Assembly: GCA_002841355.1 (NCBI GenBank)
Contig: PHFB01000013.1
Span: 1-64,000, forward strand
Length of the DNA stretch: 64,000 nt
Direction of reading: 5' to 3'
From: Actinobacteria bacterium HGW-Actinobacteria-1
GTDB lineage: Bacteria; Actinomycetota; Coriobacteriia; Anaerosomatales; Anaerosomataceae
Shown here in pieces: positions 1-64,000 of this stretch (position 1 is the stretch's first letter; each line of letters starts with the position of its first letter). The position numbers and the translations under genes were made by a program. Below the pieces are notes generated by a model. That model was not told the origin of the DNA and did no database searches. It saw only the letters and a list, made by a program, of their open reading frames with translations.

Positions 1-1
1 C

Positions 2-142
2 GACAAGGCTGCGGCCGTTGAGGCTGCCAACAAGGCGAGCAAGGCGCTCGACGTGGCTGCCAGCAAGGGCATCATCCACAAGAACCAGGCCGCCAACCGC
101 AAGTCTGGCGTGCTCAAGAAGGCCAGCTCGCTCGAGGGCTAG
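2..142 (+). CDS. rpsT: 30S ribosomal protein S20, C-terminal part
   Basis: The left edge cuts this gene. The 46 visible residues end in a segment typical of S20 ([13 protein letters not shown], then a basic tail KKASSLEG). S20 is a small Ala/Lys-rich three-helix protein that binds the 5' domain of 16S rRNA in the 30S subunit. The stop codon TAG at 140-142 overlaps the stop of the convergent holA gene. An rpsT/holA pair is a common arrangement in bacteria. The start lies outside the window, so promoter and length cannot be judged. Confidence 0.9.
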
Positions 143-1140
143 GCTCTTCCGGTGACGGAGTGACCGTTACGGTCGCACACGGACACCACCCAGCGTTCGA
201 ACACGAGCCGGGGATCTCCCTGGCTCGTTTTCATTTTGGCGTCCCCTTCCGCAGCTCCGCGAAGTGCGTCGATCAGTTCCTCGGCGCGGAAACGCTCGGC
301 CTGGCGCGCAAGGTTGCGATACTGCCAATCGGCGAGCTTCAGCGTACGCGCGCACTCACCGCTGCTCAGGCCGCGGTCGCGCAGCGACACTATGCCGATC
401 AGCGAACGAAGGTGTCGCAGGGACATCGCCTGGATTCCCGGTAGGCTTTCGCCACTGTCGATCAGATCACCGAGCAGCCCCAGGGCCGATGCTGCGTCAC
501 GCGCCCCGAGAGCATCGAGGAACTCGAAGATGGAGGTCGGCGCCGACTCCACGACGACCGCCTCGACGTCCGCGGCTTCAAGCTGCTGCTTCTCGCCAGC
601 GTAAGCGATGACCTTGTCGGCTTCGCTATCGAGCCTCCGAAGGTCCTTGCCGACCGCCCGCACGAGCGTCTCGGCGCCCTCCCGAGTGATGGTGCGCCCC
701 TTCGCGACGAAGAGCTTGGACACCCAGCTCGGGAGTTCGGACTTCTTCGGCGCTGCGTACTCGGACACGCCTCCAAGCGCATCGACCGCTCTGTAAATGC
801 GGGTGTTGCGAGCGATCGACGCCGCTGCGAGCACAAGGGTGGACACCGGCGAGGGGTTCTTGGCGTACTCGGCAAGCAGACCGAGTTCCTCGGCGGACAT
901 CTTGTCGGCGTCGCGGACCACGATGAGTCGTTTGGGCGCGATGAAGGGCAGCGTGTTGGCCGCCGCGATCACGTCGTCGGCCTTCGCGTTGTCGCCACTG
1001 AAGGTATCGAAGTCGAAGTCGGGGTCACCCTCCGCGGCGACCATGTCGCGCAGTCGGCGGAGGGCGCGCTCGAGCAACAGCTCCTCTTTGCCGAAGATCA
1101 AGTAGACCGGCAGAAGTGCTTCGAGGTTCGAAGCGGCCAT
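139..1140 (-). CDS. holA: DNA polymerase III subunit delta
   Basis: 333 aa, the usual length for HolA. The N-terminus ([19 protein letters not shown]) matches the AAA+-like domain I of the clamp-loader delta subunit, which opens the beta sliding clamp. The middle region ([15 protein letters not shown]) and the C-terminal helical collar ([23 protein letters not shown]) also fit. The ATG at 1140 has a GGAG ribosome site about 5 bases upstream. The gene lies downstream of comEC, and the comEC reading frame runs 116 bases into it. comEA-comEC-holA is a known order in Gram-positive bacteria and in relatives of this lineage. Confidence 0.93.
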
Positions 1141-3595
1141 CGTGCTCCTTCGTGGGAATCAGCGGTTCCGGCAAGGGGCCGAACCGGGCGTGCTGGGTCG
1201 CGTCTATTGTCGCACAGGCTCGACGCGCTCCGACACGCTTCGCAGGCTCTACGCGGTAGCCGTTCGCTGTGACCTCAATACGTATGTCGCCACACTCGTC
1301 GGTGCGCCACACCCGCACGCCTGCTTGCTGCAACATCGCTATCGTCTCCGGTGACGGGTGTCCGAAGTCGTTCCCCACACCCACGCTCACGATCGCATCG
1401 CGAGGATGCCATTCTCGCAGCCCTTCCTCCGAAAGACCGTTCTTGCTCCCGTGATGCGGCACCTTGAGGACGTCTGCCTGCTCCAGCGTGCCGAGTTCCG
1501 CCATCCCGCTTTGTGCTGCCTCCTCGGCATCTCCCGTAAGAACGCACGAGAAGCCCTCGCACCGCACGGCGAGGACGATACTCGTGTCGTTGGTCTTGAG
1601 CGTCTCTGGGGGCTTCTCAGGAGGCCACAGCACCATGACCTCCGCGCGTCCCACGAACCAACGGTCTCCGGCATGCACGAGCGTCGTGTTGACCTTGCCC
1701 CGCGGCGTCAGCCGAGAGGTGGTGGCTCTCACCGCCGAGAACCCTTGCGAGCCCGCGGTCTGCGGCAGACCGACCCAGCCGACGCGCACGACTCCGCTCA
1801 GTCCGCCGAACCCGGCGATGTGGTCATCGTGGTCGTGCGTCAGTATGACCGAGTCGAGCGAGCGCACACCTGTCCGTGCGAGCGCCTGGCGCAGAACGCC
1901 GCCGCTAGCGCCGACGTCGACGAGCATCGCGTGCGAGCCGTCGCGTACCAGGATCGCATCGGCCTGCCCAACGTCCATCACGATGATCTCGCACCGGGAC
2001 GGTCCTCTCGGTCCGATCCCCGTGGCGAGACTCGCGACCAGAACCACAGCCAGGCACACCCGCGCAACAGCTGCCGAGCCAGGCCGGGGCCACCGCGCCC
2101 ATAACCACGCAGCAGTCGCCACGCCACCGATAGTTGCGAGCAGTCCAGGACTGCCGACACTCACGGCTGCTCCGGGAAGCGATGCCAGAAGCGACGCCGC
2201 ACGTGTGACGAACGAGAGAATCGCTCCCGCGACCCGGATGACCAGTGCCCCCGCGGCTGGCCATAGCCCGCCAAGCGCTGCACCGCCGAGTCCGGTGCAG
2301 ATCGCGATCTCGGCCGGTGGCACCACGACCAGATTCGCGATGGGGGCCGCAAGCGACAGCATCCCGAACGTCCCGACGACGATCGGGAGCGTGCATGCCT
2401 GCGCCACCAGCGTTGCGCCAAGAAGCGACGTCATCTTCGGCAGCCGGCCGCAAAACGCCGCTGCCACCCAGTCGATACCCAGGTCGCCGAAGAGTAGCAG
2501 GCCCGCAACCGCGATCACAGACAGCGTGAGGCCGACATCGAACACACACCATGGCGACACGACCGTGAGGGCGATGACAGCCACGCACAGCGCGGCCAGA
2601 CCGTCGCGCCGGATGCCCACACACTCCCCCATCGCACCGAAAATGAGCATCACCGCCGAGCGAACCGCCGAAAGCGCCATGCCCGTGAGCGCGGTGTACC
2701 CAGCCGCAACCGCCACCACTGCAGCCAGAAGCGTGCGCCTGGGCAATCGCAGCCGTACGCCAAGCGCGAGCACGACGCCGCACACCACCGCCAGGTGCGA
2801 ACCCGAAACCGCAACGACGTGCGAGAGGCCGAGCACGCGAAAATCCTCATCGACCGCACTCCCCGTGAGCGCCCGCCGATCCCCAAGCACCACGCCCCGA
2901 AGCAGCGCCCCAGGGTCGCCCTTTACGACACTGAGCCGCTCGACTGCGCCCGCACGCCACGCGAAGAGCCGTCCGAGAACGCCTACCGGCCACCCCACGT
3001 CGGTGACCGACCACGCATTCGCGGTCGCGTGCTCTCCTCCCCGGGCCGCACGCCTTCCGACGTCATCGTGCTCGCGCAGCTTGGGAATGGCCGAGAACCG
3101 CACGATTCTGCCGTACTCGGGCACCGGATCGTCGCCTGAGAGCCAGACCGACAACACGGCGCCACGATACGGCCCTTCCGCGATGCGTACCCGTATGCCC
3201 GGCCCGAACGCGCCTTCGCGAGGATCAGCCGTCACGACGCCCACCCACTCGCGAGCACCTGCGTCAGTGAGCCCTCGCGTGCGCGATCGCCATGAGGCGC
3301 CTTGCAGCACAGAGGCTGAAGCGCCAACCATCAGACCGATGAGCACCAGCACCAGCGCGGTGGCAAGTGAATCGAATCGTCCTTGCCGGCGACGCCGCAG
3401 CGCAACGAGCGCCGAGGTGCAGAACGCTGCGATCGCGCTCGCCGCCAACAACGGCACAATGGTCGCCCCCGTCGTGAGGCGCCAGCTGGCCTCCTCGCCC
3501 AGAACCGCCCCCGCCCATGTCGCAATCGCCAGCCACATCACGGGCGGCAGCGTGGGCCGCTCGCACCTTCCGGTGTCACCCGATTGCGACGCCAT
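1025..3595 (-). CDS. comEC: ComEC/Rec2-type DNA uptake channel protein
   Basis: 856 aa. The N-terminal third is hydrophobic with a DUF4131-like segment, then the multi-helix Competence domain (LSHVVAVSGSHLAVV is its signature), and the C-terminal third is a metallo-beta-lactamase-like domain with LTHDHDDHIAGF and VPHHGSKNGL as metal-ligand motifs. ComEC forms the inner-membrane channel through which single-stranded DNA enters in natural transformation. The gene follows comEA by 2 bases. The last ~60 residues are Arg/Pro-rich, lie beyond the normal end of the family and overlap holA by 116 bases, so they may be read-through or reflect a frameshift near 1205-1260. The rest of the call is firm. 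Confidence 0.92.
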   Translation of the reverse strand: MASQSGDTGRCERPTLPPVMWLAIATWAGAVLGEEASWRLTTGATIVPLLAASAIAAFCTSALVALRRRRQGRFDSLATALVLVLIGLMVGASASVLQGASWRSRTRGLTDAGAREWVGVVTADPREGAFGPGIRVRIAEGPYRGAVLSVWLSGDDPVPEYGRIVRFSAIPKLREHDDVGRRAARGGEHATANAWSVTDVGWPVGVLGRLFAWRAGAVERLSVVKGDPGALLRGVVLGDRRALTGSAVDEDFRVLGLSHVVAVSGSHLAVVCGVVLALGVRLRLPRRTLLAAVVAVAAGYTALTGMALSAVRSAVMLIFGAMGECVGIRRDGLAALCVAVIALTVVSPWCVFDVGLTLSVIAVAGLLLFGDLGIDWVAAAFCGRLPKMTSLLGATLVAQACTLPIVVGTFGMLSLAAPIANLVVVPPAEIAICTGLGGAALGGLWPAAGALVIRVAGAILSFVTRAASLLASLPGAAVSVGSPGLLATIGGVATAAWLWARWPRPGSAAVARVCLAVVLVASLATGIGPRGPSRCEIIVMDVGQADAILVRDGSHAMLVDVGASGGVLRQALARTGVRSLDSVILTHDHDDHIAGFGGLSGVVRVGWVGLPQTAGSQGFSAVRATTSRLTPRGKVNTTLVHAGDRWFVGRAEVMVLWPPEKPPETLKTNDTSIVLAVRCEGFSCVLTGDAEEAAQSGMAELGTLEQADVLKVPHHGSKNGLSEEGLREWHPRDAIVSVGVGNDFGHPSPETIAMLQQAGVRVWRTDECGDIRIEVTANGYRVEPAKRVGARRACATIDATQHARFGPLPEPLIPTKEHDGRFEPRSTSAGLLDLRQRGAVARARPPPTARHGRRGG

Positions 3596-3597
3596 GC

Positions 3598-4293
3598 TCA
3601 GCCCGCCGTGATCAGGTCTTTGAGCGCATCGAACTTCTTCTGACCGATGCCCGAGACCCGCATGAGGTCTTCGACCTTCTTGAACGGGCCGTTCGCTTCT
3701 CGGTCATCGACGATCTTCTGCGCCGTTGACGGACCAACCCCGGGCAGCGCATCGAGTTCGGCGGCAGTGGCCTTGTTGAGATCGACTTTCCCGCCAACCG
3801 ATGCGCTCGCTCCGCCGGTCCCGGCCGCGGGTGAGCCCGCTCCACTCGAGCCCCCAGACTCGTACTCCTCCTGCGTGAGCATCCGCACCTGCTCGCCATC
3901 CGCCAGCACGCGCGCGAGGTTTATGCCTTCCTCCGCGGCGTTGCCGGTCACACCTCCTGCAGCTGCGATGGCGTCACTCACCCGGCTGCCCTGCGGCAGT
4001 GAGTACACGCCGGGCGTCCGAACTGCCCCCACGACATGCACGGTGATGCTCGTCTCGGCGGCGCCCTGCGACCCGGATTCGCTCGCCACCCCCACGACCG
4101 GCTCTTCCACGGCTCCTTCGGCTGGGCCCGTCGCGACCTCCACACCGCCGGGAGACGGCCAGAACCGCCACGCCGCCAAAGCGACGATCGCTACGGCAGC
4201 GGCGCACAGCACCAGTATCGCCCGGTCGCTCAAACCGGAGAGTCCCGCTCTTGCCAACAGCTCACGCACACGATCCGGAACCTGAAACGGCAC
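3598..4293 (-). CDS. comEA: ComEA-type DNA-binding competence protein
   Basis: 231 aa with an N-terminal cytoplasmic stretch and one membrane helix (residues ~22-42). A SLBB domain follows (ITVHVVGAVRTPGVYSLPQG), then a Gly/Ser linker and a C-terminal double helix-hairpin-helix (VDLNKATAAELDALPGVGP, then VSGIGQKKFDALK). ComEA binds double-stranded DNA outside the membrane and hands it to ComEC, the next gene. The start is a GTG at 4293. Its GGAGGAAGGGGGG ribosome site lies within a predicted hairpin (see the element at 4294-4329). Type IV pilus-type machinery for uptake could include the PilT-like ATPase near 55 kb. Confidence 0.92.
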   Translation of the reverse strand: MPFQVPDRVRELLARAGLSGLSDRAILVLCAAAVAIVALAAWRFWPSPGGVEVATGPAEGAVEEPVVGVASESGSQGAAETSITVHVVGAVRTPGVYSLPQGSRVSDAIAAAGGVTGNAAEEGINLARVLADGEQVRMLTQEEYESGGSSGAGSPAAGTGGASASVGGKVDLNKATAAELDALPGVGPSTAQKIVDDREANGPFKKVEDLMRVSGIGQKKFDALKDLITAG

Positions 4294-4329
4294 GGACGCC
4301 CCCCTTCCTCCGGGACTGAGGGGGCGTCC
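4294..4329 (-). promoter_or_regulatory. Hairpin enclosing the comEA ribosome binding site
   Basis: Ten-base inverted repeat: 4320-4329 (GGACGCCCCC on the minus strand) pairs with 4294-4303 (GGGGGCGTCC). The 16-base loop holds GGAGGAA, and the 3' arm ends directly at the GTG start of comEA. In mRNA this would hide the start region, so it may limit comEA translation. It could also act as a weak terminator for the upstream membrane-protein gene, but there is no U-tract. Confidence 0.45.
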
Positions 4330-4348
4330 GCACGATCACACTCTACGC

Positions 4349-4365
4349 GGCGGGCCTGACCCGCC
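4349..4365 (-). terminator. Possible short terminator after the Cys-rich membrane protein gene
   Basis: GGCGGG (4349-4354) and CCCGCC (4360-4365) form a 6-bp GC stem with a 5-base loop just downstream of the stop at 4378. There is no U-tract, so termination is uncertain. Confidence 0.3.
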
Positions 4366-4377
4366 GGTTACCTGTTC

Positions 4378-4842
4378 CTAACCGGGACCTTGCTTCCACT
4401 CGCGGTACGCCGGGTTCCCGTTCGCAGGGCAATCGTTTCCGCAATGCGCGCACGAGTTCTTCCAGTACGCGTATCCGGCGATTGAGATGTAGAGGAGCCA
4501 TACCACGGCGGCGATCCAGCTGAACATCCACGCACCGACAACCCCGATTGCTACCGAGAGCAGCAGCGGGATGCCCGCAACAAGCGAACGGATGTCCGAG
4601 AACTCCCTGTCGCGTTCGCCCACCATGCGCACCGCGCTCGAGCGCACGAAGAATTCGGAGCTGCGCACGTTGAACGGGCAGCACAGGTTCGAGCACCGGC
4701 TGCACGCGTACCACCAGTGAAACGACACCGCATTCCCAAGCGCCGCAAGGTAGAGCGCAAAGAGCCACGCGTTGCCGAGGTACGCAAGCACGGCAAGCGC
4801 CAGCACCCCTATGACGAGAGCCCACGCCGTCAGACGACGCAC
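4378..4842 (-). CDS. Small membrane protein with two CxxCxxxC cysteine clusters
   Basis: 154 aa, family not recognised. Membrane helices are apparent at ~5-35 and ~85-125. Two cysteine clusters follow helices: ACSRCSNLCCP near residue 47 and SCAHCGNDCP near 134. Both carry the CxxCxxxC spacing followed by Pro, so they could bind Zn or an FeS cluster or form disulfides. Between them lies a basic amphipathic stretch. The gene starts 8 bases after the leuS stop, so it is probably cotranscribed with leuS, but no functional link is apparent. No signal peptide or catalytic motif was recognised. Confidence 0.65.
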   Translation of the reverse strand: MRRLTAWALVIGVLALAVLAYLGNAWLFALYLAALGNAVSFHWWYACSRCSNLCCPFNVRSSEFFVRSSAVRMVGERDREFSDIRSLVAGIPLLLSVAIGVVGAWMFSWIAAVVWLLYISIAGYAYWKNSCAHCGNDCPANGNPAYREWKQGPG

Positions 4843-4850
4843 CGCGTGGC

Positions 4851-7385
4851 CTACCCGACCACGATGCTGACGAGCTTGCCCGGCACGACAACGACCTTGC
4901 GGACCGTCTTGCCCTCGACATGCTCGGCAACCTGCTCGAGCGCGGCGTCACGCACCACGTCCTCGGTCGCATCGGCCGCGACCGTGAGACGCCCGCGAAC
5001 CTTGCCGTTCACCTGCACGGCGTACTCGATCTCATCGGAGACCGCCGCCGAGGGATCCCACGCCGGCCACGACTGCAGGTGTACCGACTCGGCCTGACCG
5101 AACACCTCGCGCCAGAGCTCCTCGGCCATATGCGGGACGTACGGCGAGAGCAAGAGCGTGAGCGTCTCGGCCACATCGCGCTCGAGAACGAGATCGCGCT
5201 GGCCAGCAGGCACCTCTCGGCGGTAGTCATACGCGGTGTTCAAGAGCTCCATCATCGCCGAGAGCGCGGTGTTGAACTGGAAGCGCTCGATATCGTCCGA
5301 GACCTTCCCGACGACCCGGTGACGCTCGCGGCGCAGCAGCTTGCCCGCCGCATCGCTTGCGGGAACGCCAGACGCACCGGACGCGGTCTCCTCGGCAACC
5401 TCGGTGATGTAGCGCCACGCCCTGCCGAGGAACCGCCACATGCCGTCGAGGCCCTCATTGCTCCACTCGAGGTCCTTGTCCGGCGGCGCCATGAACAGGA
5501 TGTACGCGCGCAGTGTGTCGGCGCCGTACTTCGCGATGATCTCCTCGGGCGCGACGACGTTGCCGCGCGACTTACTCATCGTGGCACCGTCGAGCTTCAC
5601 CATGCCCTGCGTGAGCAGATTCGTGAACGGCTCGGCGAAGCTCACGAGGCCCATGTCGCGATAGACCTTCGTGAAGAAGCGCGAGTAGAGCAGGTGCAGG
5701 ATCGCGTGCTCGATGCCGCCGATGTACTGGTCGACCGGCATCCAGTAGTCGGTCTTCGCCGGATCCCAGATCGCGTCGTCATTGCGCGCGTCGCAGTAGC
5801 GCAGGTAGTACCAGCTCGAGCAGGTGAACGTGTCCATCGTGTCGGTCTCACGCCGGGCGGCGCCGCCGCATTTCGGGCACGTAGTCTCGTAGAACTCGGG
5901 GTGGTCAGCCAGCGTCTCGCCCTTGGTGACGTCGACGTCCATGGGAAGCATGACCGGCAGGTCAGCCTCGGGGACGGGCACGAGCCCGCACGACGGGCAG
6001 TGGATCGCCGGGATCGGGTTGCCCCAGTAGCGCTGCCGGCTGATGAGCCAGTCGCGCAGGCGGAAGTTGATGCTGAAGCGGCCCTGGCCGCGCTCGGCAA
6101 GCCACTCGGTGACGGCCTTCATGCCCTCGCTCGCCTTGCCGCCGCGCATGCCGGTGAACGCGCCCGACTGCACCATCACGCCGGGGCCCGCGTAGGCGAC
6201 CTCCCACGGCACGTCAGCCTGGAGGCGCTCCTTCACGCCGGCAAGCTCGTTCAGCAGCTCCGTGTCGTCATCGGCAACAACGACCGGCGGAATCGCCAAG
6301 CCATACTTGCGCGCGAAGTCGAAGTCGCGCTGGTCGCCGCTCGGCACAGCCATGACCGCGCCGGTGCCGTACTCCATGAGCACGTAGTCGCTGACCCAGA
6401 CCGGCACCTTCTCGCCGTTGACCGGGTTCATCACATAGCGACCGGTGAACGCGCCGCGCTTCTCCTTGTCGGCCGAGGAACGGTCGATCGCAGATTCCTT
6501 CGCAGCAGCGGTGACAACATCCATCACGGCCGCTTCGTACTCTGTGCCCGAGACGAACTCCTTCACGAGCGGGTGCTCGGGCGCGAGCAGGAAGAAGCTG
6601 CAGCCGAAGAGCGTGTCGGGACGCGTTGTGAACACGGTGATAGTGGTCTCGGTCGGCTCGCCGGCGACGTCGCAGAGCGTGAAGTCGACCTCAGCGCCTT
6701 CGCTGCGACCGATCCAGTTCGCCTGCATCGCCTTCACGCGCTCGGGCCAGCCGGGCAGCTCGTCGAGATCGTCGAGGAGCTCCTGGGCGTACTCGGTGAT
6801 CTTGAGGAAGTACTGCTCCAGCTCGCGCTTCTCAACGATGCTCTTGCAGCGCCAGCACGTGCCGTCGGCGAGCACCTGCTCGTTGGCGAGGACAGTCTTG
6901 CAGCCCGGGCACCAGTTCACCGGCGAGCTCTTGCGCTCCACCAGGCCACGCTCCCAGAACTTCAGGAACGTCCACTGTCCCCAGCGGTAGTACTCCGGAT
7001 CGCACGTGCGGACCGTACGGTCCCAGTCGTAGCTGAAGCCCATGCGCCGGAAGCTCGCCGCCTGCTTCTCGATGTTCGCATACGTCCACTTGGCTGGATG
7101 CGAGTTGCTCTTGATCGCAGCGTTCTCGGCGGGAAGGCCGAACGCGTCCCAGCCGATCGGGTGCAGAACGCTCATGCCGCGCATCGTGAAGTACCGCGCG
7201 ACGACGTCACCGATGGAGTAGTTGCGCACGTGTCCCATGTGGATGTCGCCGGAAGGGTACGGGAACATCTCCAGCACGTATTTCTTGGGCTTGGAGGCGT
7301 CCTCGGTTACCGAGTAGAGCCCTGCGGCGTCCCACTCGGCCTGCCACTTCTCTTCGATGGAATGCGGGTCATACGAACGTGACAC
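4851..7385 (-). CDS. leuS: Leucyl-tRNA synthetase
   Basis: 844 aa, full length for bacterial LeuRS. The HIGH-type motif is in PYPSGDIHMGHVRNY near residue 42 and KMSKS is TMSKSRGN near residue 603. A zinc-type cysteine module (WCPGCKTVLANEQV...CWRC) and the CP1 editing insertion lie between them, and the anticodon-binding and C-terminal domains are present (EEIEYAVQVNGKVRGRLTV). It charges tRNA-Leu in the cytosol. The start is a GTG at 7385 with GGAGG at 7391-7395. The 107-base region upstream is too short for a T-box leader and none was seen. Confidence 0.97.
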   Translation of the reverse strand: MSRSYDPHSIEEKWQAEWDAAGLYSVTEDASKPKKYVLEMFPYPSGDIHMGHVRNYSIGDVVARYFTMRGMSVLHPIGWDAFGLPAENAAIKSNSHPAKWTYANIEKQAASFRRMGFSYDWDRTVRTCDPEYYRWGQWTFLKFWERGLVERKSSPVNWCPGCKTVLANEQVLADGTCWRCKSIVEKRELEQYFLKITEYAQELLDDLDELPGWPERVKAMQANWIGRSEGAEVDFTLCDVAGEPTETTITVFTTRPDTLFGCSFFLLAPEHPLVKEFVSGTEYEAAVMDVVTAAAKESAIDRSSADKEKRGAFTGRYVMNPVNGEKVPVWVSDYVLMEYGTGAVMAVPSGDQRDFDFARKYGLAIPPVVVADDDTELLNELAGVKERLQADVPWEVAYAGPGVMVQSGAFTGMRGGKASEGMKAVTEWLAERGQGRFSINFRLRDWLISRQRYWGNPIPAIHCPSCGLVPVPEADLPVMLPMDVDVTKGETLADHPEFYETTCPKCGGAARRETDTMDTFTCSSWYYLRYCDARNDDAIWDPAKTDYWMPVDQYIGGIEHAILHLLYSRFFTKVYRDMGLVSFAEPFTNLLTQGMVKLDGATMSKSRGNVVAPEEIIAKYGADTLRAYILFMAPPDKDLEWSNEGLDGMWRFLGRAWRYITEVAEETASGASGVPASDAAGKLLRRERHRVVGKVSDDIERFQFNTALSAMMELLNTAYDYRREVPAGQRDLVLERDVAETLTLLLSPYVPHMAEELWREVFGQAESVHLQSWPAWDPSAAVSDEIEYAVQVNGKVRGRLTVAADATEDVVRDAALEQVAEHVEGKTVRKVVVVPGKLVSIVVG

Positions 7386-7492
7386 GAGAACCTCCGTGAC
7401 GATTCGGCTTCAGACAGGTCTACAGGATAGCCGACACAAGATGGTCATGCGAACGCGTGATGCCTCGCACCCGAGCGAAACCAGCCGTCAGC

Positions 7493-10400
7493 CTAGTGAC
7501 AGGCACAGCCCGCTTCAGCGGCAGCGTGCGCGTAGGTCGCAGTGTGACCCTTGTGGCACAGCAGACAGTTGTCGGCGTCCGAGATGTCGTGCGCGGAGTC
7601 GTGACCGCCTGGTTCGTACTTCTGCACGTAGTGGCACCAGCAGCCGCCGTACCCGTCATCGTGCCACTCGTATGCAGTGCCCTGGTGGCACGTCTTACAC
7701 AGATTCGACATCGTCGTGCCTGTCGTGATCGTGGGCACGCTCTGGCCGTTCACGACGCTCGGGAAGTGGTTGATGCTTCCGCTCCCGTGCGTGTCGTGGC
7801 ACGTCGAACACGGAATCGCACTCTGTCCGCGCGAATACGGAGCTTTGAGACCAGCGCTGCCGAATCCGGCACCCGCCTTCGCGCCGTGGACATCACCCGT
7901 GGAGAGGTTCCATGTAGCACCGATGTTCCCGATACCCGCCGGGAAGACGACGCCTGCAGGTGCTGCCCCGTCATGGCACCGCAGGCAGAACTCCTGCGAA
8001 AGCGACCCGACACCTTTCGAGACCGTGGCGTCAGACGCGATCTGGACGCGCGTGACCTGTACCCACGTGCCGGTCAGCGGGTTCCAGAGCGACACGGATG
8101 TCGGATAGCCGGGCGTCGGCTCGCCGTGTCCATTCCACGAGAAGGTGATGCTCTTGATTTCCGAGACCGCAATCGCGCCCAGGTCGAATCTCATGACCTG
8201 CCAGTTCCAGCGCGTGTCGCCGGTCGCCAGATTCGTCCGCCAGTAGCTTCCGTCGTCAGCGGTGAGGCTGGCGATCGAACTCGCGCTGACGGGGGCTCCC
8301 GGCGCTGAAGGCGTGGGCTTGGCCGTCTCGGCCGATTCGCTCTCCCATCCCGCCGCGACCGACACCGTCGTCTCGGTCCCGTCGTTCCGAACGACCTTCG
8401 CGTAGAATTGATCGCTGTCGACCGAGAACGTGTCTTCCAACAACGGCGCCCATGCGTCGGCGTGGTATTCGCCGAACGCCACGCGCGTCGGGCTCCCGGT
8501 ATCCTTCGGCTGCGTGTGGTAGGTCGCGAACGTCGCGGCGCGAGCCGACTCGGCGCTCGATGCGCTTGCAACGAAGGAGATGCTCTCCTTCGTGCGCGTG
8601 TTCCACTCGGCCTGGTACGCCACGTGCTCCGCGTCATCGGGATAGTGCTCGCTGGCGGGATACGGATAGTTGCTCATGGCCGAGAACGGCAACGGGGCAA
8701 CCGTCCTGGGAACGTCGGTGTTGAGGTCCTTGTAGTAGCCATCCGCGAACACGACGTAGGCCCTCGCGGTGCCCGCCGCAGGCTCCTCTGGAACGTCGAA
8801 CCGCAAGACGATCTCATCGCCGCCACCGTAGATCACGAACTTGTCATCCGTGGTGTCAAGCAGTGGACCGACCTCGCCATAGCGGGTGTAGTCGCCGGGG
8901 AAGTAGCCGGCGAACCCGTTCGCCGCGCCGTACACATACTCGTAGATGTCGGTCTCTGATGACTTCGCATCGCTCCCGTGCTGGCGCAGCTCTGCCGAGG
9001 CACGCGTGACCTCCGTGACGTTCAACGGCTCGTCGGCCGTCGTGTCCAGCTTCACCGAATCGACGTACGTCTTGAGCAGGAACGTCAGGCGCACACGATA
9101 ATCGTCGGTGAGGAACTTGCCCGTGAGATCGAGCATGTACGGTCGGGCGAACTCGGCAGGCTTCGGCCACTCCCCTGGCAGCGCGACCCAGTTGCCATTG
9201 CCATCGAGCACTTCGACCTTCTGTCGAACGCCAGCGGTGCCGAGAATCTTGCCGTCATCGGTCTTGGGGAATCGCGACATTCCCTGGAAGACGAGCTTGA
9301 TCGCCTCGGCATCAGACAGATCACCAAGGTCGAGCTCGATCGACTCGTACCCCGGCAACTCCTGGTCGGGTGAGAGCGTCGCGTACACGCCGTCGTTCTC
9401 AGCGATCGCCGCGAGCACGTCCTCGCCGGTCTTCACCCGGGTAGCTGAGACAGGCTGCTGCAGGGTCGAACTCACTGTATGGATAACGTCATCGATCGGC
9501 TGATAGGTGCCCCCTTGCGGGATCTTCTCGGCCACGACCGTCCGGCCTTCGGGCACGTCCACCGCGAAGAGCTTGAACGTATCGAGGTAATCGGTCTCGA
9601 ACCGCTCCTCGACAAGCCTCAACTCGAAGGCACCATCGAGCACGGCGGGCGTGTTGTGCAAGACGTAGTAGTCATTCGGGTTCGGCTTCTGGTACGTGCC
9701 GTTCGCGCGTTGGCTGGCAAGCTTGCTCGTCGTGTAGAGGTCGGCTTCGTAGTCGAAGTCGGTGCCGTTCCATGTGAACAGGAACGGGCACGATCCGCTG
9801 TCGATGTACGGTGCACTCGTCACCTCGAAGCTATCAAGCGCCGACCACGCCGAGACCGCCTGCTGGTCGACTGCGTCACGAGCACGCACTCTCGCGGTGT
9901 AGCTCCCGTCGTAGAAGTACGGAGCGTACGCCGGCGTGTCGAGCCACCCCGACAGCGCGGATGTCGACGCCCAGAACTGATACTGAACGGCGTGGCCATC
10001 GGAACATGTGACCGTAGTGCTCGAGAGCCCCACCGGAATGGGACCGACGCCAGGACCCGTCACAGTCGTCAGGTCCGACATCACGGGCACGGGCGGCGGA
10101 TCGGTCACTTTGTACGTGCGGTCCTCGGAGAACCCGGTGTTGCCGAGTGCATCCGTGCTCCGCACGCGGTAGTGGTAGAGCGTCCCGGTGGTGAGCGAGC
10201 TCATCTGCACGGAGTGCGACGTTACAAGGTTGTTGTTGCCGAAAGGCGTGCCGGAGCTCGCATTGCCCAGCTCGTACGCCAGCGTGGTGCCCCAGTCGAT
10301 CCATGACGTGGACGCATCATTCAGCGTCTGCCACGTCACTGTCGGTGATGACTGGCTTGCGACGTCGGCAGTCAGCGTGAGGCCGGTGATGCTCGGCGCC

Positions 10401-13400
10401 AGTGCGTCATGACTGGCACCGACAAGCGCCCATACGCTGCCGTCAGAGGCGATGACGCTCGCGAGCGGCGACTCGATGGTCTTGGATGGGTCGTCCGGAT
10501 CCGAGAAGCGCACCTCGGCGTTGTTCGAATGCGGGTTGTGGCAATCGCCGCACGCAGTCTTGCCACCCGACGCGCGCTGATCCGAGGGCATGACATCGTG
10601 TCGGGTCCTGGCGTCGACGCCCACGGTGAAAGCCGACCGGATGTCGATGCCGGTCGTCGAGTTCGCCGCATTGTCGTGGCAGCCTCCGGTGCCATCAGCC
10701 GTGCACGTGCGCCCGTCCGCAGCGCCTCGACCACCCGCAAGGAGCTTGCCAGAGTCGGTGCCTCCGTGCGGCGCATGACACGCGGCGCACGCATTGTCCG
10801 ACGCGGTACCGACACCCGTCACCTCAAGCGCTACCACATCCGTGTTGAGCGACCGGTGGAGCACGTCGGCTTCTGCGGCCTCGACGGCCTCGTCGCCGGC
10901 CGTCGGCGTGACGAGCGCGACGACCTTGTCCCACGCGCGAACGGCGGTCGTCTTGATCCAGCTGACCGCGCTCTCGAGAACTCCCTGCTGCTGCGACGTT
11001 TCCGTCGCGATAGCCCCCACTCCCTCAACGCGCGTGTTCCACTCGGCCTGATACGCCACATGCTCGGCATCATCGGGATAGTGTTCGCTCGCAGGGTACG
11101 GGTAGTTCGACATCGCCGAGAATGGCAGCGGTTCCACCGTCTTCTCGACGTCGGTATTGAGGTCCTTGTAGTAGCCCTTCGCGTACACGACGTACGTGTG
11201 CGTCATGCCGTCCTGGGCAGGCGCGGGACGCTGGTAGCGCAGCGCGATCTCGTCACCACGACCGTAGATCACGAGCTTGTCATCCGCTCCGCTCAGCAGG
11301 GGGCCGACCTCGCCGAACCGTGTGTAGTTGCCCGGCAGGTACCCGGACTGACCGTTCGGCTCGCCGTAGACGTACTCGTAGATGTCGCCTTCTGCCGACT
11401 TCCCATCCACACCATGTCGGCGCAGCTCCGCTGAGGTCCGCTCGACTTCGGTCACCTTGAGCGGCTCATCCGCGGTCGTGTCCAGCTTCACCGAGTCCAC
11501 GTACGTCTTGAGCAAGAACGTCAGTCGCACGCGGTAGTCGTTCGTCGGGAACTTGCCCGTGAGATCGAGCATGTACGGACGCGCGAACTCTGCCGGCTTG
11601 GGCCAGTCGCCCGGCAGTGCGACCCAGTTCCCGCTGGCGTCCACGACCTCGACCTTCTGACGCACGCCCGCGGTGCCAAGTGCTTTACCCTCAGCGGTCT
11701 CCGGGAAGCGGCTCATGCCCTCGAAGACCAGCTTGATGGCGTCTGCGTCCGAAAGGTCGCCGAGGTCGAGTTCGATCGACTCGTATGCGGGCTGCTCGAC
11801 GTCGGGCGACAGCACGGCGTACACGCCGTCGCTTTCCGCGATCTGGCTCAGTACGTCCTCGCCGGTCTTGATCCTTGTCGCCGAGAGCGGCGCGCTCATC
11901 GTCGAGCTCACGGTATGGATGACGTCCTCAAGCGGCTGGTACGTGCCCCCCTGCGGGATCTTCTCGGCCACGACCGTGCGTCCCTCGGGAACGTCGACGG
12001 CGTAGAGCTTGAACGTGTCGAGGTAGTCGGTCTCGAAGCGCTCCTCGACGAGACGGAGCTCAAGCGCACCGTCCTTCTCGGTCGGCGTGTTGTCGAGAAC
12101 GTAGTAGTCGTTCGGGTTTGGCTTCTGATACGTGCCGTTCGATCGTGGGCTCGCGAGCTTGCCCGTCGTATAGAGGTCGGCCTCGTAGTCGAACTTGCTT
12201 CCGTCCCACGTGAAGAGGAACGGACAGGAGCCGGTGGCGTCGTAGATGTAGAAGCTACCCCAGTCCGAGAAACCGTAGGAGTTGCCCGCCGCGTCCCGTG
12301 CCTCGACGCGCCACGTGTAGCCACCGAGACCGAGCGTCTCATCCCGCGTGGTCGCGGTCGTCCAGTCGGTGGACGAGTAGAGCGTGCCGTCCTTATAGAG
12401 GTAGTACCGGAATTCGAACGGACCGCCGGGCGCGGCCAACGGGGCCGCCCAGTTGAACGTGCGAAGGACATCCGTGCCAAGCCACGCCGGACCGGAAGGA
12501 TACGGCGTGATCGTCGGCCTCGGAATACCCATCACGATATCGCCCGAGATGTACGAGCTGCCGTCCAGCGCGATCGAGCGCACGCGGAAATGCCACACGC
12601 CGGGTGACATGCTTGTGACGTTCACCGAGTGCGTCTGGGTGCGGGTCGCCGTGCCGGCAGTGTTCGTGTACGACGAGGTGGTGCCGTAATCCACCCAACT
12701 GCTCGTCAGGCCGGATGTGACCCAGGTGACCTGCGCGGAGTACCCGTTGAATGCCGTTATCGTCGGCCCGGAGACGAGCGCTTCGTCTCGTGAGTAGCGC
12801 GCCTTGGCCATCAGGTAGACATACCCGTCATCCCCGACATGATTGGCGGCGGACAGCGGCAGGTTCACCGATGCCTGCGTGACCATCTGCGCGCTCTGGA
12901 TCAGGTCCCATGAGCCCGTTCCTACGTTCCACGCCGAGAGCACGACCGGGAAGCCTGCCGCCTCTTCGCCGTACCCCTCCCACTGCACACGGATCGACGT
13001 CATGTCACCTCGGGCAATGGGTGCTTTGAAGCGGTACATCTGGTAGTCCCAGTCGCCGTCAACAAGCTGGAGCGACGTCACAAGTCGCGATCCGTCGCTC
13101 GTGAGCAGCGCGGCGGCGCGCGCAGCAGAGACTGGAGTCCCGGGGCTGCTCGGCGTTGGGGACACGGTGCTCTCCCACGCGGCGAATCCGGGTGGCTCAG
13201 CCAGCACCGAGATGTAGCTGATTCCCGGAGCGGTGATGTCGTTGTGTCCGGAACCGCTGAAAGCACTCGGCCCACGGTAGGAGTAGCCCGCCGGATACGT
13301 GAGCGACGCATCGTCATGGCACGTGCTACACAGCTCCTGCCCCGTTACCCGCGTGTACGACGGACCGCTGCCGGTGCCGTGCGGTTCGTGACAGCCGTCG

Positions 13401-14215
13401 CAACCGGCAGCAGCACCGGACGCACCGGGCCACGATGTCAGCGCCTTGGTGGAGCTGGTGACAGTCGAGTGCTTCTGCGCGCCAGCGGCAGACGCACCGG
13501 CATACACGCCACCGCTGTCCTGATGACAGCCGAGACACAGACCCGGCTCTCCGGAGACGGTAATGGTCGTCTGTGATTCGGTTCGAAGCGTCGAGCGGAC
13601 CAGGTCGGCATTCGACGAGGCGTGGGGCTCGTGACACGCCACGCACGCGATGCCCGCTACGCTTGCCGAGGATGTGATCGACGCATGTGGGGTGCCCTCG
13701 ATCGGCACGGCCAGATTTCCGCCTGGAAGTGCAGAACCCGAACCATGACAGGCGCCGCACACGGCCACTCCGCCCGTCGCCTCCGAGGATCCGGCACTGA
13801 GCGAGCCAGGATTGCCTTCGGTGGGACCAGCGTGAGGAGTATGGCAGTCAGCGCATTGCAGGACGCCAGTCGGAACCGGGTGCGAGCTCTTCGCAGTCGT
13901 AGTCCCGATCACGGATTCGCCGAATTCCGCCTTCGCGTCATACGTGCTGCCCGATCCGTCGTGGCAGTTGTAGCAGAGCAGCTTCTGCGACGGCGCATCT
14001 AAGATCACATCGCCCTGGGCAACGTGCAGATCGTGGCAGAGCGTGCATGAGCGGCTTGATGAGGTGTAGGCACCATGTGGGTTGGCAGCCACGGCGGGCG
14101 CAGGGATGAGAGCACAGCAGACCATGGCTACGGCCGCGACCGCGAACGTAGCGCAAATCCGACGTGCAATCCCCCCGAGCGCTGTCACTCCGTGGCGCGC
14201 AGAACCGCGTCGCAT
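7493..14215 (-). CDS. Giant secreted multiheme c-type cytochrome with duplicated beta-type domain
   Basis: 2240 aa from the ATG at 14215, chosen because GGAGG lies 9 bases upstream and a signal peptide follows at once (hydrophobic core ~20-37, cleavage after APAVA at 43). An upstream in-frame start would run into the tRNA gene. I count 14 canonical CXXCH motifs in three groups: eight in the N-terminal ~260 residues (CTLCH to CSTCH), two near 10.55-10.8 kb (CAACH, CGDCH) and four in the last ~200 residues (CLRCH, CSTCH, CKTCH, CLLCH). Non-canonical CX7CH, CWCH and a C-terminal CACH are also present. Between them lie fibronectin-III-like segments and two copies of a ~400-aa domain beginning SCPFLFTW. 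It is probably an extracellular electron-transfer protein, but no membrane anchor or sorting signal was seen. It is a single-gene unit downstream of tRNA-Ala. Confidence 0.85.
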   Translation of the reverse strand: MRRGSARHGVTALGGIARRICATFAVAAVAMVCCALIPAPAVAANPHGAYTSSSRSCTLCHDLHVAQGDVILDAPSQKLLCYNCHDGSGSTYDAKAEFGESVIGTTTAKSSHPVPTGVLQCADCHTPHAGPTEGNPGSLSAGSSEATGGVAVCGACHGSGSALPGGNLAVPIEGTPHASITSSASVAGIACVACHEPHASSNADLVRSTLRTESQTTITVSGEPGLCLGCHQDSGGVYAGASAAGAQKHSTVTSSTKALTSWPGASGAAAGCDGCHEPHGTGSGPSYTRVTGQELCSTCHDDASLTYPAGYSYRGPSAFSGSGHNDITAPGISYISVLAEPPGFAAWESTVSPTPSSPGTPVSAARAAALLTSDGSRLVTSLQLVDGDWDYQMYRFKAPIARGDMTSIRVQWEGYGEEAAGFPVVLSAWNVGTGSWDLIQSAQMVTQASVNLPLSAANHVGDDGYVYLMAKARYSRDEALVSGPTITAFNGYSAQVTWVTSGLTSSWVDYGTTSSYTNTAGTATRTQTHSVNVTSMSPGVWHFRVRSIALDGSSYISGDIVMGIPRPTITPYPSGPAWLGTDVLRTFNWAAPLAAPGGPFEFRYYLYKDGTLYSSTDWTTATTRDETLGLGGYTWRVEARDAAGNSYGFSDWGSFYIYDATGSCPFLFTWDGSKFDYEADLYTTGKLASPRSNGTYQKPNPNDYYVLDNTPTEKDGALELRLVEERFETDYLDTFKLYAVDVPEGRTVVAEKIPQGGTYQPLEDVIHTVSSTMSAPLSATRIKTGEDVLSQIAESDGVYAVLSPDVEQPAYESIELDLGDLSDADAIKLVFEGMSRFPETAEGKALGTAGVRQKVEVVDASGNWVALPGDWPKPAEFARPYMLDLTGKFPTNDYRVRLTFLLKTYVDSVKLDTTADEPLKVTEVERTSAELRRHGVDGKSAEGDIYEYVYGEPNGQSGYLPGNYTRFGEVGPLLSGADDKLVIYGRGDEIALRYQRPAPAQDGMTHTYVVYAKGYYKDLNTDVEKTVEPLPFSAMSNYPYPASEHYPDDAEHVAYQAEWNTRVEGVGAIATETSQQQGVLESAVSWIKTTAVRAWDKVVALVTPTAGDEAVEAAEADVLHRSLNTDVVALEVTGVGTASDNACAACHAPHGGTDSGKLLAGGRGAADGRTCTADGTGGCHDNAANSTTGIDIRSAFTVGVDARTRHDVMPSDQRASGGKTACGDCHNPHSNNAEVRFSDPDDPSKTIESPLASVIASDGSVWALVGASHDALAPSITGLTLTADVASQSSPTVTWQTLNDASTSWIDWGTTLAYELGNASSGTPFGNNNLVTSHSVQMSSLTTGTLYHYRVRSTDALGNTGFSEDRTYKVTDPPPVPVMSDLTTVTGPGVGPIPVGLSSTTVTCSDGHAVQYQFWASTSALSGWLDTPAYAPYFYDGSYTARVRARDAVDQQAVSAWSALDSFEVTSAPYIDSGSCPFLFTWNGTDFDYEADLYTTSKLASQRANGTYQKPNPNDYYVLHNTPAVLDGAFELRLVEERFETDYLDTFKLFAVDVPEGRTVVAEKIPQGGTYQPIDDVIHTVSSTLQQPVSATRVKTGEDVLAAIAENDGVYATLSPDQELPGYESIELDLGDLSDAEAIKLVFQGMSRFPKTDDGKILGTAGVRQKVEVLDGNGNWVALPGEWPKPAEFARPYMLDLTGKFLTDDYRVRLTFLLKTYVDSVKLDTTADEPLNVTEVTRASAELRQHGSDAKSSETDIYEYVYGAANGFAGYFPGDYTRYGEVGPLLDTTDDKFVIYGGGDEIVLRFDVPEEPAAGTARAYVVFADGYYKDLNTDVPRTVAPLPFSAMSNYPYPASEHYPDDAEHVAYQAEWNTRTKESISFVASASSAESARAATFATYHTQPKDTGSPTRVAFGEYHADAWAPLLEDTFSVDSDQFYAKVVRNDGTETTVSVAAGWESESAETAKPTPSAPGAPVSASSIASLTADDGSYWRTNLATGDTRWNWQVMRFDLGAIAVSEIKSITFSWNGHGEPTPGYPTSVSLWNPLTGTWVQVTRVQIASDATVSKGVGSLSQEFCLRCHDGAAPAGVVFPAGIGNIGATWNLSTGDVHGAKAGAGFGSAGLKAPYSRGQSAIPCSTCHDTHGSGSINHFPSVVNGQSVPTITTGTTMSNLCKTCHQGTAYEWHDDGYGGCWCHYVQKYEPGGHDSAHDISDADNCLLCHKGHTATYAHAAAEAGCACH
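8597..9799 (-). repeat. Internal duplication, copy B, within the giant cytochrome gene
   Basis: This copy encodes ~400 aa running from SCPFLFTWNG to YQAEWNTRT. It is paralogous to 11030-12231, with long identical peptide stretches (DVPEGRTVVAEKIPQGGTYQ, LPFSAMSNYPYPASEHYPDD) and visible DNA similarity. Coordinates are set by the conserved ends of the domain. Confidence 0.85.
11030..12231 (-). repeat. Internal duplication, copy A, within the giant cytochrome gene
   Basis: This is the partner of 8597-9799, about 1.2 kb long in the same orientation, encoding SCPFLFTWDG to YQAEWNTRV. The two copies are separated by ~1.2 kb that carries two CXXCH motifs, a CX7CH and an Fn3-like segment. The pattern suggests one domain-level duplication event. 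Confidence 0.85.
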
Positions 14216-14293
14216 ACGGTGGACCCTCCGTACAGCCCAGTTAATGCCGAGTAATAATCGCATCCTAACATGATGACGGTCTGTACGAACAGC

Positions 14294-14320
14294 AGAAGAG
14301 CGGACATAGTCCGCTCTTCT
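14294..14320 (-). terminator. Hairpin terminator after tRNA-Ala
   Basis: A perfect 12-bp stem (14294-14305 with 14309-14320, AGAAGAGCGGAC) with a 3-base loop lies 13 bases past the encoded CCA end of the tRNA. There is no long U-tract. It separates the tRNA transcript from the giant cytochrome gene. Confidence 0.65.
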
Positions 14321-14332
14321 GGTGACTTCTAT

Positions 14333-14408
14333 TGGTGGAGCCAAGGGGGCTCGAACCCCTGACCTTCTGGCTGCCAGCCAGACGCTCTCCCAGCTGAGCT
14401 ATGGCCCC
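14333..14408 (-). tRNA. tRNA-Ala(GGC)
   Basis: The minus strand folds as a cloverleaf: acceptor GGGGCCA/TGGCTCC, D-arm AGCTCAGCTGGGAGAGC, anticodon stem TCTGG/CCAGA with loop CTGGCAG (anticodon GGC), and T-arm AGGGGTTCGAGCCCC. The acceptor has the G3:U70 pair that marks alanine tRNAs. Discriminator A is at 14336 and the CCA end is encoded at 14333-14335. Confidence 0.97.
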
Positions 14409-14438
14409 ACATCTGGGTGCCGTAAAACGGCAAGCGCT

Positions 14439-14466
14439 AGTATAACAGCCCCCGAGGCGCGGTCAA
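14439..14466 (-). promoter_or_regulatory. Sigma-70-type promoter of tRNA-Ala
   Basis: On the minus strand, TTGACC (14461-14466) and TATACT (14439-14444) are separated by 16 bases, about 30 bases upstream of the mature 5' end of the tRNA. Confidence 0.7.
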
Positions 14467-14471
14467 CCGTG

Positions 14472-15425
14472 TCATTCTGCGCCGCTCTCAATGGGTCCGG
14501 ATTCGATCACCGCAACTGATGGACCCTCCAACGCAGCCTCGAGCTGAATGTGCTCGCTTGGACCCCGTGCACTGCCCAGGAACTCGGCTGTAAGCATGCC
14601 ACAGAAGATCAGAGCCCCGCCGGCGATTCCCTTGATGCCGAGCGCGTCCCCGGCCATCCAGCCGAAGATCCCACCGAACACCGGCTCCATGATAAGCACG
14701 AGCGCCGTCTTGGCGGGCGACAGGATCCTCTGTGCGTAGGTTTGCACTGCGAACGCGACGGCACTGGCAAGCACGCCGGTCACCACGAGCGCCACCCACA
14801 CGTCCGACGTCGGCCACACGTACGGCCGCTCGGCAGCGAGCGAAACAGCGCCGCAGGCAAGTCCGGTGACCGCGAGCTGCACAAGCGTTAGCGCACGCGC
14901 ATCATGCTGCCTTCCTGGACCTCCGAGGACGATCATGTGCGCCGAGTAGGCGATCGCGCATAGCAAGACGCGGGTGTCCCCTGGTGTCCAACCGTCCGCA
15001 TTCGCGCCGGAGAGCAGCCAAAGCCCTACGACGGCAAGCACGACACCCAGGATGGTCGTCATCTGAGGCGGACGTCGCAGAACCACCGCTTGCATCGCCG
15101 GCGTGATCACTACGAACATGCCAGTGATGAACGCCGCCTTCGAGGCGGTGGTCCCCTGGAGTCCCCACGTCTGAAACACGTAACCCGCGATGAGGAAGAC
15201 GCCGGCGAGCAGACCGATCCGGATCGTGCCCGGCGCGAAACGACGGAACGTGCCCGGGAATAGCACCATGAACGCCATAACAGCGATCGCGAACCGCCAG
15301 CCCAGGAAGGCGTAGAGCGGGTATCCGGATACGGCGTCCTTGACCATGACGAACGTGCCGCCCCATACCGCACACACTCCCACAAGCGAGAGTGTGACAA
15401 GCAGGCGCTTCGTAGCCGCCGTCAC
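14472..15425 (-). CDS. EamA/DMT-family transporter
   Basis: 317 aa with about ten hydrophobic helices in two EamA repeats. The first repeat starts with LVGVCAVWGGTFVMVKDAV, and the second ends with PVFGGIFGWMAGDALGIKGIAGGALIFCGM, both typical of drug/metabolite transporters. Substrate is unknown. The GTG start at 15425 overlaps the rsfS stop by four bases (GTGA), so it is translationally coupled as the last gene of the obg operon. A longer upstream frame gives only Arg-rich out-of-frame sequence and was not used. Confidence 0.9.
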   Translation of the reverse strand: MTAATKRLLVTLSLVGVCAVWGGTFVMVKDAVSGYPLYAFLGWRFAIAVMAFMVLFPGTFRRFAPGTIRIGLLAGVFLIAGYVFQTWGLQGTTASKAAFITGMFVVITPAMQAVVLRRPPQMTTILGVVLAVVGLWLLSGANADGWTPGDTRVLLCAIAYSAHMIVLGGPGRQHDARALTLVQLAVTGLACGAVSLAAERPYVWPTSDVWVALVVTGVLASAVAFAVQTYAQRILSPAKTALVLIMEPVFGGIFGWMAGDALGIKGIAGGALIFCGMLTAEFLGSARGPSEHIQLEAALEGPSVAVIESGPIESGAE

Positions 15426-15823
15426 GACTCGTCGTGCTCCTGCTCGACCTCGGGAGAAGCGTTGGTGATCTCGGAGGGCAGTGTGAGCCGCTCCGTGTCG
15501 TTCCATAGCTTCTCCAGGCGGTAGAACTCCCGCTCGTCGGGCTGGAAGACGTGCACCACGATGTCGCCGAAGTCGAGCAGGATCCACTTGGCTTCCCGCT
15601 CGCCCTCGCGTCCTATGGCGCGGAGCCCGGCAGCCTTGAGCTGCGCTTCGATCTCATCGGCGATGGCATGGACCTGACGGTCGGTCGCGCCCGATGCGAT
15701 GACAAAGTAGTCGGTTATCACAAGCGACGGGGCCACATCGAGCACCACGACGTCACTGGCCTTCTTCTCTGCTGCTGCATGCGCTGCGAGCAAGGCGTAC
15801 TCTTTGATCTCCAGCAGAATCAC
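15422..15823 (-). CDS. rsfS: Ribosome silencing factor RsfS (Iojap family)
   Basis: 133 aa. It shows the RsfS/DUF143 core: KKASDVVVLDVAPSLVITDYFVIASG, then DRQVHAIADEIE and the C-terminal ILLDFGDIVVHVFQPDEREFYRLEKLW. It binds L14 on the 50S subunit and blocks subunit joining when nutrients are short. I chose the GTG at 15823, which makes a 4-base overlap with the upstream stop; a TTG at 15841 is an alternative that adds six residues. Its place after nadD and yqeK is the standard one. Confidence 0.92.
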   Translation of the reverse strand: MILLEIKEYALLAAHAAAEKKASDVVVLDVAPSLVITDYFVIASGATDRQVHAIADEIEAQLKAAGLRAIGREGEREAKWILLDFGDIVVHVFQPDEREFYRLEKLWNDTERLTLPSEITNASPEVEQEHDES

Positions 15824-17016
15824 CCTTTCGGCGATTTCCAATCTTGTCCGATGATGACGATGATATCAGCCACGTCCTGCTCGGACGGTTGGTCGACGAT
15901 CTTTCCCACGCCCAGAACCTCGCGAATCGTCGCCCCGGCTTCAAGTTCACCGTCTTGCACGACGATCAATGTCTCCTTGTAGTCGAAACGGTCCGCGTTC
16001 TTCGTGTCGACGACACGGATCCCCGCCTTGATCAGCTCCTGCGCGGCTTCACCAGCGATGCCCGGACGTCCGGCTCCGTTGTACACGATCGCGCGGACGA
16101 CGCCTTCATCCGAGCCGAGCTTGACCCCCCACCACAGAAGCAGCAGGTCGGCGACCTGGTCGCGCTGCGGCTCGAAATACGTCTGCTGTCCGAGGTTGAT
16201 CGGCTTGACCGGCAATGGCACGAGAGCAACCTGCTCGGTCTTCACGCCCTCCATGAAGGTGGTGATGCGCTCGACGTCGGCGGCGGGGAGATCGGTCGCC
16301 GTCACGGTAGCCATAAGTCCCTTGAGCGATTGGTTCTTGAGCGCGTCCTGGTACGCCTGTTTGGACACGACGATGTAGCGCTCGAAAGGAACGGTCAGGT
16401 AGTTCGAGATCGCCGCCATGGAGACCTCGGGCCCGGCTTTGTACGAATCACCGATGCGCTCGAATCCCTGCCCCGGAACCTCCATGAACGCGCCATCGGG
16501 AACCGCTACACCGAAGACCTGACTGTTCTTCTCGTCTAGGCGTATCGCAAGGAAGTCCGCCCCGTTCGTGCCATCCGTTCCAATGATGAGCAGGTTGTCC
16601 TTCGCCCGCTCCTTCACGGCGGCCGGCGAGTTCTCCTTCGCCGCGTCTCGTTTCGCCAGGAAGCGTGCTGCCTGGTTGATCCCTGTCGCCACAAGCACGA
16701 ATACGAGGGCGAGAACGACGATGGCGCCGATGCCCATTCCCGTGTACTTCAAGCCGGTACCGACCGCACGTCCGACGCTGTCAGCCGTGTCCGAGACCTC
16801 GGCCTTCACTCGAGCTGTCTTGGCCGCTCGGCGAAGTTGCTTCCCGCCCTTGGAACTGCGCTTGGTCGCGCGATAGCCTACGGCCGGTGCTGCCGGCTTC
16901 TCGATGTGCGTGCGCCTCCGGGGATAGTCCGCCTCGGAACGCTCCTCGTCATGCAACACGACATCGTCGATCTCGACCGGCTCGGCGGCGCGGCTCTTGC
17001 GCTTCGCCCTGCTCAT
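15820..17016 (-). CDS. LCP-like membrane protein with LytR_C domain, catalytic arginines missing
   Basis: 398 aa. A basic cytoplasmic N-terminus (~85 aa) and one membrane helix (~90-115) lead to an LCP-like domain (NLLIIGTDG, then LAIRLDEKNSQVFGVAVPDG) and a C-terminal LytR_C domain (VVRAIVYNGAGRPGIAGEAAQ to DVADIIVIIGQDW). LCP enzymes attach glycopolymers to peptidoglycan. The usual RSD and SIPRD arginines appear replaced (GADFLA and AVPDGAF), so enzyme activity is doubtful. ATG at 17016 has GGAGG upstream and overlaps the yqeK stop by four bases. LytR_C proteins between yqeK and rsfS are common in actinobacteria. Confidence 0.8.
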   Translation of the reverse strand: MSRAKRKSRAAEPVEIDDVVLHDEERSEADYPRRRTHIEKPAAPAVGYRATKRSSKGGKQLRRAAKTARVKAEVSDTADSVGRAVGTGLKYTGMGIGAIVVLALVFVLVATGINQAARFLAKRDAAKENSPAAVKERAKDNLLIIGTDGTNGADFLAIRLDEKNSQVFGVAVPDGAFMEVPGQGFERIGDSYKAGPEVSMAAISNYLTVPFERYIVVSKQAYQDALKNQSLKGLMATVTATDLPAADVERITTFMEGVKTEQVALVPLPVKPINLGQQTYFEPQRDQVADLLLLWWGVKLGSDEGVVRAIVYNGAGRPGIAGEAAQELIKAGIRVVDTKNADRFDYKETLIVVQDGELEAGATIREVLGVGKIVDQPSEQDVADIIVIIGQDWKSPKG

Positions 17017-17591
17017 CTCGAACCCTCCGAGACAAGCCGGTTCCACAACGTGACCGTCGCGGGGTGGATCCTGCGACGCGAGTCAACGAGATGCCTGAGC
17101 GAGCTCGCATAGGCAAGCATGAACAGCTCGTCGAGCGACACCGTTCCCACCGCGTCACGCAGCGTCTCGACGCCCGCGTGAACGCGTCCAGGCTCGATCG
17201 TGTCCGCAACGTAGACGATGAGGTCGAGCGACGACATCGACTCGGCACCGTAGGTGTGCGCCGCCACAGCGGCCAGCACGGCGTCGTCGAGGTCCGGCAT
17301 CGCCGTCCTGAGTTCAGCAGCTGCAACCGGTGCGTGCAGCAGATACGGCACGGCGCGATCCACATCGGTGACCGCGATCCCATGCGCGTCAGCAGCGGCG
17401 AACAGTTCACTCGCGCTAGCATCCTTCGACCAATCGTGAAGGAGACCAGCCAACCGGGCCGACTCGACGTCGACGCCATACACCTCGGCAAGCCGGGCGG
17501 CGGTGCCGGCAACGCCGAGGGAATGACGCATCCCCTCTGCGCCCAGCCGTTGCTGCAGCGCCGCAAGCGCCCTCTCCCAGAGCTCGGTCAC
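17013..17591 (-). CDS. yqeK: YqeK-type HD-domain phosphohydrolase
   Basis: 192 aa with the HD pattern: H in RHSLGVAGTAARLAEVYGVD, HD in LAGLLHDWSKD, and the later H and D in AAHTYGAESMSSLDLIVYVADTIEPGR, which is the YqeK signature. Members of this family hydrolyse diadenosine tetraphosphate symmetrically to ADP. The GTG start at 17591 overlaps the nadD stop by four bases, and its own stop overlaps the LCP-like gene. nadD-yqeK-rsfS order is conserved in Firmicutes and Actinobacteria. Confidence 0.93.
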   Translation of the reverse strand: MTELWERALAALQQRLGAEGMRHSLGVAGTAARLAEVYGVDVESARLAGLLHDWSKDASASELFAAADAHGIAVTDVDRAVPYLLHAPVAAAELRTAMPDLDDAVLAAVAAHTYGAESMSSLDLIVYVADTIEPGRVHAGVETLRDAVGTVSLDELFMLAYASSLRHLVDSRRRIHPATVTLWNRLVSEGSR

Positions 17592-18202
17592 GGAGTGACC
17601 CCCTCTGCGTAGAGCCCGTTCTTGGAGATGTAGGCCGAGACGGCCTCCGGCAGCAGGTAGCGCACCGGCCGCCTATCGGCGAAGCGCGCGCGAATATCTG
17701 TCGATGAGATCGCGAGCGCCGGGACCTCCATGGTCTCCATCTGGATCCCGCGTTCGCGCTCTTCCGAGAAGCGACCAAGATCGAACCCCGGGCGCGTGGC
17801 GGCGATGAACGTGCATGCGCCGGCGAGCTCGGCGGAATCCTTCCAGGTCAGGATGTCCCAGACCGCATCAGCGCCGGTGATGAAGTACAGTTCGGCCTGG
17901 GGACCGTACAGGTCCCGCAGCGCCTGGATCGTGTCCACTGTGTACGTCGTCCCCGGGCGATCGATCTCAAGCCGGGAGACCTCGAAGTCGGGATTGCTCG
18001 CGGTGGCGATCACGGTCATGAGATAGCGGTGCTCGGCGGACGTCACCGAGCGGTGCGTCTTGCGCACCGGTACGCCAGTCGGCATGAAGACGACCCTGTC
18101 CAGGTTGAACTGGACAAGCGCCTCCTCGGCAGTCACGAGATGACCGTAGTGGATCGGGTCGAACGTGCCACCCATTATCCCGAGCCTGAGCTTCTTTCTC
18201 AC
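17588..18202 (-). CDS. nadD: Nicotinate-nucleotide adenylyltransferase
   Basis: 204 aa. The nucleotidyltransferase signature GGTFDPIHYGHL sits at residues 11-22, with the SxTxxR-type ISSTDIR near residue 167. It joins ATP and nicotinate mononucleotide to form deamido-NAD in NAD synthesis. GTG start at 18202 overlaps the proA stop by four bases (GTGA). The length is normal for NadD. Confidence 0.95.
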   Translation of the reverse strand: MRKKLRLGIMGGTFDPIHYGHLVTAEEALVQFNLDRVVFMPTGVPVRKTHRSVTSAEHRYLMTVIATASNPDFEVSRLEIDRPGTTYTVDTIQALRDLYGPQAELYFITGADAVWDILTWKDSAELAGACTFIAATRPGFDLGRFSEERERGIQMETMEVPALAISSTDIRARFADRRPVRYLLPEAVSAYISKNGLYAEGVTP

Positions 18203-19452
18203 TCGCGTATCTGACCGCTCCCCATAGCCATGAACTTCGTCGTTGTGAGCGCGGTAAGCCCCATGGGGCCGCGCGCGTGGAGTTTCTGGGTGGAGATGCC
18301 AATCTCGGCGCCAAGCCCGAATTCGCCGCCGTCGGTGAAACGCGTCGAAGCGTTCACATAGACTGCCGCAGCATCGATCTCGTTCAGGAAGCGCAGGGCA
18401 GCTGCGTAATCCTCGGTGACGATCGCCTCGCTGTGCTTCGTACCGTAGGTATTGATGTGGCGAATGGCCTCATCAAGACCGCTCACGACCTTGCAGGAGA
18501 TCTTCATGTCGAGGTACTCCGTGCCCCAGTCGTCCTCGCTGGCAGGCTGGATGCGCATGATGGCGCCAAGCGAGCGGGTCTTCTCGTCGCCATACACCAT
18601 GACGCCCGCGTGCTCGAGCGCCTTAAGAATGGGCGGCAGCACCGTCTCATACACCGCCGCATCCACGAGCAACGACTCGGCCGCATTGCAGACGCCGGGT
18701 CGCGTGCACTTCGCGTTGATAACGATTCGCTCGGCCATCTTGGGCGAGGCGTCGCTGTGGATGTACACGTGGCAGTTGCCGACACCGGTCTCGATGACCG
18801 GCACCTTGGCGTTCTCGACGACGCTCTGGATGAGCTTCGCACCACCCCGGGGGATCAGCACATCGATCTTGCCATGAAGCCCCATGAGCTCCTCGGCGGC
18901 AGCGTGATCCGTCGATTCTACCAACTGGATACAGCCCTCCGGCATACCCGCACCCACGGCTGCCGAGGCAAGCACCTTCGTGATTGCCAGGTTGGACTCC
19001 TGGGCCATCGACCCACCGCGTAGGATGACCGCGTTGGCGGTCTTGATGCACAGCCCGGCAGCGTCGGCGGTAACGTTCGGCCGCGCCTCGTAGATCATCG
19101 CGACGACGCCCATCGGAACGCGGACCTGCTGCAGCCAGATGCCGTTCGCCAGGCGCGAACCGCTGATCACTTCGCCGATCGGATCGGGCAGCAACGACAG
19201 CCCGCGCAGCGCTTCCGAGATCGACTTGATGCGCACAGGCGTGAGCTCCAGCCGGTCCAGGAGCGGCGCCGGCGTGTTCTTGGCGCGAGCCGCGTCCATG
19301 TCGCGAGCATTCGCCGCCAGGATCTCCTCCTGGCGCGCTATCAGGCCGTGAGACATCGCCAAGAGCGCACGGTTGCGCTGGTCGGTCGACGTCGCTGCAA
19401 GCGAGTTGGCAGCGTCCCGGGCCCGGTTCGCTAGTGCGAGCACTTCAGACAT
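18199..19452 (-). CDS. proA: Gamma-glutamyl phosphate reductase
   Basis: 417 aa, full length. It is an aldehyde-dehydrogenase-fold enzyme: MGVVAMIYEARPNVTADAAGLCIKTANAVILRGG and the catalytic-cysteine region KCTRPGVCNAAESLLVD. It reduces gamma-glutamyl phosphate with NADPH to glutamate semialdehyde, the second step of proline synthesis. It lies 54 bases downstream of proB, which supplies the substrate. Confidence 0.96.
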   Translation of the reverse strand: MSEVLALANRARDAANSLAATSTDQRNRALLAMSHGLIARQEEILAANARDMDAARAKNTPAPLLDRLELTPVRIKSISEALRGLSLLPDPIGEVISGSRLANGIWLQQVRVPMGVVAMIYEARPNVTADAAGLCIKTANAVILRGGSMAQESNLAITKVLASAAVGAGMPEGCIQLVESTDHAAAEELMGLHGKIDVLIPRGGAKLIQSVVENAKVPVIETGVGNCHVYIHSDASPKMAERIVINAKCTRPGVCNAAESLLVDAAVYETVLPPILKALEHAGVMVYGDEKTRSLGAIMRIQPASEDDWGTEYLDMKISCKVVSGLDEAIRHINTYGTKHSEAIVTEDYAAALRFLNEIDAAAVYVNASTRFTDGGEFGLGAEIGISTQKLHARGPMGLTALTTTKFMAMGSGQIRE

Positions 19453-19506
19453 CCATGGTCCCTTCCGATGACTCGCCTCCGGGTCGCGCTCTGCGCCCGA
19501 GACATT

Positions 19507-22350
<2,844 letters not shown>

Positions 22351-22369
22351 CGTTCACAACCCCTTCGTA

Positions 22370-22897
22370 CTACTCGGCGGCCTTGTCGGCCTTCGGTGCG
22401 GTCTTCTTCGCTGCCGGCTTCTTTGCTGCCGGCTTCTTGACGGGTGCCTTCTCCTCGGCGACTGCTTCCGCCTTCGGAGCGGCCTTGGGAGCAGCCTTCT
22501 TGGCGGCCGGCTTCTTGGCCGGTGCCTTCTCGGCGGCTACCTCAGCGACGGGCTCCTCGGCCTTGGCGGCCTTGGCTGCCTTCTTGGGCGCACCCACGGT
22601 GATGTCGGTGACGAGCACTGCCGTCTGGTTCTGGCGGTGGCCCTTCTTGACCTTGTAACCCTTGCGCTTCTTGAACTTGAAAACGATCTGCTTGTCACCC
22701 CTGAAGTGCTCGACCACGGTACCGGTCACGGTGACGGACGCAGCGTCCGCGCCGTAGACGACGTTGTCGCCATCGGCCATAAACAGAGCAGGCAGCGTGA
22801 CGGCTTCGCCGACCGCTGCATCGAGCTTTTCAAAGACGGTGACAGCGCCAGTTTCGACCTTGGACTGCTTACCGCCGGTTGCCACGACTGCGTACAT
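22370..22897 (-). CDS. rplU: 50S ribosomal protein L21 with long Ala/Lys/Pro tail
   Basis: 175 aa. Residues 1-~102 are ordinary L21 ([17 protein letters not shown], and [17 protein letters not shown]). The remaining ~70 residues are a low-complexity tail rich in Ala, Lys, Pro and Glu with repeated AKKPAAKK units. Standard L21 is about 103 aa. The ATG at 22897 is preferred because GGAG lies six bases upstream; an adjacent GTG is also in frame. The promoter is at 22935-22963. Confidence 0.95.
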
Positions 22898-22934
22898 CAC
22901 TAGCTCCAGTCTCCGGAATCAAACGCGAGGAGAA

Positions 22935-22963
22935 ATGCTAACACAGGGCATGAGCAGGGTCAA
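22935..22963 (-). promoter_or_regulatory. Promoter of rplU-rpmA
   Basis: TTGACC (22958-22963) and TAGCAT (22935-22940) on the minus strand with a 17-base spacer, about 40 bases upstream of the rplU start. It sits in the gap after rng. Confidence 0.7.
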
Positions 22964-22973
22964 CGCGACCGCG

Positions 22974-24461
22974 CTACGGTTGCGGGAAGTCGTCCACTCC
23001 ACCACGGCCCTCGATGATGACCTTGACCTCTGTAGGACCGCAGTCCCGATCGGCCACGATCGCCACAGCTTTGCCGGTCTCAGCACGCAGGATCGCGATC
23101 GTGTTGTTTCCCGGGGCTGTGACCAGCGCGTATGTCTCAGGATTGAGCCCGAGAAGGTACGCCGCCGAACGACCGGTCATCAGTATCTCACGAATCCGGC
23201 GCTCTGCCGCGATTCGTCTCGTAGTATCTGAAAGAATCCTTCCCTCACCGTGACACGTCGGGCACGGCTCGGTCAGCACGCCGTACAGGCCGTCGGTGAC
23301 GTTCTTGCGCGTCATCTCGACAAGCCCGAGCCGCGATATCTCCGTGGCACGCGTCTTGGTGCGATCGCGATCGAGTGCCGAGGCAAGCCGCTTGGAGACC
23401 TCGCCGCGGTGATACGGGTTCTCCATATCGATGAAGTCGATGACGATGATGCCGCCGATATCGCGAAGACGAAGCTGACGAACCGCCTCGTCTGCGGCCT
23501 CAAGGTTCGTGCGCAAAATGGTGTCCTCAAGGTTCTTGCGTCCCACGTACGACCCGGTGTTCACGTCTACAGCAGTGAGCGCCTCGGTCTTGTCGATGGT
23601 GATGTGACCGCCGGATGGCAGCGGCACATTACGCAGGGTCGCGGTATCGATCTGTGGCTGCAGCGCGAACGCCTCGAAGAGCGGCGAGCGGTCCTTGTGC
23701 AGATGCACACGCTTCACCAGATCCGGTGACGTCTTCTTCAGGAACGAGACGACTTTCTCGTACAGTCGCTTGTCATCGACGACGAGTCGCTTGTATTCGT
23801 CGCCGAAGGCGTCGCGCACCATCCGGAGCGCAAGATCCATCTCGGTATAGACGACCTCCGGTGCCAGTCCCTCATGCGCCTGATGCTGTACACGTCGCCA
23901 GAGCCGCAGGAGAAACTCCAGGTCGTTCTCGAGGTCGCGCTGACTCGCGCCAGCGGCAGCAGTCCGCACGATCACGCCAAGCCCCTCATCAACGAGCGGT
24001 GCGACGATATCGTGCAGCCGATCGCGCTCCTCATCAGGGAGCTTGCGAGAGATTCCGATGAACGCCGAGAACGGCATCAGGACGAGGAACCGGCCAGGCA
24101 GTGTGATCTCGGTCGTGACCCGGGCGCCCTTGGTGCCCATTGGGTCTTTGAGTACCTGCACCATGATCTGCTGGCCGGGCTTGAGCAGCGACTGGATATC
24201 GCGTCTCGGGACATCGCTGATGCCCTCAGGCGCAACAACCTCGTCAACGTACAGGAAGCTGTTCTTGTCCAGGCCGATGTCCACGAACGCCGCCTGCATA
24301 CCCGGCAGCACGTCGCGGACCTTGCCGAGATAGACGTTGCCCACAACGCTTCGCTTCGGTCGTTCGATATAGAGCTCGACCAGGTTGCGCTCCTCGAGGA
24401 TCGCTACCCGGGTCTCATGAACGTCATGCGAGATCAGCATCTCGCGGACGATGTCACTCAC
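22974..24461 (-). CDS. rng: Ribonuclease E/G family protein (RNase G type)
   Basis: 495 aa, RNase G length without the RNase E scaffold tail. An N-terminal S1 domain (NVYLGKVRDVLPGMQAAFVDIGLDKNSFLYVDEV) is followed by the catalytic DNase-I-like region with the magnesium-binding aspartates in ALTAVDVNTGSYVG and IIVIDFIDM, and the Zn-link cysteines in PCPTCHGEG. It cleaves single-stranded RNA in rRNA and mRNA processing. GTG start at 24461. It is the last gene of the mreB-rng run, next to the radical-SAM-linked pair and upstream of rplU, an arrangement seen in Clostridia and relatives. Confidence 0.94.
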   Translation of the reverse strand: MSDIVREMLISHDVHETRVAILEERNLVELYIERPKRSVVGNVYLGKVRDVLPGMQAAFVDIGLDKNSFLYVDEVVAPEGISDVPRRDIQSLLKPGQQIMVQVLKDPMGTKGARVTTEITLPGRFLVLMPFSAFIGISRKLPDEERDRLHDIVAPLVDEGLGVIVRTAAAGASQRDLENDLEFLLRLWRRVQHQAHEGLAPEVVYTEMDLALRMVRDAFGDEYKRLVVDDKRLYEKVVSFLKKTSPDLVKRVHLHKDRSPLFEAFALQPQIDTATLRNVPLPSGGHITIDKTEALTAVDVNTGSYVGRKNLEDTILRTNLEAADEAVRQLRLRDIGGIIVIDFIDMENPYHRGEVSKRLASALDRDRTKTRATEISRLGLVEMTRKNVTDGLYGVLTEPCPTCHGEGRILSDTTRRIAAERRIREILMTGRSAAYLLGLNPETYALVTAPGNNTIAILRAETGKAVAIVADRDCGPTEVKVIIEGRGGVDDFPQP

Positions 24462-24477
24462 AGCAAAACCCCCGATG

Positions 24478-25167
24478 TCACAGCGGGTCGCGCCAGGAAC
24501 CGTCCTCTTCTACGAGTAGTTCCGTGCGCGTCACGGACGCGATACGCCCATCGAGCGCTCCGCGCGTCAGTGCCGCCGTAACCAGGGCTTCGGGACGGAG
24601 CGAGCCTCGCTCGCCGATCCTGACCGTCAGACCGACGGTCGTCCGTTCCCCGCTCGTGCTGACGTCCGGCTCCTTCGGGAGCGTTGACGCCAGTTCGAAA
24701 ACCTTCTGCTTGCCCTTGTGATCGACGGCCAGAACGCCCTCGGCGATGATGGCCGAGAAGGAGCTGGTCAGCCCCTCCTGTAGTGCTTCTCCCCCTTCCA
24801 GGACGACCTCATACTTCGCGATGGAGAGCACCGAACCGAGCGAGGGTTCGCGTTCGGCCACGTACTTCACCATAACTGGAGCCAGTCCCGCCGCAGAGGC
24901 GCCTCTCAGCGCCTCGAACGCATCTTCCGATGGCACGTACGATCGCAGCCACAGATCGAGGTACTCACCTAGACCGGCGGTGCCAACCGGCAATGCCGGA
25001 CCGAAGGCCAACTTCATGTGCGGACTGAACCCCTGAGTCACAGCATACGGCAATCCGGCGCGACGCGCAGCGCGCTCGCAACTATGTACGACTTCAAGGT
25101 GTGACAGGTACCGCAACCGGTCCGCCTTGCGGTACCGAACGCGCAGTCGGAACGTCGTCTCACCCAC
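24478..25167 (-). CDS. TIGR03936-type radical-SAM-linked protein (DUF2344)
   Basis: 229 aa from a GTG at 25167, which overlaps the stop of the upstream radical SAM gene by eight bases. FRLRVRYRKADRLRYLSHLEVVHSCERAARRAGLPYAVTQGFSPHMKLAFGPALPVG is the family signature segment. The function is unknown. The family almost always follows a TIGR03960 radical SAM protein, either fused or adjacent, and precedes rng, as here, so a joint role in RNA or translation-related modification is likely. The longer upstream frame is Pro/Arg-rich and overlaps the neighbour. Confidence 0.88.
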   Translation of the reverse strand: MGETTFRLRVRYRKADRLRYLSHLEVVHSCERAARRAGLPYAVTQGFSPHMKLAFGPALPVGTAGLGEYLDLWLRSYVPSEDAFEALRGASAAGLAPVMVKYVAEREPSLGSVLSIAKYEVVLEGGEALQEGLTSSFSAIIAEGVLAVDHKGKQKVFELASTLPKEPDVSTSGERTTVGLTVRIGERGSLRPEALVTAALTRGALDGRIASVTRTELLVEEDGSWRDPL

Positions 25168-27013
25168 GGCGCTCACCCGCCAGGATGTTGGCGACGAGCG
25201 AGGAGCCGCAGACGCCGCAGCCGGTGCAACCATCGAAGGTGCAATCAGCGGTCGTCTGCGCGGCCAGCGCATTGTCGCGCTCGATACGCAGGTACGCCCG
25301 GCTCACCCCCGCCGAGATGTGGTCCCAGGGAAGCGCTTCGTCCACGCGGCGACTCCTGTTGGCGATCGAGGTCGGATCGATACCGGTCTGCTCGAACGCA
25401 AGAGCCCAACGTGACGGTCTGAACTCCTCGGTCCAGGCGTCGAACCGCGCACCACCGCGCCACGCCGCCTCGATGACATCAGCGATCTCGCGCCCACCAC
25501 GTGATAGCACGCCCTCAAGGAACGAAACGTCGCTGTCGTGATACGACAGGTCGACCCCCTTCTTGGGCATCGAGTCACGCAGCACCGACTGACGGCGCCT
25601 CACTTCCTCCAGCGGGATCTGCGCCTCCCACTGGAAGGGCGTGTGCGCTTTCGGCACGAACGTGGAGACCGAGACCGCCACGCGCATGCCGCCGCGCTCA
25701 CCGGGAGGCGTGACCTCGCGGGCCGCGCGGAACACGCGACCGACGAGCTCGCCGATTCCAGCGATGTCTTCATCGGTCTCGGTGGGAAGGCCGATCATGA
25801 AGTAGAGCTTCACACGTCGCCACCCTGCCGAGAACGCCTGCGTGACGGTGCGGAGCAGGTCCTCCTCGGTCACGTTCTTGTTGATGACGTCGCGGAGGCG
25901 CTGCGTACCGGCCTCCGGAGCGAAGGTGAGTCCGGTCTTCTTCCCTCCGCCGAGCAGACGCGCGACCTGCACGCTGAAGGCGTCGACGCGCAGGGACGGT
26001 AGCGAGACGGTCACGCCGGTCCCCTCAAGACGCCGCGTCAGACGACGCAGCACTTCCTCAAGCTGCGAGTGGTCCGCCGTTGAGAGCGACGTGAGCGAAA
26101 CATCATCGTACCCGGTGCACTGCAGTGCGGCGGTGGCGTCGCGCACGATGCTGTCGGCGGAACGCTCGCGCACAGGGCGGTACACCATGCCGGCCTGGCA
26201 GAAGCGGCAGCCGCGCGCACAGCCGCGCAACACCTCGACGCCTACGCGGTCGTGAACGACGTCCATGAACGGCACCACCGTGCACACCGGCGCACGGTAC
26301 GCATCCAGATCGGGCAGCACGCGCTTGCGAACAATCGTCGGCGCACCCTGAAGCGCGGTCATGCCCCGGAACTCGCCGTCCTCCATTCGCGGCTCGTACA
26401 GCGAGGGCACGTACACGCCAGGCACGCGCGCCAACGCCAAGAGCGTCTCTGCCCGAGAAGCACCGCGCGCCTTCGCGCTACGGTGAGCGGCGACGATGTC
26501 TGCAACCGCGTCTTCGCCGTCCCCGATGAGAATCGCGTCGAAGAACGGTGCCACCGGTTCCGGGTTGAACGCGCACGGACCGCCGCCGACGACCAGCGGG
26601 TCGCTATCCGACCGTTCGGACGCACGGAGCGGGACCCTGGCCAGATCGAGCGCCTCAAGGATGTTCTGGTACGTGAGCTCGTAGGGCAGCGTGATGCCAA
26701 CAAGGTCGCACTCGGCCACCGGACGGCACGATTCCAGCGTGAAGAGCGGGACGTCTGCGGCGCGCATGGCGTCGGCCATGTCCTTCCACGGCACAAAGAC
26801 CCGCTCGGGAGTCACGTCTTCAAGCGCGCCAAAGCGTCCGTACAGGATCTGAAGAGCCTGGTTCGCCATGCCGATCTCGTAGACGTCCGGGTACACCAGG
26901 GCGACCCGGTACGACGCGTCTGTATGCGATGCACCCCACTCCGAGTCGATGTAGCGTACGGGCCGCTCAACGCCGGCGAGCAGTGGCTCGATCCGGCTCC
27001 ACAGGTCACTCAC
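25160..27013 (-). CDS. TIGR03960-type B12-binding radical SAM protein
   Basis: 617 aa. The N-terminal half is a B12-binding-like Rossmann region (VALVYPDVYEIGMANQALQILYG). The radical SAM core begins at VLRGCARGCRFCQAGM, whose CxxxCxxC would bind a [4Fe-4S] cluster. The C-terminus has a further Cys cluster (DCTFDGCTGCGVCGS) that may hold a second cluster. Substrate is unknown. GTG start at 27013 overlaps the upstream gene by eight bases. It forms a conserved pair with the next gene. Confidence 0.9.
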   Translation of the reverse strand: MSDLWSRIEPLLAGVERPVRYIDSEWGASHTDASYRVALVYPDVYEIGMANQALQILYGRFGALEDVTPERVFVPWKDMADAMRAADVPLFTLESCRPVAECDLVGITLPYELTYQNILEALDLARVPLRASERSDSDPLVVGGGPCAFNPEPVAPFFDAILIGDGEDAVADIVAAHRSAKARGASRAETLLALARVPGVYVPSLYEPRMEDGEFRGMTALQGAPTIVRKRVLPDLDAYRAPVCTVVPFMDVVHDRVGVEVLRGCARGCRFCQAGMVYRPVRERSADSIVRDATAALQCTGYDDVSLTSLSTADHSQLEEVLRRLTRRLEGTGVTVSLPSLRVDAFSVQVARLLGGGKKTGLTFAPEAGTQRLRDVINKNVTEEDLLRTVTQAFSAGWRRVKLYFMIGLPTETDEDIAGIGELVGRVFRAAREVTPPGERGGMRVAVSVSTFVPKAHTPFQWEAQIPLEEVRRRQSVLRDSMPKKGVDLSYHDSDVSFLEGVLSRGGREIADVIEAAWRGGARFDAWTEEFRPSRWALAFEQTGIDPTSIANRSRRVDEALPWDHISAGVSRAYLRIERDNALAAQTTADCTFDGCTGCGVCGSSLVANILAGERRG

Positions 27014-27998
27014 CGGCTGCTCCGGGTTCTGGGGTCGTAGCCATCAGCCCGGGCAACTCCTGCTGGGTAGAATCCGACACGACCTCGGGCAGCGCAGGCG
27101 TGCGTCGCCCCCGGAGTGGCAGCTTGTGCGCGGCCTTTCCGGCACCCTCTCGCAGGCGACGCGCTACCTCGGCGAAATCGGAGCCGTCCTCGAAGTACTC
27201 GACGGCAGCCTTGCCCATCGCGACGGTTCCGGCATAGCCGATACCGCCCTTGACCGCCCAGCCGAGCACGGGGACGAATCCGAGGAGCTGGCGCGCTACC
27301 GTACGGAAGACGAAAGCCCCACCGACGATGGCGGCAAGTTCACGCAGACGCTCGGGTCCCAGCTTCTCGCCGTATGCAGCGGCGATCTGCAGGAGCATCT
27401 TCGCCTGGTTTGCGGTCATGATCGGCATGTCGGCACCGGGAACGAACGCCACGGCACCAACAAGCGCGTTCTGCATCGCAGTCGCCTGCACAGCCTCGTT
27501 CGCAACCGCACGACGCATGAAAGCGAAGTTGTGTGCGAGCGCGAGCCGCTTGGAGCCGATCTCGTCGGCAAGCCACGCCGCGAGACGTATGTCCGCGAGC
27601 GTCGCCACGTCATCGCCGACGAGCAGGTCGGCGAGCGGCTGCTTCAGCCTGTCCGCCAGCCCGGTCCGCGACTGATCATCGCCCACGGCGACGACGATCA
27701 CCGGCGTGCGCACAACGCGTGCAGAGGCGATCGCATCGGCAAGCGCAGGCCCGCCGCCTCCGGCCACGGCGATCACAGCGTCGCATGGGTTCAGCGTCAA
27801 CGGCTTGGCCGGATCCGCGACCTCGACTTGCAGTGCGGCGCCAGCAGTCTGCGGACGCAAACGCTCACGCAGTGCCTGAACCAACGCATCATTCGCATCG
27901 AGCTCCACCACAACGGCGAGCGAAACAGGCTGGCTGCGGTCGTGCTGCAGTTTCGACCCCGATTTCACAAGGTCGCGTACGTCCATAGGAAGTGCCAT
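27006..27998 (-). CDS. DUF697-like membrane-associated protein
   Basis: 330 aa. The N-terminal ~130 residues look like a GTPase-like or Rossmann fold without a visible P-loop (DAVIAVAGGGGPALADAIASARVVRTPVIVVAVG). The C-terminal half has the hydrophobic, Gly/Ala-rich pattern of DUF697/YcjF proteins (MPIMTANQAKMLLQIAAAYG, FVFRTVARQLLGFVPVLGWAVKGGIGYAGT). The ATG at 27998 is preferred because AGGGG lies eight bases upstream. It sits between rodA and the radical SAM gene. The role is unknown; a link to the envelope is inferred only from position. Confidence 0.7.
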   Translation of the reverse strand: MALPMDVRDLVKSGSKLQHDRSQPVSLAVVVELDANDALVQALRERLRPQTAGAALQVEVADPAKPLTLNPCDAVIAVAGGGGPALADAIASARVVRTPVIVVAVGDDQSRTGLADRLKQPLADLLVGDDVATLADIRLAAWLADEIGSKRLALAHNFAFMRRAVANEAVQATAMQNALVGAVAFVPGADMPIMTANQAKMLLQIAAAYGEKLGPERLRELAAIVGGAFVFRTVARQLLGFVPVLGWAVKGGIGYAGTVAMGKAAVEYFEDGSDFAEVARRLREGAGKAAHKLPLRGRRTPALPEVVSDSTQQELPGLMATTPEPGAAGE

Positions 27999-28025
27999 CC
28001 GGTCGTCCCCTTTCACCAGCGGGCG

Positions 28026-29183
28026 TTACGTGCCGTAGCGCCTGGACCAGACCGATAGGAGCAGTCCAACTCCGCCGAGATTCGTCACCATCGACGAGCT
28101 GCCGAAACTCATGAACGGCAGCGGAATGCCTGTGATAGGCATCATACCCACGGTCATGCCGATGTTCTCCAGTATCTGGAACAGCCACATCCCCATGACG
28201 CCCGCGACGATGAGCGCGCCGTATAGATCGCGCGACGACGCGGCGATCGCAAGCGATGAGATCAACAGCGCCAGATAGAGTCCCAGCAGGAGCAATGCCC
28301 CGGTGAAGCCAAGCTCCTCGCCGAGCACCGCGAAGATGAAGTCGGTGTGCCGCTCTGGCAGGAAGTGCAGGTTGGACTGAGTGCCGCTCTTCAGGCCGGT
28401 TCCGGATATCCCGCCGGATCCGATAGCGATCTTCGACTGCGCGAGGTTGTACCCCGCACCGGCAGGGTCGCGCCCGGGATCGATGAACACGAGCAGCCGG
28501 TCCTTCTGGTAGTCCTTGAGCGCGACGTCATGACCGACGATCCGGTCCAGCGTCGAGTCGATGCCAAGAATCCCCACGATGCCCACCACTGCGACCAGCC
28601 CGAGCACCGCGAAGTAGCGACCCTTCATCCCGCCCACTAGCAGCATCGTGAACGCGATTGCGACGAAGACCAGGCCGGTTCCGAGGTCCGGCTGCAGCAG
28701 GATCAGCGCGATCGCCATGCCAAGGTACCCGAGCAGCCGTACGGCATCTCGCGGCTTGTCGATGCGGCCTTCGTACTCGGCGATGAGCGCCGCCATGATC
28801 ACGATGAAGACAAGCTTCGCTGGCTCGGACGGCTGGAAGAGGCGGACGCCGAAGACCTGCAACCACGACGTCGCACCCTTGGCCGTCGTGCCAAGACCAG
28901 GAATCCGCGGGCTCACGAGGAGGAATGCGAAGAGCGTGAGCAGCGGACCCGTCCAGTGCTTGAGCTTCTTGTAGTCGATCGCCCAGGCAACGACGAGCGG
29001 GACCAGTCCAACGACAACGCCAAGGACATGACGCTTAAGCAATCCGGAACCACCGGTCATACCCGCCGTCGCCGACGACACCATGACGGTGCCGTACGCG
29101 AGCAGCGCGATGGTGAAGAGCATGATCGGCACGTTGACCGAGTCACGCACCTGCTTGCCGAGTGTCTTCTCTACGCGTCTCAT
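28026..29183 (-). CDS. rodA: Rod-shape-determining protein RodA (SEDS glycosyltransferase)
   Basis: 385 aa with ten membrane helices. It has SEDS signatures (PSEPAKLVFIVIMAALIAEYEGR and, near the end, MPITGIPLPFMSFGSSSMVTNLGGVGLLLSV). RodA polymerises peptidoglycan glycan strands with the PBP2 encoded just upstream. The ATG at 29183 overlaps the mrdA stop by four bases. The longer upstream frame is charged sequence overlapping mrdA and was rejected. Confidence 0.95.
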   Translation of the reverse strand: MRRVEKTLGKQVRDSVNVPIMLFTIALLAYGTVMVSSATAGMTGGSGLLKRHVLGVVVGLVPLVVAWAIDYKKLKHWTGPLLTLFAFLLVSPRIPGLGTTAKGATSWLQVFGVRLFQPSEPAKLVFIVIMAALIAEYEGRIDKPRDAVRLLGYLGMAIALILLQPDLGTGLVFVAIAFTMLLVGGMKGRYFAVLGLVAVVGIVGILGIDSTLDRIVGHDVALKDYQKDRLLVFIDPGRDPAGAGYNLAQSKIAIGSGGISGTGLKSGTQSNLHFLPERHTDFIFAVLGEELGFTGALLLLGLYLALLISSLAIAASSRDLYGALIVAGVMGMWLFQILENIGMTVGMMPITGIPLPFMSFGSSSMVTNLGGVGLLLSVWSRRYGT

Positions 29184-31102
29184 CGTGAGTTGTCCGTCGT
29201 GTGGACCGTCGTGATCTTCTGGCCGAGCAGCTTCGCGAGGATATTCCTCGCGGCAGGCGCGGTCACCGAACCACCATGGCCACCCTGCTCCACCACGACC
29301 GCGACCGCGTACTTCGGGCTCTGCGCCGGCGCAAACGCACAGAACCACGCGTAGTCGTCCTTACCGTAGACCTGCGCCGTACCGGTCTTACCGGCTACAG
29401 TCACGCCGAATCCACGGAAGGCCCCGGCGCCGGTGCCCTGCGTCGTCACGCGCACGAGCGCATTGCGCATGATGGCAAGATTCTCGGCCGAGACGCCCGA
29501 GTCGGCCAGAATCGCAGGTTCATAGCTGCGTGCGACCTTGCCGTCGGAGCCGAGCACATCCTTGAGAACGTGCGGCGTCATCACGACACCACGGTTAGCG
29601 ATGCCGGCATACGTGGTCGCCATCTGAAGGGGCGTCACGAGCAGGTCGCCCTGCCCGATCGCCATGTTGACGGTATCGCCGGGCAGCCACGTCTGGTACT
29701 CGGGGTAGTTCTCGTTGAACGCCTTCTTCCATGCGGCGTCAGGAATACGGCCGCTCACCTCGCCGGGAAGATCGACTCCGGTGTCGGAACCCAATCCAAA
29801 GGTACGCGAGAACGACTGTAGTTCTTCCTTCTTGCGCTTGTAGAACTCGTAGCCGATCTCGTAGAAGACCGTGTCGCACGACTCCTCGATGCCGCCGTCG
29901 AACGAAATGGTGCCGTGGCCCGAGTGATTCCAGCACCACTTCGGCCACTGCTTGCCCATCTCGACCCACTTGCCGGCACAGCTGTACGTCTTCCCGCTAT
30001 ACGTGATGCCGCTCTGTAGCCCTGCGAGGCCAGTCACGGCCTTGAAAGTCGACGCGGGCGGATATGCGGCCATGACGGCACGGTTGTTGAGCGGGTACTC
30101 GCTCGCCTTGTCGGTGAGCTTCGTCCACTCGGCCTGGCTGATGCCGCCGAGGAATGTCGCGGGGTCGTACGTGGGCGCGCTCGCCATCGCGAGGATCTCT
30201 CCGGTCTTCACGTCCACCACCACCGCGGCGCCCGCCTCGGCGTTCCTGAAGTTCTGACGATGCGCCTCAGCGATCGCGTCGGCCAGCGCTTGCTCGGCGA
30301 CCTTCTGCACCTCGATATCGATGGTGAGCTTGATGTCGCGCCCCGGAACCGCTGGCTGCTCGTCGATGATCCGCTGTGGCTTGCCCGAAGCGTTCACCTC
30401 GATGAGCCGGCGACCCTTGTCGCCCTGCAGCACGTTCTCGTACTGCGACTCCACGCCTGCCTTGCCGACGATGTCACCAAGCTCATAACCTGCGGTCGGG
30501 TCCGACGCCGCCATCTGCTTCTCGGAGATCTCACCCGTATAGCCGATCACGTGTGCGCCGAGAGACCCGTACGGATACTCACGGACGGCGACCTCATCGA
30601 TGCGCACGCCCGGGAACTCCTGCTGGCGTTCGGAGAGCTGCGAGATGACGTCGAGTGGCACATCGATCGCGACCACACGCGGACGGAGCGCTTCGACCCG
30701 GGAGTCCGAGACCTTCTCAAAGACCTCCGCGGGTGTCATGCCAAGCAGTTCCGCCACTCCGCCGAAGACGCGCTCGAGGTCGGCGCGCGTGGGATCGTCG
30801 GTCTTGTCGGCGCTCTGCGCTTCGATGATGAGTTTGCGCACATCGTCGTTGGCAGGATCAACCGAGACGGCGAGTGTGGCGCGGTTTGTGACAAGCTCCT
30901 TGCCATTCCGGTCGAGGATCCGACCGCGGGGAGCGTCGAGCGATATCTCGCGGATCCGGTTGTTCTTGGCCTGCGCGGCGTAGCTCTCGCCGGAGAGGAC
31001 CTGCATGGACCACAGGCGCAGCAGCAGCGACGCAAGCACCAGGATCACGATCAACCCGAGTGCCGCGAAGCGCGATTTCAGTTGCTGCTGGAATGTTGTC
31101 AT
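29180..31102 (-). CDS. mrdA: Penicillin-binding protein 2
   Basis: 640 aa. An N-terminal membrane anchor (~15-35) is followed by the PBP dimerisation domain (DAPRGRILDRNGKELVTNRA) and the transpeptidase domain with the serine motif PASTFK, the second motif EESCDTVFYE (SCD in place of SxN, as in other PBP2s), and VAGKTGTAQ. It crosslinks side-wall peptidoglycan with RodA. The ATG at 31102 has GGGGAG ten bases upstream. Confidence 0.96.
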   Translation of the reverse strand: MTTFQQQLKSRFAALGLIVILVLASLLLRLWSMQVLSGESYAAQAKNNRIREISLDAPRGRILDRNGKELVTNRATLAVSVDPANDDVRKLIIEAQSADKTDDPTRADLERVFGGVAELLGMTPAEVFEKVSDSRVEALRPRVVAIDVPLDVISQLSERQQEFPGVRIDEVAVREYPYGSLGAHVIGYTGEISEKQMAASDPTAGYELGDIVGKAGVESQYENVLQGDKGRRLIEVNASGKPQRIIDEQPAVPGRDIKLTIDIEVQKVAEQALADAIAEAHRQNFRNAEAGAAVVVDVKTGEILAMASAPTYDPATFLGGISQAEWTKLTDKASEYPLNNRAVMAAYPPASTFKAVTGLAGLQSGITYSGKTYSCAGKWVEMGKQWPKWCWNHSGHGTISFDGGIEESCDTVFYEIGYEFYKRKKEELQSFSRTFGLGSDTGVDLPGEVSGRIPDAAWKKAFNENYPEYQTWLPGDTVNMAIGQGDLLVTPLQMATTYAGIANRGVVMTPHVLKDVLGSDGKVARSYEPAILADSGVSAENLAIMRNALVRVTTQGTGAGAFRGFGVTVAGKTGTAQVYGKDDYAWFCAFAPAQSPKYAVAVVVEQGGHGGSVTAPAARNILAKLLGQKITTVHTTDNSR

Positions 31103-31117
31103 GAAAGGGCGACTCCC

Positions 31118-31136
31118 CGAAGGCGTAGCGCCTTCG
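31118..31136 (-). other. Small hairpin between mreD and mrdA
   Basis: An 8-bp perfect stem (31118-31125 with 31129-31136, CGAAGGCG) with a 3-base loop in the 51-base gap between mreD and mrdA. No U-tract follows, so it may tune mRNA stability or be a weak attenuator. Confidence 0.4.
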
Positions 31137-31153
31137 TCACGGGTGCCCGCACG

Positions 31154-31666
31154 TTATGCGAGCCGTCGGAAGGACTTCACTGACCGGTCGGTGCGCAAGA
31201 ACCGCGCCAACCAGGGATACAAGAGCAACGCCAGTACGCTGTTGTAGATGCCGCGGGGGATGACGACGCCAAGCACCGACTTCCAGAACGCGACGTCTAC
31301 ACCGAGCACGCTCAGAACGACGAGGTACGCGAACTCTGCGGCGATACCGGCAAGCAGCGCCACCGTCACCGGCAGCAGCCACCCCTCGGCGAAGAGGTTC
31401 GCCTCGAGCATACCGGCGAGATACCCGACAACCGTGAGCACAAGCGCCCACGCACCGATGGGTCCGCTGCCGAGCAGGTCCAATGCGAGTCCAGCCGCGA
31501 AACCAGCGGAGGCCCCGGATCCAGGTCCCTGGACGAACGCGAGCGTGATGACCACGAGCAGGGGGAAGCTGGGAACCACACCGAACGGAGCGATATGCGG
31601 CGCAAGCATCACTTGAAGCACGATCGACCCGGCAATCGCCGCGGCACCGGTCCAGAAACGGTTCAT
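31154..31666 (-). CDS. mreD: Rod-shape-determining protein MreD
   Basis: 170 aa, hydrophobic with five or six helices, in the pattern of MreD (GVVPSFPLLVVITLAFVQGPGSGASAGFAAGLALDLL). MreD is a membrane part of the rod complex. Its start overlaps the mreC stop by four bases and mrdA follows. Position and hydropathy support the call more than sequence alone. Confidence 0.92.
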   Translation of the reverse strand: MNRFWTGAAAIAGSIVLQVMLAPHIAPFGVVPSFPLLVVITLAFVQGPGSGASAGFAAGLALDLLGSGPIGAWALVLTVVGYLAGMLEANLFAEGWLLPVTVALLAGIAAEFAYLVVLSVLGVDVAFWKSVLGVVIPRGIYNSVLALLLYPWLARFLRTDRSVKSFRRLA

Positions 31667-32520
31667 TCGACCGCCCCCGCTCCGCTACCGGTGACCGGCC
31701 CGAGCAGCACCAGTACTTCTTCAAGCTGATCGACCGGTACCCTCGAGACAACGATGATGCGCGGGTAGAGATCAGCGCGGCGGGCATCGACATCGACGAT
31801 GTCGCCAACGACCAAGCCCTTCGGGTAGATGCCACCAAGTCCCGAGGTGATGACCACGTCACCGACCTTCGGCACGTTCGCCTTGTCCACGAAGTCCATG
31901 CTGAGGGTGCGGTCTATGCTGCCACGCACGACGCCCACGGCGCGCGTGCTTTGGACCATCGCGGCCACACCGCTCTCCTGGTCGGTTATCAGCCGAACGC
32001 GAGAGGAGTTGGCGGAGACCTCTTCGATCTGCCCGACGAGTCCCTGCGGCGCCAGAACCGGCATCCCGCGGACCACACCATCTGCGGAACCTCGGTCGAT
32101 CTCGATGACGCCCTCCCACGCACTCGTGGGACGACCGATCACACGCGCGCCAAGCTTCGTGAGCTTGCGTTCCTCGGCGAACTGCACGAGAGCGCGCAAC
32201 CGATCGTTCTCCTGACGGGCTTCCTCAAGCTCGGCAAGCCGGGCTCGCAGCTCGTCGTTCTGCGCCCGCAGCGCATCGATGTCAGATCGGGAGACACCGA
32301 GCCCGGCGAACCAGTCTCCGAGCGCCGTGAACGGGCTGACGATGGTGTCGCCCGCCTGCGCAATCGGAGCGGTGACAGCGAGTGTGACTTTCCTCGCCCC
32401 GTGCAACACACCCGTATCGCTCTCGCGGAAGTACATCGTGACGATGACGAGCGAGACCACGACCAACGCTATGAGCAGCGCCGGATTGGCTCTCTTCGGT
32501 TCGGAGTTGGTGATTCGCAT
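31663..32520 (-). CDS. mreC: Rod-shape-determining protein MreC
   Basis: 285 aa: one N-terminal membrane helix, a short coiled coil (RAQNDELRARLAELEEARQENDRL) and two beta domains (VLAPQGLVGQIEEVSANSSRVRLITDQESGVAAM). MreC links the MreB cytoskeleton with peptidoglycan synthases in the periplasmic space. It follows mreB by 12 bases. Confidence 0.95.
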   Translation of the reverse strand: MRITNSEPKRANPALLIALVVVSLVIVTMYFRESDTGVLHGARKVTLAVTAPIAQAGDTIVSPFTALGDWFAGLGVSRSDIDALRAQNDELRARLAELEEARQENDRLRALVQFAEERKLTKLGARVIGRPTSAWEGVIEIDRGSADGVVRGMPVLAPQGLVGQIEEVSANSSRVRLITDQESGVAAMVQSTRAVGVVRGSIDRTLSMDFVDKANVPKVGDVVITSGLGGIYPKGLVVGDIVDVDARRADLYPRIIVVSRVPVDQLEEVLVLLGPVTGSGAGAVE

Positions 32521-32532
32521 GGGCAGCCCGGC

Positions 32533-33573
<1,041 letters not shown>

Positions 33574-33608
33574 AGCGCTCTCCTTTCGCTGTCACGCTTC
33601 GAGACGTA

Positions 33609-33650
33609 CTGACCGCACGAAGCGGAAGCGCACGCAAAGCGCGCGGTCAG
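33609..33650 (-). other. Stem-loop in the mreB leader
   Basis: CTGACCGC (33609-33616) and GCGGTCAG (33643-33650) form an 8-bp stem around a 26-base interior, in the region between the candidate promoters and the mreB ribosome site. Confidence 0.4.
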
Positions 33651-33686
33651 GACTCTCACACCGCGCGCAGACGCAATACCGTCGCG

Positions 33687-33740
33687 ATTTTAGCATATGC
33701 AGGTCGGTCGACACGCGTGACGGCAGGAATCAGTATAGCA
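33687..33740 (-). promoter_or_regulatory. Candidate extended -10 promoters of the mre operon
   Basis: Two extended -10 elements lie on the minus strand: TGCTATACT (33732-33740) and TGCTAAAAT (33687-33695). No convincing -35 was seen for either, which fits extended -10 promoters. Confidence 0.4.
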
Positions 33741-33778
33741 ACACCGCAGGTCGTTGGCGGTATTCGCCTTCAATGACA

Positions 33779-34441
33779 CTACATCAGACCGAGTTCGCGC
33801 ATACTTGCATGCGCGCCACCGTCGCCGATGACCACGTGATCGAGCACCTCGATGCCAAGCACGTCGCCTGCTCTCACGAGCCGCCGCGTCAATTGCGTGT
33901 CCGCCCCCGAGGGCGTGGGGTCGCCGCTAGGATGGTTGTGCACCACCACGACAGAAGCTGCCGAGAGACGCACCGCTTCCTTGAAGAGTTCGCGTGGGTG
34001 CACGATCGAGGCATTCAGGCTTCCAATCGAGACTTCGATGGTCTTGATCAGCTGGTTCTTGGTCGTAAGCGCCAGAGCCCAGAAGTACTCGCGGTCCATT
34101 CCCGCGAATTGAGGTCCGCACAATCGGACAACGTCCTCCGGCGTGGAGATGTGTGGGCGCCCCGTCCCCGTCCATGACGCCGTGCGTCGACCAAGCTCAA
34201 GGCAGGCCAGGAGCGACGCTGCGCGTGCTGGCCCCACTCCACCGTGCACGCAGAGATCCTCGGCACGTACGCGCCAGAGGCCGTGCGGGATGGGGTGTTC
34301 GCGCAACACGGTGCGCCCGAGTTCCTCATCGGTCTCGCCCAGTACGAGGGCTACGAGTGCGGCATCGGACACCGCGTCGGGGCGGCCATCGAGCAGCAGA
34401 TCCCGGGCCGCCAGTTCGCGACCCATCAGGCGCGGCGCCAT
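33779..34441 (-). CDS. radC: RadC family JAB-domain protein
   Basis: 220 aa. The C-terminal MPN/JAB domain has the metal motif VVVHNHPSGDPTPSGAD. An N-terminal helix-hairpin-helix-like segment (VHGGVGPARAASLLACLELGRR) is present. The true biochemical role of RadC is unsettled despite the DNA-repair name. The ATG at 34441 is preferred because GGGGGG lies eight bases upstream. It is the last gene of the rnf operon. Confidence 0.93.
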   Translation of the reverse strand: MAPRLMGRELAARDLLLDGRPDAVSDAALVALVLGETDEELGRTVLREHPIPHGLWRVRAEDLCVHGGVGPARAASLLACLELGRRTASWTGTGRPHISTPEDVVRLCGPQFAGMDREYFWALALTTKNQLIKTIEVSIGSLNASIVHPRELFKEAVRLSAASVVVVHNHPSGDPTPSGADTQLTRRLVRAGDVLGIEVLDHVVIGDGGAHASMRELGLM

Positions 34442-34459
34442 CAGCGCCACCCCCCTTCA

Positions 34460-35014
34460 TCATCTTCCCGTCAGTACGCTGCCTTCCAAACGGGAGATGA
34501 CGAGCCGGGCCACAAGACCCGTTGCGATGCCGAAGAGGAGGCTCGCGAGTAGAGAGAAGGATGCCAGGCCGAAGATGCCCGGTGCGCCGACCAGAATCGC
34601 AGCAACGGCGAACTGTGCGCTGACGTGTGCTGCAGACCCGGCGATGGAGACTCCGACAAGCGAGAAGCGAGCGGGGCTTCGGAGTGCGATCACCATCGCC
34701 GCCCATGCTGCGAATGCGCCCGCGACAGCGAGTGCCGAGGTGGGCCCAAACAACGTGCCCGTGGCCAGTCCGACGATTCCCACCCGCAGGATGCTCACCG
34801 CAAGCGCAGGACCCTCGCCGAGCGACACCAGCGCGACGAGAACCGCGATGTTCGCCAGGCCGAGGCGAACACCCGGGACCGGCGAGGCAACTCCCGCCTC
34901 GAGAAGTCCGAGCACACACGCACCAGCGAGCAGAACCCCCGCGAGAACGGTCCGGCGTGTTGCGGCCGATGTCCGACTCGTACCAGCGCTAGCGGACAAC
35001 AGCGTCGAGTCCAT
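34460..35014 (-). CDS. Gx transporter family membrane protein (HepT-like)
   Basis: 184 aa with about five helices. It shows the family pattern (PVPGVRLGLANIAVLVALVSLGEGPALAVSILRVGIVGLATGTLF). These proteins resemble ECF S-components and are annotated as heptaprenyl diphosphate synthase component I. The ATG at 35014 has GGAG nearby and overlaps the NusG-II gene by 26 bases. NusG-II and Gx proteins often sit beside rnf genes or apbE, which suggests a role in redox-enzyme assembly, but substrate is unknown. Confidence 0.8.
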   Translation of the reverse strand: MDSTLLSASAGTSRTSAATRRTVLAGVLLAGACVLGLLEAGVASPVPGVRLGLANIAVLVALVSLGEGPALAVSILRVGIVGLATGTLFGPTSALAVAGAFAAWAAMVIALRSPARFSLVGVSIAGSAAHVSAQFAVAAILVGAPGIFGLASFSLLASLLFGIATGLVARLVISRLEGSVLTGR

Positions 35015-35354
35015 CGCTCCGCTCGCCCCCGATCCGAATTGTGACACCGTTGGGGATACAGACGATGACCTCACCTGAGTCCGAAATCGCTCCAGATCTG
35101 ACACAGACACGGTCCGGACATGAAGAGTCCTCCACGCGAGCAGCCCCGTGCTCGATGACCACAACGACTTCGCCATCGAGCCCCGTGACATGCAACTCCG
35201 CGTCGGTAGCAAGCGGCACTTCGCTGGTGCCAGAAGGACCTGTGATCGTCACGATCGACGCCGGAGCTGTCGCGCTCGCGGCATGGACCGCAGGCCCCAC
35301 AAGCAGGGCGAGCACCACGATCGCAAGCGCGAGTATCCAATCGGCGCGATTCAC
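34989..35354 (-). CDS. NusG domain II-containing secreted protein
   Basis: 121 aa. An N-terminal signal or anchor helix (ILALAIVVLALLVGPAVHAASA) is followed by a NusG_II domain with its two cysteines (DSSCPDRVCVRSG) and the IVCIPNGVTIRI ending. The family is of unknown function. It starts four bases after the rnfB stop and overlaps the Gx transporter gene. Confidence 0.85.
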   Translation of the reverse strand: MNRADWILALAIVVLALLVGPAVHAASATAPASIVTITGPSGTSEVPLATDAELHVTGLDGEVVVVIEHGAARVEDSSCPDRVCVRSGAISDSGEVIVCIPNGVTIRIGGERSDGLDAVVR

Positions 35355-35357
35355 GGA

Positions 35358-36245
35358 CTAGTCCTCTGCCGCTGCTCCGAGAGCGACCGATTCCGCCAGC
35401 GCAGTCTTGCCCGCGCCATCGACCGCGACACTGTTCGATGCCCCTGCGTACACGTCGATGCAGTTCTGCGGACAGACACTCACGCAAGTCCCGCATCCGG
35501 TGCACTTGTCGTAGTCGACGACGGCGAGCATGTCGATGACGTGGATCGCATCCTCCGGGCACTCCTTCTCGCACTTCTTGCAGGCTATACAGCACGCTGA
35601 GCACGATGCTTTGCGTTCCTTCGCCTTGTTGTGCGCATTGCATCGGACAGCAACTGGCGCATTCTCGGCGACGAGCTCGAGCAGACCTATCTGCCCCCGT
35701 GGGCATTCGCGGACACAGATGCCGCAACCGGTGCACTTCGCGATGTCGACGACAGGCAGCCCGCGTTCATCCAGGGACATCGCATCGAACGGACACGCCC
35801 GCACGCAGTCGCCGTAGCCGAAGCACCCGGAGGAGCACACAAGCGCGCCTCCCGCGAGCTTGGCCACCGCATTGCAGCTCTGCACGCCGCCATACTCATA
35901 GGACCGTGCGGCGCTGGTACCGCCCCCGCAGTGCCTGAGTGAGATCACGGCGACGACGTCACACGAGTCGGAACCCATGAGAGAGGCAACAGCCTCGGCC
36001 ACGGACTTGCCGCCGGCGACGCACGCCGTCACCGGCATGGTGCCCTCTACGATCGCCTCGGCGACCGCAAAGCATGAGGGATTCCCGCACGCGCCGCAGT
36101 TGGCGCCCGGCAGTGCAGAGGCGACCGCTTCGACGCGCGGGTCTACCTCGACATGGAATTTCCACGACGCCAACGCCAGCATCGAAGCGGCGATCACGCC
36201 AAGCGACGCCAAGGCCGCCATTGCTTTGAGGACTGTCAGAAGCAT
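35358..36245 (-). CDS. rnfB: Rnf complex subunit B, polyferredoxin
   Basis: 295 aa. An N-terminal membrane helix is followed by the 4Fe-4S domain (PGANCGACGNPSCFAVAEAI), then ferredoxin motifs (CSSGCFGYGDCVRACP, CTGCGICVRECP, CSACCIACKKCEKECP, CTGCGTCVSVCP), so about five clusters in all. RnfB takes electrons from ferredoxin and feeds the membrane part. The ATG at 36245 lies 10 bases after the rnfA stop. The C-terminal ~35 residues are Ala-rich. Confidence 0.96.
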   Translation of the reverse strand: MLLTVLKAMAALASLGVIAASMLALASWKFHVEVDPRVEAVASALPGANCGACGNPSCFAVAEAIVEGTMPVTACVAGGKSVAEAVASLMGSDSCDVVAVISLRHCGGGTSAARSYEYGGVQSCNAVAKLAGGALVCSSGCFGYGDCVRACPFDAMSLDERGLPVVDIAKCTGCGICVRECPRGQIGLLELVAENAPVAVRCNAHNKAKERKASCSACCIACKKCEKECPEDAIHVIDMLAVVDYDKCTGCGTCVSVCPQNCIDVYAGASNSVAVDGAGKTALAESVALGAAAED

Positions 36246-36255
36246 CCCAGACCCC

Positions 36256-36876
36256 CTACAGTCCGAACCAGCCGGCAAGACCTACATACGCAAGCGAGAG
36301 CAACCCGGCGGTGATGAACGACATCGGGTTGCCCTTCAGTACGCGCGGCACAGGAGCGATGTCCAAGCGCTCGCGCAAAGCGGTGAACGTGAGCAGCGCG
36401 AACCCGTAACCCACCGAGACACCCAGCGCATAGACGAGCGCCTCACCGAGTGTGTAGTTGTACGCCATCGCCATCTTGAAGAAGCCCGGTTTTGCGACTT
36501 CTGTCGCCGCGGCGAGCACGGCGCAGTTGGTCGTGATCAGCGGCAGATAGATGCCCATGGCACGGTAGAGCGCAGGACTGTACTTGCGCAGGTACATCTC
36601 AACGAACTGCACGAGCGCAGCGATGATGAGGATGAACGCCGGGATGTACAGGAACTCCCCGAGGTTCAACGGGAAGAGCAGAAACTTCCACACCAGCCAT
36701 GTCGTGGTGCTCGCCATCATCATGACGAAGATGACCGCAGCGCTCATGCCGAACGCGGTGTTCATGCTATTTGAGATGCCGAAGAAGGAACACAGGCCGA
36801 TGAAGCGCGTCAGCAAGATGTTGTTGATCAAGGCCGCGCCAACGAACAGCAGCAGGAAGTGCGAGATCGTCGCCAT
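36256..36876 (-). CDS. rnfA: Rnf complex subunit A
   Basis: 206 aa, six-helix membrane protein. It begins ISHFLLLFVGAALINNILLTRFIGLCSFFG, the RnfA/NqrE signature, with the paired cysteine regions (FIGLCSFFG and LITTNCAVL) that hold the intramembrane iron site. The ATG at 36876 has AAGGTGG upstream and is one base past the rnfE stop. Confidence 0.96.
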   Translation of the reverse strand: MATISHFLLLFVGAALINNILLTRFIGLCSFFGISNSMNTAFGMSAAVIFVMMMASTTTWLVWKFLLFPLNLGEFLYIPAFILIIAALVQFVEMYLRKYSPALYRAMGIYLPLITTNCAVLAAATEVAKPGFFKMAMAYNYTLGEALVYALGVSVGYGFALLTFTALRERLDIAPVPRVLKGNPMSFITAGLLSLAYVGLAGWFGL

Positions 36877-36877
36877 G

Positions 36878-37501
36878 TCAGGCCACCTTCCTGTCCGTTG
36901 AGCGTTCGTTGAGCCACCGGACAAATGCCACGACGAACCCGAAGAGGATGAACGCACCGGGGAACATCATGAGAATCGTCGGAGGGGCATAACCGGTCGG
37001 CATCTTGAGGATCGTGGCTCCCAGGAGCTCGATCTTGCCCGCACCGAAGAACTCGCGGATGAAAGCGAGGCCGACGAGCACCAGCGAGAAGCCGACGCCC
37101 ATTCCGAGACCGTCAGCAACCGAGAGCCACACCTTGTTGTGATACGCGAACGCCTCGGCACGACCCAAGATGATGCAGTTCACGACGATAAGCGGGATCC
37201 AGATGCCGAGAACCGCGTAGATGGGCGGGAAGAACGCCTTGAGGAAGAGATCGACGACCGTCACGAACGAAGCGATGATCACGATGAAGATCGGGATGCG
37301 CACCTGACTCGGAATCAACTTGCGCAGCACTGAGATGAGCGCATTGCTCATCACGAGCACGAAGATAACGGCTATCCCCATGAACAACGAGCCCTCGACC
37401 TGACTCGAGACTGCAAGCGTGGCGCACAGCCCGATCATCAGCACGGTCAACGGGTTGTCGATCGAAAGACCGGCCCTGAAGACCCTCAGCCACTCCTTCA
37501 T
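36878..37501 (-). CDS. rnfE: Rnf complex subunit E
   Basis: 207 aa with six helices, homologous to RnfA/NqrD. Signatures are NPLTVLMIGLCATLAVSS and WIPLIVVNCIILGRAEAFA, whose cysteines pair with those of RnfA. The start overlaps the rnfG stop by one base. Confidence 0.95.
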   Translation of the reverse strand: MKEWLRVFRAGLSIDNPLTVLMIGLCATLAVSSQVEGSLFMGIAVIFVLVMSNALISVLRKLIPSQVRIPIFIVIIASFVTVVDLFLKAFFPPIYAVLGIWIPLIVVNCIILGRAEAFAYHNKVWLSVADGLGMGVGFSLVLVGLAFIREFFGAGKIELLGATILKMPTGYAPPTILMMFPGAFILFGFVVAFVRWLNERSTDRKVA

Positions 37502-38088
37502 CAGCGCACCTCCCCTGCAGCTTTGAGTACCGCCTCGTACACCACGGAGACCGCGATCCCGCTATTCCGTACGGCACGGGATGACTTGGTGGCTCCTGAG
37601 ATCATGTCGAGCTTCTTCACGTCCTTCTCGGTGAAGCCACCTGGCAGACCTCGATACTGCTCCAGAAAGCCAGGTTCTGTCTTGATCCGCGTACCGAGAC
37701 CCGGTGTCTCGTTCATTGTCAGGATTGTAAGATCCGTGACTTTACCATCCCTATCCAGGCCCCAAACCATATCGACATAACCGCCGTACCCACGGGAACC
37801 GACCTTGAGTCCCCAGCCGATGAGCTCTCCATTGCCATCGAGCGCACGGTAGATTGCAGACACCTTGCTGTCACCGACCGCTTCCTGTGCTGAAGCGAGC
37901 ATGGCCGCATCAACGGCCTCGAAGGCATCCGCTTCGGGAAGCACGCTCTTGAGCGCGGCTTCCTCTGCGGCCTTGTCCTGCGCTGCGATGAGCGGTGCGG
38001 TGATCGTGTACGTCGCCGAGAGCCCCGCGGCGGCGGCCATGCACGTGAGTACGACCGGGATGATCAGGCGAAGCGCATTACTCTTCAT
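37501..38088 (-). CDS. rnfG: Rnf complex subunit G, flavoprotein
   Basis: 195 aa: one N-terminal helix, then an FMN-binding domain. The flavinylation motif is DMISGATKSSRAV, where the Thr would carry covalent FMN placed by ApbE. No apbE lies in the window. The start overlaps the rnfD end by 11 bases. Confidence 0.95.
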   Translation of the reverse strand: MKSNALRLIIPVVLTCMAAAAGLSATYTITAPLIAAQDKAAEEAALKSVLPEADAFEAVDAAMLASAQEAVGDSKVSAIYRALDGNGELIGWGLKVGSRGYGGYVDMVWGLDRDGKVTDLTILTMNETPGLGTRIKTEPGFLEQYRGLPGGFTEKDVKKLDMISGATKSSRAVRNSGIAVSVVYEAVLKAAGEVR

Positions 38089-39088
38089 CGGACTTCACCC
38101 ACCCGAACGTACGTGGCGTGAACATCTTGTCGATCAGTGGCGCAAGCCCGTTCATGAACAGAATCGCGAACGTTGTCGACTCAGGCGATGGGCCGAAGAA
38201 TCTTCCCACCGCGTTGAACACCCCGCACCCGATGCCGAATACCAGCTTGCCGTTCTTCGTCATCGGCGAGGAAACGTAGTCGGTGGCCATGAAGAACGCA
38301 CCCAGAAGCACGCCTCCAGCCAGGACATTGAAGATCGGATCGGAGCCGAATATCCACGAGAGCGCCGCCATGGCGCCGATGTAACCGGCGGGAATCCGCC
38401 AATCGATGATGCCCTTGGCGAGAAGCACTAGCCCACCGAGGATCAGCAGCGCAGCCGAGACCTCGCCGAGCGACCCCTCAAGGTTGCGCCACAGAAGCGG
38501 CTGATACTGAGCCGCAAGGCTGAAACCATAACCCCCTGAAGCAGCACGGTCAGCGGCTGCTACGGCGAGTCGGGTCGCGCCGCTGATCGCGTCGAGCGAT
38601 CCGGTCGCGGGAACATCGAGCGTGTGGAACCAACCCTTGTCTGACAACTTCGAAAGCACACCAGCCCACGACATCAACACGAACGCGCGACCGACAAGTG
38701 CCGGATTGAACAGGTTCCAGCCAAGTCCGCCGAAGATCATCTTTCCAAGCGCGATCGCAATGAATCCGGCGAACAAGGACATCCACCAGGGCAGCATGGG
38801 CGGCATGCACATCGCGAGCAGGACGCCGGTCACAAGCGCGCTACCATCGGAAAGCGTCTGAGGCTTCTTGGCTATCGCATTCCACGCGGCCTCGGTGGCA
38901 AGCGCGGAGCCGATACACAGCGTGAAGACCAGCACCGCAGGCCAGCCGATGCTGATCATCGACCAGATAGCTGCCGGTGCAAGTGCCGCGACGACCCAGA
39001 GCATGATATTGGTACACGTCGTCGGCGCGACAATGTGCGGCGACGATGCGACCGAGAGTCGCGTCGTTCCCTCATTCATCTCGGTCAC
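38078..39088 (-). CDS. rnfD: Rnf complex subunit D
   Basis: 336 aa, about ten helices. The covalent FMN motif is SLDAISGATRLAVAA, and FGGLGWNLFNPALVGRAF is a conserved RnfD/NqrB helix segment. The GTG at 39088 overlaps the rnfC stop by four bases and has GGGGGC at good distance; an ATG three codons later is possible. The frame extends further upstream inside rnfC, which was rejected. Confidence 0.95.
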   Translation of the reverse strand: MTEMNEGTTRLSVASSPHIVAPTTCTNIMLWVVAALAPAAIWSMISIGWPAVLVFTLCIGSALATEAAWNAIAKKPQTLSDGSALVTGVLLAMCMPPMLPWWMSLFAGFIAIALGKMIFGGLGWNLFNPALVGRAFVLMSWAGVLSKLSDKGWFHTLDVPATGSLDAISGATRLAVAAADRAASGGYGFSLAAQYQPLLWRNLEGSLGEVSAALLILGGLVLLAKGIIDWRIPAGYIGAMAALSWIFGSDPIFNVLAGGVLLGAFFMATDYVSSPMTKNGKLVFGIGCGVFNAVGRFFGPSPESTTFAILFMNGLAPLIDKMFTPRTFGWVKSDEE

Positions 39089-40383
39089 AGCTTCGCCCCC
39101 TTCGCCATCGCCGCGGCCTTTGCCAATCTGATGAGTTGCAGCAGCGGTCGGCGCGTGGGGCACGAGTACGAGCACACACCGCATTCGATGCAGTCCACCG
39201 GATGGAAGAGCCCGGCACTTGTCCAGTCGCGCCGGTTCGCATGCGTGGCGATCAGGTACGGCTGCAGGAACATCGGGCACCCCTCCGAGCACCGCCCGCA
39301 GCGGATGCACGGCTGATCGCCCTCAACCAGCGGAGCGATCTCGTCAGGCCCGAATACCACAATGCCCGAAGTTCCCTTCGCAATCGGAACATCGAGGTCG
39401 GCAAGTGCGGGGCCGGTCATCGGCCCACCGGCGACGACACGGCCGACGTCACCCGAGAACCCACCGGCGTGCTCGATCAGATCGCTCACAAGCGTACCCA
39501 GAAGCACCCGGTAGTTGCCGGGGCGCGCGACCCGACCCGTGACAGTGACAACGCGCTCGGTCAGCGGCTTGCGCAACTCCACCGCATCCGCGATGGCCGC
39601 CGCAGTGGCGACGTTGTGCACCAGCGCACCGGCAGCCGCGGGGAGCTTCCCGTGCGGGACCTCGGTCTTCAGGAAAGCCCAGATCAGCTGCTTCTCAGCA
39701 CCTTGGGGGTACCGGGTCACGAGCGATCGGACCTCGATGCCCTCGCCTGCCGCTGCACGCAGCGCCGCAATCGCATCGGGCTTGTTCTCTTCAACGCCGA
39801 TAACGACGCGCTTCGCGCCGATCGTCTCGGCCATGATCTTGGCACCGGCGATCACCCGATCCGCGGACTCCACCATGAGCCGATGGTCGCAGGTGAGATA
39901 CGGCTCGCACTCGCAGCCGTTGAGGATGACGGTTCCCACGTCGACACCCTTGGGAGGACTCAACTTGACCGCAGATGGGAACGTCGCACCGCCGAGCCCC
40001 ACGATGCCGGCGCCACGAACGGTCGCCCTGACGTCGCCATCAGGCACCGGCTCGAACGACGCCAGGTCCTGCTCGGCATCCGGCGTGATGTTGACGCAGG
40101 GCACCCGCATCCCGCCTGCTGTCAGGCATGTGCCAACGGATGTGACCTCACCATCGACCGGGCTGTGAATCGGGGCACTCACCATCGCGTCGACCGAACC
40201 GATGACCTGGCCCCGGCGTACGCGGTCCCCTGCCGCAACCAGTGGCGCACACGGCGCCCCGAGGTGCTGGCTCATCGGCACGACCAGCCGCGCCGGTACC
40301 GGCATCCATTCGATCGGTAATGCTGCGGTCGCTTCCTTGTGTTCGGGCGGATGCACCCCGCCCCTGAACGCCGCCTTGCTCAA
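39085..40383 (-). CDS. rnfC: Rnf complex subunit C, NADH-side subunit
   Basis: 432 aa. A family-typical N-terminus (FRGGVHPPEHKEAT), NADH/FMN fold (GAGIVGLGGATFPSAVKLSPP) and SLBB segment precede two 4Fe-4S motifs (CIRCGRCSEGCP, CIECGVCSYSCP). RnfC exchanges electrons with NAD(H). I chose the TTG at 40383 because GGAGG lies eight bases upstream and the residues after it match the family start; an ATG at 40461 would add 26 unrelated residues. Confidence 0.94.
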   Translation of the reverse strand: MSKAAFRGGVHPPEHKEATAALPIEWMPVPARLVVPMSQHLGAPCAPLVAAGDRVRRGQVIGSVDAMVSAPIHSPVDGEVTSVGTCLTAGGMRVPCVNITPDAEQDLASFEPVPDGDVRATVRGAGIVGLGGATFPSAVKLSPPKGVDVGTVILNGCECEPYLTCDHRLMVESADRVIAGAKIMAETIGAKRVVIGVEENKPDAIAALRAAAGEGIEVRSLVTRYPQGAEKQLIWAFLKTEVPHGKLPAAAGALVHNVATAAAIADAVELRKPLTERVVTVTGRVARPGNYRVLLGTLVSDLIEHAGGFSGDVGRVVAGGPMTGPALADLDVPIAKGTSGIVVFGPDEIAPLVEGDQPCIRCGRCSEGCPMFLQPYLIATHANRRDWTSAGLFHPVDCIECGVCSYSCPTRRPLLQLIRLAKAAAMAKGAKL

Positions 40384-40452
40384 GCGCTCACCCTCCGTCG
40401 TTGGTCGTCCTCCGTATGAAGGAACCCGATTCGCCACACGCTCGTAGCACCC

Positions 40453-40458
40453 TTTATA
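40453..40458 (-). promoter_or_regulatory. Candidate -10 element of the rnf operon
   Basis: TATAAA on the minus strand, 70 bases upstream of the rnfC start. The -35 would be a poor TTCGCG lying inside the hyd terminator hairpin, so the assignment is tentative. Confidence 0.35.
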
Positions 40459-40462
40459 CACC

Positions 40463-40494
40463 GAGCAGGCGCACCGCGAACGGTACGCCTGCTC
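40463..40494 (-). terminator. Terminator of the hydrogenase operon
   Basis: GAGCAGGCG (40463-40471) pairs with CGCCTGCTC (40486-40494), and an inner ACCG/CGGT stem strengthens the fold. It lies 11 bases downstream of the hydA stop and separates hyd from rnf. Confidence 0.7.
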
Positions 40495-40504
40495 CGGTGA
40501 ACGG

Positions 40505-41767
40505 CTAGTGAACGGAGCAGGACAGGCACGGGTCGTACGCCCGCACCAGTTTCTCCATGCTCAGAATGAACTCGTCCTTGGGCAGATGAGCGATCGTCGG
40601 CGCGTACGCGCGCATGTCCGCTTCAAGGTTGCCAAGGTTCTGCGCGGTAGGCGTGATCACGTCACCTCCGACGACGATGCCGTCGTCATCGATGCTGTAC
40701 GCGTGGTAGAGCGTCCCCCGCGGCGCCTCGCTGGCAGCCGCCCCCGAACCTGCCTTGATCGTGAACGGCTCAGGCAGCGTCGCGCCGCCCATACCGAGCA
40801 GGCGATCGATGTACATCGCGCACCGCTCGGCGGCGTCAACGAGCTCGACGGCCTGGCAGACATTGTTCACGAATGTGTTGCGCGACGGCGCTGCTATGCC
40901 CAGCTTCGCCAGCGTCTCGGCCGCACGCGGCATGAGCTTGCCAGCCGAGAGGTTGATCCTCGGCAACGAGCCGACCATGAACGTGCGGTCGCCAACGGTG
41001 CTGTGCTTCGCATTGCTGTGGCCCACGACCTTCTCGGCGATGAACTGCCGATACTCCGAGGCGGACCGACGCCAGCCTGCATCGAGCGCCGCTGTCTCGC
41101 CGTCGTAAATCGCGTAGTCGTCGTCTTCGACGAGTGCCAGCATCTCGCCGGACGTCTCGAATGCCGGCACCTCGAATGACTGGAAGAGCTCGGCCGTGGC
41201 GACGGTGTCGGCGACGAGCGCCTCCAGGCGCACGGCCATCGCGCGCAGGTCAGCCGCGCTCGGCTCGGCCGAGAAGCCGCCCACGACCGCGGTGATCGGG
41301 TGCACGGGACGACCGCCGATGAGTGTCGTGAGGTCGTTGCCTGTCTTCTTGATGCGCAGGGCCCGCTCGACGATATCGGGGTGCGTCTGCGCGAGCGGGA
41401 ACACGCTCGGCAGCCCAACGAAGTCCGGCGCGGCGAACACGTACAGGTGCGTCGCATGGTTCTGCAGGTACGACCCGTAGACGAAGAGCTTGCGCAACAG
41501 CGCAGTCCGCTCGGATACCTCGATGCCGAACGCCGCCTCGACCGCTTTGAGCGAGGTGAGCGCATGGTTCGGCGAGCAGATGCCGCAGATGCGGCTGGTG
41601 ATAAGCGAGACCTCGTCGAAGCGGCGTCCCACTACCATGGATTCGAAGAAGCGAGCCGCCTCGATGATATCCATGCGCACGTCGCTGACGACGCCGGACT
41701 CCATCTCGACTGTTATGGTGCCGTGGCCCTCGATGCGGGCTACGTGTTCTACCGTGAGCGTGCTCAT
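40505..41767 (-). CDS. hydA: [NiFe] hydrogenase large subunit, group 3b type
   Basis: 420 aa. The N-terminal metal-ligand motif is RICGICSPNHA (~56-66) and the C-terminal one is DPCLSCSVH. It carries the NiFe active site that oxidises or forms H2. The gene ends exactly at that His (CAC TAG), so there is no C-terminal peptide to be cut off during maturation. The ATG at 41767 overlaps the hydD stop by four bases; a longer upstream frame is Arg-rich shadow sequence. Order hydB-hydG-hydD-hydA matches Pyrococcus sulfhydrogenase. Confidence 0.94.
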   Translation of the reverse strand: MSTLTVEHVARIEGHGTITVEMESGVVSDVRMDIIEAARFFESMVVGRRFDEVSLITSRICGICSPNHALTSLKAVEAAFGIEVSERTALLRKLFVYGSYLQNHATHLYVFAAPDFVGLPSVFPLAQTHPDIVERALRIKKTGNDLTTLIGGRPVHPITAVVGGFSAEPSAADLRAMAVRLEALVADTVATAELFQSFEVPAFETSGEMLALVEDDDYAIYDGETAALDAGWRRSASEYRQFIAEKVVGHSNAKHSTVGDRTFMVGSLPRINLSAGKLMPRAAETLAKLGIAAPSRNTFVNNVCQAVELVDAAERCAMYIDRLLGMGGATLPEPFTIKAGSGAAASEAPRGTLYHAYSIDDDGIVVGGDVITPTAQNLGNLEADMRAYAPTIAHLPKDEFILSMEKLVRAYDPCLSCSVH

Positions 41768-42507
41768 ACCACGACCTCCCGTGCGGCGTTGTACAGGTCG
41801 AACAGGCGATCGAGCTCGAGCGGGTCGAGGCCCTTCTCGGCGTATACCAGCCGCGCGGCCGGAATGTTCGCCTCGGGCGAGATACCACGGCAACCGGTGC
41901 ACGGGCGGCCGAGCGTCACGCACTTGGCTGTGCAGCCTGTACGGGTCACCAGACCGAGACATGCCCTGCCGCGGTCGAGGAAGCATACGTTCTCCTGCGT
42001 CTTGCAGATCGCGCACATCGGGTCCTGCGGCATGTCGTCCTTGAGGCCCATGATCGCGCGCGAGAGCACGGTCACGAACTCGGTGGGGTCGATCGGGCAT
42101 CCCGGAACGTGATAGTCCACCTTGATGACCGATGAGACCGGCTTCGGGACCTGACGCCCGCGCGCCACAGCCGCACCGTCGCCGTACACGACACCATAGC
42201 GCGCGTCGTAGTCGACCGTGCCGGCCAGCGCCGGGATACCGCCCGTCACGGCACATGAGCCGATGGCGATGACAACGGCGGCGGTTTCACGCGCCTTGAG
42301 AAGTGTCGCCACGTGGTCGGCCGTCGTGACCGCACCCTCGATGACGGCGACGTCGTATTCCTCAGGCAGATGACCGCTTGAGGCAAGTTGCCAGTACGCA
42401 AGGTCCATGAGGCCGAGAACATCCAGAAGATGGTCTTCCATGTTCGTCACCTGCACCTGGCAACCGAAATCGCTCGCCAGACCGATGATCGCTACGCGCG
42501 GCGCCAT
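41764..42507 (-). CDS. hydD: Hydrogenase small (delta) subunit
   Basis: 247 aa. The cysteine pattern of the 20-kDa complex-I/small-subunit family is present (LASDFGCQVQV, AIGSCAVTGG, VPGCPIDP) for the proximal cluster, with further cysteines (CAICKTQENVCFLDRGRACLG, CTAKCVTLGRPCTGC) for distal clusters. It relays electrons from the large subunit to the flavin module. It starts directly after the hydG stop. Confidence 0.93.
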   Translation of the reverse strand: MAPRVAIIGLASDFGCQVQVTNMEDHLLDVLGLMDLAYWQLASSGHLPEEYDVAVIEGAVTTADHVATLLKARETAAVVIAIGSCAVTGGIPALAGTVDYDARYGVVYGDGAAVARGRQVPKPVSSVIKVDYHVPGCPIDPTEFVTVLSRAIMGLKDDMPQDPMCAICKTQENVCFLDRGRACLGLVTRTGCTAKCVTLGRPCTGCRGISPEANIPAARLVYAEKGLDPLELDRLFDLYNAAREVVV

Positions 42508-43371
42508 CTAGATCGCCCCCTGCAGGTTCATGGCTTCCCAGTAATTGAAGACGGGGCCATCTACACATGTGTACTGATGTCCAACGCCGCAATGTCCGCA
42601 CTTGCCGATGCCGCACTTCATGCGGCGCTCGAACGAGACATAGATGCGGTCCACGTCCATGTTCTTCTTGCGCATCTCCTCGATGACGTACTTGTACATC
42701 ACAGGAGGGCCGCAGATAGCGCCATACGTGTTGTCTGGATCGACATCGATCTGGTCGAACAGCTTCGTCACCAGGCCGGTCTCGCCGTCCCAGGTGTCGT
42801 CGGGCTGATCGACCGTGAGGATCAGGTCGAAGTCGTCGCGGTGCTTCCACATATCGAACTGGTAGCGGAACAGCACCTCGGCGGGATTCCGCGAGCCATA
42901 CAAGATGGTGACCTTGCCGAACTCGTGGCGCTCATCGTGGATGTGGTTGATGAGCGACTTGAGCGGCGCGATGCCGAGGCCTCCGGCCACGAGAAGGACG
43001 TCGTGCCCCTTCATGTCCTCGAACGGGAAGCCCCGTCCGTACGGTCCCCGTAGACCGACGACGTCGCCGCACTGCTTCGCATGAAGCGCACCCGTCACGT
43101 CGCCCGAATCGCGCACGCACAGCTCGATGAAGCCCTGCTTGCTCGGCGCCGAGGAGATCGAGATCGGCGCTTCGCCAACACCGAAGATCGACAATTCGAC
43201 GAACTGGCCCGACTGGAACTCGAACGCCTCGCGGACATCCTCGTCGATGATTCGCAGCTCGAAGAGCTTCTCTTTGTCCGTCAGGTCCATAATCGAAGTG
43301 ATCCGGGCCGGCCACGGATGGTAAGGATTAGCGTCGATATCCCGCGTCATGACTACCTGTGTGTTGTTCAT
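42508..43371 (-). CDS. hydG: Hydrogenase gamma subunit, FAD/NAD(P)-binding reductase
   Basis: 287 aa with a ferredoxin-NADP reductase-like fold: FAD part (GQFVELSIFGVGEAPISISS, LRGPYGRGFPF), nucleotide part (VLLVAGGLGIAPLKSLI, AICGPPVMYKYV) and a C-terminal [2Fe-2S]-type motif (CGIGKCGHCGVGHQYTCVDGP). It couples H2 with NAD(P). The ATG at 43371 overlaps the hydB stop by four bases. The symbol here is the sulfhydrogenase gamma subunit, not the [FeFe] maturase HydG. Confidence 0.93.
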   Translation of the reverse strand: MNNTQVVMTRDIDANPYHPWPARITSIMDLTDKEKLFELRIIDEDVREAFEFQSGQFVELSIFGVGEAPISISSAPSKQGFIELCVRDSGDVTGALHAKQCGDVVGLRGPYGRGFPFEDMKGHDVLLVAGGLGIAPLKSLINHIHDERHEFGKVTILYGSRNPAEVLFRYQFDMWKHRDDFDLILTVDQPDDTWDGETGLVTKLFDQIDVDPDNTYGAICGPPVMYKYVIEEMRKKNMDVDRIYVSFERRMKCGIGKCGHCGVGHQYTCVDGPVFNYWEAMNLQGAI

Positions 43372-44390
43372 CGGACCTCCCCCGTCTGCAGCGCCTCGAT
43401 GACGTTCACCGGGTTGATGCCGGCAGGACAGGCACGTGCGCAGCGCCCACAGCCCACGCAGAGTACCCTCTCGAACTTGCTGAGGTAGCCCCACTGCTTG
43501 TGGTAGTAGCGGTACTTCACGCGGCTTGCCCGCGTATCCCGGAAGTTCTGACCGTGCGCGACGGCCGCGAACTCCTTGAACTGGCATGAGTCCCATGTGC
43601 GAACGCGAACACCGGACTTCTGGTCCGGCTCCAGGCGATCGTGAACGTCGAAGCAGTAGCATGTCGGGCACACCATCGAGCAGGCGCCGCACGACAGGCA
43701 CTTCTCGCCGAACTCATCCCAGATCGGGCTGTCGAACTTGGCGTCCAGCAGCACCGGCAACTGTGTCGTGTCGACGGTACGGTCGAATGCTTCCTTGAAG
43801 TCGTGCACGACGCGCTGGAATTCACGCGTGTCCTCATCCGAGACCGTCCGATTCTCAACGAAGCGGTCGAGGATCTCCGCACCCTTAACGGTGCGGCACG
43901 ACGCGAAGTAGCGGTCGCCCATGTCCGTCAGGAAGACGTCGAATCCCCAGTGGACCTCGTTGGTATCCCAGACGTTGCAGAAGCACGTGTCGGACGGCGT
44001 GCATGAGACGCCGATCAACAGCGTCTGCTCGCGGCGCCGCATGTAGTACGGATCCGCATAGCGTCCCGTGAAGACGTTGTCCATCAACAGCAACGCGTTG
44101 ATGTCGCACGGGTGCAGGCCGAAGAGCACGCGCGGGGCCGCGAAGACCTCGTCATCGAGGACCTCGTTGTCAGCCACACGGAAACGCATGAGCGTCTCCT
44201 CGGCCGGGAAGAACCACTTCTTTGGCGGCAGCAACGTAGTGTCGTAATCCAGCCGAACTTCGGCCGGATCCACGACCGGTGCATACACGAAGCGTCCGTC
44301 CTTCTCGACGGGCGCAATGACTTCGTACTCGGTGCCCAGACCGGTGATGAGGTCGGGCAGGCGCTCTTTATCGATAACACGAAAGAACAT
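43368..44390 (-). CDS. hydB: Hydrogenase beta subunit, 4Fe-4S dicluster protein
   Basis: 340 aa. Family resemblance is to HydB and to anaerobic sulfite reductase subunit A. Two C-terminal clusters are seen: CLSCGACSMVCPTC and CVGCGRCARACPAG. Earlier conserved parts include FGLHPCDINALLLMDNVF and SCTPSDTCFCN. It probably shuttles electrons from the flavin module to a second acceptor. First gene of hydBGDA, 47 bases downstream of ndk. Confidence 0.92.
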   Translation of the reverse strand: MFFRVIDKERLPDLITGLGTEYEVIAPVEKDGRFVYAPVVDPAEVRLDYDTTLLPPKKWFFPAEETLMRFRVADNEVLDDEVFAAPRVLFGLHPCDINALLLMDNVFTGRYADPYYMRRREQTLLIGVSCTPSDTCFCNVWDTNEVHWGFDVFLTDMGDRYFASCRTVKGAEILDRFVENRTVSDEDTREFQRVVHDFKEAFDRTVDTTQLPVLLDAKFDSPIWDEFGEKCLSCGACSMVCPTCYCFDVHDRLEPDQKSGVRVRTWDSCQFKEFAAVAHGQNFRDTRASRVKYRYYHKQWGYLSKFERVLCVGCGRCARACPAGINPVNVIEALQTGEVR

Positions 44391-44437
44391 CGGACACCCC
44401 CAGTAGTCCGCCGTGCCGGCACGCGGTAGGCCGGTGG

Positions 44438-44839
44438 CTATCCGAAGAAGATCGACAGTTCGCGCTCAGCGCTCTCGGGCGAATCGGAGCCGTGGATGAT
44501 GTTGGCGTCAAGCGACAGGCCGAAATCGCCACGGATCGTACCGGGAGCAGCATCCTTGGGATTGGTGGCGCCCATGAGCTTGCGCATCACCGGCACGGCT
44601 TCCTCGCCGGAGATCTGCAGCTTCACGACCGGGCCGGACGTGATGTACTCCACCAGACCGTCATAGAACGGCTTGCCCTGGTGCTCGGCGTAGTTCGCCG
44701 CAGCCTGCTCGGGTGTGACTTTGCCGAGCTCCATACGGTCGATCGTGAGGCCGACTGCCTCAACGCGGCCGACGATACGGCCGACGAGTCCCCGTGCAAC
44801 AGCATCGGGCTTGATCATCACATAGGTCTTCTGAATCAC
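44438..44839 (-). CDS. ndk: Nucleoside diphosphate kinase
   Basis: 133 aa, normal length. The catalytic His is in NIIHGSDSPESAERE. It transfers phosphate among nucleoside di- and triphosphates. GTG start at 44839 with GGAGGAG eight bases upstream. It may be read together with hydB. Confidence 0.97.
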   Translation of the reverse strand: MIQKTYVMIKPDAVARGLVGRIVGRVEAVGLTIDRMELGKVTPEQAAANYAEHQGKPFYDGLVEYITSGPVVKLQISGEEAVPVMRKLMGATNPKDAAPGTIRGDFGLSLDANIIHGSDSPESAERELSIFFG

Positions 44840-44922
44840 GCGTACTCCTCCGTTGTGGTAGCGGACTTTGTAACATTAGCAACAAAGATTCGCCGCCTGC
44901 AACGGATTCCCTGCGCGGATTT

Positions 44923-46173
44923 CTACGACCCGCCCCCGGTTGACCGCCAGTCGTTGGTAACGCCGTTGACCTTCCAGCCGACTCCCTCGCGGACGAGCGA
45001 CACCCGATACGTCAGCGGCGCGCCCTTGTCGAGCACCACTGTCACGTCGACCGTAGAGGTCTTGGCGCTGCGCTCGATTCCTTGAAGCGAGTACGACTGG
45101 AACTCGGGAGGAAGATTGCTCATCTCCTTCTCGACGTCTGCAGAAGGGACAGCCACCCAGTACGATTCGACCGGCTTGCCGCCCCGGTGGGCGTCCAGCA
45201 ATCCGCTGACGGTCATGGTCTGCGTCGGATACCCGAGACCGCTGAGCCATGCAAAGCCGATAGCGCCAACGATGATGATGATGCCGACGACCCACACCGC
45301 GACACCGACCCAGCCCTTCTTGCCAGCCTTGCGCTCCTTGCGCTCGGTCTTGCGCGCTTCGCGGTCGACCACACGCATCTCATCATCGGTCCTCGTGAAG
45401 AAGGCGGATTCCTCACCGCCGTGCGGTTCATCGAACACCGGCGGCAACTCGCCCGTGCTCCAACCCTCGACGACCTGGGGTGACTCCACGGCGTTGCGCG
45501 AGACATCTGCTGCGGCCGCTGCGGCGCCGCTCAATTCATAGCCATATTCAACTGCGCGGTCGAACGCTTTGACCGCATCGGCATGCTGCCCGAGCGCGGC
45601 GTATGCAAGTCCCATGTTCGCCGCAGCACGCCCTCTACCGCTGTAATCGTCGAGATCCACGGCCGCACGGTATGCCTCGACCGCATCGGCGGGTCGTCCG
45701 AGCGCCATGAAGCACAAGCCCAGGTTGTTGAGCGCCTTGCCGGGATCCGGGTTTGCATCATCGAGCGCCGCCCGGCGATACGAATCGCCTGCGTCCTCGA
45801 TCAGGCCCACTTCGTACTGCGCCCCCGCCAGACCCTGAAGCGCCTTGTAGCGCGACTTGTACACCGGGTCATCCAGTGCGCGCTGATACGCCGCGAGGGC
45901 GCGCTGGTGCATCCCGGCACTGCACAGCGCTGCGCCGAGGTTCGCGTTCACGGGACCGGTCTTCGTGTACTCGGTGTCGGCCAAGGCACGTTCGTACACC
46001 GAGGCGGCGTCGTCGAACCGCTTGAGCCGCATCAGGGCGTTACCCGCGAGGTGGAACGCCTCGCCACTGCCCGGTCCTCCGTCGGCCGCGGCCGACAGGT
46101 ACTCGCGGGCGGCCGTACGCCAATCTCCCGCGGCATACGCCGCATTAGCCTGATCCAGGTTCCTCTTGTCCAC
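44923..46173 (-). CDS. TPR-repeat protein with one membrane helix
   Basis: 416 aa. Residues 1-~200 hold about six TPR-like units (AYAAGDWRTAAREYLSAAADG, ALNNLGLCFMALGRPADAVEAYRAAV). A charged linker, one membrane helix (~285-310, VGVAVWVVGIIIIVGAIGFAW) and a C-terminal extracytoplasmic domain of ~105 aa follow. The TPR part would be cytoplasmic and the tail outside. Partners are unknown. GTG at 46173 has GGGAGG upstream; it is 15 bases after the cyclophilin gene. Confidence 0.8.
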   Translation of the reverse strand: MDKRNLDQANAAYAAGDWRTAAREYLSAAADGGPGSGEAFHLAGNALMRLKRFDDAASVYERALADTEYTKTGPVNANLGAALCSAGMHQRALAAYQRALDDPVYKSRYKALQGLAGAQYEVGLIEDAGDSYRRAALDDANPDPGKALNNLGLCFMALGRPADAVEAYRAAVDLDDYSGRGRAAANMGLAYAALGQHADAVKAFDRAVEYGYELSGAAAAAADVSRNAVESPQVVEGWSTGELPPVFDEPHGGEESAFFTRTDDEMRVVDREARKTERKERKAGKKGWVGVAVWVVGIIIIVGAIGFAWLSGLGYPTQTMTVSGLLDAHRGGKPVESYWVAVPSADVEKEMSNLPPEFQSYSLQGIERSAKTSTVDVTVVLDKGAPLTYRVSLVREGVGWKVNGVTNDWRSTGGGS

Positions 46174-46188
46174 GATCGCCTCCCGGCG

Positions 46189-46857
46189 CTACTTGCCGTC
46201 CTCGATGCGCACGGACTCCATGACGTCGCCCACCTGCGTCGCTTTCACGACGTCCATGCCCTCGATGACCTGGCCGAAGACGGTGTACTGTCCGTCGAGG
46301 AACGGTGCAGGCGCAAGACAGATGTAGAACTGCGAGCCCGCAGAATCCGGGTTCTGCGAACGAGCCATCGCAACGGTACCCTCGAGATGCGGAAGCGAGC
46401 TAAACTCGGCCTTCAGGTTGTAGCCAGGTCCGCCGGTGCCCACCGGGCCCGCCCCTGTCTTGGAGTACGGGTCGCCGCCCTGCACAACGAAGCCGGGCTC
46501 CACGCGGTGGAACTTCGTGCCGTCATAGAAACCCGCGCGGGCGAGCTCGATGTAGCTCGCGACGTGATTAGGGGCTTCTTTGGCGAAGAATTTGAACTTG
46601 ATAACGCCGCGGTTCGTCGTGATGACGGCGATCTCGTTGCCGGTGACCTTCACATCGGACACGTGCATGTTGCCCTCCTCGGACGTCGGCGCCGGCTTGG
46701 CCGCTTCGGGCTCTGCCTGCGTGGTTTCCTGATTCGTTGCATCCGAACTCTGGTCGACGCGCGTGGCCCCGACCGAACACCCTTGCATCGCTACGACAAG
46801 CAGCGTGAGCGCAACCGCGAAGGCGGCTGCGGTGATGCGTGCGTGACGACCCTTCAT
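46189..46857 (-). CDS. Cyclophilin-type peptidyl-prolyl isomerase, probable lipoprotein
   Basis: 222 aa. A lipoprotein-like signal ([15 protein letters not shown]) and a ~35-residue linker precede a cyclophilin domain ([46 protein letters not shown], then [31 protein letters not shown]). It would help secreted proteins fold. It is divergent from the EF-G-like gene and leads the TPR gene. Confidence 0.9.
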
Positions 46858-47113
46858 GCTGCAGGATTCCCTTCGACGGTGCGTGTGTCGTGAGACTCAA
46901 ACCGCTCCATTCTAGCAGTACGCTTCGCCAACGCGCAGGACGCTGGATACTCCGCTTGATGGCACCTCTCTCATGCGCTCGTGTGTGCTATCGTCTGTGG
47001 ATGTCGGGTGTTATGCGACGAAAGGCGTTCGGTGGCTCTCCGCCCGGTTTCCGGAGACCTGGAGCCGGGTGAAACGGTCTTCTGCGATCATCCGTCCTGA
47101 GGAGGCGATGCTC

Positions 47114-49177
47114 ATGGGAGCGTCCAGCACCGCGAAGGTCCGCAACGTCGTCCTGGTTGGCCATGGAGGCGCGGGGAAGACATCCCTTGCCGAGGCAATG
47201 CTCTTCATGGCGGGACAGACAAAGCGCCTCGGCAGCGTCGATGAGGGGCATTCGACCCTCGACTACGATTCGGAAGAGATCAGACGCAAGATGACCGTGA
47301 ACCTCGCGCTGGCTCCGGTCGAGCACAACGGCGTGAAGATCAACATCATCGACACCCCCGGCTACGCAGATTTCGTCGGCGACGCGATCGCCGGCATGGA
47401 AGCCGCCGAGATGGCCCTCTTCGTCGTCGACGCGGTATCGGGACCACAGGTCCAAACCATCCGACTCTGGAAATACGCCGCCGAGATGGGCATAGCTCGC
47501 GCGGTCTTTATCAACCGTATGGACAAGGAGCACGCGAACTTCGAGGGCGCCATGGAGGCGCTCGACAAGGCGTTCGGACACCGCGTCGGCGCAGTCCAGC
47601 TCCCCATCGGTTCGGAACATGACTTCAAGGGCGTCGTCGACATCATCCGAATGAAGGCGTACCACCACGAGGGCGATGCCGAGCAGGTACTCGAGATCCC
47701 AGCCGACATGGTCGATGCCGCCGAGGCAGCTCGCGAGAAGCTGTGCGAGCTCGTCGCTGAGGCAGACGACGCGCTCATGGAGAAGTACCTCGAAGGCGAA
47801 CGCCTGAGCCAGGAAGAGCTTGAGAAGCTCCTCGACGAGGCGATCGCGCAGGGAATCTTCATCCCGGTGTTCGTGGGCTCGGCGACAACATTGCAGGGCG
47901 TCGAGGATCTGATGGACGAGATCGTCACATTCTTCCCCCAGCCCACGGCGCACGGACCGCTCACCACCATCGACGACAAGCAGATTCCGTTCAGCGTCGA
48001 CGGCGAGCTTGCAGCTCACGTCTTCAAGACCCTCTCGGATCCGTATGTCGGTCGCCTTAGCTTCGTGAAGGTCGTCTCCGGCACGCTCAAGCCGAATGCG
48101 GAGCTCGTCAACTCGCGTACCGGTAAGAAGGAGCGCGTGGGTCACGTGCTCAAGCTCGTGGGCAAGGACTCCTCGGATATGGACGCCGTGCCCGCAGGCG
48201 ACATCGCCGTCCTCCCCAAGCTGACCGAGACGCTCACGAACGACACCCTCTCGGCGAAGGGCGAGATCGCCTTCAAGCCGCTGCCCACACCCGAGCCGCT
48301 CTACCCGGTCTCCATCGTCGCCAAGACCAAGGCTGACGAGGACAAGCTCGGCTCGGCGCTCAAGGCGATCGTGGACGAGGATCCGCTGCTCACGATGCGC
48401 CGGGACGAAGAGACGCATCAGACGGTTCTCTCGGCGCTTGGCGACACGGCTATCGATGTCGTGCTCAGCCGGCTGCACGAGCGCTTCCACGTGGAGGCGG
48501 AGCTGCAGGACCTGCGCATCCCCTACCGCGAAACGATCCGCAAGACCGCGCAGGCACAAGGCCGCCACAAAAAGCAGACCGGCGGCAGCGGTCAGTTCGG
48601 CGACTGCTGGCTTCGCGTCGAGCCGAACCCCGGCAAGGGCTACGAGTTCCTCGACGAGATCGTCGGCGGACGCATCCCCCGGCAGTACATCCCGGCAGTC
48701 GACAAGGGCATCCAGGACACGATGGCCCATGGCGTGCTCGCCGGCTACCCGATGAACGACGTGAAAGTCGCCGTCTACGACGGTTCATACCACGCCGTGG
48801 ACTCCTCTGAGATGGCGTTCCGCACGGCGGCACGTATCGGCTTCAAGGCTGCTGCCGAGAAGGCCGACATGGTGCTCCTCGAGCCGATCGCAACGCTCGT
48901 GATCGAGGTTCCCGAGGCATACGCCGGTGCGGTCATGGGCGATATGTCCTCCCGCCGCGGCCGTATTCTGGGCATGGAGCCCACCGAAGACGGCGGGCAG
49001 AAGATCCGCGCCCAGGTGCCCTACGCGGAAGTGTTGCACTACTCGCCGCTGCTTCGCTCCCTCTCGAGCGGCACCGGCTCGTACACCATCTCGATCGACT
49101 CGTACGAGGATGTTCCCCGCGAGATGGCGGCGAAGATCATCGAGCAGCACGAGAAGGAAAAGGCCGAGGAGCACTAG
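47114..49177 (+). CDS. Elongation factor G-like translational GTPase
   Basis: 687 aa with all five EF-G domains. The P-loop is GHGGAGKTSL rather than the canonical AHIDAGKTT, and the G4 motif is INRMDKEHANF, as in the EF-G2 group of actinobacteria and Thermus. Domain IV has TGGSGQFGDCWLRVEP. Its role differs from the main EF-G and is not settled. The ATG at 47114 has GGAGG eight bases upstream. 46858-47113 is a divergent intergenic region where I saw no convincing promoter. Confidence 0.92.
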   Translation: MGASSTAKVRNVVLVGHGGAGKTSLAEAMLFMAGQTKRLGSVDEGHSTLDYDSEEIRRKMTVNLALAPVEHNGVKINIIDTPGYADFVGDAIAGMEAAEMALFVVDAVSGPQVQTIRLWKYAAEMGIARAVFINRMDKEHANFEGAMEALDKAFGHRVGAVQLPIGSEHDFKGVVDIIRMKAYHHEGDAEQVLEIPADMVDAAEAAREKLCELVAEADDALMEKYLEGERLSQEELEKLLDEAIAQGIFIPVFVGSATTLQGVEDLMDEIVTFFPQPTAHGPLTTIDDKQIPFSVDGELAAHVFKTLSDPYVGRLSFVKVVSGTLKPNAELVNSRTGKKERVGHVLKLVGKDSSDMDAVPAGDIAVLPKLTETLTNDTLSAKGEIAFKPLPTPEPLYPVSIVAKTKADEDKLGSALKAIVDEDPLLTMRRDEETHQTVLSALGDTAIDVVLSRLHERFHVEAELQDLRIPYRETIRKTAQAQGRHKKQTGGSGQFGDCWLRVEPNPGKGYEFLDEIVGGRIPRQYIPAVDKGIQDTMAHGVLAGYPMNDVKVAVYDGSYHAVDSSEMAFRTAARIGFKAAAEKADMVLLEPIATLVIEVPEAYAGAVMGDMSSRRGRILGMEPTEDGGQKIRAQVPYAEVLHYSPLLRSLSSGTGSYTISIDSYEDVPREMAAKIIEQHEKEKAEEH

Positions 49178-49195
49178 CTCGGAGCAATCAACAGC

Positions 49196-49224
49196 GAAGG
49201 CCCGGTCGTGGTGACCGGGCCTTC
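49196..49224 (+). terminator. Terminator after the EF-G-like gene
   Basis: An 11-bp perfect stem (49196-49206 with 49214-49224, GAAGGCCCGGT) with a 7-base loop is followed by GTCATTTT. Confidence 0.85.
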
Positions 49225-49236
49225 GTCATTTTCGGG

Positions 49237-49312
49237 TGGTGCCCCCTGCAGGATTCGAACCTGCGACCTTCTGCTCCGGAGGCAGACGCTCTATCCCCTG
49301 AGCTAAGGAGGC
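49237..49312 (-). tRNA. tRNA-Arg(CCG)
   Basis: Minus-strand cloverleaf: acceptor GCCTCCT/AGGGGGC, D-arm TAGCTCAGGGGATAGAGC, anticodon stem TCTGC/GCAGA with loop CTCCGGA (anticodon CCG), and T-arm GCAGGTTCGAATCCTGC. Discriminator A is at 49240 and CCA is encoded at 49237-49239. Confidence 0.97.
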
Positions 49313-49351
49313 AACTGCGGGCTCCGGCGAGCCGCGACTCGAGGAGTCCGG

Positions 49352-50257
49352 ATGTCTCTCGGCCGCACGCTTGTCATCATCAACCCGGAGGCGAAACACG
49401 GTGAGACCGCCGCGCTGATTCCTGTCGTGGAGCAGCTCCTGGGAAGCATTCCGCACGACCTGGAGATCACGACGCACACGGGTCATGCCGCCGAGCTGAC
49501 GGCAGCAGCCGGCGACTACGATGTCGTCGTCGCTGTCGGCGGCGACGGCACGGTGCACGAGGTGCTCAACGGTCTGATGGCGCACCCCGCAGGGAGCCGA
49601 CCTGCCCTGGGCCTGCTCCCCACCGGCTCTGGCAACGACACACGCCGCACGCTGGGCGTGCCGACAGAGCTTGCTGAGGCCGCAGTCGTGCTCGGCACCG
49701 GCGAGCGCAAGCGGTTCGACGTGGGCGTCTGCAACGGCGTGTACTTCAACAACAGCTTCGCCGCCGGGCTCGACGCCAAGGTGACGGCAACGGCAGTGGA
49801 GTACAAGGTCACCACGAAGCGATCCGGGTTGTGGCTCTATCTCACAGCGCTGCTCCACGTGCTCTTCCACGATCTCGGAAGTTTCCCCGTCAGGATCTCG
49901 TTCGACGGCCAGGCACCCGCGGACTACGACACGCTGATCATCGCGGTCACCCAGGGACGCACGTACGGCGGCGGCTTCTTCATCACGCCGGACGCCATCC
50001 CGGATGACGGGGTGTTCGACGTCTGTATGATCGACCCGCTCTCACTCACGCAGGCGCTCATGCGCCTCCCCTTCGTCATCATGGGCAAGCACACGAAGAT
50101 GAAGCCCGTGCACATGTCTCGCCACACCTCGATCGTCGTGGAATGCGACCGACCGATGCCCGCGCAGATCGACGGCGAGGTGCTCTTCGAACCGCGCTAC
50201 GAGATCGAGATGCTGCCTGCAGCGATCGAGTGCATCGTCCCGCGAGCGCCACGATGA
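49352..50257 (+). CDS. Diacylglycerol/lipid kinase family protein
   Basis: 301 aa. The kinase signature DVVVAVGGDGTVHEVLNGL and PTGSGNDTRRTL show the YegS/BmrU/DgkB lipid-kinase fold. It likely phosphorylates a diacylglycerol or a related lipid. GGAG is five bases before the ATG. plsY follows with a 4-base overlap, which supports a phospholipid role. Confidence 0.92.
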   Translation: MSLGRTLVIINPEAKHGETAALIPVVEQLLGSIPHDLEITTHTGHAAELTAAAGDYDVVVAVGGDGTVHEVLNGLMAHPAGSRPALGLLPTGSGNDTRRTLGVPTELAEAAVVLGTGERKRFDVGVCNGVYFNNSFAAGLDAKVTATAVEYKVTTKRSGLWLYLTALLHVLFHDLGSFPVRISFDGQAPADYDTLIIAVTQGRTYGGGFFITPDAIPDDGVFDVCMIDPLSLTQALMRLPFVIMGKHTKMKPVHMSRHTSIVVECDRPMPAQIDGEVLFEPRYEIEMLPAAIECIVPRAPR

Positions 50258-50913
50258 GCCCGGCTGTCACGGTCGGCATCGTCGCGTGTGCCGCGTATCT
50301 CATCGGCTCGCTTCCCTTCGCGTACACGATCGTCCGTGCAGTCACCGGGGAGGACATCACCGATCACGGCACCGGGAACATCGGCGCGATGAACGTGCGG
50401 CGCACGACGGGCTCCTGGGCCTGGTTCATCGTCGCTATGTCAGCGGACATCCTGAAGGGGTTCGTGCCGGTACTGCTGGCGGGCACCGCCGTCCAGGCGC
50501 TTGGCGGCGCTGACGCGCTCATCATCCCCGCGCGTCAGGCGGCTATCGCCGGCACCGTGCTGGGTCACAACTACTCGCTCTGGATGGCAATCAAGAAGCA
50601 CCGCTTCACGCGCACTGGAAAGGGGCTTGCCACAGGTGGCGGCGCACTGCTCGCCTACGACTGGCGATATGCGGTGACCGTCGTGATCGTCGGCCTGATC
50701 TTCATCGCTGTAACCAAGTACATGATGGCCGGACAGGTCGCGGGAGCGCTCACGCTGCCGGTCGTAGCGCTCGTACTGCGCTCGCCTGACTGGCCGTTCG
50801 CGCTCGCGATGGGGCTCGTCGTCTACGCCGCGCATCACAAGCGCTTCATCGGGATGCTGCAAGGCCGAGAACCGAAGTTCTACATCGCGGACCGAATGGG
50901 CCCCAGGGGCTGA
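50254..50913 (+). CDS. plsY: Glycerol-3-phosphate acyltransferase PlsY
   Basis: 219 aa with about six helices. PlsY signatures are present: YLIGSLPFAYTIVRAVTGEDI, HGTGNIGAMNVRRTTG, VLGHNYSLW, GKGLATGGGALLAYD. It transfers acyl groups from acyl phosphate to glycerol 3-phosphate at the membrane. ATG at 50254 overlaps the upstream stop (ATGA). Confidence 0.93.
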   Translation: MSPAVTVGIVACAAYLIGSLPFAYTIVRAVTGEDITDHGTGNIGAMNVRRTTGSWAWFIVAMSADILKGFVPVLLAGTAVQALGGADALIIPARQAAIAGTVLGHNYSLWMAIKKHRFTRTGKGLATGGGALLAYDWRYAVTVVIVGLIFIAVTKYMMAGQVAGALTLPVVALVLRSPDWPFALAMGLVVYAAHHKRFIGMLQGREPKFYIADRMGPRG

Positions 50914-50920
50914 TCACACA

Positions 50921-50949
50921 AGAAGGCCGGGCATGATGCCCGGCCTTCT
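50921..50949. terminator. Bidirectional terminator between plsY and ferredoxin
   Basis: A 13-bp perfect stem (50921-50933 with 50937-50949, AGAAGGCCGGGCA) with a 3-base loop serves both converging genes. Confidence 0.85.
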
Positions 50950-50971
50950 TCGTAGTGCCTGTGCGCTGACG

Positions 50972-51148
50972 CTAGGAAAGCGCGATGGCCTCGTTGGGGC
51001 ACACGTCCTGGCACGTACCGCACTCGGTGCAGTCGTCCGGACGAGCGAGAACGGCGACGTCCTCAAGATCGAGCGCGCTCGTGGGGCACTCGTCGACGCA
51101 AATGCCACACGCGGTACACAGATCGGGATCGACAACAGGCTTGCCCAT
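50972..51148 (-). CDS. Two-cluster ferredoxin
   Basis: 58 aa from the ATG at 51148, which has AAAGGA upstream. Two [4Fe-4S] motifs are present, CTACGICVDECP and CTECGTCQDVCP, the clostridial-type pattern. It is a small cytoplasmic electron carrier, a possible partner for Rnf. A 7-bp hairpin (51171-51189) lies in the leader. The longer frame upstream was rejected. Confidence 0.94.
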   Translation of the reverse strand: MGKPVVDPDLCTACGICVDECPTSALDLEDVAVLARPDDCTECGTCQDVCPNEAIALS

Positions 51149-51238
51149 TCTTCGGGTCCTTTCGCTCGGCACACGGCACGTCGCCGTGTCAGATTCTGCA
51201 CCATGATACACCGCCGAGGAGCAACGGCTACCCGTTCG

Positions 51239-52807
51239 TCATCGGACCTTGTCGGCGACCTCGAGAGGGTCCCAGAGGCAGAACGGATACGTACGGTCCG
51301 TGAGCACCTCACCGGCATCTCGGAGCGTCTTCAGTTCGGCGAGTTCTGCCTCGGTCTCGCGGATGAACGGAGCCATCAGCTCGGCCATCTCCGTGTTGAC
51401 CGAGCGGATGCGAGCGCCGATGGACTTCTTATCCGCATCGGGTGACGCGATCGCCAGAACCAGTTCGCACTTCTCGGCGGCAAGCGCGGTCACCCGGTCT
51501 CGCTCGGCGATGCTCTCGAACTCCATCTCGCCGAGCAGCTGATCAGGATTGTGCGTCAACCGGTTGAGCCGTTGCTCCACCTCGGCCACTTCCTCGGCGG
51601 TCACGTCGTGTGCACCGAGCGGCAGGTAGAGTGTCATGGAGGCAACAACGAAGCGTGGCGGTTCGATGCCGAAGAAGCGCGAGATCACACCGTCGGTGAC
51701 CTGATCGTACCGTCCACCACCCACGCCGTGGATGAAGAGGTCGGCCACGAAGACACGTTCGAACATCGTGAGCGCAAGCGCTTTGGGCGCAAGGGTCAGG
51801 TTTGCAGCCAGCAGCCGCTCGAACGCATCGGCCGGGTCGGCGTGGAGCTCGACCAGCACGGCGTCGTCCGCCATAAGCGCGGGAGCCAGCCCTCTGCGCA
51901 CCCAGACCGTGCGCCTGCGCCCCTCGGTGATCGACCAGAGCGGCAACTCGATCGCATCGGAGGTCTTGCCCAGGTTTGGGAACGGCTGTGCCGCCGACCG
52001 GGTCCCCGTACGCTCCCGAAACGCCGCGAGTTCGCTGTTGTACGCCTCGGCGAAATCGTCGGAGTGCAGCGCGAGATGCGTTACGAACCGCAGGAACGAC
52101 GGGGTGCTCGCCTGACGGATAAGCGGCAGCTCCAGGTACGTGGTCCCAGCCGGAGCCTCGTACCGCCGCCGGGCGACGGTGATCGCCGCAGCAAGGTCAT
52201 CGTACTCGGCGCACGCGCGGGTGAGCTCGACGCAGAAGCCGTCGAAGTGGCGGGTGAGCGCGGGAGCCGGCAGCGTCGCGAGCGCCTCGCGACCCGCATC
52301 GCAGAAGGCAGCCAGCGCGACGGGATCCGGTGACGGCGTGCGTGCGTAGCATCCATCAGGCGCAGACTCGGCAAGGACAGCAGCACAACGACCGACACCT
52401 GTCTTGAAGCACGGTGTCCGCAACTCAACGCGATCGAACCCGTCGGAATCCACGACGACGTCGATCGCAGCCGCGCCGGTCTCCTCGGCCAGACGCTGCA
52501 GCAAGAAATCCTTCACCCAGATGCCCGGGTGGTACAGCTCGGGCTGGTGGCCCGTCATCACGATGAGTTCCCGGGGGTCGCTGCCCGTGGAGATGGGCAC
52601 CCCCATACCGGCCGAGAACTCCTCGGCAGCGGCCATCGCTTCGGCGCGAGCAGCGTCGCGCAGCTCTCGTAGCGGGACGCCGTCGAGCGTGGTCGTCCAC
52701 GTTGCAGTCCGGGCGGCATTCTCAGCCGCAAGCTCGGCCCAGAGCGAGTATGCAGGCTCCGTGAGCACCTCGCCGTGACCGACCGGTGTATGTCGTCGTA
52801 CGCGCAT
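51239..52807 (-). CDS. BshC-like protein (putative cysteine ligase family)
   Basis: 522 aa, close to the ~540 aa of BshC. Matching places include MTGHQPELYHPGIWVKDF (compare the TGQQ-type motif), AIDVVVDSDGFD, ELPLWSITEGRRR and the family-type VADLFIHGVGGGRYDQVTDGVI; the C-terminal third looks like a coiled coil. BshC adds cysteine to GlcN-malate in bacillithiol synthesis. Sequence is distant, so substrate is open. A BshB1-like deacetylase is encoded four bases upstream. Confidence 0.6.
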   Translation of the reverse strand: MRVRRHTPVGHGEVLTEPAYSLWAELAAENAARTATWTTTLDGVPLRELRDAARAEAMAAAEEFSAGMGVPISTGSDPRELIVMTGHQPELYHPGIWVKDFLLQRLAEETGAAAIDVVVDSDGFDRVELRTPCFKTGVGRCAAVLAESAPDGCYARTPSPDPVALAAFCDAGREALATLPAPALTRHFDGFCVELTRACAEYDDLAAAITVARRRYEAPAGTTYLELPLIRQASTPSFLRFVTHLALHSDDFAEAYNSELAAFRERTGTRSAAQPFPNLGKTSDAIELPLWSITEGRRRTVWVRRGLAPALMADDAVLVELHADPADAFERLLAANLTLAPKALALTMFERVFVADLFIHGVGGGRYDQVTDGVISRFFGIEPPRFVVASMTLYLPLGAHDVTAEEVAEVEQRLNRLTHNPDQLLGEMEFESIAERDRVTALAAEKCELVLAIASPDADKKSIGARIRSVNTEMAELMAPFIRETEAELAELKTLRDAGEVLTDRTYPFCLWDPLEVADKVR

Positions 52808-52811
52808 GCCG

Positions 52812-53495
52812 CTACACCAGGTCCCGAACGCTTGCGATGCCTATCTCCTCCGGAGAGAAGAAGGGCTCGCCTGCCGGGGCCCCTACAAGGCTTCCCCAGT
52901 AGCGGGCTCGCGTCTCCATCGTTCCGATGATCGCGGCATTGCGCTCGTTCGCCCCGAACTGAGACCGATATGAGCGCAGGGCCTCGAGCTTGGAGGACAG
53001 ATCGCCCTCCTCGGCGGCGACGATGAACGAAGGCTTCACGTGCAGCGCCAGATGGACCGCGATGTAGTGATACAGACGCGCAGGATAGTGCGGCTCCCCC
53101 GCCATGTCGGTCTTGGTGAACTTGGCGTAGAAGCGTGCGCCTACCGCAATCGCCGAGGCGGCGATGTGGTCGGGGTGCGCATCGCTCGGATATGGAGCGA
53201 ACATGAGCCTCGGACGCAACTCGCGCAGGACCTCGGCAAGCTCGGTTCGAGCCTCGACCGAGTCGAAGAGGTACCGGTTCGACATCGTGAGCGTGCGCCG
53301 CTGCACACCGAGGACCGAGGCGGCCGACGCAGACTCGACAGCTCTCGTCTCAGGGGTGCCGAACGGCGTCGGCTCTCCGTTCGTTAGGTCGACGATCGCC
53401 ACGGACAACCCCTGCCGCACCATACCGGCAATGGTCGCGCCCATACCGATCTCGACATCGTCGGGATGTGCGCCGATGCAAACGACGTCGACCAT
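52812..53495 (-). CDS. PIG-L/LmbE family deacetylase, BshB1-like
   Basis: 227 aa. The Zn motif AHPDDVEIGMG is at the N-terminus and PYPSDAHPDHIAAS later, with YRSQFGANERNA near the end as in BshB1. This family removes acetyl from GlcNAc conjugates such as GlcNAc-malate. The ATG at 53495 shares a base with the upstream stop (TGATG) and GGGAGG precedes it. Adjacent to the BshC-like gene. Confidence 0.85.
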   Translation of the reverse strand: MVDVVCIGAHPDDVEIGMGATIAGMVRQGLSVAIVDLTNGEPTPFGTPETRAVESASAASVLGVQRRTLTMSNRYLFDSVEARTELAEVLRELRPRLMFAPYPSDAHPDHIAASAIAVGARFYAKFTKTDMAGEPHYPARLYHYIAVHLALHVKPSFIVAAEEGDLSSKLEALRSYRSQFGANERNAAIIGTMETRARYWGSLVGAPAGEPFFSPEEIGIASVRDLV

Positions 53496-54226
53496 CAGAC
53501 CTCCCTGGAGAGCGCAGCGTTCCATACCCGCATGTAGTAGGCGAGACGACGCTCGGGATCGTCGAGGTCCTCGCCGAACGAGCGGTCGCCATCGAAGTAT
53601 ATGCGCTCAACGGGCAGCTCGGTCACGGACAGACCGGCCTGCCATGCGCGCGCCCACAGTTCAAGCGGCATGGCGTAGCCGGATTCGGTCAGCGTCATCC
53701 GATCCAGCGCGCTTGCCCGATACGCTTTGAACCCGCAGAACGCATCAGTGATGCCCCAGTGCGTCACGTCATTGATCGCGGCGGTGACGCGAGCGTTGAC
53801 CGCACGACGCTCTTCCGGCGCCACTCCCACGGTCCCGCTCTCATCCAGGTAGCGGCTTCCGGAAACGATATCCGCGTCTGCAAGCGCTTCAAGGAAGCAC
53901 GGGATGTGCGCAGGCTCATGCTGCCCGTCGCAGTCCATCGTGACCACGCGTTCGGCGCCAACCGCACGCGCCATGTCGAACCCGTCAGCGAGCGAGCGAC
54001 CGTAGCCGCGATTCTCCATGTGGCACACGCTCACGATGTCGTGACGCGCGCCAAGGATCTCCTTTGTCCCGTCGGTCGACCCGTCATCCACCACGATGAT
54101 GACGCCGTCGAACACGACACGGACGGCCTCGATGACGGATCCCACTGTCGGAGCTTCGTTGTAGACCGGGAGCACGACCACGTCACCGCGGTGCGAGGTG
54201 AGATAGGACCGCTCAGAGTGCAGCAT
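53495..54226 (-). CDS. Family 2 glycosyltransferase (DPM1-like)
   Basis: 243 aa. It has the GT2 fold: VVVLPVYNEAPTVGSVIEAV, VIIVVDDGSTDGT, RVVTMDCDGQHEP (DxD-type) and GSRYLDESG. It is probably a soluble dolichol/polyprenyl-phosphate-type sugar transferase. The family is unlike the GT4 enzyme BshA. The ATG at 54226 overlaps the OsmC gene by 14 bases. Confidence 0.88.
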   Translation of the reverse strand: MLHSERSYLTSHRGDVVVLPVYNEAPTVGSVIEAVRVVFDGVIIVVDDGSTDGTKEILGARHDIVSVCHMENRGYGRSLADGFDMARAVGAERVVTMDCDGQHEPAHIPCFLEALADADIVSGSRYLDESGTVGVAPEERRAVNARVTAAINDVTHWGITDAFCGFKAYRASALDRMTLTESGYAMPLELWARAWQAGLSVTELPVERIYFDGDRSFGEDLDDPERRLAYYMRVWNAALSREV

Positions 54227-54647
54227 CTGGCCTGATGACCTCAAACGACGTTGTGACCTGCACCTGCGGTCCGAACATCCCCTTCACCGAGCAGTACTTC
54301 TCCTCGGAAAGCTCGATCGCACGGGCGACAGCCTGCTCGGTAACGTCGTCCCCGGTCACGATGTAGTGCACGTTGATCCGCTCGTAGAAGTGCGGGTAGT
54401 CATCCTCGCGCTGCACGCCCTCGACCACGAGTTCCACGCCTGCGGGATGCTGCCGCTTCTTCTCGAGCACAGACACGACGTCCATCGCGGTACATCCGCC
54501 AAGCGCGTACAAGACCAGTTCGATCGGGCGCGTGCCGGTACCTTCGCCCTTGTATGTCGCCGAGGCATCCATGACGATGCCATGGCCCGCCTCGTCCCAG
54601 CCAACGAATTGCCGTGCCGAGGACCAACGAACGCGAACGGAATCCAT
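54213..54647 (-). CDS. OsmC family protein
   Basis: 144 aa. The peroxiredoxin-like family pattern is seen: PIELVLYALGGCTAMDVVSVLEKKR and KYCSVKGMF with the two cysteines of Ohr/OsmC. It may reduce organic peroxides or bind small molecules. AAAGGGG lies nine bases upstream of the ATG. It leads the thiol-like cluster. Confidence 0.9.
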   Translation of the reverse strand: MDSVRVRWSSARQFVGWDEAGHGIVMDASATYKGEGTGTRPIELVLYALGGCTAMDVVSVLEKKRQHPAGVELVVEGVQREDDYPHFYERINVHYIVTGDDVTEQAVARAIELSEEKYCSVKGMFGPQVQVTTSFEVIRPDAAL

Positions 54648-54703
54648 GCGCTGCCCCTTTCGTGCGCTCTGGATGCGGCTATGTCTGTAGGGTTTGTACC
54701 CGA

Positions 54704-56371
<1,668 letters not shown>

Positions 56372-56424
56372 GATTCCGAAAGACCTCCCGATCCGAGGGC
56401 GTGCCCCCGCCCTGTCTACAATAG

Positions 56425-56442
56425 ATGCCCGCAACCGGGCAT
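56425..56442. promoter_or_regulatory. Palindrome upstream of the receiver-pilT gene
   Basis: ATGCCCG and CGGGCAT around CAAC: a perfect 7-bp inverted repeat 54 bases upstream of the start. It may be an operator or a leader hairpin. Confidence 0.3.
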
Positions 56443-56536
56443 GAGTACTCTATCGGCAGCGGCAGCCGGGGACTGAACCACCCCGGCGCGCAAAGTGCGG
56501 CTATCATGGAGCGCGACGCAATCTGAAGGAGTACCT

Positions 56537-57835
56537 ATGCGAGTCGTCATCGATAGCCTAGCATACGGCGGCGCCGGCGTAGCCCGCGCCGAGGACGGTC
56601 GCATCGTGTTCGTCGAGGGCGCGTGCCCGGGCGACACCTTGGAAGTCACGATCGCCGAGGAGCACCCGCGCTTCATCCGAGCAACGGTAGCCGAGGTGCT
56701 CGACGCATCGCCGGATCGGGTCACACCGCCGTGCCCGTACTTCGGCGTCTGCGGCGGCTGCCAGTGGCAGCACGTGGGTTACGACGTTCAGATCGAGAGC
56801 AAGCGCATAGCCATCCAAGACGCGCTCACTCGAATCGGCAAGCAGACAGATGTAGAGGTCTCGGCAGTGGAGGCGTCGCCCGATCAATACGGGTATCGCA
56901 ACAAGATCGAGCTCTCGGTCGCGAACACCCCGAAGGGCCCTGCGCTTGGATTCGCACGGCACGGCAGCAACGACGTCATTGCTATCGACGCGTGCCTCCT
57001 GCTACCGAAGAACGTTCGCAAGGCGCCCCGTTCACTCTCGGGTGCCCTCCGCTACCTGAGCTCGCGCATCCCGACCCCCGTCGAGCGTGTGTCGCTTCGC
57101 GTATCTCGCAAGGGCGAGGTCGAAGTGGATCTATGGACGGCGCCGGGTGGCTTCCCGCGCCAGCTTGCGGCGAAGGTCATCGGGGACGCCGTCGGCGCCC
57201 GAACCGTTACGCGCGTCATCACGAAGGGCGAGGCCGAGGCACGCAAGGTCAGCCGCGTCGAGGTCCTTTCAGGCCCAGGTGCGTGGAAGGAGAAGCTCGG
57301 CGGCTACGAGTATCTCGTGTCCGCTCCGTCGTTCTTCCAGGTGAACACGCGCGCTGCCGAGCTGCTCCAAAGCGCGGTGCTCGCTGCCGTCGACGCCGAC
57401 GGCACAACGCTCGTCGCCGACCTCTACGCAGGCGTCGGCACCTTCACGCTGCCGCTCGCGGCCGCATCGTGCGAGGTCGTCGCCGTGGAATCCTCGTCAC
57501 ATGCGCTCGCCGACCTCCGACGCAATCTCGACTCGGCCGGCCTTGAGGCCGACATCATGCCTGGCGACGCCGGTCGCATAGCCGAGGAGATCGAAGGCGT
57601 CGACACCATCGTCGTCGACCCGCCACGCTCGGGGCTCTCCGAACGCGCAGGACGAGCCCTTGTGGAGGCCCGCCCTGAAACGATCGTATATGTCTCGTGC
57701 GACCCGGCAACCCTGGCGCGCGATGTCCGCACGTTCACGGAGGCCGGATACCATCTCGATAGCGTCAGCGGGGTCGATCTATTCCCCCAGACGTATCATG
57801 TCGAGACGGTCGCAACGCTCGCTCGAAAGGCCTAG
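56537..57835 (+). CDS. 23S rRNA (uracil-5-)-methyltransferase, RlmD/RumA family
   Basis: 432 aa. A TRAM domain (MRVVIDSLAYGGAGVARAEDGRIVFVEGACPGD) and a 4Fe-4S motif (CPYFGVCGGCQWQHV) precede the SAM-methyltransferase part (LVADLYAGVGTFTLPLA, VVDPPRSGLS) with the catalytic Cys in YVSCDPATLARD. It makes m5U in rRNA (or tRNA). AAGGAG lies six bases before the ATG. The stop overlaps that of the convergent cytochrome b5-like gene. Confidence 0.93.
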   Translation: MRVVIDSLAYGGAGVARAEDGRIVFVEGACPGDTLEVTIAEEHPRFIRATVAEVLDASPDRVTPPCPYFGVCGGCQWQHVGYDVQIESKRIAIQDALTRIGKQTDVEVSAVEASPDQYGYRNKIELSVANTPKGPALGFARHGSNDVIAIDACLLLPKNVRKAPRSLSGALRYLSSRIPTPVERVSLRVSRKGEVEVDLWTAPGGFPRQLAAKVIGDAVGARTVTRVITKGEAEARKVSRVEVLSGPGAWKEKLGGYEYLVSAPSFFQVNTRAAELLQSAVLAAVDADGTTLVADLYAGVGTFTLPLAAASCEVVAVESSSHALADLRRNLDSAGLEADIMPGDAGRIAEEIEGVDTIVVDPPRSGLSERAGRALVEARPETIVYVSCDPATLARDVRTFTEAGYHLDSVSGVDLFPQTYHVETVATLARKA

Positions 57836-58059
57836 ACGAGCTTACCCACCTCGGGGAAGTCCAGCACGTGCTCGTCATGTGGCGCATCGTCATGCTCTAC
57901 CGTGAGGTCGCCACCGGCTGCGTGCATGCCTTCGTGGTCGCCGTCGACCCACATCGAGCTCTCGGTCAGGTCGTAGACCATTCCCTTGTACGCTACATAC
58001 GCCGGACGGCCGTTACGGCCGTCGAACTGCTTCAAGTCCTCGAGGGTGAACTCTTTCAT
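57832..58059 (-). CDS. Cytochrome b5-like heme/steroid-binding domain protein
   Basis: 75 aa. FTLEDLKQFDGRNGRPAYVAYKGMVYDLTES is the cytochrome b5-like start (compare MPR/anaerobic b5-like proteins), and W/GGDLT plus HDEHVLDFPEVGKLV end the fold. The His-rich C-terminal third could supply heme or metal ligands. It is soluble, with no signal peptide. AGGAGG precedes the ATG. Confidence 0.88.
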   Translation of the reverse strand: MKEFTLEDLKQFDGRNGRPAYVAYKGMVYDLTESSMWVDGDHEGMHAAGGDLTVEHDDAPHDEHVLDFPEVGKLV

Positions 58060-58126
58060 CGCTGCCTCCTGGATGTGTTGAAGGAATCGGTGTCCAGGAT
58101 ACTATTCCCAACGGCAGCGCATATGC

Positions 58127-58489
58127 TCACCGAAGCGCGCGAACCAACATCGCTGCGCCCTTGAAGAGTCCGGCCGCGATCGCGGCGATCACGGTGAGGC
58201 CTCCAAGACCCGACTTGACGCTGCCGCCCGCTGCGAGCTCCCCCAGGTCGATCGCGACGTCGTGCGGAGCGCCGTCGATGTCCATCGTCACGGTCGCGCT
58301 CTCGGAGCCCAGCGCTATCCCATCGAGATTCTTGAGAACATGCGACGCTATCTCGGCACCGCTGATGCTCTGCTCGGCGGAGGACACGATAGCGGCGTTC
58401 GCGGGAATGGCGCAGGCCACCCCGGCCATCGCGAAGAGGAATGAGAGCGCCAGCAGAAGCACCGCTATCGTCGCTGTACCGCGTTGCAT
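58127..58489 (-). CDS. Small secreted or membrane protein of unknown function
   Basis: 120 aa from the ATG at 58489 (GGAGG eight bases upstream). A signal-like helix (VLLLALSFLFAMAGVACAIPANA) is followed by a ~55-aa extracytoplasmic part and a C-terminal hydrophobic segment (GGLTVIAAIAAGLFKGAAMLVRAL). No family was recognised. A GTGA-N6-TCAC site lies ~70 bases upstream. Confidence 0.6.
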   Translation of the reverse strand: MQRGTATIAVLLLALSFLFAMAGVACAIPANAAIVSSAEQSISGAEIASHVLKNLDGIALGSESATVTMDIDGAPHDVAIDLGELAAGGSVKSGLGGLTVIAAIAAGLFKGAAMLVRALR

Positions 58490-58554
58490 CTCACTCACCT
58501 CCGCCCATGTGCGAACTGTACGGTGGAGGTATCGGAGTTGCGGCGCACAATCGA

Positions 58555-58570
58555 CGTGACTTAAATCACG
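58555..58570. promoter_or_regulatory. Crp/Fnr-type binding site
   Basis: CGTGACTTAAATCACG: perfect GTGA-N6-TCAC half-sites. It lies between the crp/fnr-like gene (stop at 58631) and the small membrane protein gene. A possible -10 (GATACC, 58528-58533) would put the site near -41 relative to the start of transcription. Confidence 0.6.
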
Positions 58571-58630
58571 TTGTGACGCCGAACGCGCTTAACGGTCGGT
58601 ATTCGACGCCGAGCGGTCACGCAGCGCTAG

Positions 58631-59323
58631 CTAGTCGCGTTCGATGCGATCGCGCAGCGCGAACAGGTCAACGATGACGCGACGGCCCTTGGTTCCGACG
58701 ACGCCCTCTTTAGTGAGCTGAGATATGACCCGGCTCGCCGTTTCCCGAGACGTTCCGGCGAGCGTGGCGACCTCGTAGTGGGTCAGGCCCTCCACCACCG
58801 GCACTCCCCGCGACTCATATGAGGCGGTCGCAACGTTGAGGAGCACGCGCATGACGCGGTGGGTGGCGTCGTGAAACGCCATGTCCTCAAGCCTGCCGAT
58901 CAGGCTCCTCACCCGTCGCGAGAGCGTCGCGATGAGCGTCAGCGCGAGCTTCGGCTGCACCTGGATGGCGGCCGAGAGGTCCCTGGCATCGAGACACAGC
59001 ACCTCGACATCGCTCACAGCAATGACATCCGCCGAGCGCGGCTCCGCGTCCACGAGGCTCATCTCGCCGAAGTGCGACGGCGCCTCCAGGTAGTTGAGCG
59101 CCAGCTCCTTGCCCTCAGGCGACGCAAGGGAGACCTTCACGCGACCCGCGACAAGCAGGTACATTACAGAACCCTTGTCGTTCTGCGAGATAACGAATGA
59201 GCCCTTGGGGTACTGGCGCAGCGTCAGCATACCGGCGAGGGAGGCTAGATCCTCGACGGACAGATCTGAGAACATCGGAAACGCTCTCAGCTTGCCGATG
59301 ATGGGTTCTTGTTGCACGTCCAT
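58631..59323 (-). CDS. Crp/Fnr family transcriptional regulator
   Basis: 230 aa: cyclic-nucleotide-binding fold (FPMFSDLSVEDLASLAGM, KGSFVISQNDKGSVMYLLVAG), a long dimer helix and a C-terminal HTH (THYEVATLAGTSRETASRVISQLTKEG). The recognition helix RETASR has the Arg, Glu and Arg that read GTGA half-sites in Crp. Only one Cys is seen, so it is not an FeS FNR; the ligand is unknown. ATG at 59323; a GTG two codons later is better spaced from AGGGG. Confidence 0.9.
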   Translation of the reverse strand: MDVQQEPIIGKLRAFPMFSDLSVEDLASLAGMLTLRQYPKGSFVISQNDKGSVMYLLVAGRVKVSLASPEGKELALNYLEAPSHFGEMSLVDAEPRSADVIAVSDVEVLCLDARDLSAAIQVQPKLALTLIATLSRRVRSLIGRLEDMAFHDATHRVMRVLLNVATASYESRGVPVVEGLTHYEVATLAGTSRETASRVISQLTKEGVVGTKGRRVIVDLFALRDRIERD

Positions 59324-59370
59324 GCCCCTATGTATCGGTAGCGCGTCGCAGCTCCTATAGTCATACACGA

Positions 59371-59399
59371 AGGGCGACGGCTTTTGAAGCCGTCGCCCT
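59371..59399 (-). terminator. Terminator after the FAD/FeS oxidoreductase gene
   Basis: A 13-bp perfect stem (59371-59383 with 59387-59399, AGGGCGACGGCTT) with a 3-base loop lies 30 bases past the stop at 59429. Confidence 0.8.
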
Positions 59400-59428
59400 C
59401 GTTAACTTCCACTAACTTCCAGCGCGCT

Positions 59429-62400
59429 CTAGAGGTCGTTCTTGATGTACGCGAGCATCTTCGGAACGAAGTCATCGAAGATGAGCGGCAGCATGTTCGG
59501 CAGGAGCGCGTCCATGGTCTCGGGAAGCAGCTCGGGCATGAGCGCTTCCATGTCTTCCGGCAGCGGACCGACACGACGCGACACCTCGGCGAGCATCGCC
59601 GGCATGACCTTCGGCATCATTGCAGGCATCATCCCGGGCATCATCTTGGGCATCATCGCGCCCATCATCGATAGACCGCCGGGTACCGCGCGCGCGACCT
59701 TCATCATCGGCACCATGCCGGCTGGCATGGCCTTCATCATCTCCGGCAACAGTGTGGCCATGATGTCCGAGATGGACTCCGGCTTCATCAGCCAAATGAA
59801 CTTCTCGAAGTAGCCCCACATCTCATTCGAATACGCCGTGGGATCAGGGTGCGCAATGCCAAGGCCGTCCATCGCGAGATGTGCGAGATCGATGACCTCC
59901 ATCGGGATGTTCTTCTTCGCGACCGAGTCACGGAACTGCACCTGGCAGCACGGGCAGAGCGCGACCATCGCATCGGCCTGTACGTCAACGGCCTCGTCGA
60001 GGCGCATCTTCCCGAGCTCCGGTGCGACTGGCGTCTCGCCGATAAGCGTCAGCACCGATCCGCAGCACAGCGCGTCCTCGTGGTTGTGCTCCATCTCCAC
60101 AAACTCGACGCCGGGAATCGCCTTGATGATGTCGCGCGGGGGCTCGTAATTGCCCTGTGCTCGACCCATGTGGCACGAGTCGTGGAAGGTGAGCTTCTTG
60201 TTCACCTCATGATCGAACTCGAGCGTTCCATCAGCGATGGCGTCGGCGACAAGCTCCGAGTAGTGCTTCACCTCGAACTCGTACTCCTCGCCTCGCTCCG
60301 CGGCAAGGTTGGCGTAGAGCTCCTTCCATACGAGGCCGCACGCAGGGCACGACGTCACGATCGTCTTCGCGCCGCGCTTCCGGGCCTCGGCGGTGTTGTG
60401 GAGGTAGATCTCCTCGAACGTGTCCCACTTGCCGGCCACCTTCATCGGGATGCCGCAGCAGGCTTCATCCTCGCCCATGTAGTTGAACTTCACGCCGGCG
60501 CGGTCTAGGAGCTCCACCGACGCCTGCGCGACGTCTTGGTTGACGAAGCTCGCCGTGCAGCCCGCGAAGTAGAGGATGTCCGAGGTCTCGTCGATCTTGG
60601 GCTTGATGTGCTCGGGCACCCAATCTGCGCGCTTCTCCTTCTTGGCGGCCCAGATGTTGAGCTCCCCGCGGAGGGACGCGGCCATCATCTCGAACGGCGG
60701 GAACGTCATCCGCTTCTCTTCGTGGATGAGCTTCCCGCGCATCGTCATCCAGGAGTGCTCGACCGGCAGCTGCAGCTGGCAACGCGTGTTGCACACCTCA
60801 CATGTGGTGCACACAAGGAAGGTGTCGACCATGTGCTGGTCGAACTTCTCGCGACCTTCGATGACCTCGCGAAGGTAGAGGTACTTCCCTCTCGGCGAAT
60901 GGGACATCCAACCTCGGACGCTGTACTCCTCGCACGTGGGGACGCAGTAGCCGCACTGCGCGCACGCGTAGCTATAGAATGCGACGTCGGCGGGCACGCC
61001 GTTCTTGTCCTTCGTTCCGACCATGTCGCCAGTCGGTGCCTTGGCGGCGTTGGCGATCGGCCGAACCAACGGCTCGAACGCGAGCGCCATTCCCATGAGC
61101 GCGTTGATCGCCCCTGTGCCGAGGATCTTCTTGGGGTTCATCGTGCCGGCGGGGTCCTTCGCCCGCTTGAACGCTTCGAGCGCGCGGTACTTCTTCTCGC
61201 CGAGAACGCTCTTGGCTTCCTGACGGAAGTACAGACCCGTCGAGTAGGCGCCGCCGTGGTGCTGCTTCGCGATCTTGATGACCACGAGCGAGAGTGCGAA
61301 TGCGAGGTTGAACGCGAGCGTCCGCTCGTCATGCGGGATGAAGCCGAGCAGGACGACCTTGTCGCCCTTGCCGAGCATGCCCTCAAGCACGAACGGCTGC
61401 TTCACACGGCTATCGATCTCCTTGAGCACCGCACCCAGTTCCTCGAGCGGCACAACGACCTCGGTCGGAACGATCGACGGCCCGACCCGCTTCAGGCGCA
61501 TCGGCGCGAACCGCTGGTCCCACTCGTGCTCGGCGGCCTCGGCTTCAAGCTCGGTGCCGTTGCTCGCGTTCAGGATCGCCGTCAGCGCGGCATCGATCGC
61601 GCCACGTCGCGAACCCGGGTAGGCGATCACGGCGATGAACGACTCGGGCAGGTCGGGCTCGTAGCCCAAGTGACGCATCTCCCACGGATGACCGTGGCGA
61701 TGCGGAATGGTCTTCTTGAGACGAACGGACTCAGGGTTAAGGAACGTCAGCGACCAGATCGGCAGCTTCTGCACGGAAATCGCGCGCAGCGCTGACTGCA
61801 GGTCGTCGATAGACGGAAACGACAACACCCTGTGTACTTCGGATTCCAGGTCGCGCAGCGCGATGGTCACCTCGGTGATGATACCGGTGATACCCTCGGC
61901 GTCAGCCACGAGCATCTCGAGCTCCTCGCCACTGAACGTTGCGATCGTGCCATCGGGTGTCACAACGCGCGCCGCCAGGACGTTCTCCTTGAAGAAGCCG
62001 TACTCGTAGGAGCCGAAGCCTGCGCCGCCTTGCGCCAGCCAGCCCGCCACGGTTGAAGACGGCAGCGATGACGGGTAGAGACGCAGGTCAAGTCCCTGCT
62101 CGTTGAGTGTCTTTTGGAACGGCTCCCACAGCGTGCCAGCCTGCACGCGCGCCGTCTTCGCCACAGGATCGATTTCCAGTACCCGACCCATGGCAGATAT
62201 GTCCGCGACGATCGCGCCAGGAAGGGGCAGCACGCCGCCGTACCCGGACGTGGACATGCCGCGCGGCACAACGCTGACATTCTCCTTGCGTGCCAACTTC
62301 ACGAGTGCGACGACTTCGTCCTCGCTCACGGGACGTACGACGGCGCCGGCGATGCCCGTAGGCATCAGAGGCTTCACGAGTTTAGGTAGCGATCCGATAT

Positions 62401-62497
62401 CAGCCGAGTAGAGCTTCCGCTCGACGCGGTCCGTTCGCATCCTCTCACCGAAGATCTCGTTCAAGGACGCCTCAACGCGCGCGCTTAGTCCCGCCAT
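59429..62497 (-). CDS. FAD-linked oxidase fused to FeS/CCG oxidoreductase with Met-rich tail
   Basis: 1022 aa. An FAD-binding PCMH domain (~40-215, SVVPRGMSTSGYGGVLPLPGA) is followed by the FAD-oxidase C-terminal domain (to ~465), two 4Fe-4S motifs (CAQCGYCVPTCEEY ~512; CTTCEVCNTRC ~562) and two CCG domains (FAGCTA/CCGIPM/CPACG ~647-720; SCHMG/CCGS/CPCC ~775-850), as in glycolate oxidase GlcD-GlcF or D-lactate dehydrogenase/HdrD fusions. It probably oxidises a 2-hydroxyacid. The last ~110 residues are Met/Pro-rich. ATG at 62497 with AAAGGA upstream. Confidence 0.9.
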   Translation of the reverse strand: MAGLSARVEASLNEIFGERMRTDRVERKLYSADIGSLPKLVKPLMPTGIAGAVVRPVSEDEVVALVKLARKENVSVVPRGMSTSGYGGVLPLPGAIVADISAMGRVLEIDPVAKTARVQAGTLWEPFQKTLNEQGLDLRLYPSSLPSSTVAGWLAQGGAGFGSYEYGFFKENVLAARVVTPDGTIATFSGEELEMLVADAEGITGIITEVTIALRDLESEVHRVLSFPSIDDLQSALRAISVQKLPIWSLTFLNPESVRLKKTIPHRHGHPWEMRHLGYEPDLPESFIAVIAYPGSRRGAIDAALTAILNASNGTELEAEAAEHEWDQRFAPMRLKRVGPSIVPTEVVVPLEELGAVLKEIDSRVKQPFVLEGMLGKGDKVVLLGFIPHDERTLAFNLAFALSLVVIKIAKQHHGGAYSTGLYFRQEAKSVLGEKKYRALEAFKRAKDPAGTMNPKKILGTGAINALMGMALAFEPLVRPIANAAKAPTGDMVGTKDKNGVPADVAFYSYACAQCGYCVPTCEEYSVRGWMSHSPRGKYLYLREVIEGREKFDQHMVDTFLVCTTCEVCNTRCQLQLPVEHSWMTMRGKLIHEEKRMTFPPFEMMAASLRGELNIWAAKKEKRADWVPEHIKPKIDETSDILYFAGCTASFVNQDVAQASVELLDRAGVKFNYMGEDEACCGIPMKVAGKWDTFEEIYLHNTAEARKRGAKTIVTSCPACGLVWKELYANLAAERGEEYEFEVKHYSELVADAIADGTLEFDHEVNKKLTFHDSCHMGRAQGNYEPPRDIIKAIPGVEFVEMEHNHEDALCCGSVLTLIGETPVAPELGKMRLDEAVDVQADAMVALCPCCQVQFRDSVAKKNIPMEVIDLAHLAMDGLGIAHPDPTAYSNEMWGYFEKFIWLMKPESISDIMATLLPEMMKAMPAGMVPMMKVARAVPGGLSMMGAMMPKMMPGMMPAMMPKVMPAMLAEVSRRVGPLPEDMEALMPELLPETMDALLPNMLPLIFDDFVPKMLAYIKNDL

Positions 62498-62543
62498 CGC
62501 GTTCCATTCCTTTCCGCTGGGTCTGGCCCGGCAGCCACGGCAA

Positions 62544-62559
62544 AATACCCCTATGGGTA
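62544..62559. promoter_or_regulatory. CsoR/CstR-like palindromic operator 1
   Basis: AATACCCCTATGGGTA with perfect TACCC/GGGTA arms around CTAT, downstream of the -10 of the FAD/FeS oxidoreductase promoter. The form resembles CsoR-family operators. Confidence 0.55.
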
Positions 62560-62569
62560 ACCGTAAGAC

Positions 62570-62599
62570 AGAATACCCCTATCGGTATCCCTGCGTCAA
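62570..62599 (-). promoter_or_regulatory. Promoter of the FAD/FeS oxidoreductase gene with operator 2 in its spacer
   Basis: TTGACG (62594-62599) and TATTCT (62570-62575) with an 18-base spacer on the minus strand. The second palindrome copy, AATACCCCTATCGGTA (62572-62587), overlaps the -10 and spacer, so a bound repressor would block polymerase. Confidence 0.6.
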
Positions 62600-62649
62600 A
62601 GGATGATCGTGGGCCGCACCCGGTTGTCGCCGGCCCTGACCTGCCCACG

Positions 62650-62658
62650 TGATAAGAT
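62650..62658 (+). promoter_or_regulatory. Candidate extended -10 of the HAD hydrolase gene
   Basis: TGATAAGAT on the plus strand, 38 bases before the start at 62696. No -35 was recognised. Confidence 0.35.
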
Positions 62659-62695
62659 TCTCATCCCTAGTCGTAAACGTTCCCAGGAGTGTCGG

Positions 62696-63409
62696 ATGGT
62701 ACGCGCGGTCCTCTTCGACCTAGATGGCACGCTCCTCAGTATCAATCTTGAGCGCTTCCTCGGACGGTACTTCTCTGCGCTCCGCGAGGTCGCGGTTGGG
62801 TATGCCGATGAGGGTCAAGCGGACGCCATCATGGGCGCAATCCAAGCCTCGGTTCGCGCCATGTGCGAGCCACATCCTGACGTGACCAACCTGCACGTCT
62901 TCGAGAGTGAGTTCGAGCGTGTTTCCGGCACCGTGCTTGCCGACGTCTGGCCGGCATATGAACGCTTCTATGCCGAGGTCTTCCCATCGCTCGCTGACGG
63001 CGCCGGTCCCGCGCTTGGGGCCCGTGCAGCTGTGGAGACGGCGCTCGACCTTGGCCTGCCGGTTGCCGTCGCAACGAATCCGATCTTCCCGGGCGTGGCG
63101 GTGCGACACCGTTTGACCTGGGCCGGACTCAGCGACATCGGCTTCTCGGCCATCACGAGCTACGAGGATATGTACGCGTGCAAACCCCACGGCGCGTACT
63201 TCAGGCAGGTGGCGGTGCAGCTCGGTGTCGACCCGACCGAGTGCATCATGGTCGGCGATGACCGCTACCTGGACCTGCCGGCCGCGGACGTGGGAATGCG
63301 CACGTTCTACGTGGGTGCGGACGAAGGTGCAGCAGCGGACTACCGAGGAACGCTGGAGGACTTCGCGGCGCTACTGCCGCGGCTGGTCGCTACACCAGAC
63401 GACGTCTGA
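62696..63409 (+). CDS. HAD-family hydrolase
   Basis: 237 aa. Motif I is VLFDLDGTLLSI, motif III Lys in CKPHGAYF and motif IV MVGDDRYLDLPAADVGM. It is probably a phosphatase on a small molecule. The ATG at 62696 has AGGAG six bases upstream. It is divergent from the FAD/FeS gene and its end overlaps the convergent DUF2249 gene by 20 bases. Confidence 0.9.
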   Translation: MVRAVLFDLDGTLLSINLERFLGRYFSALREVAVGYADEGQADAIMGAIQASVRAMCEPHPDVTNLHVFESEFERVSGTVLADVWPAYERFYAEVFPSLADGAGPALGARAAVETALDLGLPVAVATNPIFPGVAVRHRLTWAGLSDIGFSAITSYEDMYACKPHGAYFRQVAVQLGVDPTECIMVGDDRYLDLPAADVGMRTFYVGADEGAAADYRGTLEDFAALLPRLVATPDDV

Positions 63410-63743
63410 CGAGCGCGACCCAGGCACCGTCCATACGCTGGTCGCAATCGAACTCGTAGCATCCCCGCGACTCTCGGCGCAGGTCGAGCTGATAGCCCAA
63501 ACCTGACGGGTCATGGTCGCAGATGAGCACGAGGCTGTCCTGGCAATCGACCTCGATCATCTTGTCAACGATGGCAAAGACGACCGGCCGGCGCATGGCA
63601 GGCGCAAGCCCCCGGAGGTCGACGACGAGACCGTTGCTCGATCCCCTCACGACACCGACCCAGCGCGCAATGTGCCAATGACAACCACGATTGAGTTCCT
63701 CCCCAGAACCGAAGAACGCACTGAAGCGTTCATGGAGATACAT
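63390..63743 (-). CDS. DUF2249-domain protein
   Basis: The C-terminal ~80 residues match DUF2249: VVDLRGLAPAMRRPVVFAIV, then LVLICDHDPSGLGYQLDLRRES and GAWVALVRRR. Such proteins are often found with hemerythrin or denitrification genes and may bind metal; function is unproven. The start is uncertain: ATG 63743 (117 aa) is used here, while GTG 63650 would leave just the domain and a frame to 63833 is open. None has a strong ribosome site. Confidence 0.7.
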   Translation of the reverse strand: MYLHERFSAFFGSGEELNRGCHWHIARWVGVVRGSSNGLVVDLRGLAPAMRRPVVFAIVDKMIEVDCQDSLVLICDHDPSGLGYQLDLRRESRGCYEFDCDQRMDGAWVALVRRRLV

Positions 63744-63865
63744 TATGCGTCCGGGCCTGAATTCCTGCATCCAGTGCATGAATGCTTGGCAGGTTGTGAC
63801 ACGTGGGCGGAGAATCACCATACTAGGCATCAATCGAAGAAAGCACGTTCCGCACTTGTCACGCT

Positions 63866-63885
63866 CTTGTTACACTTGCAACAAG
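63866..63885. promoter_or_regulatory. Inverted repeat in the intergenic region at the right end
   Basis: CTTGTT and AACAAG flank eight bases. It lies between the DUF2249 gene and a divergent open frame and may be an operator; the regulator is unknown. Confidence 0.3.
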
Positions 63886-63913
63886 TCTTCGACGTACTTC
63901 AGCCGAGGGGGAT

Positions 63914-64000
63914 ATGGACGGCAGTCGTTTTCTGCGGGAGGGTTCTGCCCACAAGCTCGCGACATCTCCACGAGATGCTCGCTTGACGCTTGTTACGTCC
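63914..64000 (+). CDS. Start of an unidentified gene, cut by the window edge
   Basis: ATG at 63914 after GAGGGGG, open for 29 codons to the edge (MDGSRFLREGSAHKLATSPR, then DARLTLVTS). Too short to identify. It is divergent from the DUF2249 gene. Confidence 0.4.
   Translation, partial: MDGSRFLREGSAHKLATSPRDARLTLVTS

Follow-up and report, generated by a model that had tools for sequence, protein, structure and literature searches.

A predicted giant multiheme cytochrome of the Anaerosomatales with three separated heme modules and recombining SCPF domains

In the present study, we analysed a window of 64,000 nucleotides (contig PHFB01000013.1 of the subsurface organism Actinobacteria bacterium HGW-Actinobacteria-1), in which one gene encodes a giant multiheme cytochrome whose heme-binding motifs lie in three modules. 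This three-module layout is kept across the order, which indicates that it is a real feature. Judged by comparison of the sequences, the SCPF domain found between the modules is a recombining cassette that has been copied within the protein and swapped between families. The reading that we favour, at a probability of about one half, is a surface or extracellular cytochrome for extracellular electron transfer (EET), with separate heme islands and with SCPF cassettes for recognition or adhesion; heme loading, location, electron transfer, docking and cassette function are here inferred.

Results

The gene is a single ORF (7493-14215, minus strand; Table 1). Its ATG at 14215, with GGAGGG 8 nt upstream, is a better start than the ATG at 14263, and a longer reading from the TTG at 14344 starts inside the tRNA-Ala(GGC) gene. 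When ORF, start and motif positions were derived again, a protein of 2240 aa with a signal peptide and 14 CXXCH motifs grouped as 8, 2 and 4 was obtained, as the earlier note on this DNA had described. The motifs lie at residues 57, 81, 121, 153, 191, 227, 272 and 296, at 1143 and 1222, and at 2077, 2136, 2173 and 2217. Chance was ruled out as their source by shuffling of the protein, which gave a mean of 0.017 CXXCH and a maximum of 1 in 2000 shuffles. The Pfam scan returned Paired_CXXCH_1 (E=2e-29) and the Fn3-like Pur_ac_phosph_N (E=1e-6), and both profiles of the paired-CXXCH family scored above their cut-offs (PF09699, 101 bits versus 20.6; TIGR01905, 71 versus 25). These motifs and scores, together with the export signal (judged by eye) and the maturation genes of the genome, mark the protein as a putative member of the paired-CXXCH multiheme c-type cytochromes; it falls below the whole-protein cut-offs of the DmsE and GSU2203 decaheme families (62 versus 192 bits and 37 versus 325 bits). 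Signal peptides were recognised by eye in the orthologues too. Neither a lipobox nor a C-terminal anchor was seen by eye in the sequence, the chain ends in CACH without a hydrophobic segment, and no surface anchor was identified.

Beyond the 14 CXXCH motifs, three further heme-like sites were found that had been missing from the earlier note, namely CTADGTGGCH (residue 1171), CWCH (2192) and CACH (2237). Both cysteines and the histidine of the first site are kept in 16 of 16 sequences, two of them with CX6CH spacing, and the conserved HDV motif that follows it may supply the distal His ligand in module 2. The terminal CACH lines up with a CH at the chain end, which in three orthologues forms the last part of a full CXXCH. 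Since heme binding by CX15CH and by the contracted CKCH is known from other proteins (PMC7096707), a loading of 14-17 hemes per giant cytochrome is possible. A literature search for CX7CH heme sites gave only an Fe-S paper.

The chain is ordered as heme(8)-jelly roll-Fn3-Fn3-SCPF, heme(2 plus CX7CH)-Fn3-Fn3-SCPF and jelly roll-heme(4 plus CWCH and CACH), and each gap between heme groups holds an Fn3-like pair, a 405-aa SCPF domain as its largest block and one jelly-roll-like domain. The SCPFLFTW and Fn3-like domains that had been reported were recovered, with SCPFLFTW at residues 663 and 1475 and the Pur_ac_phosph_N match for Fn3. The spacers are made of beta domains, as proposed, but the length of about 400 aa given to them has to be revised: the heme groups are separated by 847 and 855 aa, and 405 aa is the SCPF domain alone. 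By within-protein alignment, the two halves are related at the jelly rolls (42%, z 14) and at the first Fn3 domains (36%, z 8) and weakly at the second Fn3 domains (z 2.3), and the heme modules did not align to each other above noise. The jelly-roll label is based on strand prediction together with a GH114_assoc match below threshold.

The full-chain structure prediction that had been proposed was run with AlphaFold on two overlapping pieces. The beta-domains were mostly confident (pLDDT largely 70-90), but the heme modules mostly stayed below 50 and the pTM was 0.37 and 0.41 for the two pieces; the arrangement of domains and the distance between modules in the models are therefore of low confidence, and the chain could fold back. 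Foldseek on the models matched mainly tandem Fn3/Ig proteins.

Table 1. Positions of the giant cytochrome gene, its parts and neighbours in the window, and of the heptaheme paralogues elsewhere in the genome
Feature	Position	Strand	Basis or remark
tRNA-Ala(GGC), immediate upstream neighbour	14333..14408	minus	sequence
Ribosome-binding site GGAGGG	14224-14229	minus	8 nt upstream of ATG 14215
Giant multiheme cytochrome CDS	7493..14215	minus	2240 aa, about 246 kDa at 110 Da per residue
N-terminal signal peptide	14084..14215	minus	cleavage after ...PAPAVAA placed by eye
Heme module 1, eight CXXCH (residues 57-300), paired-CXXCH type	13232..14080	minus	profile match; motifs
Jelly-roll-like beta domain 1	12809..13156	minus	sub-threshold GH114_assoc match; 42% identical to second copy
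Fn3-like domain a1	12518..12796	minus	predicted model and Foldseek; 36% identical to a2
Fn3-like domain b1	12239..12517	minus	predicted model and Foldseek
SCPF domain, cassette copy 1, 405 aa, no Pfam family	11024..12238	minus	sequence comparison
Heme module 2: CXXCH, CX7CH, CXXCH and conserved HDV motif	10478..10828	minus	motifs, orthologue alignment
CTADGTGGCH, non-standard CX7CH site	10676..10705	minus	between the two CXXCH of module 2
Fn3-like domain a2	10109..10426	minus	Pur_ac_phosph_N match; predicted model
Fn3-like domain b2	9803..10108	minus	predicted model and Foldseek
SCPF domain, cassette copy 2	8588..9802	minus	80% identical to copy 1 (protein)
Jelly-roll-like beta domain 2	8039..8323	minus	predicted model; 42% identical to copy 1
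Heme module 3: four CXXCH, CWCH and terminal CACH	7496..8026	minus	motifs, orthologue alignment
CWCH, contracted motif	7631..7642	minus	aligns with CXXCH or CX3CH in orthologues
leuS, immediate downstream neighbour	4851..7385	minus	locus comparison
Heptaheme paralogue loci	L165:5855-8267, L168:6099-7307, L169:5872-7068, L164:7355-9824, L170:6918-8264

A search with the SCPF domain found it in 18 of 61 genomes of the same order, own included. In one of these (G048), the only SCPF proteins are distant and heme-free, so that 17 of 61 genomes, own again included, have a homologue of the giant cytochrome, complete or in part. Nine homologues are complete in a single frame (G000, G001, G004, G005, G012, G015, G017, G021 and G038) and a tenth (G039) has 8/2/6 hemes; together they have 7-8, 2 and 4-6 hemes, with gaps of 829-897 aa. 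The remaining homologues are truncated at contig ends, carry a frameshift (G003, G009) or are without the first unit (G006). The G003 homologue (L069:3312-9852) is read in two overlapping frames, either a frameshift or an assembly error, and its second SCPF domain belongs to a divergent type. Across the class (398 genomes), matches were confined to the same order, Anaerosomatales (OPB41; 19 genomes).

The gene order rsfS-EamA-giant-leuS-comEA-comEC is common to G004, G003, G001, G015 and G038, the last from another family, and tRNA-Ala(GGC) precedes the giant gene in genomes with this arrangement. Where the gene is missing from the site, tRNA-Ala(GGC) stands near leuS (gap of about 165 bp in G002, of the same genus). 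Because of these empty sites, comparison of the loci indicates that the giant gene is gained or lost as a unit beside the tRNA. Most relatives lack the gene, one of the same genus among them, so it is dispensable. The gene is not in an operon with electron-transfer genes. An Rnf cluster (35358-40461; C, D, G, E, A, B; complete-looking) lies beside a group-3b/sulfhydrogenase-type NiFe hydrogenase (40505-44390); the earlier note had placed the cytochrome in this setting, and both clusters are indeed in the window, but at 21 kb or more from the giant gene the link was not upheld.

Giants linked to a heptaheme gene were seen in G006, G009, G012, G017, G021 and G028, with 7/2/5 hemes where complete. 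They are homologous to the window protein across the heme, Fn3-like and SCPF regions (48% over 2236 aa in G012), but have an extra N-terminal part of about 400 aa and the adjoining heptaheme gene, and they lie at a different position, beyond holA, where this was seen (G012, G017).

The SCPF domain, of about 400 aa with a conserved Cys-Pro near its start, was confirmed in 502 stretches. In the proposed comparison with profile and structure databases, there was no Pfam match above cut-off among 28 members and the best PDB profile match had E=0.96; Foldseek gave tandem Fn3/Ig-like matches only. It was thus rejected as a known domain, and a weak, below-cut-off Nqo15 match was dismissed. Heme-free SCPF domains occur in many phyla, including FG-GAP/ASPIC/TPR and beta-helix proteins (L118, L123, L113 and other loci). 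Multihemes of Desulfuromonadaceae, Geobacteraceae, Nitrospirota and others (L093, L100, L102, L103, L104) resemble the window protein in having a heme region followed by an SCPF domain, 45-51% identical to that of the window; these uncharacterised proteins differ in having a single heme cluster and a single SCPF domain, with no 8/2/4 grouping.

By DNA self-comparison, the two SCPF copies are 100% identical over 1234 bp in G012 and 99.84% identical over 1265 bp in G009. In both, the tract starts three codons before the domain and stops shortly past it, and the flanking protein is only 20-33% identical. The two G000 copies are 80% identical as protein. Between G000 and G028, which belongs to another family, identity is 72-73% in both SCPF domains and 19-48% in every other region, whereas the SCPF domains of G000 and the same-genus G001 share 51% and 34%. 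In G003, the second SCPF domain is 74% like that of G006 and 36% like that of G000, although the modules next to it are mostly G000-like. The flank tree groups G000, G003 and G004 with G005 and G015 (99% SH-aLRT); the SCPF tree conflicts with it, and forcing the flank grouping on the SCPF tree was rejected (p-AU 1e-68), as was a clade of all first copies (p-AU 1e-7). The groups were picked after the identity table had been seen, which makes these p-values descriptive; the likelihood differences of 201 and 883 log units for the two constraints are the stronger evidence. Stronger purifying selection was rejected as the source of the high identity, because the SCPF identities agree with neither kinship nor the flank tree and entire tracts match letter for letter in the DNA. 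Assembly chimerism is unlikely on the sequences at hand, since G028, G043 and G033 are separate assemblies in agreement.

The host genome is 98% complete. The search for cytochrome c maturation genes found ccmE-ccmF-ABC(ccmA)-ccmB-ccmC(-type), another CcsA-type gene, ResB with CcsA, a further CcsA-type gene and a second CcmF, by which the absence of a maturation system was rejected. System I (Ccm) and System II (ResB/CcsA) lie at L175:2365-8382 and L177:15013-17210, and the second CcmF at L167:8582-10705. It is possible that the dual systems are specialised for unusual heme motifs. Besides the giant gene, at least 33 ORFs contain three CXXCH or more, a lower bound that covers the regions around Paired_CXXCH matches, and several of them have split clusters (3+5+3, 6+9, 8+5). 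A 1321-aa cytochrome with heme groups 3+5+3 (L164:2087-6049) is close to a heptaheme, and its region 145-514 shares 52% identity with the N-terminal part found in those giants of relatives that are linked to a heptaheme gene; the 6+9 and 8+5 proteins are large split-cluster cytochromes (L171:8306-12529 and L174:3519-6659). The same genome has seven paralogous heptahemes of about 400 aa with CLNCHxxxxLP-like tails, two in tandem and one counting 8 CXXCH. As solved nanowire subunits they were rejected (no sequence match, no convincing solved relative); they are possible docking partners or filament subunits. Neither Omp85 nor SLH domains were found in the genome, which gives no sign of an outer membrane and is consistent with a monoderm wall.

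Discussion

We propose that this Anaerosomatales multiheme c-type cytochrome would be exported by Sec to the surface or the extracellular space and probably matured by the Ccm/Ccs systems of the genome. Two runs of Fn3-like, jelly-roll-like and SCPF domains, each about 850 aa long, would separate its three heme modules (8, 2-3 and 4-6 hemes). Electrons most likely move inside a module, and between modules via docking partners such as the many smaller multihemes of the genome; one continuous heme wire would be a less likely route than partner-bridged modules. The two SCPF domains would serve as recognition or adhesion cassettes, homogenised by gene conversion within the protein and exchanged across lineages. 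By a rough estimate from typical Fn3 size, the gaps would reach up to 150-200 angstrom if extended, far past tunnelling range, and therefore partners or folding must bridge the modules. The long wire suggested earlier is not supported, as the same gaps probably block direct tunnelling from one group to the next unless the chain bends back on itself, and a continuous nanowire is not supported by the spacing of the heme groups. The scaffold, which the earlier note had named as the other option, may apply and comes near to the reading favoured here. Set beside the OmcS, OmcE and OmcZ nanowires, whose subunits polymerise with a continuous heme chain, the protein has three groups of hemes at intervals of about 850 aa, and PDB cytochrome matches were weak (best E=0.04). 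Among relatives, EMTCatB1, which has a homologue, is the dominant organism of a biocathode, and its strongly expressed genes include multihemes (PMC7943316); Fe(III) reduction is known for a member of the order (PMC9686372).

If the beta-domains looped out, the three modules could pack into a continuous wire of 14-17 hemes crossing the wall in a single protein. The near-constant module spacing and the duplication of the jelly-roll-like domain near both outer heme modules could favour such a closed form, but no confident packing between modules was obtained at the pTM values given above. The main structural match is to tandem Fn3 domains, which usually form extended rods. Single-protein conduits have been proposed for the S-layer multiheme cytochromes (MHCs) of ANME archaea (PMC9012536); for the present protein we consider a folded-back conduit unlikely.

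It is likewise improbable that the protein is first of all an adhesin or receptor, binding minerals, polysaccharide or partner cells via its SCPF, jelly-roll-like and Fn3-like domains, with accessory hemes that store or sense electrons. About three quarters of the protein is heme-free, the SCPF domain has the heme-free occurrences described above, and the exchange of cassettes resembles that of recognition domains. However, all eight CXXCH of module 1, including their histidines, are invariant in alignment A2, which suggests that the redox function matters. A surface electron buffer without a dedicated partner, or an OcwA-like terminal reductase of a soluble acceptor, would fit the many hemes on one chain and the multifunctional OcwA of Gram-positives (PMC7096707), but is very unlikely, as the PDB search gave no match to OcwA or other characterised reductases (none so named up to E=1 with phmmer) and the Pfam scan no enzyme-like module.

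In the partner-bridged surface cytochrome that we favour, the SCPF cassettes probably contact something variable. A bolder extension, which is possible but rather doubtful, is that through lineage exchange and two-site copying the cassettes form a diversifying recognition system, which would redirect the electron-transfer protein to other minerals, matrices or partner cells, with vertical inheritance of the heme modules, and that module 2 also binds heme via an unreported CX6-7CH.

Giant cytochromes with non-heme domains are already known: in ANME MHCs and in OetF, hemes occur together with sizeable non-heme domains (PMC9012536, PMC10553843). With these and the split-cluster cytochromes of the same genome as precedents, the new layout that the earlier note had read from separated heme groups was too strong a claim. 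Like the window protein, ANME MHC types A, B and C are giant, with many hemes and large non-heme domains (S-layer, pectin-lyase-like), and are proposed for electron transfer through the envelope; unlike it, they are archaeal, with S-layer or pectin-lyase domains and 20-80 or more hemes, and types A and B have a C-terminal transmembrane helix (PMC9012536). SCPF is not mentioned for them, and they are set apart here by the published description and not by sequence (PMC9012536). OcwA and other Gram-positive multihemes share with the window protein its inferred role as monoderm surface EET cytochromes (PMC6703420, PMC7829351), but the Gram-positive surface multihemes are smaller, with heme-stained bands of 40-120 kDa (PMC7829351). 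OetF of syntrophic sulfate reducers, also a cytochrome c with fibronectin domains and a proposed role in matrix or partner binding, belongs, by description only, to a diderm porin-cytochrome system (PMC10553843). Fast evolution and exchange of whole cytochromes have been reported in Geobacter (PMC12977616). In the literature searched, we did not find an order-wide three-module layout, a conserved CX6-7CH, or gene conversion and swapping confined to a domain.

Conclusion

The passage of electrons across the thick monoderm wall is poorly understood, and few iron- and electrode-linked bacteria have been studied as little as the Anaerosomatales; the conserved three-module cytochrome offers a defined target in them. 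The SCPF domain is common in many phyla, yet has no Pfam model match. Recombination of the cassettes suggests that the contacts of a surface cytochrome evolve separately from its redox core.
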